Positions 1 to 60,000 of a DNA stretch of 60,000 nucleotides are shown here, one piece after another. The notes under the pieces were generated by a model. The model made no database searches. It was not told the origin of the DNA and saw only the letters and a program-made list of their open reading frames with translations. The stretch spans positions 89,547 to 149,546 of the forward strand of contig JBBHKE010001814.1 of assembly GCA_037447655.1 (NCBI GenBank), read 5' to 3'. The position numbers and the translations under genes were made by a program. Position 1 is the stretch's first letter. Each line of letters begins with the position of its first letter. The DNA comes from Zygnema cylindricum. Taxonomy: Eukaryota > Streptophyta > Zygnematophyceae > Zygnematales > Zygnemataceae.

Positions 1-640
1 TCTTCCTCTTTGGGAGTAGTGCCTGGCCGGAAGGTTTGCGAGGAGAGGAAAAGAACTAGTGCTCCGTCTCGCCATGGATTTGGGGCAGAACGCGAGTGGG
101 GCAGCGAAGCTAAAGAACGTGTGATATAAAAACCTGCTGATATAGCAGCTAAGTCGTCATTGAAATCCTACCGGACTCCATTGTCTGTGGTCCCTGACAA
201 AGGATTTCGGGAAATGCCGTCTGCATTCAGACTAAGTATTCATGGGCGGTGAATTATTTCCACATCATATTCTTGTAAAAATAATGCCCATCGCGCTAAT
301 TTTCTTGACAGTTTATCGTTCGTCATCAGCTAATGTAAGGGTTGATGGTCGGTTAGAAGTGTAAACGGTTTTCCGTAAAGGTAGTGATGAAAGTGTATAA
401 TACCCCAAACTGTCGACAAACATTCTCCTTCATAACTACTGTAATTTGACTCCGCACGATTATTACTTTTGCTTGCGTAAGCGACCACGTATTCTTCTCC
501 AGTTAGTTCACGCTGAGTTAAGATGGCCGCAATGCCAGGCTTTCCAAAGTCTGTTTGTAGGCAGAAAGGTAATTTGTGATTAGGAGGTCGGAGGATGGGA
601 GCACTAGAGAGGGCATCTTTCAACTTCTGAAAAGCCAAAA
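1..640 (-). CDS. Gypsy 1 RNase H domain and connector (partial)
   Basis: RNase H of the gypsy pol polyprotein, which degrades the RNA strand during reverse transcription. The minus-strand frame from 638 to 330 shows the family pattern: PFCLQTDFGKPGIAAIL with the first catalytic Asp, SNYSSYEGECLSTVWG with the catalytic Glu, and FTLLTDHQPLH with the third Asp. A stop follows directly, and the downstream connector (330 to 1) continues with interruptions and resembles the equivalent part of gypsy 2 near 30,120-30,300. The domain keeps its three acidic residues, unlike gypsy 2, where the first is Lys. The element continues beyond the left edge of the window. Confidence 0.8.
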
Positions 641-1730
641 TTTGATCAGGTCACCATACAAAAGGGACCTTTTTTTTTAGTAGATCGTTCAATGGTGAAG
701 CGACAGTCCTAAAACTAGGGATAAATCTGCGATAATAATTAGCTAATCCTAGGAAGGCTCGAAGACTCGTGAGATCTACAAGGGTTGGCAGTTTTCTGAT
801 AGCCTCAGTTTTTGCTTCAAGTGGTGTGATCCCCTCGGAGGAAATGAAATGTCCAAGGTAAGGCACACCCTCAGACCCGAAAGTACATTTAGCTGGATGA
901 CATTTTAATATAACCTTTTTCAGTTCAGTTATGACCCATTCGATATGAGCACCGTGATCTTCAATTGTGGCAGAGGCGATAATCAAATCATCAATTTAAC
1001 ATCGTGCAAACTTGCAACCACATAAAATTGAATCCATTACTTTTTGGAAAACTGCGGGGGCGTTCTTAATCCAAAAGGCATGACAGACCACTCCCAACGA
1101 CCAAAACTACCCCAAAAGGTGGTTTTCTGCTTATCTTTCTCCTCTATTTCAATATGCCTTGTCGTAAATCGAGAATACTGAAATATTTAGCGCCTCCTAC
1201 ATGATCAAATATTTCTTTGGCCAATGGCATTGGATGTCGATCTTGTATTGTTCTAACATTGAATTCACGGTAATTGCCGCACATATGGCGATCGATAAAG
1301 TTTCCTTCGACATCTTTTTTTTCCTGGGCATGACACTGGGTGCTGCAAAAGTAGAATCCGCCCGATAAATGAGGCTAGCTTCCTCCAATTCAGCGCAACG
1401 TTAGTCCACTAATTCCCATTCTGTTTGAGATAAGCAGTGTTTCGACTTGAAAATGGGACGATCATTTTCCAGATCTATAAACATTTTATTGGTGGTATGG
1501 TGACCAAGATCATTCATAGAGAAAGCAAAAGCGTTGATATTCCGGAGAATCACTTCGTTCAGTAGATCATGTTCAGATTGAGAGAGATTAGAGCCAAATT
1601 TCCATTTAGGAGTTTCCGAACCTTTAATCGTCATTGCTTCCATGGCTTGTGCAAAAGCTAGCTGTTCATCCGCGATAAGTGACTGACCTAATGAGTAAAC
1701 AACCAGTGTTTTTGTTAGCATTTTGTCCAA
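641..1730 (-). CDS. Gypsy 1 reverse transcriptase, broken
   Basis: Reverse transcriptase palm, fingers and thumb of the gypsy polyprotein. From about 1,730 the N-terminal part contains PIFKSKHCLSQTEWELVD. The palm follows in fragments (1,388-1,197 and 1,100-990). The thumb lies at 986-651, with CHPAKCTFGSEGVPYLGHFI and LRAFLGLANYYRRFIPSF, both highly characteristic of Ty3/gypsy. The catalytic box reads stop-I-D-D near 992-1,003: the Tyr codon of YIDD is TAA. Other stops break the frame at about 651, 1,197 and 1,401. The upstream neighbour on this strand is the methyltransferase, and the downstream one is RNase H. The domain is clearly identified and clearly non-functional. Confidence 0.85.
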
Positions 1731-1989
1731 TGGTGCCAGCTATGAGTAGGAAAGGATGCAGTCCAGTGAGGAGGTGTTGTTATATGACTAGAGGGAGCAG
1801 ATTGGGCGGCAGTATATGCCGGAATGGACCATGACATGTGGCTAGGGTTCAAGAAATCGTAGATTGTGACATCTGGAGAAGGTTTTATAGGGGATAGAAA
1901 GAGGAAAAATTGAAAAGGTGTCCCTTTAAGGGTGACTGGAGATCGTGTAGGTATGTGTTTAGAAAATGATGATGCATCCCCCCCCCAGG

Positions 1990-3000
1990 TGGTTGAGACA
2001 GATGGGTTTGTGCGTAACGACCTGCTGCAAATCCGAGGCCTAAGAGAAATGAGAGAGATTGAGGGTCTATGACACGACCTAAAAGGATGCAACGCTGTTT
2101 TTCTGTGAGACCATGTGCAACCGTACTGCTGGGAAGGAAATGCATAAGGTGTTCCCGTTCTGTGGCTGTAGGTTCATCTAGGCCGCCTGTGTGAATATTT
2201 CTGAGCAGGCCGGGCCCATCACCAGAGAAAGCGTGAGAGTGTGGATAAGACACTAGAGTGGGGAGAACTTTGAGCGGTTGGCCTGAGACGTTACTGTTGT
2301 AATTTGGTGGGTGATCAGGCCGCAAACAGGTTTGGACTTTGTGAAAAGAGAAGAAGTGCACTCTGAATATCTGTAAAAGGAGGTCTGACACAAAGATTTC
2401 CTTCTCTAAAGCGTCCAATATCAATCAAGTTGGTCCATTTAGATCAGACCCCATGAGCTAAGGACTCGTGGCGAGCGACATCAATGATAAGAGGAGGACA
2501 AATTAATGCTTCTATCCGTTTGTAATCAGCTAACACTGTAGGTCGATGATCGTTATAGGCTGCCACGTTTTCCAGAATATATCCCAATGGGCGATCGAAA
2601 GATTTCAAAAAATGCATGATACGAAGTGATTCAAATAATAATTTGGTGCGCGGATCAGCTAAGCCGAGATCTTTGCCTGCTCGTGACATTCCCTGACACT
2701 TCCAAACGGCAAAAAAAAGATCGATTGGTTCCACATCGAAGGGTGTTTGTTTCTTATCAAACGAATTTCTTGAGGTAATGTTGTATGCATGTGAGCAAAA
2801 GCAGATTTAGGGAAAAGATGTGGATATTGTCCGTGTAAAATATTACAGTGATGTGTTTGGGCTTTCCGAGCTAAAGGGTTAATGTCAACTGAGTAGTAGT
2901 GCTTGATAAGTAATCCGTTGCGAAGGCATGAGAGTAGAGAGGTACCTATGCCTGCGAATAAGTCTAAAATGACTAGACCATCTTGATGAGGTTTGACCTG
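1990..3000 (-). CDS. C5-cytosine DNA methyltransferase domain inside gypsy 1 pol, broken
   Basis: The domain would transfer a methyl group from S-adenosylmethionine to cytosine C5. Visible motifs in order are: I, DLFAGIGTSLLSCLRNG (2,964-2,938 and onward; SAM binding); II, YYSVDINPLA; IV, WKCQGMSRAGKDLGLADPR (catalytic Cys at 2,698-2,696); VI, ILENV (2,578-2,564); a target-recognition-like stretch, GQPLKVLPTLVSYPHSHAF; IX-like, TEREHLMHF; and X-like, LLGRVIDPQSL (2,085-2,053). The usual Pro of motif IV is Lys. A one-base frameshift sits near 2,740, between motifs II and IV, and further stops lie after motif VI. The protease lies just upstream and RT just downstream, so the domain is part of pol. 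Motif order and the FAGIG, CQG and ENV signatures make the family call firm. Assignment to the DNMT3-like branch is a guess. Confidence 0.88.
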
Positions 3001-3860
3001 TATTGGTTTCCAATTAATGGGAAGAAAACCGGAAGGATATATAGAAATAAGAGGTAGAGGTGGAACCCGTGATAAAGGAATTTGAAGTGTGTGTTTGTAG
3101 ATTTGATCAAACTCGAGAGAATCAATATTAAAACCTGGATTATTGAAAAGTTCAAGCAAATAAGGACTGTCGGGCATAATTTCCTCTGCGGAAAGAGAAT
3201 GAAAATTTTCAAATCCCACCGAATTTCCGGAATAAGCAAGGACAGATTGGGCTGCGTGAGCCATAATGGGCATGGATTGGCGTGCTGAAATTAGAGGGAG
3301 ACAAATTTGTTTTTCCCGATAATTGGTAGGACGGTAGGAAAGAGTATGATCGTACATATCAACGCCGCCTCCAACTCTGAAAATCACATCTTGCCCCACT
3401 AAACACTCGTAATCACTACATTTGGTGACCAATGCGTGAGCACGAACTTCCGCAAAATCAGATTCTGTACCATTTTGAAACCTAAAACAGAGTGGATCCT
3501 TCGTAATGCCCAAAACTGGTTCGGTTGTTCCCGCTGAGGTGAGTAAACGTGTGGAAGTTGACTAAAGTTTATCAGCTGTCAGACCTAGTTTCAGTGCAAA
3601 AGATGACCCCAAAATAATAAGTTTTGCTCCAGTGTCCATAAGTGGTAATGACGGTATGACACCATTGACTGAAAATGCACCCTTCCCATTATCTAGAAAA
3701 CCGATGTGTGGGTCAAATGAACTACGCTCGTCGGTAGAGATAGGCCTAAGAGCGTCAAGATTACGGTTCATTTGTAAAGCCTGTAATGTTGCAAATGGGA
3801 TGGATATCACCCTAGAATTTAGGTTGGGTGAATCGGAAATCATAGTAGACAAAATGCATA
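3000..3860 (-). CDS. Gypsy 1 retropepsin-like protease and linker to methyltransferase
   Basis: Aspartic protease that would process the gag-pol polyprotein. The minus-strand frame 3,852-3,562 contains PLMDTGAKLIILGSSFALKL, with the catalytic Asp-Thr-Gly at 3,636-3,628. A stop after ADKL breaks the frame. Protease-like sequence continues at 3,513 with ECLVGQDVIFRVGGGVDMYD, then a linker of about 130 residues with no recognised domain leads into methyltransferase motif I. Gypsy 2 has the same arrangement (DTGAKPIIFG at about 20,222-20,251). The linker residues are conserved between the copies (for example SAEEI and SGFLPI), so it belongs to the polyprotein. It could be an N-terminal extension of the methyltransferase. 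Confidence 0.75.
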
Positions 3861-4610
3861 ATCTTTCCTTAACCCTATGGTTGTCCTGAATAGAGCGGTC
3901 AAGAATAGTGAGTGCTTCCGTCGTGATGGTGGAAGTTGTTTCGGTAAATCGGTTGCGGTTTCTTTGGAAAATGATAATGGTAGACGTGTGCTAGAGTGTT
4001 TACCCTCGCGATTGTAATCAACTGTCCTCTTGTCAAACGTGGTTGCCCACTTTTGAAGGGTTGAATCTCGTAAAACTCTACCTGCTAGCATGGGAAGGTG
4101 GACAACTGTACGAGCCATACCAGTTAGGCGAGTCGGCAATTTCATTTGAGCCATAAGGGCTGCAAACTAGTCTTTGATCATAGCGACCATTTGAGTTTGC
4201 ATTTCCTCTCTCTCTTTTTCTCTCCAAGACACTTTAGGTGGGGAGTTTTTTTTTGACTCTTTAAGTGGTTGGACTACTTTGGTAGATCTAGTTGGTATGC
4301 CACCATTTCAAATCTGATTTTGATATGAAAATTCAGGGTTTTTGATGTGATAATGATACACAAAGTGGCCAGTCTGTTGTCAGTGTGTACAAGTCGCAGA
4401 TTTATCCGGGCACATCCGAGCATCATGCCCGGTCTTGCCACATCGGAAACAAATCCGATTCGATGGTTGATTTGGTGGGGTTCCCATAGCTGGGACCCTT
4501 GGTGGCCGATTATTTGGCCCCAAGTTAAGAAGATTTGGTGAATTGAAAGGGTTAGGTTCTTTTTGAGGGGCTTTTGGTCGATCGTGGGCCTCCCACCAAC
4601 AATTTGTCAT
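3861..4610 (-). CDS. Gypsy 1 nucleocapsid with CCHC zinc knuckle and gag tail
   Basis: Nucleic-acid-binding end of gag. The frame 4,610-4,380 carries RICFRCGKTGHDARMCPDKS, a complete CX2CX4HX4C zinc knuckle at 4,451-4,410. It is followed by a second, weaker cysteine pair (TCTHC). Downstream (4,380-3,861) the frame is broken by stops. Readable parts include a charged stretch and MAQMKLPTRL at 4,154, probably the spacer before protease. Zinc knuckles of this type bind element RNA during packaging. The matching region of gypsy 2 (19,411-19,470) has a stop inside the knuckle. Confidence 0.75.
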
Positions 4611-5551
4611 CTCGTATTATACAACGTATTGAGCTGCCTGGTCAACGTAAATTTGAGACCGTATGTTTGGGTAAGGTGGCTTTGAATAAATTTCTTTGAC
4701 TGGAAACGAAACTGTCCAACAAACTTTTGGACAGCTTCCCCATCTGATATCAAATCGGGTAACGCTTCCCGTAAGGTCTCCATGCGAGCTCGTAAAGCAA
4801 GGGCAGTTTCCCCTGGTTTACGCTCAAAATTCATTAATTCCTTAACTTGGTCAGGATTTTGCATGCGATACTCCTCTTGTAACAAATTAAACATTATGGT
4901 GAGAGGGTCTCGTAACGAAATTATCATCCCGGGTCGTGCCGGGACGGCGGCTCGGGCTGCAATGGCATATTGGTGGGGACCTCCGCCACAGCCGGGTAAA
5001 GAACATTGTCATGCCCATCTAAGACCTCGAAAATAGCAGCTTGATACGGAATTTATGCTTGATCTATTACCTCAGGCGTACCAGCAAAGAGTGAAGAATA
5101 TTTAGTTATCGCAAGTATGCCATCATACTTGCGGGAATATAAGGTAAGGGCTGACCCGCGAAGGTAACGCCCAAGAAGGGAGAAAGCGACATGCATGTCA
5201 AATCTATCTTGATAACAGAAAGCTAGATCTCGCATTTCAGTGTCGAATAACATTCAAAAATGAGATAAACTCGTAGTATCATTCATTCCAGAAAAGCATA
5301 ATTGAAGTTTACCAGGAGTGCCTTCCGATGTGGAGGCCATCAAAAAAGACGAGTTAGTCGAAATTCAAAGCCTCAATCGATGCTAACGGAAACCTAAAAG
5401 AAAGAAAATCTGAATCGGGTTTCCTTTCGTAATCCACCTCTTCCACAGATAGCGTGGAAAGAATGGATGACAAAGATGAGACAGTGGTTAAATCTGAACG
5501 AATAGAAGACGCTCTAGATTCGATTAAAGGACTTAACGTCAAAGGAACCAA
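4607..5551 (-). CDS. Gypsy 1 gag core, broken
   Basis: Structural gag protein in three pieces. Frame 5,551-5,354 is a Ser-rich N-terminal part. Frame 5,253-5,053 has a capsid-like stretch containing LLGRYLRGSALTLYSRKY. Frame 4,927-4,607 contains MQNPDQVKELMNFERKPGET, RARMETLREALPDL and FIQSHLTQTYGL. The last part matches gypsy 2 at about 18,990-19,240 closely (DQVKELMNF, RARMETLREAL, FIQSHLTEAYGL). Together with the downstream zinc knuckle this identifies gag. Stops separate the pieces, so no complete product is encoded. The N-terminal assignment is less certain than the C-terminal one. Confidence 0.65.
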
Positions 5552-6300
5552 ATTTGATAAATTCGATTGATCGAAATTTGATGAACGGAAAGTTCCACCA
5601 CTACGTGTAGATCCGTATGAGTGGTCAAGATTATCTCACTCAGTGGGCATAAAAATGACTGAGATAACAAACAAATCCGTTAATAGATACGCCCTATAAA
5701 AGGTGCAACAAGTGCTAAACCATAACACATACGTAGGCAACAATCTCAAATAGTCTTTAACAAGACCACGATGGCCAAATCTAGTCAAGAGGCCGCTTTT
5801 ACCGAAACCTCTACCCTGCAAACGAGTGGGCAAGGCCAAAGGGCCAGATCTATAAAAGCAGAAACTTGATAAACAAGCACCCGGAGGTGCTGATCTAAAG
5901 CTCCACGGGCATAAAATAGTTATATCCAAGGCCACCAACGGCCAGATCTAACAATAAAATTCCACGCCAAACAGACAACAAGAAAAACACAAGGCCACTC
6001 TCGGCCAGATGGCAAGTATGGAAAGTGTGGACAATGCAAATGCTCAATACAATTAGGTCTAGGTGAACCCAATCCACTCACGTACCCTCTAAATGATCAA
6101 CAACTATCCTGACACGCGCCTGCACCCGCAAGGCATCATGAACTTACAAACCACTCTTAGAGATCTGGTGATTGCGAAGGGTGAACTGCGGTTGTTCGCT
6201 CCAACCAGAGTTTTGCAGAGCTCCCAAAAACGAATCAGCTCCACTATCTCCACTCCAAATTGTCGAGCAGACACCACAGCTTAATTACCAACTTAGTTAG
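5552..6300 (-). other. Probable leader or LTR part of gypsy 1 with repeated GGCCAGATCTA motif
   Basis: No convincing gene is present. The plus-strand word GGCCAGATCTA, or a near copy, recurs near 5,771, 5,841, 5,940 and 6,002, at uneven spacing of about 60-110 bases. The position upstream of gag on the minus strand suggests leader or LTR sequence. No matching second LTR lies in the window, so the boundary is unresolved. Confidence 0.35.
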
Positions 6301-7439
6301 TAGCCTATGAGGGCACGCATATCAGCACTATGCCACGATCTGCCCGACTATAAAGCAATGGTAATTTTATGTGATAATTCGTGCAACCTAATATATATAT
6401 ATATCTTAGGGGTGTTTTTTTTTTTTTTTTTTTTTATTTGATTAAGTTAGCTAGGTGTTCTGAGTGAGTTAATCCGGTAGGAAGAAAGAAGAGAAAACGA
6501 TACCGGACAGTTTAACAATCTCAGATCAACAACTCAGAAACAAATTAGACAACAAATGAATGGAAATAAAGCATAGCATAAATCTAAACATATAGATAAA
6601 TTGACAAAAACTAGACAGAAAAACCAATTGACACAAGGAATATAGAAACTTTGAAAAACTGACAATTTCAATTTGCAAAAAATGGAGCAAAACTGCAAAT
6701 GTCAAATTGCAGTAAAGAGAAGAAAAGTAGACAATTTCAAGAGCACAGGAATATTAAGTCAACGAATAGCCAGTAGGCTCCTTCGTCATTTTATATTCCT
6801 TACAGGAGTTCAATGAATAAATATTTAACTCAATATCACAACACACAAACTTAAACTGTTGCAAATAGCGAGCAAATTTGAGATAACCAGATTTAGTCAA
6901 ACACAAAACATACGAGGAAAGCCAACCCTAATCCACTATCACGCTGTAAACCACACAAGCAAACCCAAAACTTTCGAATCACAATCCAAGGTTCAACAAC
7001 AGCCTCATAAAGAAGACCGAGCAGCAATCCACTTGATAGGACACGAGAAAAAGTGAAGGGAAACCGGTTAGGCTTCGACGTGAGCCGCATAGATTAATTT
7101 GTAGGGCATGTTTACAGAGAAAGAAAGTACGAGCTAAGCAGCAGAACGCTTAATGACCAGAAAAATAGTCACTAAACTATCCTGGCAATTTCACAAGAAA
7201 AATCCTCAAAGTTTAGGTCAAATCTTCTAAAATGAGAATTCCTGTGCTCTTGAAATTGTGTGCACAGAATTCACCTAAAATTCGCTAAGTACAAAGTCTA
7301 CTGCTAAAAGTCTAACTGACTACGAATACATGCGTTCTATGTAGCTGTTTGCTACTAGTTTGGATTTTGGCCAAAAGGCAACCAGAATCGTATGCCTTAC
7401 GTTACACAATCTACAACCTGCGGATAAAAACCCTTCCTA
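6301..7439. other. AT-rich unassigned stretch with T21 run and an inverted repeat
   Basis: No coding signal is supported. A T run of 21 lies at 6,415-6,435 after a short TA repeat. A perfect 22-base inverted repeat joins 6,731-6,752 (starting ACAATTTCAAGAGCAC) to 7,238-7,259, enclosing about 485 bases. No target duplication is visible at its ends, so a MITE is only a possibility. Confidence 0.4.
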
Positions 7440-7920
7440 CGCTACATGTGAATGCGTGCGACCTCCAAGGGTCCACGACTTAAAATGGACCATTCACCGT
7501 TGACTAGTGCAGTTTGCATCCGGATCGTCCATTTGTCTTCATCCTTCGTGGCCATAGATTTGCGTTCAAATCCACGCTGGCGTCGACATTATTTGGAGTT
7601 GATATTTCGGTTCGCGACCGTCCGTACATCGATTCAAAATTGGTCGCGGAAATTCCGGCCGACAAAGTATGTCGGTTCGCCAAAATTCTCGGACAGGAAA
7701 CCACATTAGTTCGTGTAAATTCTTGTGGCTGATGACTTCGCGGACAGAATATGAAACGTCCGCGAGTTTCACGGCGTCGAAAATAAAATTTGTACGGTCC
7801 TGTCGCCACCGAAATATCCCCATGAGTAAATTGGTGTGGCGTCTTTTATATTACAGACCATTGCCATGTAAATAAATATAATTTGGTGCCCCATCGTGAT
7901 CCGGCATGACAGGTGGGAAC
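7440..7920 (+). mobile_element. Possible LTR end and primer site of an unidentified gypsy element
   Basis: The stretch is CpG-richer than its neighbours and ends with an AATAAA-like signal (GTAAATAAATAT near 7,868). Then comes ATTTGGTGCCCCATCGTGA near 7,882, which resembles the start of plant gypsy internal regions. No coding domain follows, because a copia B fragment starts at about 7,905. This is a weak call resting only on the end-of-LTR appearance. Confidence 0.25.
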
Positions 7921-7924
7921 TAGA

Positions 7925-8437
7925 GAGTTATGGTTGCATTTAGGAGGGGAGCACACTGACATCACTACTTCGAGTGATGCTAGTTATGGGGACGCACCGA
8001 TGAGAAGATGCACTTCTGGGTATGTGTTGTATGTTGGGGAAGGTGCTTGCTGTTTGAGCTGTAAGTAACAAAAGGTTGTTGCTCAGTCTACTATGGAGGT
8101 TGAGTACATGGCCTCTTGTTCTGTTGTGAAAGAGTTGAAGTGGGTCAAGTCCTTGCTGCAAGAACTGGGGTATACGAAGGAGGGAGTGCATGAAGTGTTT
8201 TGTGATAATCAAGCTGCCATTGCAATTGCAGCTAATCCAAAACATCATTTTAAGGCTAAACATTTGGACATAAGATTAAGTTTTGTAAGAGAAAAAGTTG
8301 AGAATATAATCGTGAATCTTGTATATAGTTCTGATGAGGAAATGGTAGCTCATATAATGACAAAACCGGTGCCTTCTCCCAAGATAAAACACTGCAGAGA
8401 AAAGTGTGGATTAAATTTGAAATTTAAATTGGACTAG
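7925..8437 (+). CDS. Copia B RNase H C-terminal part, truncated
   Basis: The C-terminal end of a Ty1/copia polyprotein. The readable frame 8,093-8,437 shows MEVEYMASCSVVKELKWVKS, equivalent to the copia STEAEYMA motif, then VFCDNQAAIAIAANPKHH with the conserved DNQAA, then KHLDIR, and a stop after KLD. Upstream (7,940-8,090) the family sequence ITTSSDASYGDAPMRRCTSG is visible with interruptions. The purine tract and LTR follow within 15 bases. The only plausible role is a remnant of the RNase H domain. The N-terminal half of the element is missing. Confidence 0.8.
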
Positions 8438-8450
8438 AAAATATGGGGAG

Positions 8451-9403
8451 TGTTGAATATTAGTTTTATATGGTATTTTCTAGGTCTAAATTTAGTACAA
8501 ATAGAAAAAACAAAAAGGCGGACAGCCTATCTCCACCTCCTCTCTCTACCCACCATACTTGTGGTAGTCACTGAGGGATAGAGAGGGTGGCTAAACCATG
8601 GATGTCTTAGCTTAAGCAGGCAAGGCTAAAGAGTGACTTATCTTACTCTTAACAAAAGGTTGAGTCCGGCAGGACTCGAACCTCGGACCGACAGAGCGCG
8701 GCGTAGCCATTAGCTCTAGCCAGTCTGTCGTAGAAGTCTGTTAGGATACACTAAGTTTGATATATATTTAAACACTGTTACGTTCATGAATTCGATTAAC
8801 GGAATGACGAACGAAGGAACATAGAACCAGGTATTATATAGTGCGAACATTATCTCGCACGAAAAAAAATGAATCGGACATTTGTTTTGACGGCGGACAT
8901 TTAATGTCGGGTTTAATCCGACGGTGTATATCACTATGGAGATCGCAAAATGGTCACTTTTGCGTTTATGGACGTGGCGTGACGTGGCGCCATGCGGAGG
9001 GATGACATTTGGTCGCGGGAATTCCGACGAACATAAGGACAAGCTAAAAGTGGACACGCGTCCACTTAACGGCGTTGCCGTACATAGGACGTTCAGAAAG
9101 TACATCGGCCATAGTATTTTTCTGTACCCTACAGTGATCTGATTGGTTCGTACTTTAATAGATAGGAGTTGTGAGAGGGGTTTAGGACTTAGAGAATTTG
9201 GTAGATAGGTACCTCTCACCTTTTGAGAGTTTGTATAAACTTGGCTTTTTTGCTGACTCATAACTAATCGGCTTGTTTGCCGTTTTCAGTGATTCTTTTT
9301 GCTACATACTCAAGAGAGTCTAGGCTGCATAGGAGTGCAATCAAACTATCATTTTGCCTTCCTATACAGCAATGGTTGTGGCTTGAAGTGGGTTATTTAA
9401 ATA
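8451..9403 (+). repeat. 3' LTR of the copia B fragment
   Basis: Starts TGTTGAATATTAG directly after the polypurine tract. It contains an antisense tRNA-like segment at 8,655-8,735 and a block shared with the other B LTRs at about 9,100-9,240. The exact right end is uncertain because it diverges from the 22,374 and 27,816 LTRs. It is set at the first base resembling copia A. Confidence 0.6.
8655..8735 (-). repeat. tRNA-derived segment within copia B LTR
   Basis: On the minus strand this reads as the 3' half of a tRNA-like sequence. GGTTCGAGTCC at 8,682-8,672 matches the pol III B-box consensus exactly, and it is preceded by a CTAGAGC D-arm-like stretch. Equivalent segments exist in both LTRs of the complete copia B. 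It is not a usable tRNA: no proper acceptor stem was found. Confidence 0.5.
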
Positions 9404-9442
9404 CTAGGGTTGGTGTAATGATTACAACTTTGAGAGGGGGAT
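9404..9442 (+). mobile_element. Remnant of copia A internal 3' end with polypurine tract
   Basis: The 39 bases match the copia A sequence just before its second LTR (14,889-14,927), including the coding tail, the motif GTAATGATTACAACTTTG and the polypurine tract GAGAGGGGGAT. An LTR follows at once. This shows that another copia A unit once lay to the left and shared the LTR at 9,443. Confidence 0.75.
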
Positions 9443-9975
9443 TATACGGTTCCAGGTTGTAATCGATCGTCGCGGTCTGTCGCGCGGCTGGCTTAAATGT
9501 CGTTACGTCAAGTTAGTGGTCTTTACAACAAGTTAGTGGTCCAGTTTGGTTTGGAGTCATTAAGTCTAGCTGTACGGTTTTGTAGTACGCTGGTCTCGCG
9601 AAGGTTTAGTTTGGCGACGACCAGGTATTTTTGTTTCGTTTGGTGTGTACGGTTGGTGGGTTCGTTTTGTTTTTATTTTTTTTGGTTGTACGTTTGCTTA
9701 GTACTTTTGTTGTATGTAGTTTCGCGTATAAACGCAATTTGATTGGTAGGCTCTTCGTGCGCACTTTATGTTTGGTTTGGTTTTATAGTTTGATAGTGTG
9801 ACGCTTCACTTGCAGTACTATACACTACAGCTTAGTAGGAGGGAAACTTAACCTTTTTATGGGAGAAAAATGTCCGTGAAATATATTGACTTTCGTGGAC
9901 AGTTCTCTCTCGTCTGAATTATGTTTATGCTTCCGCTGTAATTTTGCACTCTGCATTTTGTGTAAGATCCTATCA
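9443..9975 (+). repeat. Copia A LTR 1
   Basis: The 533-bp LTR starts TATACGGTTCCAGG (TGTTAGGTTCAAGG in LTR 2) and ends CCTATCA, giving imperfect inverted ends. It is followed two bases later by the primer site. LTR 1 has an extra 18 bases around 9,512-9,537 (AGTTAGTGGTC repeated) relative to LTR 2. Frames open across the LTR are not genes. Confidence 0.8.
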
Positions 9976-9977
9976 AG

Positions 9978-9989
9978 TGGTATCGGAGC
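9978..9989 (+). promoter_or_regulatory. Copia A primer-binding site
   Basis: TGGTATCGGAGC differs at one base from the common plant copia site TGGTATCAGAGC, complementary to the 3' end of initiator methionine tRNA. It lies two bases after the LTR, as expected for minus-strand priming. Confidence 0.85.
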
Positions 9990-10033
9990 TTGTTTGCTCC
10001 TTAAGGTGTAGAAGGGTGGCTAGTTTGGCCTCT

Positions 10034-11150
10034 ATGGGGAGAAAGAAGAAGAATACCCCTTCTCCTATAATGCCTTCTTCTTCTAGGATGATTCCTCGAC
10101 CTCCGGATCCGGATCCTCCGGATCCGGATTCTCCGGATCCAACCGAATTCGAATCATCGTTGGATCTGGAAGTAGAAACTCCATTTGTCTTCATCGGCAA
10201 AAATTTTGAGGAGGTTGTTCTGATCGATCCGATCGGATAAAAGAAAGAGAATGAGGGGAAAAAAGAGGATGAAGATGACGCGATGGAAGATCGTCTTCAA
10301 AAACTGATGGATGGTCTTTTCCGATATGTTGATCAACGGATCTCGGAGACGAATCGTGTCACGAGACCTCCATTTTTTGGAGATCCCATACCGACTGAAA
10401 GCGTCGTTGATACGGAAGGAGATGAGGAGGAGATGATGGAATTGATTCGAAAGGGGAAACTTCCCATCGATGACGTTTTCGATCTTGACGATTGGAGTGA
10501 AGGGGACGAGCAAGTTGAATCTATGTCCGGAAAAATTGTCATTTTCAATGGGACGAATTATCAATCGTGGAAGAAATATATCAAAGGCCAATTTAAATTA
10601 AAACGTCTTTGGAAGGTGGTAAAAGGGGTGAACAAGATGCCTACCTCGGATCAGAGAGCTTATCGGGTGTGGACGAAGAAAAATCTTTTCCACCGTCGGC
10701 GGTTTATTCCAATCATGTGGCACTTCTATTCACGATTTATTTCTTACCCGAAGATTCGCCCATGATTGTTGGGTGGCCCTTGAAAATCATTTTGAGAAAA
10801 GTCTTAAAAACAAAGGGCAACATCTTTATACCGATTAAACATCTTTCAAAGAGAAACCAAATGACTCGATCGATGAGGCCGCAAAGAGATTTAATATTAT
10901 TATTGAGCAACTCGCAAATATGAGGAAATTTATTGAAGAGAATGATAAGGCATCGGTCTTCACCCATGCCTTACCGGAGAAAATGTTACACTTACGGGAC
11001 ATTCTCTTATCAAGGGATTCGAACACCTAGGATTCGATCATTACATTTCTTGAATCGACCAAGGCGAATCGCCCGAGCTCATCGAGGGGGACGGAACCAA
11101 CTAGTTCCCTCAATGCGGCAACACCGGAAACGCCCGATCTAAATTATTTT
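10034..11150 (+). CDS. Copia A unit 1 gag, broken
   Basis: Gag capsid precursor. The likely start at 10,034 gives MGRKKKNTPSPIMPSSSRM, followed by a Pro-Asp repeat (PDPDPPDPDSPDP) and a stop at 10,238. The frame resumes after the stop and runs through 10,283-10,765. It has an acidic stretch, then IVIFNGTNYQSWKKYIKG, the W-containing motif at the head of copia gag (UBN2/DUF4219-like). After about 10,670 the frame shifts; gag-like sequence continues in pieces to 11,150. The Pro-Asp-rich N-terminal extension before the usual gag start is uncommon and is present identically in unit 2 (16,020-16,226). Confidence 0.7.
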
Positions 11151-11250
11151 TTGGGAAAAGGAGGAAAAAGAGGGGGATATTCGAGAGGAAGAGGGGGAAG
11201 AGGAAACGAAAGGGCCGTGAGATCTCTTTCCCAACCTCGGATATTCAAAT

Positions 11251-11532
11251 TTGACCAATATTGCATGTTTTCAATGCGGCAAACTTGGTCATATGGCGGC
11301 TTCTTGCCCGGATAAGGAGCGCCAATGTCACTTTTGCGAGAAATGGAGTCATATAAGCTCTCTATGTTACTCGAAGGCCGACAATGGAGGCGGCGGTGGA
11401 AGAGGAGATCGCGGCGGTAGAAGAGACGGCGACGGCCGATACGGTGGGCGCGGTGGCGGTCGTTATGGCGGCCGCGGTGTCCGCGGAGGTCGCCTTGGAA
11501 GACGAGGAGGACAATTTATGGGCGATGACTAA
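11251..11532 (+). CDS. Copia A unit 1 nucleocapsid: two zinc knuckles plus RGG-rich tail
   Basis: RNA-binding part of gag. CFQCGKLGHMAASC is a perfect CCHC knuckle, followed at once by a second cysteine-histidine set, CHFCEKWSHISSLC. The next 35 or so residues are Gly-Arg-rich (for example GGGRYGGRGVRGGR), an RGG-box-like region of the type known to bind RNA. The frame ends at a stop after FMGDD (11,530-11,532). The RGG tail joined to two knuckles is unusual for copia gag and is conserved in unit 2 (17,237-17,518). Confidence 0.78.
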   Translation: MTNIACFQCGKLGHMAASCPDKERQCHFCEKWSHISSLCYSKADNGGGGGRGDRGGRRDGDGRYGGRGGGRYGGRGVRGGRLGRRGGQFMGDD

Positions 11533-11599
11533 TTTGAAAGAGGAGTTGAAGGCGCGCAAATATTTTCCGCCCTTAACTTTTCGCTTGATATTTTGGCAG

Positions 11600-12226
11600 G
11601 TGCTACGCAACAAGAAAAAGAGTGGATTATAGATTATGGCGCGTCACACCACGTATGTACGGACGCGTCGTTTTTTGATGATTTTCGCTAACTCACAGTC
11701 ATAAGTGGACAAGTGATTACAATAAGTACAATGGGTATTGTACGTTTTGGACTTACCTATTTTGGACGCAAGTGGCGTGGAAAAAGTGACGCTAACCCAA
11801 CTAACAAATGTTTTGTACTTACTTGAAGGTTCAGTGAACCTTCTCAGCGTACCGCAGATTCAACGTGTAGGCGTTAGCGTATTTGCGTATGGCGACTCCA
11901 CATTAAAAATTGTACGATTGGATGGTGTACAAATAGGCGAAGGAGAAGTTACGGATTTTATGCATAGTCGCTTAATATGGCGTCGGCCGAAAGCGCACCC
12001 AAATTCTGGTGGCATTATTTTGCAAATTTCCGAATTGAAAGGCGATTTAACTTTGTGGCATCACTGTATGTGTCACATATCCGAGGGGAGTTTACGACGC
12101 ATGATAAAGAATGGAAGTGTAAGGGGATTCGACTTGGCGTCAAGAGAGAAAATTAACGGGTGCGAGATATGGAGTAAGGGGAGACAAATACGAAAGCCGC
12201 ATCCGGCCAAGGATCCAACGCATTGA
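11600..12226 (+). CDS. Copia A unit 1 protease and pre-integrase region, broken
   Basis: The protease signature WIIDYGASHHVC lies at 11,623-11,658. The usual copia motif is DSGAS, so Ser has become Tyr. A stop lies in frame near 11,690. From 11,738 the frame reads LYLLEGSVNLLSVPQIQRVG and LTLWHHCMCHISEGSLRRMI, the pre-integrase zinc region (normally WHxRLGHxS), with some of its metal ligands altered. The stop at 12,224 separates it from integrase. Confidence 0.75.
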
Positions 12227-13388
12227 TCTAAGCATCCGCTTGATCTTGCGCATATTGATTTATGTGGGGACGTAAAACTGGAGACGATTGGAGGAAACAA
12301 ATATATTATGGTGGTGGTGGACGACTTCTCTCGCTTCACATGGGTAATATTACATAAACACAAATCCGAAGCATTTTTACGCTTTCAAGAGTGGCATGTG
12401 ATGGCCGAAAGGCAATGTGATAGACAATTAAAATCTATTAGATCAGACAATGGAGGGGAATTTCTTGCTTTTGATCCTTATTGCAAAGAGTGGGGAATTT
12501 CTCACCAATATATCGCATCTTACTCACCGGAATCCAATGGAATGGCCGAAAGAAAGAACCGTACGCTTCAAGAAATGGTACGATCCATGGTACACGGATT
12601 CGGGAGGAGTATTCATTTATGGGGCGATGGAATTTTAACAGCGAATTATATTTGCAATCGGCGAATTACATCGGTTTTGGGTGATAAAACTCCGTATGAG
12701 TTGTGGTATGTGCGAAAGCCTACCCTACACCACATTCGGATTTTGGGATGCCGTGCGTCGGTTTATATTCAAGCACAAAAGATGAAGGGTAAGTCTGCAT
12801 CAAGGAGTTGGAGTGGTTATTTCGTTGGATATAGTGGGAAAGGGAGTTTTCATTGAGTTTATGATCCGATTCGAAATATCATCGAGGAATCGAGAAATGT
12901 GGATTTTCACGAGGACTTATTATCCACAATCTCTCGATCGGCTAAGCAAAATTCTAATCTTGACTTTCATGAAAATTTTTGAAATCGGTGATCTTAATGA
13001 CATTAAGGGTTCGGATTCGGAAATTGAGCCGGAATCCACCTCCTATGTTAAGAGGGTGAAATGTAAAATTGAGGAGAATGTAAATTTTGGTAACATTGGT
13101 GGGGATTTACGAAGCGAAAATTCCCGAATGTCTTCGAACACGAGGAAATCTTCGTCTTTTAAATCAAGTGAACCAAATATTATTGAGGAGGAACCGGCGA
13201 GGGAGGAGAAAAAATTTGAGCCGAAGAGGAGTATGCGAGAAAATAGGGGTAAGAAACCGACTCGTCTTTCTTTTGAGGGTAAGGGGAATGTGGAGAATTC
13301 GTATTATTTTATTTCGGCGGAGAGGGAGGATGATTTTCTTTTATAGCAATCATTATGTGAAAATAAGCCGGGCGATCCGCAATCGTAT
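12227..13388 (+). CDS. Copia A unit 1 integrase, broken after the core
   Basis: DDE-type integrase that would insert the cDNA. After DLAHIDLCGDV near 12,241 (first Asp region) the frame 12,308-12,856 has VVVDDFSRFTWVILHKHKSE, then SIRSDNGGEF with the second catalytic Asp, then SPESNGMAERKNRTLQEMV with the catalytic Glu. The tail (TPYELWYVRKPTLHHIRILG) is also typical. A stop at 12,854 follows KGSFH, and the spacer to RT (12,857-13,388) has more stops and a shift between frames. All three catalytic residues are present, so the core is well conserved despite the broken frame. Confidence 0.85.
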
Positions 13389-14903
13389 GTGGAAGCACGA
13401 AAATCATGCGATTGGGAGAAGCATTGGAAACCGGCGTGGGAAAGAGAACTTAAATCAATTATTGAAAACCGTACTTTTGAGGAGGTAAGCCTACCGGTGG
13501 GTAAAAAGGCTATTAATGCAAAATGGATTTTTAAAATCAAAACTGGTGCATCGGGGGAAGCAGTAAAACATAAGGCTCGGTTAGTTTGCAAGGGCTTTCA
13601 ACAAAGGGAGGGGATAGATTATACAGAGACGTATGCACCGGTTGTTAAGTTTGATTCATTGAGGATGATTATTGCTATTGCCGCTGCCGGCAAGAAGCAC
13701 ATTCACCAAATGGACGTAGAGACGGCGTTCTTCAATGGTGACTTAGAGGAGGATATTTATATGAAAGTTTCGGAAGGAGTAGTGTCAAAGGAGGGGAAGG
13801 TATGGCGGCTGTGAAAGTCCTTGTACGGACTAAAACAGGCACCGCGGAATTGGAATTTGAGATTACACAAGGTCCTAACCGAATTTGGATTTGTACGAAC
13901 AATTCCAGACTCTGGAGTTTACGTAAAAGGTGAGGGGGGGGATCAAATCATATTTTCTGTCTACTTGGATGACTTTTTGATGATATGTGACAAGTTGACC
14001 CGAATTGCGGAGTTGAAAGAGTACTTGCGTCTACTCTTTAAAGTCACAAATTTGGGGGACGTACGATATATTCTTGGAGTGGAAGTTTTGAGGTACGATA
14101 ATGGAGATATTAAATTGTCGCAAGCGCAATATTGTAAAGAAGTACTAACAAAATTTTCTATGTTGGATTCTAAGCCGGTTTTGACACCACTAGATTCCAA
14201 ACTTCAATATCGCAAATTTGAGGAGGAAGAAACTGTCCACATGCCCTATTGTGAGGCCGTTGGAAAATTGATGTATTTCAGTGTGGCCACGCGACCAGAT
14301 ATTTCAGCCGCAGTTTCTGTCATGAGCCGATTTTGTCAAGCTCTTAAAAGGATTCATTGGGAGGCCGTGAAGAGGATATTTCGTTACCTTGCAGGTACGG
14401 TCGAGATTGGTTTACTATTTCGATCTGGACGGACATCTTTGGAGTGCGTGGGATATTGTGTCGCACATTGGGGTGGAGATTTTGATACAAGAAAGTCAAC
14501 GTCTCGATATGCTTTTGTTTTTGGTGGCGCGACATTTTTTTGGAGTTCGCGACTCCAACCAACTGTCGCATTAAGTTCAACCGAAGCGGAGTACATGGTT
14601 GCGTGTCATATGTCTAAGGCGTCGATTTGGATTAAGGGGCTACTTGGAGAATTGGGGAATACGATTGGATGCATAAAATTTTTTTCTGACAGTATGAGTT
14701 CGATGGCGTTGGTGAAGAATCTTGTCTTTCACAAAAGGACAAAACATATTTGGATTCAATGGCACTTCGTACGCGATTTGGTCACCGCAAAGGAAGTTGA
14801 ATTTTTGTACGTTTCGACGTTGGTGGAAGCCGCGGATATTCTGACGAAAGCCGCGAGTCATGATGTACTTTTGAGGGGAAGACCCAAATTAGGGTTGGTG
14901 TAA
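13389..14903 (+). CDS. Copia A unit 1 reverse transcriptase and RNase H with one in-frame stop
   Basis: RT starts with NAKWIFKIKTGASGE, ARLVCKGFQQREGIDYTETY and QMDVETAFFNGDLEEDIYMK, which carries the first catalytic Asp. A TGA at 13,812-13,814 interrupts the frame just before SLYGLKQAPRNW, which continues in the same frame. The catalytic box is YLDD (in FSVYLDDFLMICDK) rather than the usual YVDD. RNase H follows with TRPDISAAVSVMSRF, DTRKSTSRYAFVFGG and LSSTEAEYMVACHM, and the frame ends at 14,901 beside the polypurine tract. One stop codon is the only visible lesion in this 1.5-kb part, which is better preserved than gag. Confidence 0.88.
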
Positions 14904-14913
14904 TGATTACAAC

Positions 14914-14927
14914 TTTGAGAGGGGGAT
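14914..14927 (+). promoter_or_regulatory. Copia A polypurine tract
   Basis: The tract TTTGAGAGGGGGAT directly precedes LTR 2. It is the expected priming site for plus-strand synthesis. Confidence 0.8.
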
Positions 14928-15961
14928 TGTTAGGTTCAAGGTTGTTAACAGTCGTTGCGGTTTGTCGTGCGGCTGGCTCAATTGTCGTTACGACAAGTTT
15001 CACCGTGAATCGCTATTAGCGTGTTGGATGCTAATTGTGGTACCTTGCTTTTTTCGGAAAATTCTCAAATAGAATTAAACATTCTAAATGTTTCTACACG
15101 TTATTTGAGGTAGTCCATTAAATAGGATTCATGACTCTAATAAAGTTTCATTATAGATAGTGTGGTGTACGGTCTGTCATATACGTACTTTTTTGTACTT
15201 TTTTAAGTAGAAAAGTACAGATAAGATATTCACGCTGCCCCGTAGTCGCGCTAACATGTAATTGCGTAAATATTTTCCGGCATTCGCGGATGTCAAAAAA
15301 ACACGACGGCGTACGATTTGAACAATTTCGTACATGCACATATTGTAGTGTGGAGATATTATGCACCGAAAATTTTTACAAAGCAGTTAACAAATTAGAG
15401 TGTACGAAAAATTAGAATAAAAATTATTTCCAAAAAAAACGACATTCCCAATTAGCGTAAATAACGTTAATTGTTTCATTACGCTATCTATTTCATTACG
15501 CTAATAGCGATTCACGGTGTAGTGGTCCAGGTTGGTTTGGAGTCATTAAGTCTAGCTGTACGGTTTTGTAGTACGCTGGTCTCGCGAAGGTTTAGTTTGG
15601 CGACGACCAGGTATTTTTGTTTCGTTTGGTGTGTACGGTTAGTGGGTTCGTTTTGTTTTTATTTGTTTTGGTTGTACGTTTGCTTAGTACTTTTGTTGTA
15701 CGTAGTTTCGCGTATAAACGCAATTTGATTGGTAGGCTCTTCGTGCGCACTTTATGTTTGGTTTGGTTTTATAGTTTGATAGTGTGACGCTTCACTTGCA
15801 GTACTATACACTACAGCTTAGTAGGAGGGAAACTTAACCTTTTTATGGGAGAAAAATGTCCGTGAAATATATTGACTTTCGTGGACAGTTCTCTCTCGTC
15901 TGAATTATGTTTATGCTTCCGCTGTAATTTTGCACTCTGCATTTTGTGTAAGATCCTATCA
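14928..15961 (+). repeat. Copia A LTR 2, interrupted by an inverted-repeat element
   Basis: Starts TGTTAGGTTCAAGG and resumes after the insertion at 15,520 with AGTGGTCCAGGTTGG, ending at 15,961 just before the second primer site. Without the 519-bp insert it is about 515 bp and aligns along its length with LTR 1. Confidence 0.8.
15001..15519. mobile_element. MITE-like non-autonomous element with 21-bp perfect terminal inverted repeats
   Basis: The 519-bp insertion is defined by comparison with the uninterrupted LTR 1. Both ends carry the same 21-base inverted repeat (outer end CACCGTGAATCGCTATTAGC). The interior is AT-rich and has no transposase. The empty site reads GTTAGTGG; the flanks are GTTT and TAGTGG, compatible with a TA duplication with one substitution. 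That would fit a Tc1/mariner-type element, but superfamily is not proven. Confidence 0.75.
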
Positions 15962-18711
15962 AGTGGTATCGGAGCTTGTTTGCTCCTTAAGGTGTAGAAG
16001 GGTGGCTAGTTTGGCCTCTATGGGGAGAAAGAAGAAGAATACCCCTTCTCCTATAATGCCTTCTTCTTCTAGGATGATTCCTCGACCTCCGGATCCGGAT
16101 CCTCCGGATCCGGATTCTCCGGATCCAACCGAATTCGAATCATCGTTGGATCTGGAAGTAGAAACTCCATTTGTCTTCATCGGCAAAAATTTTGAGGAGG
16201 TTGTTCTGATCGATCCGATCGGATAAAAGAAAGAGAATGAGGGGAAAAAAGAGGATGAAGATGACGCGATGGAAGATCGTCTTCAAAAACTGATGGATGG
16301 TCTTTTCCGATATGTTGATCAACGGATCTCGGAGACGAATCGTGTCACGAGACCTCCATTTTTTGGAGATCCCATACCGACTGAAAGCGTCGTTGATACG
16401 GAAGGAGATGAGGAGGAGATGATGGAATTGATTCGAAAGGGGAAACTTCCCATCGATGACGTTTTCGATCTTGACGATTGGAGTGAAGGGGACGAGCAAG
16501 TTGAATCTATGTCCGGAAAAATTGTCATTTTCAATGGGACGAATTATCAATCGTGGAAGAAATATATCAAAGGCCAATTTAAATTAAAACGTCTTTGGAA
16601 GGTGGTAAAAGGGGTGAACAAGATGCCTACCTCGGATCAGAGAGCTTATCGGGTGTGGACGAAGAAAAATCTTTTCCACCGTCGGCGGTTTATTCCAATC
16701 ATGTGGCACTTCTATTCACGATTTATTTCTTACCCGAAGATTCGCCCATGATTGTTGGGTGGCCCTTGAAAATCATTTTGAGAAAAGTCTTAAAAACAAA
16801 GGGCAACATCTTTATACCGATTAAACATCTTTCAAAGAGAAACCAAATGACTCGATCGATGAGGCCGCAAAGAGATTTAATATTATTATTGAGCAACTCG
16901 CAAATATGAGGAAATTTATTGAAGAGAATGATAAGGCATCGGTCTTCACCCATGCCTTACCGGAGAAAATGTTACACTTACGGGACATTCTCTTATCAAG
17001 GGATTCGAACACCTAGGATTCGATCATTACATTTCTTGAATCGACCAAGGCGAATCGCCCGAGCTCATCGAGGGGGACGGAACCAACTAGTTCCCTCAAT
17101 GCGGCAACACCGGAAACGCCCGATCTAAATTATTTTTTGGGAAAAGGAGGAAAAAGAGGGGGATATTCGAGAGGAAGAGGGGGAAGAGGAAACGAAAGGG
17201 CCGTGAGATCTCTTTCCCAACCTCGGATATTCAAATTTGACCAATATTGCATGTTTTCAATGCGGCAAACTTGGTCATATGGCGGCTTCTTGCCCGGATA
17301 AGGAGCGCCAATGTCACTTTTGCGAGAAATGGAGTCATATAAGCTCTCTATGTTACTCGAAGGCCGACAATGGAGGCGGCGGTGGAAGAGGAGATCGCGG
17401 CGGTAGAAGAGACGGCGACGGCCGATACGGTGGGCGCGGTGGCGGTCGTTATGGCGGCCGCGGTGTCCGCGGAGGTCGCCTTGGAAGACGAGGAGGACAA
17501 TTTATGGGCGATGACTAATTTGAAAGAGGAGTTGAAGGCGCGCAAATATTTTCCGCCCTTAACTTTTCGCTTGATATTTTGGCAGGTGCTACGCAACAAG
17601 AAAAAGAGTGGATTATAGATTATGGCGCGTCACACCACGTATGTACGGACGCGTCGTTTTTTGATGATTTTCGCTAACTCACAGTCATAAGTGGACAAGT
17701 GATTACAATAAGTACAATGGGTATTGTACGTTTTGGACTTACCTATTTTGGACCCAAGTGGCGTGGAAAAAGTGACGCTAACCCAACTAACAAATGTTTT
17801 GTACTTACTTGAAGGTTCAGTGAACCTTCTCAGCGTACCGCAGATTCAACGTGTAGGCGTTAGCGTATTTGCGTATGGCGACTCCACATTAAAAATTGTA
17901 CGATTGGATGGTGTACAAATAGGCGAAGGAGAAGTCACGGATTTTATGCATAGTCGCTTAATATGGCGTCGGCCGAAAGCGCACCCAAATTCTGGTGGCA
18001 TTATTTTGCAAATTTCCGAATTGAAAGGCGATTTAACTTTGTGGCATCACTGTATGTGTCACATATCCGAGGGGAGTTTACGACGCATGATAAAGAATGG
18101 AAGTGTAAGGGGATTCGACTTGGCGTCAAGAGAGAAAATTAACGGGTGCGAGATATGGAGTAAGGGGAGACAAATACGAAAGCCGCATCCGGCCAAGGAT
18201 CCAACGCATTGATCTAAGCATCCGCTTGATCTTGCGCATATTGATTTATGTGGGGACGTAAAACTGGAGACGATTGGAGGAAACAAATATATTATGGTGG
18301 TGGTGGACGACTTCTCTCGCTTCACATGGGTAATATTACATAAACACAAATCCGAAGCATTTTTACGCTTTCAAGAGTGGCATGTGATGGCCGAAAGGCA
18401 ATGTGATAGACAATTAAAATCTATTAGATCAGACAATGGAGGGGAATTTCTTGCTTTTGATCCTTATTGCAAAGAGTGGGGAATTTCTCACCAATATATC
18501 GCATCTTACTCACCGGAATCCAATGGAATGGCCGAAAGAAAGAACCGTACGCTTCAAGAAATGGTACGATCCATGGTACACGGATTCGGGAGGAGTATTC
18601 ATTTATGGGGCGATGGAATTTTAACAGCGAATTATATTTGCAATCGGCGAATTACATCGGTTTTGGGTGATATAACCTCGTATGAGTGGTGGTATGGGCG
18701 AAACTCTATAT
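15962..18711 (+). mobile_element. Copia A unit 2, internal region truncated in integrase
   Basis: A near-identical copy of 9,976-12,700, offset by 5,986 bases, starting with its own primer site at 15,964-15,975. It holds the same gag pieces (16,020-16,226, 16,269-16,751), the two zinc knuckles with RGG tail (17,237-17,518), protease remnant (17,609-17,644), pre-integrase region (17,724-18,212) and integrase core (18,294-18,660), including the same inherited stops. Single-base differences include GACGCAAG to GACCCAAG near 17,752. Mismatches rise sharply from about 18,670. The match ends near 18,711, where gypsy 2 begins. RT, RNase H and the third LTR are missing. Confidence 0.85.
18294..18711 (+). 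CDS. Copia A unit 2 integrase fragment
   Basis: Repeats the DDE core of unit 1: VVVDDFSRFTWVILHKHKSE, SIRSDNGGEF and NGMAERKNRTLQEMV, with the second catalytic Asp and the Glu kept. After ITSVLGD the sequence diverges (TSYEWWYGRN in place of TPYELWYVRK) and coding similarity stops at the junction with the gypsy element. It is a fragment with no function. Confidence 0.8.
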
Positions 18712-19500
18712 CTTTACATTGTGAAATATGCTGCGATTTGTGCCATGACTGAAATGGCACCAGCCTATTCCGGCTCACTAGTCATAATTGGCAGCCCGCA
18801 AATTCCTTTCCAACCTGTTGTTCTCGCAATTTATGAATCTACCAGTATTGAAATCTCACTAGAGATACCTAAGGTCCCTCATCAATTCGTAGTAGCAGTT
18901 CGAGTAGTAATTCCTGTTCAAGCAGCTATGTTTGTCCCCTTACGCGATTCGGTATCATTTGTTTTACCTTGTTACATGAGAAGTACAAAATGCAAAACCA
19001 TGATCAAGTCAAAGAACTGATGAATTTCAAACGCAGATTGGGAGAAACTACAACGACAATGCGAGCACGTATGGAAACCTTACGTGAAGCCCTGCTTGAC
19101 CTAATGTTTGACATATAGGCAGTTCATAAATTTGTGGGACATTTTCCCACCCAATCTCAACGTTTCATTCAAAGCCATTTGACTGAGGCGTATGGCCTCG
19201 AAACTACTTTCGAGCAAGTTGCAAAATATGCTATAAAGAATGAAATGTAGACCTACTGGTGGGACGCTCATGAGCGACCTAAGCCTTCTCTTAGGGATCA
19301 TTCGAATCCAAATCCAAATCTGAATCCTTTCCCTAACGCACGCGTATGGACAAACCCTAGATCTCATACGGCTCCAGCCAAAGGGACGTTGCCGACGACT
19401 CCCAAAGTGTGTATATGCTTCTGATGCTGTAACACCGGTCACGACTCACGCAATTGTCCGGATAAGACGGCCACGTGTACTCATTGTTATAAAACAATCA
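18712..19500 (+). CDS. Gypsy 2 gag and zinc knuckle, broken
   Basis: The C-terminal gag region is recognised by close similarity to gypsy 1. QVKELMNF, RARMETLREAL and FIQSHLTEAYGLE lie at about 18,994-19,210. A stop at about 19,116 splits it. A Pro-Asn-rich spacer follows (19,290-19,400). The zinc knuckle then reads CF, stop, CCNTGHDSRNCPDK at 19,411-19,465, so a stop sits inside the first half. The 5' part (18,712-18,990) has an open frame, but its relation to gypsy 1 gag is weak. The N-terminus of gag is missing at the junction with copia A. Confidence 0.65.
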
Positions 19501-20160
19501 TTATATTCACTGATGTCACATTAAAAATCCTGATTTTAGTTATCAAAATCAAATCAAAAATGGCGGCAATCGTGTCTGCTCAGCAAAATTGGTCACTCCA
19601 CCTAAGGAGGTAAAAAAAGACACACATCTTTGAATCAGTACGAAGGACCGCGAGAAATCCGCGATGCAAGCTACTGTGGCAGCCATGATGAAGGAGCAAT
19701 TTTCGTAGTTTTTGGCGCAGGTCAAACCGCAATTATCCGGAATGGCTTGAACTGAGGTTAATATGTCCTCATTTACTGGTCGATCCCTTTGAGAGTCCAC
19801 TCTTTAGCAGCGGGCACCTCATTTTTAAAGGACTCTCGATCAGAATTGCGAATTATAATCCATTAACACCCATATTCCACTATCATTTGCTAAAGAACCT
19901 CTTTCACCTATTTTAGAAACAACTTCTATTATCACAACAGAGGCACTAACAATCCCAAAAATGAGTATCAAAGACACCTATATGGTCAATGAACGATTAT
20001 CAATACTGTCCACCATGCTTTGTGATCTGGTGCATAACACCAAATCCATGGATCTAACTCAATTTGCTCATGCAATACAGACCCTTTAGAATCATTGAAA
20101 CGCACTCTCTCTTCAAGCAATTACCCTTAAAGAATGTGTTGGTCTTACACCGCACATAAG
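19501..20160 (+). other. Gypsy 2 gag-protease connector, heavily decayed
   Basis: No continuous frame is present. The position corresponds to gypsy 1 4,380-3,700, and short matches occur (for example MMKEQF near 19,687 and a leucine-rich stretch near 20,010-20,100). It is kept as element DNA only because it lies between recognised gag and protease. Confidence 0.5.
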
Positions 20161-20182
20161 TTTTATAGTTAACAAACTAGGA

Positions 20183-20380
20183 GTGTTAATAGTCAATGGT
20201 TTTGCCCCAGCGTTACCTCTCATGGACACAGGCGCGAAACCAATTATTTTTGGGTCAGATTTTGCAATCAAAATAGGTCTTACAGCAGAAAAACTACAAC
20301 CTACAACCACACGTTTATTGACTTCAGCAGGCACCACAAAACTTGTTCTCAGAATTACAAAAGAACCCATGTGTTTTTAG
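20183..20380 (+). CDS. Gypsy 2 aspartic protease
   Basis: Retropepsin-type domain. The frame contains LPLMDTGAKPIIFGSDFAIK with the active-site Asp-Thr-Gly at 20,225-20,233, then TRLLTSAGTTKLVLRITKEP. It parallels gypsy 1 (PLMDTGAKLIILGSSF and TRLLTSAGTT). A stop at 20,378 ends the frame. Sequence matching the downstream half (AFVTKCNDYECLVG, with a stop near 20,467) continues to 20,530. It would process the polyprotein, but it cannot be made whole here. Confidence 0.78.
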   Translation: MLIVNGFAPALPLMDTGAKPIIFGSDFAIKIGLTAEKLQPTTTRLLTSAGTTKLVLRITKEPMCF

Positions 20381-20859
20381 TTTCAGTGCAAGTTGGAAAT
20401 AGATTTTGCAGAAATATATGCTTACGCATTTGTCACCAAGTGTAATGATTATGAATGCTTAGTTGGCTAAGACGTTATTTTTCGCGTAGGGGGGGGGTTG
20501 ATATCCATGATCAAACATTTTCGTACAAACCTACGAACTTTCGGTAACGCAAAATTTGCTTACCTCTTATTTCGGCCATGCAACCCATACCTACTACAGC
20601 CCATTCAGCACTGATTGTGGAATCCTATACCGCAGTTGGCATAGGTGCAAACATCCTTGAATCTCTAACAGCGGAGGAAATCTCACTAGATCCCTCGAGG
20701 TTACCAAAATTATTTACTACACCCGGATTTTATCATTGACCCTTCAGATATTGACCGACTTTACAAACTTACTATACCGATTCCTTTATTTAGTATTCCG
20801 AATCTACCTCCTTTGACGGTGGATCTTTCCGGATTTTTGCCCATTAAATAGAAACCAGT

Positions 20860-21960
20860 CAATTTAGAACCTCACCCGATTGGTCTCGTTAACTTTGACC
20901 TTTTTGTAGGAATCGATACTTCACTTCTCTCTTGCCTACAGAACGGGCTTCTTATTAAACATTATTATTCGGTAGATATTGATCCTTTGGCTAGACACGC
21001 TCATCTACACACACAGTCAACTCTTGCATGAACAATATCCACACCTTTTACCCCACTCTGCCTTTTACGACATGCATTTGGCTCTACCACTGGATATCCG
21101 CCTAATAAGAAATCACCATTTGTTGGAATTAGAACAAATCGATCTCTTTTTTGCTAAATGGGAATGTCAAGGTATATCTAGGGCTAGGAAAGGTTTAGGT
21201 ATCGTAGATCCACGTACTAATTTGTTTTTTGAGGTGGTGTATCTTATCCACTTCTAAGGTTTAGGTCTCGCAGATCCACGTTCTAAGTTGTTTTTTGAGG
21301 TGGTGTGTCTTATCCCCTTCTTCCAAAAACTGAACAATCCTTTTAGATACATCTTAGAAAACGTCGCTCCTTCAAATGACTCGCGGCCCACAATTCTCGC
21401 AAATTACAAACGCATTGAATCATTAATTAAACCACCACTGATCATTGATGCCGCGTGCCACGGTTCGTTGGCCCACCGAGTTTGTTCCAAATAAACTAAC
21501 CTGGTGGACATGGGTTGGCTCCGAGAAGCTAACCTCGTCATGTGACCACCAAACCTTTCCATTCAAGATGCACTTCTTCTATTCCATAAGGTCCACACAT
21601 GTATACAGACAGACTATCCTCTTAGATTTGGTCTTAACATCCTGGGCCAGCCACTACGCGCACTACTTATACTAGTCGCACACCCACACTTTCACGCATA
21701 TTCACATAACGGACTGGGAATGCTTCACAATACTCATACAAACAGCTTAGAAGAACCTACCGCTACAGAACAAGAGTACCTTTTACATTTCATTTCGTGC
21801 ACTTCTGCCGCTCCGGGACTCACCGAGTTGCACCGCAGCACCTTACCTGGTTGAGTCATAGATTTTCAATCATTGTCAGTTGATTTGGGCATAGGGTTTG
21901 CAGTCGGTTGATACGCACAGAAAAATCCGTATAAATCAGCTCGGGTGGGCATACACCATT
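20860..21960 (+). CDS. C5-cytosine DNA methyltransferase domain inside gypsy 2 pol, broken
   Basis: Same domain as in gypsy 1. Motif I region near 20,898 reads DLFVGIDTSLLSCLQNG, with the second Gly of FxGxG replaced by Asp. Next come YYSVDIDPLA, a frameshift near 20,997, and then motif IV WECQGISRARKGLG with the catalytic Cys at 21,165-21,167. An imperfect 66-bp tandem duplication (21,190-21,255 and 21,256-21,321) repeats the LGxxDPRxxLFFEVV stretch. Motif VI ILENV follows at 21,351-21,365. The target-recognition-like GQPLRALLILVAHPHFHAY and the motif IX/X region (TATEQEYLLHF; VIDFQSL, with a stop in place of a residue) lie at about 21,640-21,880. Protease lies upstream; RT lies downstream after the copia insertion. 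Confidence 0.85.
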
Positions 21961-22368
21961 TCAACACACAACATCTAAGTTCAAACCTTCTCTCCGGGGT
22001 ACAATTTTTCAGCTCTCCGTCTTTCCTTCCTCTGTCAGACCTGACATGGCTCACACTATTTATGATTTTTTGATCACTAGTCACATGGGTTGGTCTCTCC
22101 TAACATACACAGCCGCAAAGTCTTAGGCCTCGGCCCAAGTATCCGCACAGTGGACAGTCGCATTTCTGTCGATAAGTTGGTATCACGTAGTAAATTGTTT
22201 GCATCAGTTTCCAGTCAAATGTGAGTTGGGTCACTCCTTAATAGCAGATGAATAGGTGGCATTTGCACAAGCCATGAAAGACATGACCATTAACACAACT
22301 GAAAAATCGACATGGAAATTTAAAACTAGACTAACAAAAACTGAAAACGAACTTCTAGATGGAGTCAT
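21961..22368 (+). CDS. Gypsy 2 methyltransferase-RT linker and RT N-terminus, broken
   Basis: Decayed coding sequence that parallels gypsy 1 1,990-1,560. Recognisable pieces include the SHMGWS-like stretch near 22,080 and the segment just before the copia insertion, which corresponds to gypsy 1 LLNEVILRN. Many stops are present. The copia B element interrupts the sequence after 22,373. Confidence 0.55.
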
Positions 22369-22373
22369 TAAAC

Positions 22374-23439
22374 TATAGAAATTAATGGTCTTTTTAAAGT
22401 ATTTTCTAGGTCTGAATAGAAATAAGAAAGAAGTCGAGGCAGTCTACCTCTAACTTCTCTCTCCAACTCTCAAACTTGTTGCAGTCACTTAGAAATTGGA
22501 GAGGAAACTAGAGCTATGGCTACCTAGGCTATCTAGAGGTTTACGGGATATAAATATTACTTTATTTAAAATTAAGGATATAATTACTAAATTATATGTA
22601 CAATATCCAAGATTTGAACATGGAACATGCCGGCCGGTAATCTGCCGGTATTCGGTAGCTCTAACCCTTAACTCTAGAGATAGTGTTATGTAATATAGGG
22701 TTTGATAATTATTTAAACATTTATACATAGGATAGTTCATTTAACTAAAGTAGTTTTACAGGAGACGTAGATCCAGTATTGTTAAAGTACGGATCACGGT
22801 TCGAATAAGAAATGAATACTGCGCATTTATTTTTTTATCGAAACGAATACCGCGCATGTATTTATTACGGCTATGATTAAATGTGAATTTAATCGGACAG
22901 CCGTAATTAAACGCCGAGATCGCGGAAGAGAATTTCGGCGGTTTTTGATCATAGCCACATTAGATGACACGTGGCGGAATGGCATTGGATTGCGGCATCT
23001 CCGAGGATTAAGGGAGCGAATCCGGATATACCACGTGTCGACATTTAGGCCATGTCGTACAATGTTCGTACAGAAAGTACACCGACAGCTGTACTTTTGT
23101 GTACGGAGGAGTAATCTGATTGGCTCCGTACATCAGTAGATAGAGTCTGTGAGAGAGATAGGACTTAGAAAAATTAGGAGATAGGACCCTCTCTCCCAGA
23201 GAGCTTCTGTACAAAAGGTCAACTTTGACCCTCCATAACTTACTACTCAGGGGAGCAAATTCAAAGATTCTTTTTGCTATAGACTCAAGGGAGTCTTGCC
23301 TTTACAGGGGTGAAGGTGGTTAGAGTTATTGTTCGCCAAAGTGGTAGTTGTTTTTGCTGTAACACAGAGGGATCACGGTTATCCTAGAGGCTTTTTGGAA
23401 GTTGTCCACTCTGAGGACTTATGGAGGTCTTGGAGTTCA
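22374..23439 (+). repeat. Copia B 5' LTR
   Basis: The 1,066-bp LTR is followed by GGTTATGGGCCC as probable primer site. It contains an antisense tRNA-like segment (22,604-22,680) and two CACGTG G-boxes (22,968-22,973 and 23,032-23,037). The sequence CTGATTGGCTCCGTACATCAG near 23,115 is shared with the other LTRs. Confidence 0.88.
22604..22680 (-). repeat. tRNA-derived segment within copia B 5' LTR
   Basis: Minus-strand reading gives GGTTAGAGCTACC, like the end of a tRNA D-arm, and a degraded B-box, TGTTCAAATCTTGG. The 3' LTR counterpart is better preserved. Confidence 0.5.
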
Positions 23440-24365
23440 GGTTATGGGCCCACACTCTAGGGTAACAATCTTTAATAGAACTGGCTTCATATACTGGGAA
23501 AGTATGATGATAGGAGCTTTATACGAAAAAATGTTATCGGGGATAGTGAATGGAGGGTTGGGACGTCTATCAAGTCTTGGAATCCTCAGGGTTTGGAGGA
23601 AGCAGATTCACCAGGAAAGTGGATCCACCTTAAACGGAGGAAATAAAGGAAGGAGAAGTGGTGGACAAAGGAAAGGAGAAGGAGGCGACCACACCAATAG
23701 CAACTGGTTCGGCATTCATAGCACCTATTCCGAGGAACGAGGAGAATGATATTGAAACCTGGGACTTCAACAATATGGCGGCAAAGCACTTCATCATATG
23801 CCATCTCACTCAAGGATTTGCATGTCCTCATTTGCAGGTAGAAAGGGCATCCGATCTTTGGATGGCTCTCATAGAGATGTACCAAAGTAGTACGATTTAG
23901 CAACAACAATTGGCTGATCAAAAAGATAATGAGTATGTATATAAAGGAGGGAAGATGTTCAATTTTTGCAATGAGCTTGCTACACTCTTCATGGAGCTAG
24001 AGAGTGCGGGAAAAGATTTTAGTCAAAAAGAAAAAGTTAACTGTTTACTGATGAAGTTAACCGATGAGTTCGAGAACATAGTCAACCGTGTGCAGGACTT
24101 TCCGGACTCAAGGTGGATATGGAACTCAGTGGTAGGGATGATTCTTGTTCGGGAGAATACGAATGAGATCGGAGGGGGAGGAAAGAGTGGCCAAGCCTTC
24201 GCAACTGCGATCGATTGGAGGAACAAGATTCCCGGAAACAGGTCGGAAACTATGGGGGGAGGGAGCAGAAAAATCAGACCGACGAGTTCGGACAAAAGGC
24301 TCCCAAAGGTTTATATCATTTTTGTAAGAAACCTAGGCACTATATGGCAGAGTGCACTAAGCTAA
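23440..24365 (+). CDS. Copia B gag, broken
   Basis: Gag protein. The first part (23,469-23,560) has RTGFIYWESMM, comparable to the W-motif at the head of copia gag. Then come DIETWDFNNMAAKHFIICHL and ASDLWMALIEMYQSS (23,745-23,897), ended by a TAG at 23,898. The frame continues at once with QQQLADQKDNEYVYKGGKMF and LLMKLTDEFENIVNRVQ. Near 24,310-24,350 a zinc-knuckle remnant reads FCKKPRHYMAEC, with the second Cys replaced by Lys. Several frames are needed to read through. Confidence 0.7.
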
Positions 24366-24800
24366 CCGAGTTTTGGTTAAAAGAGGGGCAGACCGGTAGT
24401 ACCCTGAGGGGAAAGAAAAAGGCCCTTGTGACACAGGTACATGAGGGGGAATCTGAGGACGAGGATGATGAGCTCCTTTTAGATGAGGAGTTGGAGGCAA
24501 AAAACAAGGTCGAAATTCCACGAAAGCAGAAATATGCTTACGGTGGATTGAATGGTGAAGCAGGATGGATTGTAGATTCATATGCCTCCATGCACATGTG
24601 AAACGATAGGCACCTCTTCACTAAGATAAGAAAGATTCCCACCGTAGAGATATAGTACGGGGATGGGAGGATAGTCACCACTACTCTTGTAGGATCGGTA
24701 GATTTGAAAGTGTTAGTAGAAAGAAAGACATCCATAGTAACATTCTCCGATGTATTGTTTATTTGGAGCTGAACAAAAACCTCATCTCTACATCTGTATT
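24366..24800 (+). CDS. Copia B protease region, broken
   Basis: After an acidic linker the frame reads GWIVDSYASMHM at about 24,562-24,597, the copia protease motif (normally DSGAS) with Gly changed to Tyr, followed by a TGA. Downstream to 24,800 fragments of the protease fold are seen in other frames. The loss of the DSG glycine alone should abolish activity. Confidence 0.65.
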
Positions 24801-24802
24801 AG

Positions 24803-26200
24803 ATGATAAGGGTTTTTTTTACTTGCACTAGGGAAGGAGTCTTTACTGCTAGTTTTGAGAAGGATGTATATTTCATTGCTGAGAAAGGTAGCCATGGGAT
24901 GTTTAGGCTGGTTTTAAGTAATGAAAAAAAGAAACTTTATTATGCCGGTGTTCATGATATTATGATGTGGCATAAGAGGCTTGGGCATGTGAATCTAGAC
25001 AAGTTAAGAGAGATGAAAAAGATGGGAGTGGTGGAAGGGATTAAGTTTAGTGAGTGTGATAACATAAGTGATTGTAGTTGCCCTTTCCTAAAACACCCAC
25101 CTATAAGGGAGAAAAAATTCTAGATCTAGTACACACAGATATTTGGGGACTGGCTAAAGTGCCCTCACTAGAGGGAAGAGATTTATGATGAATATCACTG
25201 ATGATTGGTCTCGGTATTCTCGGGTGTATCTTTTGAAATACAAGTTAGAAGCTCAGGATTACTTTAGAGAATATAAAGCTTGGAGTGAAAAACACCTTGA
25301 AACTCCAACCAAGAGAGTAAGGAGTGACAATGGTGGGGAGTATACTTCTAACCTGTTTGAAGATTTTTTGAGGGAAGATGGACTCCAACACCTAAAGAAA
25401 GTTCCAGAAAACCCGGAACAGAATGGGGTAGCTGAAAGATTAAATAGAACACTAAGTGATAGTGCTAGAAGTATGTTGTCAGATAAAAAGATAGGAAAAA
25501 GGTTTTGGGCAGAAGCAATGAACAGTGCTAATTTCCTCAAAAAAAGAGTTCTTAGATCAGCTACAAAAGATGAAACACCTTATGAGAGAGGTTTCCTCAA
25601 AAAAAGAGTTCTTAGATCAGCTACAAAAGATGAAACACCTTATGAGAGAGGGACAGGCCGGAAACCAGACATATCTCACTTAAAGGTTTTTGGTAGTCAA
25701 GTATTCAGTCTAAATACAGATCGGTCCAATTGGAAGCTAGATCCTAAAGGAAAATCGGGATACTTATTAAGATATGATGAGGATGTTAAAGAATATAGAG
25801 TTTACGATCTAAAAAGGGAAGATACAATCTTAGTAAAGCATCTAGAAGTTATGGATGAAGGAAAGTCTGTGGATCCCTTCAAGTATATAAAGTCAGTAAA
25901 AATCAGATTTGAGTTAGAAAATTCTGATGACTTTGAGCTTCCTAACTATCTAGGCTTTAGAGAAGATGACATTCTTGTAGGTACAAATCAGACCGAAAAG
26001 GACTCGGATGTGGAAACTCCAGTGACAACTCTACCTGAAGCGGAAGACATGGTGGAAATTGATGCGGAATCAAGGGATAGGGGAGAAGCCAAGTTTGTTC
26101 GAAAGAATCCACGAGAACCACCTATTCCGACCTCAGATTTTGAGGGGGGAAGGAGAAGTAGCAAAAGACTACAAGAAAAATTGATTAATAACAAGGTAAC
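24803..26200 (+). CDS. Copia B integrase with exact 60-bp internal tandem duplication
   Basis: The pre-integrase zinc region MMWHKRLGHVNLDKLREMKK (HHCC type) is at about 24,962-25,023. The core follows: DIWGLAKVPSLEG with the first Asp near 25,137, MNITDDWSRYSRVYLLKYKL, RVRSDNGGEYTSNLFEDFLR with the second Asp, and NPEQNGVAERLNRTLSDSAR with the Glu. At 25,532-25,651 a 60-base unit is repeated exactly, doubling FLKKRVLRSATKDETPYERG in frame. A long C-terminal region (to RSSKRLQEKL) continues to about 26,200. One open frame spans 25,185-26,412, which is unusual preservation for this element. Confidence 0.85.
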
Positions 26201-27105
26201 TAAACTATCTCATCAAGATGAACCTCAAACTTATGGAGAGGCGATGACTTGTCCAGAAAGAAACCGGTGGAAGACAACCATCAATGAGGAGATGGCCTCA
26301 AGTATGGCAGCTAATACTTGGGAGCTGGTGGATTGTCCACCTAACCGAAAACCAATCGGTTGTAAGTGGGTTTTCAAATTAAAACTGAACCCAGATAACA
26401 CAATCGAGCGCTAGAAGGCCCGATTAGTGGCAAAGGGATTTACACAAAAAGAGGGAATTGACTACGAGGAAACCTTTGCAATGAGGTCAAAATTCCGTCG
26501 TCCGCATACTTCTCAGCCTCGCAGCAGCGGAAGACATGGAAGTACACCAGATAGACATCAAGAGAACCTTTTTGCATGGAGAATTGGAAGAGGAGATCTT
26601 CATGCGACAACCCAAAGGGTTTGTGGAGGAAGGAGAGGAGAGTAAGGTATGCCAGTTGATTAAATCTCTTTATGGTTTGAAACATGCGCCTCGACAATGG
26701 AATAAGAAGCTTGATGAGTTTCTTACCGGTCTGGGATATATTCGGATCGGCTCAGATCACTCAGTCTATGTTTTCGAAGATGAGGAATGTTTTATATTTA
26801 TTGCAATTTAGGTTGATGATTTGCTTGTTTTAAATAAATCAATGGAAAAAATTAATAAACTGAAAACCGATCTTAAGGGGAGATTTGAAATGAAGGATAT
26901 GGGGGAAGCAATTTTTCTTTTGAAAATTCAAGTAGAGAGAGACCGAAAAAAAAAAATTATAAGATTGACTCAAAAGGAAGCAATAGGGAAAATGCTTGAA
27001 AATTTTCAAATGGATAAAGCTAATAGATGTACAACTCCAATGGAGTTGAAAAAAGGAAGTAAGGGGAGTGAGGAAAAAGGAGTAATAGTCTTAGACGAGG
27101 AATAA
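26201..27105 (+). CDS. Copia B reverse transcriptase with stop at the catalytic YVDD
   Basis: RT begins with NTWELVDCPPNRKPIGCKWV and then a TAG at 26,412-26,414. It continues with KARLVAKGFTQKEGIDYEET, a frame change near 26,500, and VHQIDIKRTFLHGELEEEIF, where the usual DVKTAFLHG appears as DIKRTFLHG. SLYGLKHAPRQWNKKLDEFL follows. The catalytic box is stop-VDD at 26,809-26,820: the Tyr codon is TAG. The thumb (LKGRFEMKDMGEAIFLLKIQ) continues to 27,105. The enzyme cannot be made. Confidence 0.87.
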
Positions 27106-27802
27106 TCTTCGAAAAACAGAAGTTCATACAGACTATTCCTTAAAGGCAAGTTGTGGGAAGTCTACTCTATTTTATGAATTCTACCAGGTCGGAATTAGCT
27201 GCAGCTGTAAGAGTGCTGAGTACAAGTCTAAATGCTCCCACTAAAAGGGATTTGGAGGCAGCTAAGAGAGTCCTTAGATATTTGATAGGAACTAGGGATC
27301 TATGGTTGCATTTGGGTGGGGAGAATATTGACATCACTACTTGGAGTGATGCCTGATATGGTGATGCTCCGATGAGGAGATGCACTTCTGGATATGTATT
27401 ATATGTGGGTGATGGGGCTTGCTGTTGGAGTAGCAAACATCAAAAAGTTATTGCTTAGTCCACCAAAGAGGCTGAGTATATGGCCACTTGCTCTGCTGTA
27501 AAAGAATTGATGTGGTTCAAGTCTTTGCTTGGTGAGCTTGGTCACCTTAAGAGTGGTGTGTATAAAATAATTTTTGATAATCAGGCATCATCGCTATTTC
27601 TGCCAATCCTAAACATCATTTTAAAGCCAAACACATGGACATTAGACTCGGCTTTGTTAGAGAGAATGTAGAAAACAAAATAATCAGTTTAGAGTACCGA
27701 CCAGATAGTGAGATGGTAGCAGATATGATGACCAAACCTGTGCCTTCCCCTAAGCTAATTTTCTACAGGGAGAAGTGTGGTATGAAATTTAAGATTGACT
27801 AG
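27106..27802 (+). CDS. Copia B RNase H, broken
   Basis: RNase H region. It shows MGSLLYFMNSTRSELAAAVR, RDLEAAKRVLRYLIGTRDLW and ITTWSDA followed by a stop at 27,354, then YGDAPMRRCTSGYVLYVGDG, and at 27,480 MATCSAVKELMWFKSLLGEL. A frameshift around DNQASS (expected DNQAA) near 27,580-27,590 changes the frame for the rest. The final residues (KFKID, then a stop near 27,799) lie a few bases from the polypurine tract. The same region survives as the 7,925-8,437 fragment. Confidence 0.82.
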
Positions 27803-27815
27803 AAAATAAGGGGAG

Positions 27816-28879
27816 TGTAGAAATTAATGGTCTTTTTAAAGTATTTTCTAGGTCTGAATAGAAATAAGAAAGAAGCTGAGGCAGTCTACCTTTAACTTCT
27901 CTCTCCAACTCTCAAACTTGTCGCAGTAACTGAGAAATTGGAGAGGAAGCTAGAGCCATGGCTACCTAGGCTATCTAGAGGTTTACGAGATATAAATATT
28001 AGTTTATTTATAATTAAGGATATGTTTACTAAAATATATGTACGATATCCAGGATTTGAACCTAGAACCTGCCACCCGGTAATCTGCCGACAGTTGGTAG
28101 CTCTAACCGTTAACTCTAGAGATAGTGTTATGTTATATTGGGTTTGATAATTATTTAAACATTTATTCGTAGGATAGTTCATTTAACTAAAATAGTTTTA
28201 CGGGAGACGTAGATCCAATAATGTTAAAGTACGGATTACGGTACGAATAAGAAACGAATACCGCGTATTTATTTCTTTACCGAAATGAATACCGTGCATG
28301 TATTTATTACATCTACGATTAAATGTGAACTTATCAGACGGCCGAAATTAAACGCCGAGATCGCGGAAGAGAATTTTGGCGGTTTTTGATCTTAGCCACA
28401 TTGGATGACACGTGGCGGAATGGCATTGGATCGCGGCATCTCCGAGGATTAAGGGAGCGAATCCGGAAATACCACGTGTCGACATTTAGGCCATGTCATA
28501 CAATGTTCGTACAGAAAGTACACCGACAGCTGTTATTTTGTGTACGAAAGATTAATCTGATTGGCTCCGTACATCAGTAGATAGAGTCTGTGAGAGAGAT
28601 AGGACTTAGAAAAATTAGGAGATAGGACCCTCTCCCAGAGAGCTTCTGTACAAAAGGTCAACTTTGACCCTCCATAACTTACTTCTCAGAGGAGCAAATT
28701 TAGAGATTTTTTTTGCTATCGACTCAAGGGAGTCTTGCTTTTACAAGGGTGAAAGTGGTCAGAGTTGTATTCTACCAGGGTGGCAGTTCTTTTTGCTGTA
28801 ACACAAAGGGGTCAGGGTTATCCTAGAGGCGTTTTGGAAGCTGTCCACTCTGAGGAATTATCGAGGTCTCACAGATTCA
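27816..28879 (+). repeat. Copia B 3' LTR
   Basis: The 1,064-bp LTR is preceded by the purine tract AAAATAAGGGGAG and followed by the TAAAC duplication. It contains the best-preserved antisense tRNA-like segment (28,045-28,120), with GGTTCAAATCC, an exact B-box, on the minus strand at 28,062-28,052. Confidence 0.9.
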
Positions 28880-28884
28880 TAAAC

Positions 28885-29760
28885 GACATGGGGACTCGTT
28901 CGCTTTCAATATGAAAGACTTAGGCTGGCACACCACATACAAAACGTCAATCAACCTAGATGATAATAGACCTATATGTAATCCCAAGCATTGTCTTTCA
29001 AAAATTGAATGGGAATCCGTTGACAAATGATGCGGAGAACTAGAAGAGGCAAGTCTTATTTAAAGGTCTGATTCCACCTTTGCATCTCCTTCTATCATGC
29101 CTTGTTAAAAAGATGGGAGGGTAATTTTACATAACGTCGCATATGTGGAGACTATTTAGAATTTAATTCACGTGCAATTGAAGATCGACATCCTAGGTCG
29201 TTGGGGAAAGACATTTTTTATCAAGTCGGCGATGCTAAATATTTGAGTATCTTAGATCTGCAACAAATATTTAATCAAATCGAATAAGAGGTAAATGATC
29301 GACACAAGACTGCATTTTGGGGAAGTGACGGACGTCACGAATGGGCGGCTATGCCCTTTTGACTGAAAAATGCATCAACCATATTCTAGAAGGTCATAGA
29401 TTAGTCTTGGGGGGATGTAAGTTTTCTTGTTGCTATATCGACGATTTAATCATCGTTTTGGCCACTATATAGAAATATGCATTGCATATAGAGTGGGTAT
29501 TGAAAGAAAATGATAAAGGTAAGACTCAAATGTCATCTTGCCAAATGTACCTTCGGGGTCAAAAGAGTCCCCAGTCTTGGGCATTTTATCTCGTGCGAGG
29601 GAAATAATCCTCTAGAAGTCAAAGTGGAAGCGATTAGGAAACTAGCGGCCGCAACTGATCGGACTAGCCTACGGGCATTTTTTGGGCTAGCAAATTATTA
29701 CCGTAGGTTTGTTCCTAGATTTAGTATACTTGCATCTTCACTAAATGAATTCCTAAAGAA
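28885..29760 (+). CDS. Gypsy 2 reverse transcriptase, broken
   Basis: RT resumes after the copia insertion with FAFNMKDLG and NRPICNPKHCLSKIEWESVD, paralleling gypsy 1. The palm is shredded by stops, but the catalytic box CYIDDLII is intact at about 29,433-29,456 (gypsy 1 has a stop at its Tyr). The thumb frame from 29,510 has CHLAKCTFGVKRVPSLGHFI and LRAFFGLANYYRRFVPRF, gypsy hallmarks. The combination shows independent decay of the two copies. Confidence 0.85.
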
Positions 29761-30300
29761 ATCAGTCTCGTTCACGTGGGGACCTGTTCAGATCGAGGCA
29801 TTTCAAGGATTTAAGGAAGCACTTTCCACCGCTCTCATTTTTCGTCCACCAAATCATAAATTACCATTTTGTCTACAAACCAAATTTGGTAAGCGCGGTA
29901 TCGCAACCATCCTAGCTCAACGCGAACTTACAAGTGAGGAATATGTGGTGGCCTACGCTTGTCAAAGCAACAATCAAGAAGAATCAAATTTCAGTAGTTA
30001 CGAGGGAAAATGTCTTGCAGCAGTTAAGGGTATTGTGCATTTTCGCCATCTTTATGGCAAGCCTTTCACCCTTCTTACTAACTGTCTTCTATTGCATTCG
30101 CTCATGACCAAACAAAGATGTTTGGCAAATTAGCCCTTTTGGCTCTTATTTTACAAGAATATGATGTCATAATTATCCATCGACGGAGGCTCCTCAGTTT
30201 GAATGCTGACAGTCTCTCTAAGAACCCTTTGCCTAATTCCACTGATAATGGTGTACGACAAGGTTTCAATGGCAAGCCAGTTGCATCCCTATAAGCTGGA
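29761..30300 (+). CDS. Gypsy 2 RNase H and connector
   Basis: RNase H shows PFCLQTKFGKRGIATILAQR, where the first catalytic Asp (QTDFGK in gypsy 1) is Lys. The Glu is kept in SNFSSYEGKCLAAVKG. FTLLTNCLLLHS has Asn in place of the third Asp. The frame ends at 30,131. The connector then reads ALILQEYDVIIIHRR and LLSLNADSLSKNPLP in a second frame up to about 30,290. Confidence 0.8.
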
Positions 30301-30549
30301 GAACATATGATTTATATCTTTGCCGCTCCCACGAATCACAAAACCGAACACGATCCATGGCGGGACACCGCTTTCATCCTCTTCTTGTCAACTAAGTCTT
30401 TCGAGCGAGCACCTTAACGGGGGAAGAGGAGCGTGTGCGGAGAAGAGCCCAAAGTTGCTTCTGGATGAGGGGCTCACTCATTCGCCTTCTCACAGAAGGA
30501 AGTCATCGGCATGTTACTCGGCCGATAAAACCACTATCATTTATTAACC

Positions 30550-31146
30550 AAATTCATACTGACCTTGGACATTATGGCACAAACGGACTTTGAGCTTGGT
30601 ACAAGCACGGTATTGGTGGTCAAGCATGCAGGCTGATGTGGCGGCTGTGTTGCACAAATGTAGCACATGTTATCGGCTACGAACCTTATTTTTTAATCGA
30701 CAAACCACCCATCAACCCTTCCCTATTCGAAGGCTCTTCTACAGATTGTCGTGCAACTTGGCAGGTCCCTTTCCAATTTCTGGAAGGGGCAAGCAATACA
30801 TCATGATAATGATCAAGAATTTTAGCAAATTGGTAGAGGTTGTGGCCCTCCTGCAGAAAACGACCAAACTAACCACTACAACTTTCAACGAGCATGTACT
30901 CCTCCAATATGGAGCCCCTGCGAAATTACTCACAGATCAGGGAACCAAGTTTTGTGTCGAACTTCAGGAGATTTTGGACAAGGCGTTGATCGATTACCGT
31001 CGAAGAAGCGAAGATCATCAAGTAGACAGTTTAGCCAAGAGAGCTGACAAACATTTAAGCGGGCTCTGCGTAAACACTCTCCGGAAAAACAAATTACAGT
31101 TTGGGATAAATCTTTGGGATATATTGTTATGGAGTGTCGAATGTTT
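30550..31146 (+). CDS. Gypsy 2 integrase with lost catalytic residues
   Basis: The zinc-binding end includes RYWWSSMQADVAAVLHKCST with the CxxC (CSTC). The core begins with LSCNLAGPFPISGRGKQYIM, where the first catalytic Asp (usual DLAGPFP) is Asn. LLTDQGTKFCVELQEI keeps the second Asp. The region equivalent to the catalytic Glu reads HQVDSLAKRADKHL, with Lys in its place. The frame ends at 31,148, with no chromodomain or LTR after it. Identity is clear; activity is excluded. Confidence 0.82.
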
Positions 31147-31500
31147 TTAGAGGAACACCATTGTTGTGTGTATATTTTATTTGATTTGTAATCTTTCAAT
31201 TGGTATCAAAACTGGTTATTGGTAACACTTGCATGGCAGAGAAAGGGAAATCCTCGGCGGAACTTAGTGGAGGAGCTAGTGGGGGAATTAGTGGAGGAGG
31301 AGTTACAAGGACACAATAAGATGAGTATGACAAATGGGGGGGGGGGGAATGTGAAGATGGACGACGGAATGTTTGAACGCTTTCAAGAGTTTCTCAAAAC
31401 ACAAGAAGATGATGGAGATGGAGGAGTAAGTGGAGACTCACATAACTCTAAAATTAACCATATGTTGTTTCAAAAACCTACCAAGACTTAGAGTTTTTCG
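31147..31500 (+). mobile_element. Scrap of another retroelement: primer-site-like motif and start of a gag-like frame
   Basis: TGGTATCAAAAC at 31,201-31,212 differs at two bases from the plant initiator-Met primer site and is followed about 20 bases later by ATGGCAGAGAAAGGG. The frame after it is Gly-Ser-rich and soon stops. A second frame (31,219-31,491) contains MFERFQEFLKTQEDD. Homology to subtilase copy B flanking DNA starts near 31,463, so the fragment is about 310 bp. Confidence 0.35.
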
Positions 31501-33954
31501 TTACCAAAATAAACAGGTGACTCACTTCATTTGTATTTTTTTGTGACCATTATACTCAAACCGCCTATAAACACCCCAATATAAACTCACCAGTTTTTCC
31601 ATTTTGTGTGATGGCGGTTCCCACAACTTTGATTGTAAAGGTCAACGATTGCTTTTCTTTTGTGAATACCAAAGTAGTTGGATAAATAGTAACATTTGCT
31701 CCTTTTGGTTGTTTTATTACAACCTCATAAGTAGAATTCGCTGGACCCATATTTGTGACTTTTCGAGTCGTCCAAAAACAGTCTCCTATCACTTTAGTCA
31801 TCATAAGAGTGGGCGAATTATAATGGAAGGTGCTTTTATATTTTGGGCAAGTCATACCAATTTTTTTTTTGATTGATGAAGCTGTAAGAAAATTACAGAG
31901 GTAAAGAATGTATCCATGTATTCCGGTGTCGTAAACAAGACACGGATCTACTACAAAGTTAGGTCTTAAAAGACCATTTCCAAAATCTAAGGCATTCCCT
32001 GCTCATAAAGGTTCGGCTGCAACAAAATAGAAAACGAAAAAAAAAAGAAATGAATATAAAGAAAGGAAATGGAATGAATCAATATGGAATTTCAAATTGG
32101 TAGAAGTGAAAAAACTTTGTACAAATGTTAAAGTCCATACTTTTTTTTCTAACATTCAAGTTTTGTGAGACATCTCATGAGGTTGAAGCTTGTTAATTTT
32201 TTGAGAGAATCCTTGTATGCCAAAAACATCAAATATCCATGCATTGTTTAGCATTAATCACTGCGGCTAGCGGTTATTTACCCATCTCCTTAATTTATTA
32301 TAGTTTATGTCTAAATTTCTTCAAGTTTCATTTTAATATCATTTACACCATCTAGTGAGTAATATCACATCTTAAATATCATCATTAATTTCATTCTAGA
32401 ACAAAAAAAATAAAATACTATCAAGAATGCAAAATATTTTTTTACAAAGTACCCATTGTTCCAAGTGTAAGAATTATAGTCCCTAACATTACATGTACTG
32501 TATACATAAAAAGATTGCGGGTAATCAGAATAATACCATCAATTTAATAATAAGAAGAAAATAATGTTGTTTTCCTTATTTTGATTTTTTTTTTCGCCTA
32601 CCCGTAGTTGCAATGGCAAAATATAATCTTCCGGAACTCCAGCTAGGTTTTCGGATCTTAAAAGGGCTAAAACTCCTGCCACGTGCGGTGTGGCCATGGA
32701 AGTTCCACTTAGTATTTCAAACTCAGATTTTGGGATGTGATAAGGCGCATTGGGGGGAAAGGCGGCCAAAATATCCTCTCCTGGAGCAATAATATCAGGC
32801 TGGAAAGGGAGGGCGAGGGGAGAGGGGGAGTAAGAGAGAGAGGGGCGGAGAGGGAAGGAGGATTTATTAATATGAATACTACAATTGTCACTACTATCAT
32901 TATCATCGTTATATCACCATTATCATCATCGTTGTTATTAGAAGTAGTGTTAGTTGTAGTAGAATTAGTAGCAGTAGTTTGTCATTATTTAATTCTTGAA
33001 AACCAGAGGAACGATAAAACAGTAAAGCTCTTTTTGCATAATTATCAGCTCCAACGACGATTCAAAGTTTGGGTGATTTTAATACAGCGTTTAAAAAAGA
33101 AGAAAAGAAAAACAATAAACGCCAAGTTGGAAATATGCGAAATTTGGTCATGGAAATGAATTTCAACTAAAATGACATTTACGATAGACAAAAGGCAAAT
33201 AATGACAGCTGAATCGAAAACGTTAAAGAAACATGCTGATACGAGATATATTGCAAATGTAAAACCACTTTCATAAAATTTGTGTTTAACCTTCATAATG
33301 TCCGCAAAGGGATTTGGGCCCCTTGAGGAGAAATCGGCGACCAGAGAAGTTCCGTTATAAGTTGTAACCGTACTAGAAGTTGAAGCTCTAGGATTTCTGC
33401 CAAAAAAAGAAAAAAATGCACAAAATAAAAGAACAACAAAAAAAATCCAAAAAAAAAAATATGAGAAGTTAATCTGGTGCCCTAGGGGGTGGTAAATAGC
33501 CAATATGCAAACAAACAATTCGATAAAAAGTTCGTCCAATAAAGAAAAAACTGAAGCATTTGCGAAAAAAGGAATAAAAGACTTACTTTGTTGTAGTTGC
33601 ATAAGATAAATTTTTCTCTCCGTCCGAAAGACCTACATGACTTGCCGGTAAAATATGTATCTCTATGTCAAGTGTATCAAAAGAAAAACTTTCTTGTAAA
33701 ATCATTCCCGCGGCTCCCAATGTTTTCAAATAGGTTTCAGTTTGATACAGACCGGAATATCCTCCGTCACAAAGAACAATTTTTCCTTGAACCATAGTTT
33801 TGTTGAGAATATTTTCCAAGCATGCTCTACCAAACCCATTTTCAACAAAACTCGTAGGTAAAGAGAAAGTAGAGAAGAGGTCACAAAAAAGAGTTTGACA
33901 AGAAAATTGCATCAAGGAAAATCTAGGAAACAATGGTAGACACATAAATAAGTG

Positions 33955-34110
33955 GGAGAGAGAGAGAGTAAGATGGACAGTGAGAGAGGGAGGAGGGGGA
34001 CGTGGAGAGGGAGAGGGAGAGTGAGAGAGGGAGTCAGAGGGCGAGAGTGAGGGAGAGAGAGAGAGAGAGGGAAAGAGAGAAAAGAGGGAGTGGGTGAGAG
34101 AGAGAGAGAA
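33955..34110. repeat. GA-rich low-complexity tract in copy A intron
   Basis: Purine-rich run of GAGAG and GGGAG units on the plus strand, so pyrimidine-rich in the transcript. The counterpart in copy B is at about 51,538-51,690, with changed length. Confidence 0.8.
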
Positions 34111-34859
34111 ACAGACTGGAATTTTTTTAACATTATGATTTCTTTTTATGCTAGGACATGAGGAAATTGTAAATAAGATCGTTGCTTGGTTATCATTTAA
34201 TACCAAATTACAGCAGTATCATTTTGAGACAATGACATTTGTTTCGGCTAGTCTTTTTTGCAAAGACCGGGTATTTTTTCTCATTTGGTAAATACAGAAT
34301 ATAAAAATAATCTGAAATTTTATGAAATGTTCCTTGAGGTTACTTACCGAGGTATATCATAATCTGAATTTTTTTTTAACGCCGCATTTTCCACATAAAT
34401 TAACGGGAGAAATGGTGTTTTGGTGCCAGCTGGTACTGTCCCATTGGTCAATCCAAGACCCTGGCCAAAAAAGGGCAGAAACACCGTTGATGATTTAAGG
34501 GGTTTTTGGGGTTTTTGAAAGGGCTTTTATTTAACATAAGTTAAGAAGCTTTATGATTTAAGAGGTTTCGATGCACATATATTTTTCGACAATTTCATTT
34601 CCAACATTTCGGGCCTATAATACAACGACAGAGTTCAAGGATTTGAGTTTAAGACGCTGGGTTATTAAAATTTCCTCAAAGACTGACATGACAAGCGAGG
34701 CATGATGTGACATATGCATTTTTTGTTTGTTTTGATCGAAGTGAGTATGTTCAAGTGTTCGCGGATCAATTTTTCCTGTTCTAAAAAGACATCTTACAGA
34801 TAAGGTGTCAACATGATTGTATAGTATTCATCTGATAACTTCTTAAGTTATAACATGGA

Positions 34860-35260
34860 AATTTCCCTCTCTACCCTTCTCTCTCTTCCTATCTTTGCTC
34901 ACTCTCTTCTCTCTCTCTCCCTCCCTCTCTATCTCTCGCTTTCCCTCATTCCTGTCTCCCTCGTTTTTTTTCTTCCCTGCTTCCTCGGGCTTTACTTCTA
35001 CTAACTCCCTATCTCTTTCACTCTCTCCCTCTCTCCCACCCTCACTCCCCACCCTCTCTTGCCCCTCTCTGCCCCCTCTCTCTTCCCCTTTTTGCCATCA
35101 TCTCCCCCATTCGTCCCCTCTCCCTTCTCCTCTCTCTCCTCCTCTCCCCTCTCTCTCGCTCTCCCACTCTTTCCTACCCTCCCTCCCTCTCACTATCTAT
35201 CTATCTTTTAATCTCACTGTCTCCCTCCCTCTCTTTCTCCCTCTTTCCTTCCTCGAGCTC
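34860..35260. repeat. CT-rich low-complexity tract in copy A intron
   Basis: About 400 bases dominated by CTCTCC, CCCTCT and similar words on the plus strand, within the intron between the exons ending 35,443 and starting 34,460. The copy B equivalent is at 52,437-52,840. Similarity between copies jumps inside this tract. Confidence 0.85.
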
Positions 35261-35759
35261 TCCCGAATGTTTATCATAGGTGTAGTTATGCAAATATCCT
35301 AATATAATAAATAACTGGCATACTTCCCAAACAGACAAAAACTTGAAATGGCTTTTTATGCTGTAAAAAAAATATCATTCCATTACCCTAACAAACAAAC
35401 CCTGGAAAAAAAGAAAGGGTTTTAAGTGAAGTGAAAACCAACTTTGAATCCGGAACCATTCCCCAAGTTCGTTTTAACGATAAACTGACGTGGCAAACTG
35501 CTAGCCACAACTGACATGTACCACGGAGATATATTCGAAAGAGAAGTCAGATAGGGTCCGGAATTTCCGGCGGCGAGAGAACTTGGAATTCCGGCAATCG
35601 CGGCGTTCAAAGTGCCTTGATCAATTTCAGAATCAAAGGGGTAAACTGCGAAATATGGCCCCAAAGACATCGAAATAACATCAACTCCGTCGCTAATTGC
35701 AGCATCTAAGCCTGCCAAAATGTCAGATCCTGCGCATCCATCTCTCCAACAAATCTGGA

Positions 35760-36370
35760 GAAAAAGGAAATGACTTTATTAACGAGTTGAAACGCAAAAA
35801 AGGGATCAAACGAAAGGGAATGGAAAGGCAACGGGGAAGCGGAAAGGTTAAGGGTAGGGAAAGTAGGAGGATGAGGAAGGGGAAGGAGATGGAGAAATAT
35901 CAAAATTCTTGTGAAAGTTTAATAAAATAGATGAAGTCCAAAAAAAGGAATGGAAAGAAGGGAATTGAAAAGGACAAGGAAAGGCGACCGAACAAACCAG
36001 TAAAAAAAATATCAAAAGAAAAGGGGAGAATAGGGAAAGGAAAGGGATGTAAAGGTCAAAGGATAAGGATAATGGGATGGAGAAGGACGGGAGAAAAAGA
36101 AAAAGAAACGGAATAAAAGGTTCAGAGCAACGAGAAGCAAAAGTGAAAAGAAAAAAAAAATGAAAAGAGAGAAAACCAAAAAAACATTACAAGGAAAAAG
36201 TAATCAAAGGAAAAGATAACGGGAAAAGAAAAGAAGAAGGAAAGTAACAGGAACATAAATGGAGCAAGTTTTGGAAAGGGAACAAGAAAGGAAAAAGGAA
36301 TGGAATAGGAAAGGAAAAAGGAAAAGGAAAAGTTAAGGAAAAAAAAAAAAAAAGGAAAGAAAACGAGGAG
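35760..36370. repeat. Long homopurine (AAGGAAAGG-type) tract in copy A intron
   Basis: About 600 bases that are nearly all A and G on the plus strand, between the His exon and the Asn exon. The copy B counterpart (53,340-53,985) is nearly identical, with one short internal duplication. The apparent Lys/Arg-rich or Phe/Leu-rich frames here are composition artefacts. Confidence 0.85.
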
Positions 36371-36595
36371 AAGCAAAATTTGAATTCTATCTGCTAAAAA
36401 ACACTACTTTGAAATTTATGAAAAACCCCCAATTATTTGGAAACAGAAAAAAGTTCGCTAATCAAAACTCTATCCTAGTTAATCGACTTCCTGTTCCAAA
36501 AACTTTGAGAAAACTTCATAAGGAAAAAAATATGTATGTATACAGAAAAAGGGTTTTCAATTTAAAAAAAGTACATATATGCGCATATTTGAAAA

Positions 36596-36725
36596 TACAT
36601 GTATATATATATATATACATGTAATGTACATATAGGGATATAAAAACATATGTATATGCATATATTCGCTATATTATAAATGGATATTTAAATGAATACA
36701 CGGATAATATATATATATATATATG
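36596..36725. repeat. TA-rich microsatellites in copy A intron
   Basis: Alternating TA and CATGTA/TATATG words (36,602-36,620 and 36,707-36,725). Copy B carries longer TA runs at 54,177-54,200 and 54,327-54,350. Confidence 0.7.
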
Positions 36726-39239
36726 CATATTCATTTTTGTTTACTTAATTTTATGTGAATGCTGTACATTTATTTGTATACTCTTGTATATGTATGCACA
36801 ACCATGTAAGAATGCCATTATAAACCGCTTTTTGGTCATTTGGTTTACGTTTTTTTTCATCTTAGTTAAATAATTTTTCACAATTTCTGACAACGTGCTT
36901 ACCTTATAGATGGATAAATGAGCTCCGTATGCAATTCCTTGAGCTTGACCTAGATTCAATCCCGATGCAGTCACGTTTTTTACGACAGATCCCGCGGCTG
37001 TGGAGGCTGTGTGAGTTCCATGTCCGAAAGCATCACGAGCAGAGAGATATTCATCGGAAGGTACAGTTCCTATACCCTTATAAAAATATCGAGCGCCGAT
37101 AATTTTACTGCAAAACAATTTGGATCCCACAATACTTATACGTGAGAATAAGGTAGATTTCAAATTTTAATGGGAATTGAAAAGATGGATACACATTGGG
37201 CGTTTGATTGTGGGGGAAAGGGAGAGGTAGTGAGGGAGCAAAGAGAGAAGTGCGGGTAGGGAAGATAGAGAGTGGAGATGGGAAAAGAGCGGCGAAGCCG
37301 GGAAAGGAGAGGTGAAGCCCGGAAAAGGACGAGGCGGAGATGGAGAACAAGAAGATGTTGAGATGGGTAAAGACACAAGTAGCTAAGGGGAAATGGGAGC
37401 GGTAGAGAGAGGGGAAAGGGAGAGTTGGGGATGTGGATAAAAAAATGGTGGGGACGAGAAATAAAAAAATGAAGCGGGTCAAAAAAAAAATAGGTAAAGG
37501 AGGAAATGACCAAGGGAGGTGTAAAGATGAGGAAAAGGGATGGAGAGACGAGAGAGATACAAATGGGAAAAAGGTGAGGTAGAGTGGAATTGAAAGGGGA
37601 GGTGAAGTAATAGGGGTTTCACACCAGAAAGGTCAATTGCACACAAATGTACTGGGCAGACCTGTACAGCGCAATAGGGAAGAGGACTGTTATTGCGAAC
37701 ACTTAAACATTGGGCACACACTACGTCATCAATTCATACAATAAGGGTTTTATCTTAACAATTAAACTTCTAGACAAAACATAAACAGCCGTAGCGAATA
37801 TTAGCATACAAGTTTTTAACGTGGGGGGCCGGAGGCGCGAAACGACATGACCTACTGCAGCTTTCTCTATAAAACGGTCGCTACTTCACTTAAAAGACGA
37901 GTATCTGGTTGCCAGTGTATTGACCCGAATTCAAGTCTATTTCATTCGGTTACAGTACAACACTGGTTTAGCAGAATGCAACACACTTGTACTAAAGGAA
38001 AGTGATAGTGTGAAACCCTGTGAAGAAACTGAGAAAGATAGAGAAGCGACAAAGGTAAGTAGGGATGTAAAAAAGGGAGGTAGAGATGGGTAGCATTGAA
38101 CTCTTTTGTGTGAAGTTTTGCGCTGGAAAAGATACTTACTTATTGCAGTTAGTTTTTTTCCATTTTTGACCAGTCTGACATGTTCCGTTAAATTTTGTCG
38201 GACGCGAAGGCATTCCCACATCACTAAAACTCCGATGTTCGGGCCAGATTCCTGAAGTCGTTCAAACCAAAAAGTAATATTTAGATACATTTTAACCCCT
38301 TAAGATCTTCCTTCTTGACAACTACAAAAAAATGTCACTCAATTTGGACTCATCTGAACCTCTAAAATGTGATAATCAAGCGCACCATAATCGACGGAGA
38401 AAGAAGCAGAACACTCGGAATTTTTTCGTTTTTTTTTCTTCTTTTGCAACTTTTAGAAGTTTGGTTTCAATTATCGTACCGGTATCCAAAATGCCGATTA
38501 TCATGCCCGATCCATTTGTTTTTTGAGTAAAGCCCTGGAGGATTATCAGTTTTCGGATTGTTCAACCCCAAATAAGTTGGGGTATATGTAGTTAAAGGCT
38601 TATATCTGTTCTCCGGTTTCACAGAAACTACGTCAGCTATTCCTGTAAACCGACAAGCTCCAAAAAAATACTTTTGAAACATTGAAATTCAAAAACTTTT
38701 TACAGTTGTTAAGTGATTTCAAATTTTATAATGATTTCCAAACAGTTACCCATGAGAAGTCAAAGTCCCACACCGTTTACATATGGCTAGGTGATATTAA
38801 AAGTCCAAGGATGTTTACAGCTAAAAGAAAGATGGAGAAAAAATATTAGCTTTACTCAAATTACTATGTTTTTTTTTGGACTTGACGAGGTCTTGCCTTA
38901 GAAAGCGTTTAAAGTTTCAATAAAAGGTGAAGACTTTCTCATAAAAAAATATATAAATACGTTCAAAGTTGGACTTAGGGGTTGATTTTCTGATTTCAAC
39001 AGTTGATACTTATGTCATACAAAAAATTTGAAAAGAAAAAAAAGAAAAACAAATTTGGGCTTAGTGATTTATTTAGTGATACAACATATAGCGAATAGTG
39101 ACGTCAAAAAAAGAAAAGGATAGAAGTTCACCTTGAAGCGCTCTCACTTGCTCGGGTGAAAGAATGGCCGCAAACCCATTTAATGAATTTACGTAATGGT
39201 ACAAACGGGATTTTGGCCTGTAGTGATGGAAACAGTGGA

Positions 39240-39800
39240 CTTCTTCTTTCAGTTAAACAAAATTACAAAGTTACCGAAATAATATATATATGTCAAAAAC
39301 ACCTCGCTGCAATCGTATTAAGCGGACAATTAGCTATCACATTTCAATTCCGACTTAATCGCAAACCTTGAATAAAAAATGATCTTGTTCCTAGGTTCCA
39401 GTAACAGATGCCACATTCTACCTGATTCTATCTGTTCGGCTTCTGTCTATTCTGTTTATTCTGCTCTATTTTGTTTTGTCACATTTCATGTTCAATTTCT
39501 AAGAATTATGTTCAATCATAATAGTATCACTGCACTATTGTCATCATCGCCATATCCAGTTCCATCGATCCTATTAAATCTGTTGTTAAATGAAACTTTA
39601 ATTCTCAATGTTCCATTTTTTTGGGAGAGTTTTAGCCGTGTCCTATTTCCGGTTTTGAATCACCCTCAGGGTTTCAAATATAATTGATATCACATTTTAG
39701 ACATTGGCAGTATAGGATTTGAAGTAGTAAAGCAATTATGTCTCGATGAATTTCAATTATTGCTCATGTATTTCCATGGAAATTACGTCGGATTTGTAAG
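39240..39800. other. 5' flank of subtilase copy A with about 370-bp extra DNA
   Basis: The flank aligns with copy B (57,009-57,164) except for a block at about 39,282-39,650 that is absent from B. The block has no coding signal and no clear terminal repeats. First-exon sequence was not recognised in either copy. Confidence 0.5.
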
Positions 39801-42280
39801 TCAATTTTGCAATTTTGAATGTTCAATGTCCTATTCCCAATGTCAATTTCTTATTAGTTTAAATGTTATAGCCAATCTCAAACCTTGTAAATTGAGATCA
39901 TCAGATAAACATTTGGATCAAGCATTCTGAAGAATGAGGCATCGTTGTTCCACTTTTCAACAAGTAAAACCGAACATGCTCAAAAATTAAAAGGTCGATG
40001 CTTAATTCTGAATTTAAATTTCTTACAAATGTCGAGTATTCCATCCTTCAACATTTCATGTCAAAATGTTGAATGTTCGGTGTTCAATGTCTGGCGTTGT
40101 GCGATTATCAATCAAAATGAGCGAATTTGAAGCCACTCACTGTACATCGATGCGCTCCAAAACTTTCTTTTGGCGTGAAACCATAGCGGCGGTGAAGGAC
40201 TGCACTGCGGCCTCTGATTGGCGGAGAGCTGGATTCAGCTGTACGGCAAATGGCAGAGCCGGGCCAGCCATTGTACGATGTACGGCAGATCCGCGACGGT
40301 TGCATGGAATTCGACGGCGATTAGGAGTATCGTGAGAAGCGAAGGTAGGAAAGCGACAAGTATGTTTGTTGGACTGGAGTGGTAGGAAGAAGTGAATGTT
40401 TTGTCGAGTCGAGTGGCAAGAGTGGCGGAAGAAGTCGGCTTTGTACGATTCAAAACGTTGTCTCGATCTTGTTTTGTACGGCAAAGGGATCTTATATCCA
40501 CGTGGTTAAAAACGGTAGATCTACGAAGCCTGGCACCTACGTAAGCGACAAACAACGTGGATATCCATTTTTGTACTAATAGTCCAAAATAACATGGTGG
40601 AGAAAGAAGGTACGGAGTGTTCAGATATTTCACCGGTACGATTTTGAAGCACTAGGGGAATTTTAAGTGAAACAGAACAATAAGGGTAACCTTCCATCAG
40701 GCGAAAAGTGGGGTGTTTACTGGAGAAAGTACCTTTCCGTTCTAGGCCGTACTGTTTTTTTTTTTTTTTTTAACAAATGATGTTTACTTAAAATTCGTTG
40801 AGATTCTCCAGACTTCTTGGCGAAAATTACTACCGTCAGATTTTCAATTTTCGACGCAAACGCCCCTTTTTCCCAGTACCTGGCTAGTCTCCTCCGACTG
40901 TCCTCACTTTGCGCTTACTGGACGCGTATTTTGGTCCACTTGTAGAGTCAGATTCGATCCACGACGGACGTGAAGTTATATAGTTACATGTGGCAGTTGG
41001 CGTGTACCTTCTGACGTCGAAGCCACCCTGTTCGACGACAAAATCTTGTAGGACATCCTGGCACGCCTACGCTATAAATGTGCGCAATCAAGTACAGACA
41101 AAAACTTGGTTGTAGGACATCGTGTCACGCCTCCATAAATGTGTAAAATCAAGATTCAGTACTGTACATGCCATTTCCTCCATCTCCGTTCAGGTTGTAC
41201 ATTAGCGTCACGCTACTAGATATTTTAATCGGCGTCCGCCCGTACAGATTCGCAGTCAAAATCTTGTACTTTTCGAAGCTTTCAATATACCCGGCCGGCT
41301 CAACAGGATCCTACGTGGTACCAAAGGAATCCAACACGTAAGCAATTTTTCCTTTACTGGCACGACCTGATGGAAAGGTGTTACAAATATTACTTCCGGT
41401 AAACTTGACCGTACAATTACTGGGAACGCCTGATGGAAGGTTACCCTAAGTTCGTCATGGAAACCCGCCCTAAATTTTTAACAGAAGTACAAAACCAATG
41501 TCGTTTGTCGCAAGCACTAAATTCTGCTAGGGCTTCGCGTCGATGTGTTGATTCCAATCTCGTGAATTATGCTGACAAGTATATAGTGCGAAGATTCTGT
41601 AAATATGTACGCGGCACTACAGATAGGCTGTGACAGCTGTATTCGACTTCACATGAATTCAACGGGATCCACTAAAAGACAGACGATACATGTGCGGACC
41701 GTGGTCAAAATGGCCTTTTGACCAAGCTGAAGTTCCACTATGGAAAAAGTGAGGTTGTTTACCGAAGGCCGTAATGTTTCGTACAGTGCCGTACAAACTG
41801 TTTTGTTTTGTCAAAAAAACAAGGTTGACTGATTTGAATCTCCAAGGTTACGGGCGTAAACGTTGACCGTCGGATGTCAAGCTTCCCAGAATCGGATAAG
41901 CGATCGGTCGAACCTTTAAGTTTGCAACGAGTAATGTTGTGCATCAGAGGTCGCAAAAGTCAAAATTTGCGATATCCGAGTCCGACATTATTTTTCTTTT
42001 CAAAATATGAACACCCAAATCCGCCTGCGTTATGTCACGCTTCTAAATCGTTACCCAGTACCCGATACGCGATTACTTAAAAAAAAGTTCACCGAAACTC
42101 GATTTCTTGCGACTACCCGTACCCGCCCGTACCTGAATAAGTACAAATTTTATGGTACATCTCCCTCATACCTTCCACGATACCAAGAGTACAAAGTACA
42201 ATTATGTTGTATAGTATGGACAACAATTATGTTGTATAGTATGGACAATAACGAAACCTTCAATTTTTTCGTTTTTTGCT
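39801..42280. other. Intergenic DNA, no gene recognised
   Basis: GTAC-containing words (TGTACG, GTACGG) are frequent. A T17 run lies at 40,755-40,771. A short inverted repeat (ATATCCACGT and its complement) flanks 40,493-40,564. Part of 41,620-41,735 recurs in diverged form at 44,255-44,360. Open frames in the region are short and show no recognisable domain. Confidence 0.5.
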
Positions 42281-42291
42281 TACCCGGCCGT

Positions 42292-42294
<3 letters not shown>

Positions 42295-42342
<48 letters not shown>
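42295..42342. repeat. (AT)24 microsatellite
   Basis: Forty-eight bases of uninterrupted AT repeat. Translations through it on both strands are alternating Ile/Tyr artefacts. Confidence 0.97.
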
Positions 42343-42345
<3 letters not shown>

Positions 42346-42610
42346 ATCACCCGGCAAAATCCAGCCGGCCCCCAAAATTTGGCAACCGAATCCGTTCCGG
42401 ATCCGACGCGGGCAGGCGGCTACCAGTAGGGTACGGATTCGGTTACCCGATTGCGACCTCTGTTGTGTATCGGTTAAAATTATATTGCAATAAATTCGAT
42501 GTTCGATATATCGATTATCGACCGGCAGAGGCCTCGATATATCGCACTGGGACCAAAATATTATATAGCGATATATTTCGTAAAAAGTGGGTGTCCGTAC
42601 AGTTTTGGTA

Positions 42611-42670
42611 CGGTAAATCGTACGGTACATAGCACGGCAAATCGTACGGAAAATCGTACGGTGAATCGTA
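42611..42670. repeat. 12-bp minisatellite, five units
   Basis: Five consecutive 12-base units of the form CGGNAAATCGTA: CGGTAAATCGTA, a diverged CGGTACATAGCA, CGGCAAATCGTA, CGGAAAATCGTA and CGGTGAATCGTA. It is followed by a C-rich run. Confidence 0.9.
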
Positions 42671-43079
42671 CGCCCCCCCACCCCCACCACTGAGCGCGCG
42701 TCACCAAGGGGGAGGGGGGGGACTTCTGAAAATAAAAAATTACTGTAAGTCACTTCGATAAATTGCAATAGAAATATATCAAATTATCCGCCGGTATATC
42801 GTTTAAACATTGCGATATTGGGCTTCTCAATATAATGATGCGATATATCGATTATCAGGTACCCAAAATTAGGTACACATCGAATATCGGCAAGTGGTCC
42901 TCGATGCACAACACTAGCAACAAGTGACATGGAGGACAATTTTCAGAGCCTAAACGAATAGCATTGTGCCTCGTGGACAAGTGAAAAAATATCATAGTTT
43001 TCCAATTCGTACGTATTTCAACTTTATTGCGAAAACTACTTAGTATTTGCCCATTTAATTTTTTTGTAAATTTCTTACC

Positions 43080-43640
43080 ATTTTTTATGTCCGTACATGT
43101 ACGAAATGTACGAATTATATGAAAATACAAAGAAGATGTGGCCCTAAAATATCCTTCAAAAATCTGAAAAGGTATGACAAATATAATGAAATGTACGCAA
43201 CAACACGGAAAGTGTACCCTAAGAATCCTAAAAGTACGGAAAATCTACGGCAGTTGTACTGAAATATATGGGAACGTACGAGAATGTACCCTAAAAATCC
43301 TAAACTCCCCCTTAAATAAGTAAAATAACCCTAAAAAGTTTGGAAATGCACGGACATTATACGTAAACATATAGAAAATGTAGCGCAACTATTCTTTTTT
43401 GTACGGGAATGTAAGAGAATATACCCTAAAAACCCTACAATAAATAGTCCAGAAAACTATGGAAAAATACGGACGATGTACGCTAGTGTACGAAAACTGT
43501 AAAGCATCTGTACTAAAATATACGAAATGTACGAAAATGTACCCCAAAATCCCTAAATCCCCCTAAAATAACCGAAAAAGTAATAACATATACTGACATT
43601 ATACGTAAATGTACGAAAATGTACGGGTATAAGATAACAT
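43080..43640. repeat. Degenerate GTACG-rich repeat region with CCCTAAA-like words
   Basis: Phrases such as GAAAATGTACCCTAAAAATCC recur near 43,204, 43,285, 43,411 and 43,530 with drift. Words resembling the plant telomere unit CCCTAAA occur repeatedly, but never as a clean tandem array. Confidence 0.55.
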
Positions 43641-43887
43641 ACAAATTTTATTAACTTTTCAAAATCGTCTCACACGCATAATACCTAGAATTCATTATTT
43701 TACTCCATACGTTTTATGCGTATAAGACATCTATGAGTAATATCCACGATGAGTGTGCGATAGGTGTGGCTACACGTCGCATAGGTCATTTACCTTCCGC
43801 TTGGGTGGATGCAAGGCCACAAGAAGCCACACGAAAATCTTTGACCGAGGATATTCTTTCACGTTCTTTTTCCATCTACTGACCACT

Positions 43888-43959
43888 CCAACATTTTTGT
43901 ACTCTTTTATAAATCTTAAGTTTCCAACATTTTTGTACTCTTTTATAAATCTTAAGTTT
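43888..43959. repeat. Two exact 36-bp tandem units
   Basis: The unit beginning CCAACATTTTTGTACTCTTT is repeated back to back with no mismatch. Confidence 0.93.
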
Positions 43960-44127
43960 CCTCCGCCCCTGTATTTATATTCAATACCTTTTACAAGTCA
44001 CTTTACATGGTACCACCCCAAATTTGCCACGCAAATAAAATGTCGGTTACTGACCCGAGAGAAAGGAACAAAGGCATTCATTAAACGAATCTATATGTTT
44101 ATTGAGACCTCCTATTGGAACATAAGC

Positions 44128-44430
44128 CTTAGGAAGGATTTGTCCATAAAGTTGGCTCTAGTTATGGGCAAAGACCCCATCATTCTAGTTGGGTGCAAGC
44201 AATTACATCAACTATCGATAATCATAAAGATTGTCTAAATATTTACTTGGTATTACAAATGGCTTGTGCCATCTGTATGCGACCTCACATGAGTCTAACG
44301 GGATCCACAAAAGTATAGTGAAGAGACGACACACCTACGGACAACATGGCCTTTTGAGCAAATATTTAGGAACAATTTGTCCAAACCGTTGGCTCTTGTT
44401 ATGGGCGACGACCCCGTCATTTTGCGTCAG
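44128..44430. repeat. Diverged direct repeat pair
   Basis: The stretch 44,128-44,195 (TTAGGAAGGATTTGTCC, GTTGGCTCTAGTTATGGGC, GACCCCATCATT) recurs at about 44,366-44,432 with roughly one mismatch in five. The left part, 44,255-44,360, also matches 41,620-41,735, so this is a dispersed family of unknown type. Confidence 0.6.
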
Positions 44431-44439
44431 CTATATATA

Positions 44440-47430
44440 CTCATACAATCACTATACATATTAGTACAATTTTGGTACATTAATACATTATTTGTATAAT
44501 TGAGTTAAAATTTGACGGCCAATCCACAAAATAGCTTTGACCTACGAAATATTGTAGTCGACCGGTTACCATGCGCTTGTGAGCGTCGACCGTCATAACA
44601 TACCAACAATTAATATAACAAGACTGTGACGACCACATGTAAATAAAAGCTTTGCTCGCAACCAAACTTCAAGCACCAAGTTACTCTAATTTGTGAACAA
44701 AACCTAATTGTCGCGGCCTTCTTTTTGACAAAGCAATGACTCGATCCGTATCCATGATCTATGAGGTTGTGGGCCCTAACTTATCAAATGTGGGTGGACT
44801 TCTATTGGGAGTTTATTCTCTTTGTAAAAAGTCTTATTTGGTACTTTTGTTTGGAAAAAAAAAATTGTAAGTGATGTTTTGTTTTGATATATAAGACGTA
44901 GCTTAAATTCTTGTGACTCTTGCAATCTTTGAATATTTTTAATATTTTAACCTTTATGTACAAATATGCTTTTATCATTGCAATTTATCAGTAAAGATTT
45001 CATTTCATTTTTTTATTTCCACAAATTAACTCTGAGTGCGATTTAGGCTGTTGACGCCATTTAATTTTTATTGTTGAGCCTTATACGACACTTTTATGTG
45101 CTTTTGTTCAAAATAACGAGCACTTAGCGCGCGTAATGTTTAATTTGTACATCACTATATCGATATACCTCTTTGAGCAAAACAAATTCACACCTATTGG
45201 GTGGTGCATATAAGAAGGTGAATGAAAAAAAGTTTTATTAATTCTATTCGAGGTTGAAAGGTAGTCATTTTTGTTATAGAGCATTGGCAAATTTGGCGTA
45301 TCAATTGACCATTACCGTGGAGCGTCAAAATGTCTATTTCAATTTGGTCTTATTAGCTTCTAATTTGTGCGATATTGTTTTTTTGTTTGATGCTTCGTGT
45401 TAAGTGGTAACTTGCTTTCAGTCCAGTGCACAATACAGTTTACGTTGAAGTGTGGAAGTGTCTCTTGTATAACATTTTCCCATTTGCTTGTCTTTCCCAT
45501 TTGCTTGTTTTGTCCTTTGATTTAGGCGAACACGTTTCCTGTTTTGCTCCTTATATAGTATTGATACTATTAAGGTCGCGTAAGTGACTGATCTAAGAAG
45601 ACTCTCAGAAGTGAGTCTGCCAGTGCTTGATCCTATGACTTTTCACTGTTTCTGTGAACACATTAACCATTGCGCCAACAATCCGATGATGTGTTTTGGC
45701 GAGTCCTTACTCATTTATGTAACCCGTTTTGAGTGTGAGTGCATGTTAGGTTAGGTTCAGCACACAAACTTACTTATGGTTGCAGAAGGGTGTAGCACTA
45801 ACCCAATTATACACCACAAAGGTATCCTAGGTGTCCTATTTAGTGTATCACAAAAGTAGACAGGAGATGGGAGAGGGAATAGATTGAAAAATAGGAGGGC
45901 AGGTAGGTTCAAAATAGCTTGTAGGAATCCAAAAGAAATGTACAATTGTCCAAAGGACTTTCTGCCTAATAAAAGTTGAATTTGTCCTCCTAAATCCCTG
46001 ATGCTTCAATCTCTATGAACAAAGGTTCCTCTAATGATTGTAATGGTTATGTGAGATACATTTCTGAACTACCTGTGTCTGCTATATAGCAATTTATGCC
46101 TTTTTGCAGTGAAATGCTTGAAAAATGTAATGCTGCCACGTGTTGCTTTCCACCTCGTTTTGCTGCACATCAATTCGTGCGTTTCCGGTACATAAAATAT
46201 TTCGTGGAATCGTCATTTCAATTCCGTATTTGTCGCATGACGTTAGGCCGATATATTGACCCGATTATATGGTACAAAACGTATCGCCCGAGATCGCAAA
46301 AAACAACAATGCAACCCGATATTGAACGACAACCTCTTTGCAATTCAACAACTAATGCACTAATAATGGTAGCAAATCACGGTGTGATATTTTCTATCAA
46401 TTCAGTTTTTGAAGGCTACGATGTCGTCCTTTTCTTTCATTCTGTGTATAAAATTTACTTCAACGACGTTTTCGTTGACGTTACTTGTATCATGTTCCAT
46501 TGTCTAGAGATCTATGATCAAAAGATTGCAATAATATTAATTCCAAATTGATGTCCCTTTTCATTTGAATTTCAAATTTACACAGATGGCTAAAGTCAAT
46601 TGTAATACCGAGTAATTATATCATTATGATCTGTTTTAGTTTTTCTGTTTAATATATGAATTGTCAAATCGTACAATTTGTTTTGAGAAACGAAATCAGC
46701 CATTTGAAGTCTATGGAGGGAGACTTCCATCACCACGCACAAATGATAGGAAATCAGTAAATCATAAGAGAGGTTCCATAACAATCACAAAAGTAAAGTT
46801 ATCGATGAATGATATAGATCAATAAAGAAAAGACACACCTATAAAATTAGGCGTATGATACATACTTTATAGCTAATTTTAACTTAAGAGGTCTCTTAGC
46901 AAAAAAAATACTTCCATGCTGTGCTCTTACTTCACTTAATCGAACCAACTGAACTGAAATGTAGTAAGACATAGAAATTATAAGAGATTGATACTCTACC
47001 TTTTTTATCTCTCAGCCACCTGAATAGAATAATTTCAGTGAGACCCTCACATCTTGATAAATGCATTACATAAAACCTAAAAAAAATTCCAGAATCATAA
47101 TTCTGCATAGGTACATAAGAAAAGGTGTGGAGCTGGTCAATTTATGTGTATAACTTGATAGAACAACAAAAATAATGCAAAGAAAAGCACATTTTTATAT
47201 ATTTTTCATATGATGGAAATTTATCCGTTAACCATGTCTGGATACATTGACCTTTTTCATTTCTAAATATTTCAAACCCAGTTTTGTTGGGAAGTTAACA
47301 TGAGAAATTCTCCCCTAATATTTGCCTAGGAGAAACAAAGATCTCCCTAAGCAGGCCTTGTGGATTGTGTGGATTCATGTGGGGCCTCAAAATTTTGGTA
47401 AAAAGGAGTAAAATAGAAGAAATGTGGAAA
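44440..47430. other. Intergenic DNA, no gene supported apart from the SINE candidate
   Basis: AT-rich sequence without coding structure. A 151-codon open frame at 46,096-46,551 shows no domain and no typical composition and is treated as chance. Confidence 0.5.
45560..45700 (-). mobile_element. tRNA-derived SINE candidate
   Basis: On the minus strand TGGCGCAATGG (45,677-45,667) fits the pol III A box, and GGATCAAGCAC (45,633-45,623), 34 bases further on, is a near-fit to the B box. This arrangement is the promoter head of plant SINEs. The element's 3' end and target duplications were not resolved. Confidence 0.5.
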
Positions 47431-48697
47431 ATTATTTGGGAACACCAACAACATTCACCATTATAGGACTCGGTATGCTGTACTTTCCATCCGTTGATTT
47501 CCATATCCATCTCCCAAAAGCATAGTTTCCTGAAAGGTACAACAAGTGAATTATTTTTGTCTTGAGGATTAAATTCTTTTGGTCTTAGAATATATTGTTA
47601 GTCTTGAGAATTGGATCTTGAAATGAAGGGTTTCTCGTTTCTTGACGGTCTTTTCATATTTAAATTGTAATTTGGTTTCTACAGACTTTTTATTATTACA
47701 TCGATTTAAACAAACTGCAAGTTATCAATCGGCTTTCCATGATTTTCTCTACTCTGGCCAAGTGAATATCTTATAAAAAACAAAATTACAAAAAAAATGG
47801 TGCTTTACTTTTTCTTTTCTAAATTATTATCATAAATCATAAAACCATTTCGTTAGATGAAGCAAAGAAACCAGTGGTACATTTTTTAATACAACGAAGA
47901 CGGAAAAGACCATACTTTTCAGTAATCAGCTTAATTTTTTTGTATTAGTCCTATTACATTATTTTTAACTATTCTGCTATCAGTAAAATCATTTTAATAT
48001 AAACTAACTTTTTTCTTTTTTCCTATCCGTTAGTTGTAACTTAATCCAATTATATTATCCAGATTAGGTTGTTAGATTCTTTGTTTATAAATATACAAAA
48101 ATATGATCAACCCATTTAAATCGTTTTGAACTTATTCACATAATTGGCTTCGATTAAAAAAAAAACTGTTACGAATCTGCCAAATGTACCCCGACATGCC
48201 TTCTTGTACTTATCCTAATAAGACAAAACTGCCGAAACGGAGAAACTTACCTTTGGTGAATTGTATTTCCAAAAAATTATACAATCACTCAACTTCGCCC
48301 GAAATAAAATTTTAAATCACATTTACGCTCTCTTTTTGGGACAGAAAGAATTTCCCATTTACTGTTTCAAAAACCTACCAATACTTTGTGCTTTTCGTGA
48401 CCAAAACTAAGAAACCACCTATACCACACTAGAGAAAATAAATATGCTTCTTTTATCTGCGACTATAATAAACAGACAACTCATTTCATTTGTGTTCTTC
48501 TGTGACCATAATACCCAAAACGCCTATATATACCCCAATATAAACTCACCAGTTTTTCCATTTTGTGTGATGGCGGTTCCCGCAACTTTGATTGTAAAGG
48601 GCAACGATTGCTTTTCTTTTTTGAATACCAGAGTAGTTGGATAAATAGTAACATTTGCTCCTTTCGGCTGTGTTATTACAACCTCATAAGTAGAATT

Positions 48698-49308
48698 TGT
48701 TGGTTTTTGACGATCTTCGGCAATACATCGATTCTAACGATACTACCGATTTGCATATGTGTGACGTGACGTGACATGACGTGACGGATCTGGGCGTACG
48801 GAATTGAACCAACGTTTACATGTTTTAATGAATGCTCTGTGTACGGAATTGCTTGAACAAATGTGCGGCAATTCTTGGTGAAAACTCAACGTGTATATAC
48901 GGTGTGATTGGACCAAATTAGGTGTGCATCTAGTGTAGACTCTTTTGAGTTAGAATACAAAGGCATTGCACATCAGACAAAAAAACAACCATTAATCCAT
49001 CAATTTCATAGAGCAAGTTAGACATACAGAGAGTAAGACAAAGTAGAATAGATCTGACTTTATTATAAAGTCTTTGTAACATTTTGTCCTAAACGGACCT
49101 TAATTCAAAGCTATGGCTATTCCTAAGATCCTATCGTGTATATTCTGTCTACTTGCTAAATATCTCTCCCAACTCTACCTCATTCTTATCTATATTATTT
49201 TCTGTGACTCCTTAAGCCCCTTGTGCGTGTTTGATCTGGGGCCGGTCCATTTCGTTTGTGGTTACGAGAGATCCTCCCGTTAGCTCGAATGAACAACCCG
49301 GCGCAACA
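48698..49308. mobile_element. Solo LTR inserted in subtilase copy B exon
   Basis: The 611-bp block is absent from copy A. It starts TGTTGG and ends GCAACA (TGTTG/CAACA inverted ends) and is flanked by GAATT and AAATT, a 5-bp target duplication with one mismatch. It has no internal region or coding sequence. Four TGACG motifs cluster at 48,759-48,786. It differs from the LTRs of copia A, B and C here. Confidence 0.85.
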
Positions 49309-51537
49309 AAATTCGCTGGACCCATATTTGTGACTTTTCGAGTCGTCGTGAAACCATCTCCTTTCACTTTCGTCATCATAAGTGAGGGTGAATTATAATG
49401 GAAGGTGCTTTTATATTTTGGGCAAGACATACCAAATTTATTTTTGATTGATGAAGATGTAAGAAAATTACAGAGGTAATTATGTATCCATGTATTCCGG
49501 TGTTGTAAACAAGACCCGGATCTACTGCAAAGTTAGGTCTTAAAAGGCCATTTCCAAAATCTAAGGCATTCCCTGCTGATAAAGGTGCGGCTGCAACAAA
49601 ATAGGAAACGAAAAAAAAAGAAATGAATCAAAAGAAAGAAAATGGAATGAATCAATAGGGAATTTCAAATTGGTAGAAGTGAAACAACTTTCTACAAATG
49701 TTAAAGTCCATACTTTTTTTCTCTAACATTCAAGTTTCGTGAGACATTAAGATTTTCATAAAGTTGAAGCTCGTTAATTTTGTGAGAGAATCCTTGTATG
49801 CCAAAGATTTCAAATATCCATGTATTATTTAGCATTAATCACTGCGGCTAGCGATTATTTACCCGTCTCTTTAATTTATTATAGTTTGTGTCTAAATTTC
49901 TTCAGGTTTCATTTTAATATCATTTAAACTATCTAGTGAGTCATATCACATCTTAAATTACATCATTAAATTCATTCTAGAACAAAAAAAATAAAATACT
50001 GCCAAGAATGTAAAATTTTTTTTTCTAAGTACCCGTTGTTCCCGATTGTAAGAAATTTAGTCCCTAAAATTACATCTACTATAAAAATAAAAATAACACG
50101 AATAATCATAATAATACTAACAATTTAATAATAAGAAGAAAATAGCGTTGTTTTCATTATTTTGAAAAAAAATCTTTTCGCCTACCCGTAGTTGCAATGG
50201 CAGAATACATTCTTCTGGGACTCCAGCTAGGTTTTTCGGATCTTAAAAGGGCTAAAACTCCTGCCACGTGCGGAGTGGCCATGGAAGTTCCACTTAGTAT
50301 TTTAAACTCAGATTTTGGGATGTGATAGGGCGCGTTTGGGGGAAAGGCGGCCAAAATATCCTCTCCTGGAGCAATAATATCAGGCTGGAAAAGGAGGCCG
50401 AGGGGAGAGGGGGAGGAAGAGGGAGAGGGGCGGAGAGGGATGGAGGGTTTATTAATATGAATACTACTATTGTCACTTCTATCCTTGTTATCATTATATG
50501 ATCATTATCATCATCGTTGTTATTACAAGTAGTGTTAGTTGTGGTAGAATCGGTAGCATTAGTATGTCATTCTTTATCTCGAGAAAACCAGAGGAAAGTT
50601 AAAGAAGTAAATCTTTTTTTTGCATAATTAAGAGCTCCAACGACGATTCAAAGTTTGGGTGGTTTTAATACGGCGTTTAAGAAATAAGAAAATAAAAACA
50701 ATAAACGCTAAGTTGGAAATATTGGACATGGAAATGAATTTCAACTTAAATGACATTCAAGATAGACAAAAGCCAAATATTGACAGCTGAATCGGAAACG
50801 TTGAAGTAACATGCAGATAGAATTAAATTTCAAATGTAAAACCTCCTTCATAATATTTGTTTTTAACCTTCATAATGTCCGCATAGGGATGTGGGCCCCT
50901 CGAGGAGAATTCGGCGACCAGAGAAGTTCCGTTATAAGTTGTAACCGTACTTGAAATTGAAGCTCTAGGATATCTGTAAAAAAAAAAAAAATGCACAAAA
51001 AAAAAAGACAACGACAAAAAAAATCCAAAGAAACAAAAACAATTATGAGAAAGTAATCTGGTGACCTAGGGGGTGGTCAATAACCAATATGCAAATAAAC
51101 AATTCGATAGAAAGCTCGTCCAATAAAGAAAAAACTGAAGCATTTGCGGAAAATGAAATAAAAGACTTACTTTGTTGTAGTTGCATAAGATAAAATTTTC
51201 TCTCCGTCCGAAAGACCTACATGACTTGCCGGTAAAACATGCATCTCTGTGTCAAGTGTACCAAAAGAATAACTTTCTCGCAAAATCATTCCCGCGGCTC
51301 CCAATGTTTTCAAATAGGTTTCGGTTTGATACAGACCGGAATATCCCCCGTCACAAAGGACGATTTTTCCTTGAACCATAGTTTTGTTGAGAGTATTTTC
51401 CAAGCATGCTCTACCAAACCCATTTTCAACAAAACTCGTAGGTAAAGAGAAAGTAGAGAAAAGGTCATAGAAAAGAGTTTGGCAAGAAAATTCCATCAAG
51501 GAAACTCTAGGAAAATGTTAGACACAAAAAAAAGAGG

Positions 51538-51690
51538 AAGAGAGAGAGAGAGTAAGATGGAAAGTGAGAGAGGGAGGAGGGGGACGGGGAGAGGGAGAGG
51601 GGAGAGAGAGAGAGAGGGATAGGGCGAGAGAGAGGGAGAGAGAGGGAGAGAGAAAAGAGGGAGTGGATGAGAGGGAGAGAGAGAAACCGA
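51538..51690. repeat. GA-rich tract in copy B intron
   Basis: Counterpart of 33,955-34,110 in copy A, with different unit numbers. Confidence 0.8.
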
Positions 51691-52436
51691 CTGGAATTAT
51701 TTTCACATTAGCATTTCTTCGTATGCTAGGACATGAGGAAATTGTAAATAAGATCGTTGCTTGTTTATCATTTTATACAAAATTACAGCAGTATCCTTTT
51801 GGGACAATGACATTTGTTTCCCCTAGTCCTTTTTGCAAAGACCGCGTATTTTTTCTCATTTGGTAAATACAAAATATGATTATAATCTGAAATTTTATGA
51901 AATGTTCCTTGGAGTTACTTACCGAGGTATATCAAAATCTGAAATGTTTTTTAACGCCGCATTTTCCGCATAAATTAACGGGAGAAATGGTGTTTTGGTG
52001 CCAGCTGGCACTGTCCCATTGGTCAATCCACGACTCTGGCCAAAAAAGGACAGAAGCACCGTTAATGATTAAGGGGTTTTTGGGGTTTTCGAAAGAGCTT
52101 TTATTCAATATAAGTTAAGAAGCTTTATGATTTAAGAGGTTTCGAAGCATATGTATTTTTCGACAATTTCATTTCCAACATTTCGGGCCGATAATACAAT
52201 GACAGAGTTCAAGGATTTGAGTTTAAGGCTCTGGGTTATAAAAATTTCCTCAAAGACTGGCATGACAAGCGAGGCGTGATGTGACATGTGTACTCTTTGT
52301 TGGTTTTGACCAAAATGAGTGTTTTTAAGTGTTCCCGTATCAAGTTTTCCTGTTCTACAAAGATATCTTACAGATCAGATGTCAACATGAATGTATAGTT
52401 TCCATCTGATAACGTCTTAAGATATATTATGGTAAA

Positions 52437-52840
52437 TTCTCTCTCTACCCCTCTCTCTCTTCCTCTCTTTATGCACTCTCTTCTCTCCCTCTCTCCCTCC
52501 CTCTCTATCTCTCGCTCTCCCTCCTTCCTCCCTGTCTCCCTCTCTTTTTTTTTTTCCTGCTTTCTCCGGTTCTACTTCTACTAACTCCCTATTTCTTTCG
52601 CTCTCTCCCTCTCTCCCACCCTCACTCCCCACGCTCTCTTGCCCCTCTCTGCCCCCTCTCTCTTCCCCTTTTTGCCATCATCTCCCCCATTCGTCCCCTC
52701 TCCCTTCTCCTCTCTCTCCTCCTCTCCCCTCTCTCTCGCTCTCCCACTCTTTCCTACCCTCCCTCCCTCTCACTATCTATCTATCTTTTAATCTCACTGT
52801 CTCCCTCCCTCTCTTTCTCCCTCTTTCCTTCCTCGAGCTC
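52437..52840. repeat. CT-rich tract in copy B intron
   Basis: Counterpart of 34,860-35,260. It is diverged up to about 52,615 and almost identical to copy A from there on. Confidence 0.85.
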
Positions 52841-53339
52841 TCCCGAATGTTTATCATAGGTGTAGTTATGCAAATATCCTAATATAATAAATAACTGGCA
52901 TACTTCCCAAACAGACAAAAAGTTGAAATGGCTTTTAATGCTGTAAAAAATTTATCATTCCATTACCCTAACAAACAAACCCTGGAAAAAAATTAGGGGT
53001 TTTAGGTGAAGTGAAAACCAACTTTGAATCCGGAACCATTCTCCAAGTTCGTTTTAACGATAAACTGACGTGGCAAACTGCTAGCCACAACTGACATGTA
53101 CCACGGAGATATATTCGAAAGAGAAGTCAGATAGGGTCCGGAATTTCCGGCGGCGAGAGAACTTGGAATTCCGGCAATCGCGGCGTTCAAAGTGCCTTGA
53201 TCAATTTCAGAATCAAAGGGGTAAACTGCGAAATATGGCCCCAAAGACATCGAAATAACATCAACTCCGTCGCTAATTGCAGCATCTAAGCCTGCCAAAA
53301 TGTCAGATCCTGCGCATCCATCTGTCCAACAAATCTGGA

Positions 53340-53985
53340 GAAAAAGGAAATGACTTTATTAACGAGTTGAAACGCAAAAAAGGGATCAAACGAAAGGGAA
53401 TGGAAAGGCAACGGGGAAGCGGAAAGGTTAAGGGTAGGGAAAGTAGGAGGATGAGGAAGGGGAAGGAGATGGAGAAATATCAAAATTCTTGTGAAAGTTT
53501 AATAAAATAGATGAAGTCCAAAAAAAGGAATGGAAAGAAGGGAATTGAAAAGGACAAGGAAAGGCGACCGAACAAACCAGTAAAAAAAATATCAAAAGAA
53601 AAGGGGAGAATAGGGAAAGGAAAGGGATGTAAAGGTCAAAGGATAAGGATAATGGGATGGAGAAGGACGGGAGAAAAAGAAAAAGAAACGGAATAAAAGG
53701 TTCAGAGCAACGAGAAGCAAAAGTGAAAAGAAAAAAAAAAATGAAAAGAGAGAAAACCAAAAAAACATTACAAGGAAAAAGTAATCAAAGGAAAAGATAA
53801 TGGGAAAAGAAAAGAAGAAGGAAAGTAACAGGAACATAAATGGAGCAAGTTTTGGAAAGGGAACAAGAAAGGAAAAAGGAATGGAATAGGAAAGGAAAAA
53901 GGAATGGAATAGGAAAGGAAAAAGGAAAAGGAAAAGTTAAGGAAAAAAAAAAAAAAAGGAAAGAAAACGAGGAGAAGCAAAATTT
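53340..53985. repeat. Long homopurine tract in copy B intron
   Basis: Nearly identical to 35,760-36,370 apart from a duplicated AAAGGAATGGAATAGG unit at about 53,875-53,920. Confidence 0.85.
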
Positions 53986-56900
53986 GAATTCTATCTGCTA
54001 AAAAACACTACTTTGAAATTTATGAAAAACCCCCAATTATTTGGAAACAGAAAAAAGTTCGCTAATCAAAACTCTATCCTAGTTAATCGACTTCCTGTTC
54101 CAAAAACTTTGAGAAAACTTCATAAGGAAAAAAATATGTATGTATACAGAAAAAGGGTTTTCAATTTAAAAAAAAAATATATATATATATATACATATAT
54201 GCGCATATTTGAAAATACATGTATATATATATATATACATGTAATGTACATATAGGGATATAAAAACATATGTATATGCATATATTCGCTATATTATAAA
54301 TGGATATTTAAATGAATACACGGATAATATATATAATATATATATATGCATATTCATTTTTGTTTACTTAATTTTATGTGAATGCTGTACATTTATTTGT
54401 ATACTCTTGTATATGTATGCACAACCATGTAAGAATGCCATTATAAACCGCTTTTTGGTCATTTGGTTTACGTTTTTTTTCATCTTAGTTAAATAATTTT
54501 TCACAATTTCTGACAACGTGCTTACCTTATAGATGGATAAATGAGCTCCGTATGCAATTCCTTGAGCTTGACCTAGATTCAATCCCGATGTAGTCACGTT
54601 TTTTACGACAGATCCCGCGGCTGTGGAGGGCTGTGTGAGTTCCATGTCCGAAAGCATCACGAGCAGAGAGATATTCATCGGAAGGTACAGTTCCTATACC
54701 CTTATAAAAATATCGAGCGCCGATAATTTTACTGCAAAACAATTTGGATCCCACAATACTTATACGTGAGAATAAGGTAGATTTCAAATTTTAATGGGAA
54801 TTGAAAAGATGGATACACATTGGGCGTTTGATTGTGGGGGAAAGGGAGAGGTAGTGAGGGAGCAAAGAGAGAAGTGCGGGTAGGGAAGATAGAGAGTGGA
54901 GATGGGAAAAGAGCGGCGAAGCCGGGAAAGGAGAGGTGAAGCCCGGAAAAGGACGAGGCGGAGATGGAGAACAAGAAGATGTTGAGATGGGTAAAGACAC
55001 AAGTAGCTAAGGGGAAATGGGAGCGGTAGAGAGAGGGGAAAGGGAGAGTTGGGGATGTGGATAAAAAAATGGTGGGGACGAGAAATAAAAAAATGAAGCG
55101 GGTCAAAAAAAAAATAGGTAAAGGAGGAAATGACCAAGGGAGGTGTAAAGATGAGGAAAAGAGATGGAGAGACGAGAGAGATACAAATGGGAAGAAGGTG
55201 AGGTAGAGTGGAATTGAAAGGGGAGGTGAAGTAATAGGGGTTTCACACCAGAAAGGTCAATTGCACACAAATGTACTGGGCAGACCTGTACAGCGCAATA
55301 GGGAAGAGGACTGTTATTGCGAACACTTAAACATTGGGCACACACTACGTCATCAGTTCATACAATAAGGGTTTTATCTTAACAATTAAACTTCTAGACA
55401 AAACATAAACAGCCGTAGCGAATATTAGCATACAAGTTTTTAACGTGGGGGGCCGGAGGCGCGAAACGACATGACCTACTGCAGCTTTCTCTATAAAACG
55501 GTCGCTACTTCACTTAAAAGACGAGTATCTGGTTGACAGTGTATTGACCCGAATTCAAGTCTATTTCATTCGGTTACAGTACAACACTGGTTTAGCAGAA
55601 TGCAACACACTTGTACTAAAGGAAAGTGATAGTGTGAAACCCTGTGAAGAAACTGAGAAAGATAGAGAAGCGACAAAGGTAAGTAGGGATGTAAAAAAGG
55701 GAGGTAGAGATGGGTAGAATTGAACTCTTTTGTGTGAAGTTTTGCGCTGGAAAAGATACTTACTTATTGCAATTAGTTTTTTTCCATTTTTGACCAGTCT
55801 GACATGTTCCGTTAAATTTTGTCGGACGCGAAGGCATTCCCACATCACTAAAACTTTGATGTTCGGGCCAGATTCCTGAAGTCGTTCAAACCAAAAAGTA
55901 ATATTTAGATACATTTTAACCCCTTAAGATCTTCCTTCTTGACAACTACAAAAAAATGTCATTCTATTTGGACTCATCTGGACCTCTAAAATGTGATAAT
56001 CAAGCGCACCATAATCGACGGAGAAAGAAGCAGAACACTCGGAATTTTTTCGTTTTTTCGTCTTCTTTTGCAACTTTTAGTAGTTTAGTTTCAATTATCA
56101 TACCGGTATCCAAAATGCCGATAATCATGCCCGATCCATTTGTTTTTTGAGTAAAGCCCTGAAGGATTATCAGTTTTCGGATTGTTCAACCCCAAATAAG
56201 TTGGGGTATATGTAGTTAAAGGCTTATATCTGTTCTCCGGTTTCACAGAAACCACGTCATCCATTCCTGTAAACCGACAAGCTCCAAAAAATACTTGTGA
56301 GACAATGAAATTTGAAAACGTTTTACAGTCGTTAATTGATTTTAAGTTTTACAATGATTTCCAAACAGTTACCCATGAGAAGCCGAAGTCCCACACCGTT
56401 TACATATGGCTAGGTGATGTTAAAGTCCAAGGATGTTTACAGCGAAAAGAGAGATGGGGAAAAAATATTAGCTTTACTCAAATTACTATGTTTTTTATGG
56501 ACTTGTAAATTCAGTTTTTCGGAATCTAATCTTATTTAAATAATATATTCGTTGTTTTAAAAATAAAATTCAACGGATGCAAGAAAATACAAATTAAAGT
56601 CAGAACGAAAAATGATGCTGGATAGTGGGTGGGTAGTTTGATCCCTCTACCGAGGTATTTTGACTTACAAAGCGTTTAAAGCTTCAATAAATAGTGAAGA
56701 ATGTGTCATGAAGAAAACTTATATATACGTACAAAGTGGGACTTAGGGACTGATTTAGTGATTTCAACGGTTAATACTTGTGCCATACAGAAAATTTGGA
56801 AAGAAAAATAAAAATAAACAAATTTGGGCATAATGGGTTTTGTAGTGATACAACATATAGCGAATAGTGGCGTCAAAAAAAGAAAAGGATAGAAGTGCAC

Positions 56901-57164
56901 CTTGAAGCGCTTTCACGTGCTCGGGTGAAAGAATGGCCGCAAACCCATTTAATGAATTTACGTAATGGTACAAACGAGATTTTGGCCTGTGGTCATGGAA
57001 ACAGTGGACTTCTTCCTTCCGTTAAACAAAAGTACAAAGTTACCCAAAAATGGTTTTAAATCGCCTTCAGGGCAATTGATATCACATTTTAGACATTTGC
57101 AGTGTAGGATTTTCAGCAGTAAAGCATCTATGTCTCGATGCACTTCATTTATTGCTCAAATATT

Positions 57165-57706
57165 TGTTAAGATTTCTGCGTCCATTTTCAGCGAAGGACC
57201 AGAAAGTCAAAGTTGGTTAAAGTTGTTACGTGAGAGACAAGTCAACCGGAGTCTTGTTAGTTATATGTACGGATGATAGACGTGAAGGTACATATACGTA
57301 GACGTGAAGTTTTCGTGAAAACGTGGTCCTTGACTTGTAGTGTACGGGAAGTGAAGTAGCCGTAAATTTTGAGTATACGTGACAAAAAAGCAAGAGGTCT
57401 TTCATTGGTCTACGTGTGTCACAAGTTAGATTTTATTTCTTTACGTGACACTCAAGTTGCATACGTCTACACAACACTTACACATATAAAAATGTACCAA
57501 AGTTATGCAATCATCAATCGAATGATTCTCTCCAATTTTTTCACTGCTGGTAGTTTTGCACTGAGTGCTTATTTTGTCGTGGAATTAATCTATCTTCTTT
57601 TCTTGTTCAGTAATTAAACATTGCTTTCTCATATAGAGAATTGTTTTCCTTAGCTCCCTGTCTTGTAATTGATCGATCCTATGGCCACTTCATCAGAATC
57701 TCAACA
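57165..57706 (+). repeat. Copia C 5' LTR
   Basis: The 542-bp LTR has TGTTAAGATT at one end and AATCTCAACA at the other, which match as inverted ends at 9 of 10 bases. The primer site follows. The left edge coincides with loss of similarity to the copy A flank. A TATA-like ATATAAAA lies at 57,484-57,491, with several ACGTG motifs upstream. Confidence 0.82.
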
Positions 57707-58435
57707 TAGTATCGGAGCCTTAGGTAAAATTACAGACATCCATAAATTTAATGGTAGTAATTATTTACTATGGAAAGCTAAGATGACCCGTATTCTAAAA
57801 TATAAGAATCAGGCACAGAACTGAACCTACTAAAGCTTTAATGGCAGCAGGATATGATAGAAGGGAAGAAGAGGCAGCGACTTTAATTTTTCTAGCAATG
57901 GAAGACAGTCAAATTTTACATATAGTTGAGTTAGAAAAACCTAAGGCTATGTGGGATAAATTAGGGACTGTACATGAGCGTACTAATCCGTCCAACATAA
58001 TGCAATTAAAAAACAAATTGCTGGATTTAGTATGGAGAATGGAGATACTTTGGAAACTCATATAAATGGACTAAAATAACTTAAATTACAGTAAGCCGCA
58101 GTCGGCACAAAACTGAATGATGATGATTTGATCCTTACACTGTTTAGGTCATTACCATCAAAGTATGCTATGATGATCACGACTTTAAAAAGTCAACATA
58201 CCGTAGACTTTGATGCAGTATGTCTGCATTTCATTCAGGAAGAAGTTGAAATTAAAAGAAAGGAGGAAAAAGAGTCAGATTCATCTCTTTATGTCAAAGG
58301 AAAACAGTCAGTAAAACGTAATGAGTCTGTAACTGCTTGTGCTATATGTGGAAAAGCCAATCATCAGACTGCTGACTGTAGATTCAAAAAGAAAGAAACA
58401 TAAAACTTCAGGAAAAAAAAATTGTTTGTTAGTTG
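57681..58435 (+). CDS. Copia C gag with zinc knuckle, broken
   Basis: An ATG at 57,681 inside the LTR opens a frame that runs through the primer site into gag: ITDIHKFNGSNYLLWKAKMT, the usual head of copia gag, then a TGA at about 57,822. Gag continues in 57,841-58,065 (ATLIFLAMEDSQILHIVELE, AMWDKLGTVHE) and in 58,128-58,403 (LFRSLPSKYAMMITTL). The CCHC knuckle CAICGKANHQTADC lies at 58,338-58,379. A second knuckle (SCGKLGHKSSIC) follows after a frame break near 58,420. The true translation start may be a later ATG if the LTR end is as drawn. Confidence 0.78.
57707..57718 (+). promoter_or_regulatory. Copia C primer-binding site
   Basis: TAGTATCGGAGC directly follows the LTR. It matches the copia A site at 11 of 12 bases and is complementary to the initiator methionine tRNA end. 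Confidence 0.75.
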
Positions 58436-59000
58436 TGGAAAACTAGGTCATAAGTCTTCAATTTGTCGTAATAAAGACAAAACTAGACAGAACAAACCAT
58501 CATTTGCCATGACCATTCAGGATGAGACTAAACTTTTTCTCACACAGTCAAATGCTCAGAAAAGTAAATGGATTATAGATTCAGGAGCATCTCATCATAT
58601 GTGTAATGATAAGTCCATCTTTTCTTCTCTCACAGCATTACAGAACCCTCGACGAATTGTACTGGCACATGATAAGATTCTAGAGACCAATTTAATAGGC
58701 AAGGTTAAGTTACAGTTATACTGTGATACTGGTAGTCATGAAGGGATTTTCAAAGATGTTTTATACTTACCAGGTTTAAAGCATAACCTTTTCAGTGTTA
58801 TGCATGCTGTGAAGAGTGGACTAAAAGTGGAATTTGAGAAAAAGAAAAATGAACGGTGTGTAATCAAAAGTGAGAGGAAGCTAATTGCTCTTGGATATCC
58901 GAAAGATAACTTTTTTTTTCTACGCTTGGATGATGAAGATGCACAGATGAATTTCACCAAAGAAGCGCAGAATTTGGAGTTATGGCATCAACGATTTTGG
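58436..59000 (+). CDS. Copia C protease and pre-integrase region
   Basis: The protease motif KWIIDSGASHHMCNDKSIFS is intact, with the catalytic Asp at 58,578, unlike copia A and B. Downstream the family pattern DVLYLPGLKHNLFSVMHAVK is present. The pre-integrase zinc region begins LELWHQRF at about 58,975 and then shifts frame, continuing as LIEKKMVRGL and KVCEGCVQGKQRRLPF (59,025-59,125). It is the best-preserved copia protease in the window. Confidence 0.82.
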
Positions 59001-60000
59001 TCATCTGGGAGAGCAGAATCTTAAACGACTCATCGAAAAGAAGATGGTCCGAGGACTTGAAGATGTCAACGCTAAAGACAACCTTAAGGTGTGTGAAGGA
59101 TGCGTTCAAGGTAAGCAAAGAAGGCTTCCTTTTAATAAAGTTGATGAACCAAAACATAGAAGGAAGCTAGAGCTTATTCATTATAACTTGAGCGGTCCTC
59201 ACCCCTTAAGTCCTGGAGGTTCTAGATTTTTCATCACGTTTTCGGATGAGTGCACTAGAAAAGTATAGGTGTACTTTATGAAATCTAAGAGTGAAGCTCT
59301 TGAGAAGTTCAGATAGTTTAAAACCATGGTAGAAAACCAGGTAGGAGAACGAATCCAGATTTTAAGGTCGGATAATGGGGGAGAATATACCTCTAATGCT
59401 TTTAACGAAAAACTGCAGAACTTGGGAGATACAACAGAAATTCATAGTAGCTTATAGTCCGCAGCAAAATAGAGTATCAAAAACACTTAATCAAACTTTA
59501 GTTGAAATTGCACGTTGTTTAGTACATAGTGCAAAACTAAGTCAAAACTTATGGGCTGAAGCTATCCTTGATGCCGTTTATTTGAAAAATCAGTCTCCTT
59601 GTACTTCTTTGAAAGATATAACACCTGAATAAGCTTGGTCATGTTTTAAACCAAATGTTAAACATTTTAGAGTTTTTGGAAGCAAAACCTTTGTTCACAT
59701 CCCAACACATAATAGAAAGAAATTTGACAAAAAGAGTTGGACTGGTATCTTTGTAGGTTATGACAAAAATAGAAAAGCTTACAGAATTTGTGACCCAGTT
59801 ACAATGAAAGTTCATGTTAACCGAGATGTGACTATAGCTGAAAGGAAGGAATGTAATTCAGATGTGACATGTAGTTTTGTTCCTTGGGACGAAAAACCAG
59901 AGAATGTCACTGTTCCCTTTAACAATCAAGAAGAATTGGAAAGCGGGTCTCCACAAACACCAAGTACTCCAAGCAGAGAAGATGAAGTGGAGCATTCGTC
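59001..60000 (+). CDS. Copia C integrase, broken, continues past the window
   Basis: The core pieces are FFITFSDECTRKV followed by a TAG at about 59,266, then ERIQILRSDNGGEYTSNAF with the second catalytic Asp. The region for the catalytic Glu reads QNRVSKTLNQTLVEIARCLV, where Glu is Lys. The C-terminal part FRVFGSKTFVHIPTHNRKKF and TGIFVGYDKNRKAYRICDPV follows after a stop at 59,630. Several frame changes are needed. RT, RNase H and the 3' LTR lie outside the window. Confidence 0.8.

What the first reader, a model, noticed from the sequence alone, without database searches (positions are those of the whole stretch)
1990..3000. A gypsy retrotransposon carries a C5-cytosine DNA methyltransferase between protease and RT
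The sequence shows methyltransferase motifs I, II, IV, VI and IX/X-like in order, flanked by a retropepsin DTGA and a gypsy RT on the same strand. The same PR-MT-RT order recurs in a second, diverged copy at 20,183-29,760 on the other strand. That argues the domain belongs to the element and is not a chance neighbour. As I recall, cytosine methyltransferases inside LTR retrotransposons have been reported in dinoflagellates and in charophyte algae. If this is a land plant, it would extend the host range. A self-methylating element could mark its own cDNA or influence host silencing; that is inference.
Basis: partly seen in the sequence, partly recalled or inferred. Interest (0 to 1): 0.95.

Follow-up and report, generated by a model that had tools for sequence, protein, structure and literature searches.

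The report
Retrotransposon carrying a DNA methyltransferase
A large family of jumping genes in a plant-lineage genome carries its own DNA-methylating enzyme and a histone-reading finger, and it looks as if it primes its own copying and integrates through a circle cut at an internal palindrome.

Summary
Confirmed and extended. Window 3018-2014 (-) encodes a frameshifted C5-cytosine methyltransferase (PF00145, 3.5e-8) between a retropepsin and a Ty3/Gypsy RT. A second broken copy (18697-31182, +) has the same order, with a Copia element between MT and RT. The same 353-Mb genome holds uninterrupted copies: Gag-PR-MT-RT-RNaseH-IN-PHD finger, up to 2395 codons in one frame. All 8 of 8 loci fetched by RT alone carry the MT. 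It is DNMT3-type and under purifying selection. Closest known: KnitGypsy-Dnmt3 of Klebsormidium nitens (2018), also DNMT3 in Gypsy Pol with A-coding-B-A-B repeats. Not found in print by my searches: (1) a PHD finger ending the integrase; (2) a 14-24-nt primer site after A1, perfectly complementary to a stretch inside A1 in 9 of 9 copies (Tf1-like self-priming); (3) element ends TGTC...GACA with 4-bp target duplications in 3 of 4 complete copies, lying inside the reverse-transcription LTR at a palindrome, GACAGCTGTC. I infer a DDE integrase that cuts an internal palindrome of a two-LTR circle. Four other bounded copies show no duplication. The methyltransferase's role is untested; cDNA methylation is my best guess. 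The host is probably a streptophyte; alga or land plant is unresolved.

The parts
6753..7911 (-). Copy 1: A1 repeat (5' LTR-like block); begins TGTCATGC at 7911
   Evidence: start motif and self-primer end; homology to A1 of C1915, 69.6% over 7049-7492. Its 3' limit was placed by the primer match itself
7238..7259 (-). Copy 1: 22-nt partner of the primer site inside A1, putative RNA start
   Evidence: perfect complement to 6731-6752; pairs in MFE and centroid fold, z -4.88
6731..6752 (-). Copy 1: primer-binding site (self-primer type)
4479..5340 (-). Copy 1: Gag
   Evidence: tblastn with L009 pieces
4299..4475 (-). Copy 1: CCHC zinc-knuckle region
3394..3723 (-). Copy 1: retropepsin (DTGA)
   Evidence: (below Pfam cut-off)
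3019..3393 (-). Copy 1: linker between PR and MT
2014..3018 (-). Copy 1: DNMT3-type C5-cytosine methyltransferase, two frame changes
   Evidence: family level
570..1463 (-). Copy 1: Gypsy reverse transcriptase
3..569 (-). Copy 1: RNase H (continues left of the window; integrase homology stops after about 35 residues)
18697..19567 (+). Copy 2: Gag and CCHC
20144..20467 (+). Copy 2: retropepsin
20471..20842 (+). Copy 2: linker
20843..21914 (+). Copy 2: methyltransferase, broken
22376..28869 (+). Copia element between MT and RT of copy 2 (not part of the system; limits are those of the repeats found)
   Evidence: direct repeats; domains
28965..29863 (+). Copy 2: reverse transcriptase
29864..30515 (+). 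Copy 2: RNase H
30519..31182 (+). Copy 2: integrase, partial

Best explanation
The window holds two old, broken members of a multicopy Ty3/Gypsy retrotransposon lineage whose polyprotein is Gag-PR-DNMT3-RT-RNaseH-IN-PHD. SHOWN by sequence: the MT is a fixed, selected part of the element; the element has split repeats A1-coding-B1-GC-A2-B2; a primer site right after A1 pairs perfectly with a stretch inside A1; a G-rich purine tract sits right before B1; the element ends (TGTC...GACA) carry 4-bp target duplications in young complete copies. INFERRED life cycle: RNA starts at the A1 partner stretch; its 5' end folds back and primes minus-strand synthesis (Tf1-like); reverse transcription from this site and the purine tract gives a linear DNA with LTRs of the form B-GC-A; its ends are joined into a two-LTR circle (the A2|B2 joint); the DDE integrase cuts the internal palindrome GACA-GC-TGTC of one LTR, so that the inserted form is permuted to A-coding-B-GC-A-B with a 4-bp duplication. 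The PHD finger on the integrase probably reads histone H3 tails and steers insertion. The MT most likely methylates the newly made cDNA or circle before integration, to pass as or be protected as host DNA. My odds: element with its own MT 0.97; self-priming 0.92; circle cut at the palindrome 0.65; cDNA methylation as the MT's main job 0.45.
For: MT is part of the element: 8 of 8 RT-selected loci; PR upstream in 15 of 16 distinct MT loci (ten of the loci were picked by me for long frames), the exception being a host gene. Uninterrupted frames up to 2395 codons with Gag-PR-MT-RT-IN and PHD. Selection: MT dN/dS 0.13-0.39 in 6 pairs of subfamily B, 0.16 in two pairs and 0.31 in one pair of subfamily A; 7 further A pairs have saturated dS at dN 0.12-0.17. 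Catalytic Cys-Gln, ENV/ENI and RVR invariant in 8 sequences. DNMT3A 70 bits against HhaI 35, DRM2 28, DNMT1 14. Self-priming: best complement lies within -2 to +9 nt of the A1 end in 9 of 9 copies, 14-24 nt, next best elsewhere 10-15 nt; 0 of 300 shuffles for each of 5 copies; 7 different primer sequences among the 9 copies. Ends: 4-bp duplications TTGG, AAGG, CCCT in C1344, C829, C1915, with A1/A2 at 0/931, 4/1383 and 6/1473 mismatches. Palindromic junction: 148 exact 16-mer matches against 0 for the reversed control; in 19 of 35 RT rows compared it lies 2.2-3.1 kb downstream (the 35 of 147 rows favour contigs that are in the junction list). Subfamily B has the same palindrome with different flanks. 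The A2|B2 joint differs by 1-2 nt between copies.
Against: Complete A-coding-B-A-B structure with both ends was read in only 4 copies, all subfamily A. The fourth (C449) has an imperfect 3-of-4 duplication and 141/1104 A1/A2 mismatches. Three A-coding-B copies (C783, C2577, C544) and the rearranged subfamily-B copy C1374 show no target duplication, which my model does not explain. In L051 and L052 the junction is present but no purine tract was found upstream, and in L053 no B2 was found within reach. CpG is not depleted in the two A copies measured. PHD of subfamily B is below Pfam's cut-off (21.1 vs 24 bits). IN dN/dS is 0.55-0.61 in 3 close pairs. The predicted reciprocal form A-B-GC-A-coding-B was not looked for. 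No activity, transcript or methylation data.
Confidence: 0.65

Rival explanations
1. The element is KnitGypsy-Dnmt3-like and the MT acts after integration, on chromatin: it lets a new copy be methylated at once so that the host tolerates it (self-silencing), rather than protecting cDNA.
For: PMC5890265 discusses slower transposition as a possible benefit. The PHD finger on the same polyprotein would place the enzyme at chromatin.
Against: The MT sits between PR and RT, so it is made and packaged with the cDNA machinery (inference). Some copies look recently inserted (0-6 mismatches between repeats), and CpG is not depleted in subfamily A.
Confidence: 0.25
2. The split repeats are moved by a tyrosine recombinase as in DIRS/PAT elements, with the Gypsy-like integrase only a relic.
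For: A-coding-B-A-B is the arrangement typical of DIRS elements (PMC5890265 legend).
Against: A DDE integrase (rve, with H2C2 zinc finger) is present and no phage-integrase domain was reported in the pieces scanned. Perfect 4-bp target duplications at 3 of 4 complete copies; tyrosine-recombinase elements make none (recalled).
Confidence: 0.04
3. The permuted structure arises without a circle: linear cDNA concatemers or recombination between nested copies yield A-coding-B-A-B, and the palindrome is only a trace.
For: Some copies are A-coding-B without target duplication, or rearranged.
Against: A precise palindromic junction recurs 148 times and three young copies have matching ends and duplications.
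Confidence: 0.2
4. The methyltransferase modifies RNA (Dnmt2-like), for example the element's own genomic RNA or primer hairpin.
For: The self-primer makes a long RNA helix, and RNA methylation was suggested for the LINE-type carriers (PMC5890265).
Against: Sequence is DNMT3-type; DNMT2 scores 31 bits against 70 for DNMT3A.
Confidence: 0.08
5. Chance insertion of a host methyltransferase gene into two copies.
For: None after the genome search.
Against: 8 of 8 RT-selected loci carry it; at least two subfamilies at 42% MT and 53% RT identity share it.
Confidence: 0.01

Closest known systems
KnitGypsy-Dnmt3 of Klebsormidium nitens (de Mendoza et al. 2018, PMC5890265; parts 1-4 of 7 of the text read, figures and supplements not seen)
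   Same: Gypsy domain composition, DNMT3-related domain in the Pol frame, DIRS-like repeat arrangement, purifying selection on the DNMT.
   Different: Main text says nothing of a PHD finger, target duplications or a palindrome. Motif IV here is ECQ or PCQ. No K. nitens sequence was at hand, so shared descent was not tested.
SymbioDIRS-Dnmt3 and SymbioLINE-Dnmt of dinoflagellates (PMC5890265)
   Same: Retroelements with their own cytosine methyltransferase; DIRS-type repeats in the first.
   Different: Tyrosine recombinase or LINE elements, not Gypsy with a DDE integrase.
Tf1/Sushi and Tcn1 chromoviruses (PMC6317226, PMC2864245; passages seen)
   Same: Primer site complementary to the LTR itself (self-priming); Gypsy polyprotein.
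   Different: Those carry a chromodomain; here a PHD finger sits at the same place. No MT, ordinary LTRs.
DIRS/PAT-like elements (recalled, plus PMC5890265)
   Same: Split direct repeats A-coding-B-A-B.
   Different: Here a DDE integrase, TGTC...GACA ends and 4-bp target duplications.

Membership tests
Ty3/Gypsy LTR retrotransposons | Order PR-RT-RNaseH-IN with Gypsy-type domains | tested here: met
Ty3/Gypsy LTR retrotransposons | Two identical LTRs bounding the integrated element | tested here: not met
   A1 on the left, B1-GC-A2-B2 on the right
Ty3/Gypsy LTR retrotransposons | Short target duplication and TG...CA ends | tested here: met
   4 bp in 3 of 4 complete copies; absent in C783, C2577, C544, C1374
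Chromoviruses | Chromodomain after the integrase | tested here: not met
   Pfam shows a PHD finger there and lists no chromodomain in L017 or L012
KnitGypsy-Dnmt3-like elements | DNMT3-type domain inside Gypsy Pol | tested here: met
KnitGypsy-Dnmt3-like elements | A-coding-B-A-B repeats | tested here: met
   four complete copies
KnitGypsy-Dnmt3-like elements | RT and DNMT phylogeny with the K. nitens elements | not testable with these tools
   no eukaryote protein search answered
DNMT3 methyltransferases | Best match to DNMT3, unrearranged motif order I to X | tested here: met
DNMT3 methyltransferases | PCN motif IV of animal DNMT3 (recalled) | tested here: not met
   ECQ (A) or PCQ (B); the human chain reads PCN
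DRM (plant rearranged DNMT3) | Motif block order rearranged | tested here: not met
   linear order; DRM2 28 bits against 70
Self-priming (Tf1/Sushi-like) elements | Primer site complementary to the LTR's own transcript | tested here: met
   9 of 9 copies; in two of them the A1 limit was set by the match
Self-priming (Tf1/Sushi-like) elements | Primer cleaved from the RNA 5' end in vivo | not testable with these tools
   needs RNA
DIRS / tyrosine-recombinase elements | Tyrosine recombinase, no target duplication | tested here: not met
   rve/H2C2 integrase and duplications

The most novel reading that the evidence does not exclude
A DDE-integrase retrotransposon that has turned an internal LTR palindrome into an attP-like site: it self-primes, circularises its two-LTR cDNA, is methylated by its own DNMT3 while a free circle, and is cut at GACA-GC-TGTC by an integrase that a PHD finger guides to chromatin. 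Integration from a closed two-LTR circle, given up long ago for retroviruses (recalled), would then be the normal route here.
Probability: 0.45. Interest if true: 0.88.

Novelty: new variant of a known kind. Interest (0 to 1): 0.74.

Why it matters
Host genomes methylate transposons to silence them, so an element that carries and keeps its own de novo methyltransferase is paradoxical. This family shows that the 2018 Klebsormidium case is not alone: a second genome with many copies, at least two diverged subfamilies and some recent insertions. The permuted repeats, self-primer and internal palindrome turn 'DIRS-like repeats in a Gypsy' from a curiosity into a stepwise, testable integration model, and the PHD finger gives a natural handle on how insertion and methylation are tied to chromatin.

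Tried and rejected
Rejected: chance insertion of the MT; bacterial or viral origin as the nearest source (genome contigs 0 of 94 pattern stretches confirmed; viral contigs 1 of 44, only 56 residues; few peptide patterns, so weak); DRM, DNMT1 or DNMT2 type; tRNA priming was not tested against tRNA genes (none found in the window or in 12 loci), but the self-complement at the same place makes it unlikely. Led nowhere: Rfam and tRNA scans of the window; host naming by rbcL (PF00016 did not complete); subfamily-B palindrome count (not completed). CpG depletion gave a mixed result. No structure prediction was asked for, because the stated list of allowed inputs does not name loci from whole-genome searches.

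Literature: absence statements rest on searches (PHD finger with Gypsy, integrase, LTR terms: 1 and 5 listings, one opened by passage, an unrelated neighbouring gene; split direct repeats with Gypsy and integrase: 5 listings, none opened; two-LTR circle terms: 6 listings, none opened; KnitGypsy: 1 paper; DNMT3 / streptophyte terms: 157 papers hold at least three of five terms, 25 listed, two opened by passage; self-priming terms: 12 listings, two opened by passage). Preprints and subscription papers are not held.

Full report
WHAT IS IN THE WINDOW. Copy 1 lies on the minus strand from its A1 repeat (7911-6753) through Gag 5340-4479, CCHC 4475-4299, PR 3723-3394, a linker, MT 3018-2014, RT 1463-570 and RNase H 569-3; it continues left of the window (L033), where integrase homology stops after about 35 residues. 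Copy 2 lies on the plus strand: Gag 18697-19388, CCHC 19389-19567, PR 20144-20467, MT 20843-21914, then a Copia element (direct repeats 22376-23430 and 27818-28869; Copia domains at 25158-26414), then RT 28965-29863, RNase H 29864-30515 and part of IN 30519-31182. Both copies are broken. The MT piece at 2444-2806 hits PF00145 at 3.5e-8.

THE FAMILY IN ITS GENOME. The window is part of a 352.8-Mb, 2689-contig genome. PF00145 gave 123 scored matches of 782 candidates, with open frames up to 2395 aa. I took ten loci with long frames (L009-L018) besides the eight best-scoring ones (L001-L008). The longest frame carries, in order, two CCHC knuckles, DTGA, motif I, motif IV, RT and IN; Pfam on pieces and on split frames of other copies gives zf-CCHC, PF00145, RVT_1, RNase H, H2C2, rve and a C-terminal PHD finger. 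PF13650 protease hits are below cut-off, while the DTGA motif and position are clear. PR lies upstream of the MT in 7 of the 8 best-scoring loci, and in 15 of 16 distinct loci in all (L005 and L006 overlap L018 and L013). The exception, L007, is a host gene exon: it matches PDB entries 4fsx, 7ubu and 9mvy at 102 bits against 51 for the best other DNMT1 chains (that these are plant chromomethylases is recalled). Fetching by RT instead, 8 of 8 best loci (L042-L049; two coincide with L009 and L010) have the MT directly upstream; 147 RT matches were scored of 3661 candidates. Among the 50 best RT rows, 21 have a listed PF00145 hit 1.4-3.3 kb upstream; both lists are capped, so this is a lower bound.

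TWO SUBFAMILIES AND SELECTION. Subfamily A (window copies, L009, L010, L011, L014-L018) and B (L012, L013 and others) share 42% of MT and 53% of RT residues; L003 is about 57-61% like B and may be a third. NG86 dN/dS of the MT is 0.13-0.39 in the 6 independent pairs of B, and 0.16, 0.16 and 0.31 in the 3 measurable pairs of A; 7 A pairs have saturated dS with dN 0.12-0.17. RT: 0.07 (one B pair) and 0-0.31 (4 measurable A pairs). IN: 0.55-0.61 in 3 close A pairs, where dS is only 0.01-0.03. So the MT is kept at least as firmly as its neighbours.

THE ENZYME. Over eight MT sequences (frames without interior stops; L006 not used because it is L013) the catalytic Cys-Gln, ENV/ENI, the RVR of motif VIII and much of motifs I and X are conserved. 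A profile search of PDB ranks DNMT3A first (70 bits, 1.5e-18), DNMT3B 59, HhaI 35, DNMT2 31, DRM2 28 and DNMT1 14 (63 matches, 60 shown). Motif order is linear, unlike DRM. Motif IV is ECQ (A) or PCQ (B), not the PCN of the human chain. No prokaryotic relative was confirmed (0 of 94 pattern stretches); one viral contig matched over 56 residues at 43%.

THE PHD FINGER. A full C4-H-C3 finger follows an SH3-like integrase tail in 7 of 7 copies printed. PF00628: 2.9e-10, above cut-off, in A (L017), and 3.3e-4, below cut-off, in B (L012). PDB relatives of the A finger are histone-reading fingers such as PHF12, DPF3/ubi-d4 and KDM5. Chromoviruses carry a chromodomain at this place (PMC6317226, passages); my literature searches found no PHD there, and PMC5890265's main text has no 'PHD'.

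REPEATS AND ENDS. In C1344, C829, C1915 and C449 the order is A1-coding-B1-GC-A2-B2, the arrangement that PMC5890265 reports for KnitGypsy-Dnmt3 (legend). A1/A2 mismatches are 0/931, 4/1383, 6/1473 and 141/1104, so the first three look recent. The ends are TGTCATGC...GCACGACA. Target duplications: TTGG, AAGG and CCCT in the three young copies; TCAT/GCAT in C449. Against this, C783, C2577 and C544 end after B1 (A-coding-B) with no duplication, and the subfamily-B copy C1374 is rearranged (three B copies, about 3.7 kb between two of them) with none. B1 and A2 meet at GACA-GC-TGTC, a perfect palindrome; subfamily B has the same ten bases with other flanks. The 16-mer ACGACAGCTGTCATGC occurs 148 times in the genome (86 + 62) against 0 for its reversed control. 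Of 35 RT rows compared (of 147, favouring contigs in the junction list, of which 100 of 148 places were shown), 19 have the junction 2.2-3.1 kb downstream, 6 at 7.4-12.8 kb and 10 none within 15 kb. Of four further junction loci, L050 shows B1-GC-A2-B2 with a short A2, L053 shows B1 without B2 in reach, and L051 and L052 show no purine tract upstream.

SELF-PRIMING. No tRNA-type site (TGG...) follows A1. Instead the first bases after A1 are the perfect complement of a stretch inside A1. In 9 of 9 copies the longest such complement in the A1-plus-leader region lies within -2 to +9 nt of the A1 end (14-24 nt; next best elsewhere 10-15 nt). The A1 end was fixed by the A1/A2 repeat in five copies, by homology in two (C2577, C783), and by the match itself in two (C544, window copy 1), which are therefore less independent. 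Shuffles: 0 of 300 in each of five copies. The nine copies have seven different primer sequences, so pairing is kept while sequence changes. C1374 has a TATA box and C1344 a TATA-like GATAAAT about 32 nt before the partner (hand count); the others show none that I would call. In window copy 1 the 22-nt helix closes the leader in both MFE and centroid folds (z -4.88, 0 of 100 shuffles), as a perfect complement would lead one to expect. Self-priming is known for Tf1/Sushi, and is predicted for plant Tcn1 and TAR elements (PMC6317226, passages).

MODEL. A purine tract ending in 8 or more G precedes B1 in the four complete copies, and in C1374 and C544. Together with the primer site after A1 it defines the reverse-transcribed LTR as B-GC-A. 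The inserted form A-coding-B-GC-A-B is a circular permutation: A2|B2 joins what were the two ends of the linear cDNA, and the insertion ends lie inside the LTR. The simplest route is a two-LTR circle cut by the integrase at one internal palindrome. The A2|B2 joint varies by 1-2 nt between copies while the palindrome does not, as end-joining would give. A-coding-B copies would follow from one-LTR circles or later B1 x B2 recombination, but either should leave a duplication, which I did not find; this is unexplained.

ROLE OF THE MT. Placed between PR and RT in the polyprotein and kept by selection, it most likely acts on cDNA or circles before integration (inference; the same idea is in PMC5890265). 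CpG o/e is 0.90 in the window, 0.89-0.92 in two A copies, 0.62-0.65 in two B copies and 0.99 in flanks: compatible with past CpG methylation in B, no support in A.

HOST. Exons of a plant-type subtilase lie at about 33.0-37.2 kb (-) (PF00082 above cut-off, PA domain just below; PDB cucumisin-like proteases), and a chromomethylase-like exon lies in L007. This points to a streptophyte (family ranges partly recalled). Size and contig number resemble Zygnema cf. cylindricum SAG 698-1a (359.8 Mb, 3587 scaffolds; PMC9915684, passages), but this is circumstantial and I do not name the host.

VERDICT. Observation confirmed; belonging to the element confirmed; host range in land plants not shown; mechanism inferred. 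A new variant of a known kind, with an unusually testable life cycle.

Noticed in passing
window 9405-15819: Two Copia-like stretches repeat at a spacing of about 5.99 kb with 99% identity over 300 nt, with integrase and RVT_2 domains.
   Followed up: partly
window about 33045-37166 (-): Exons of a plant-type subtilase gene with PA domain, split by introns.
   Followed up: partly
L007:1498-1761: Chromomethylase-like exon of the host, a clue to its lineage.
   Followed up: partly
L003: MT and PR only 57-61% like subfamily B: a possible third subfamily.
   Followed up: no
C783, C2577, C544: A-coding-B copies that end exactly at GACA (or GACAGC in C2577) but lack target duplications.
   Followed up: partly
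C308:88714, C366:44581, C624:695159: Three RT hits with the same score and stop pattern, and junctions 2944-2946 bases downstream: duplicated segment, haplotigs or copies of one broken element.
   Followed up: no
C1374:31633-35348: About 3.7 kb of other sequence between two B repeats of a subfamily-B copy.
   Followed up: no
L012, L013 coding regions: Subfamily B is GC-richer (0.52) and CpG-poorer (o/e 0.62-0.65) than the window (0.40, 0.90).
   Followed up: no
L041: One viral contig encodes a 56-residue stretch 43% like the MT.
   Followed up: no
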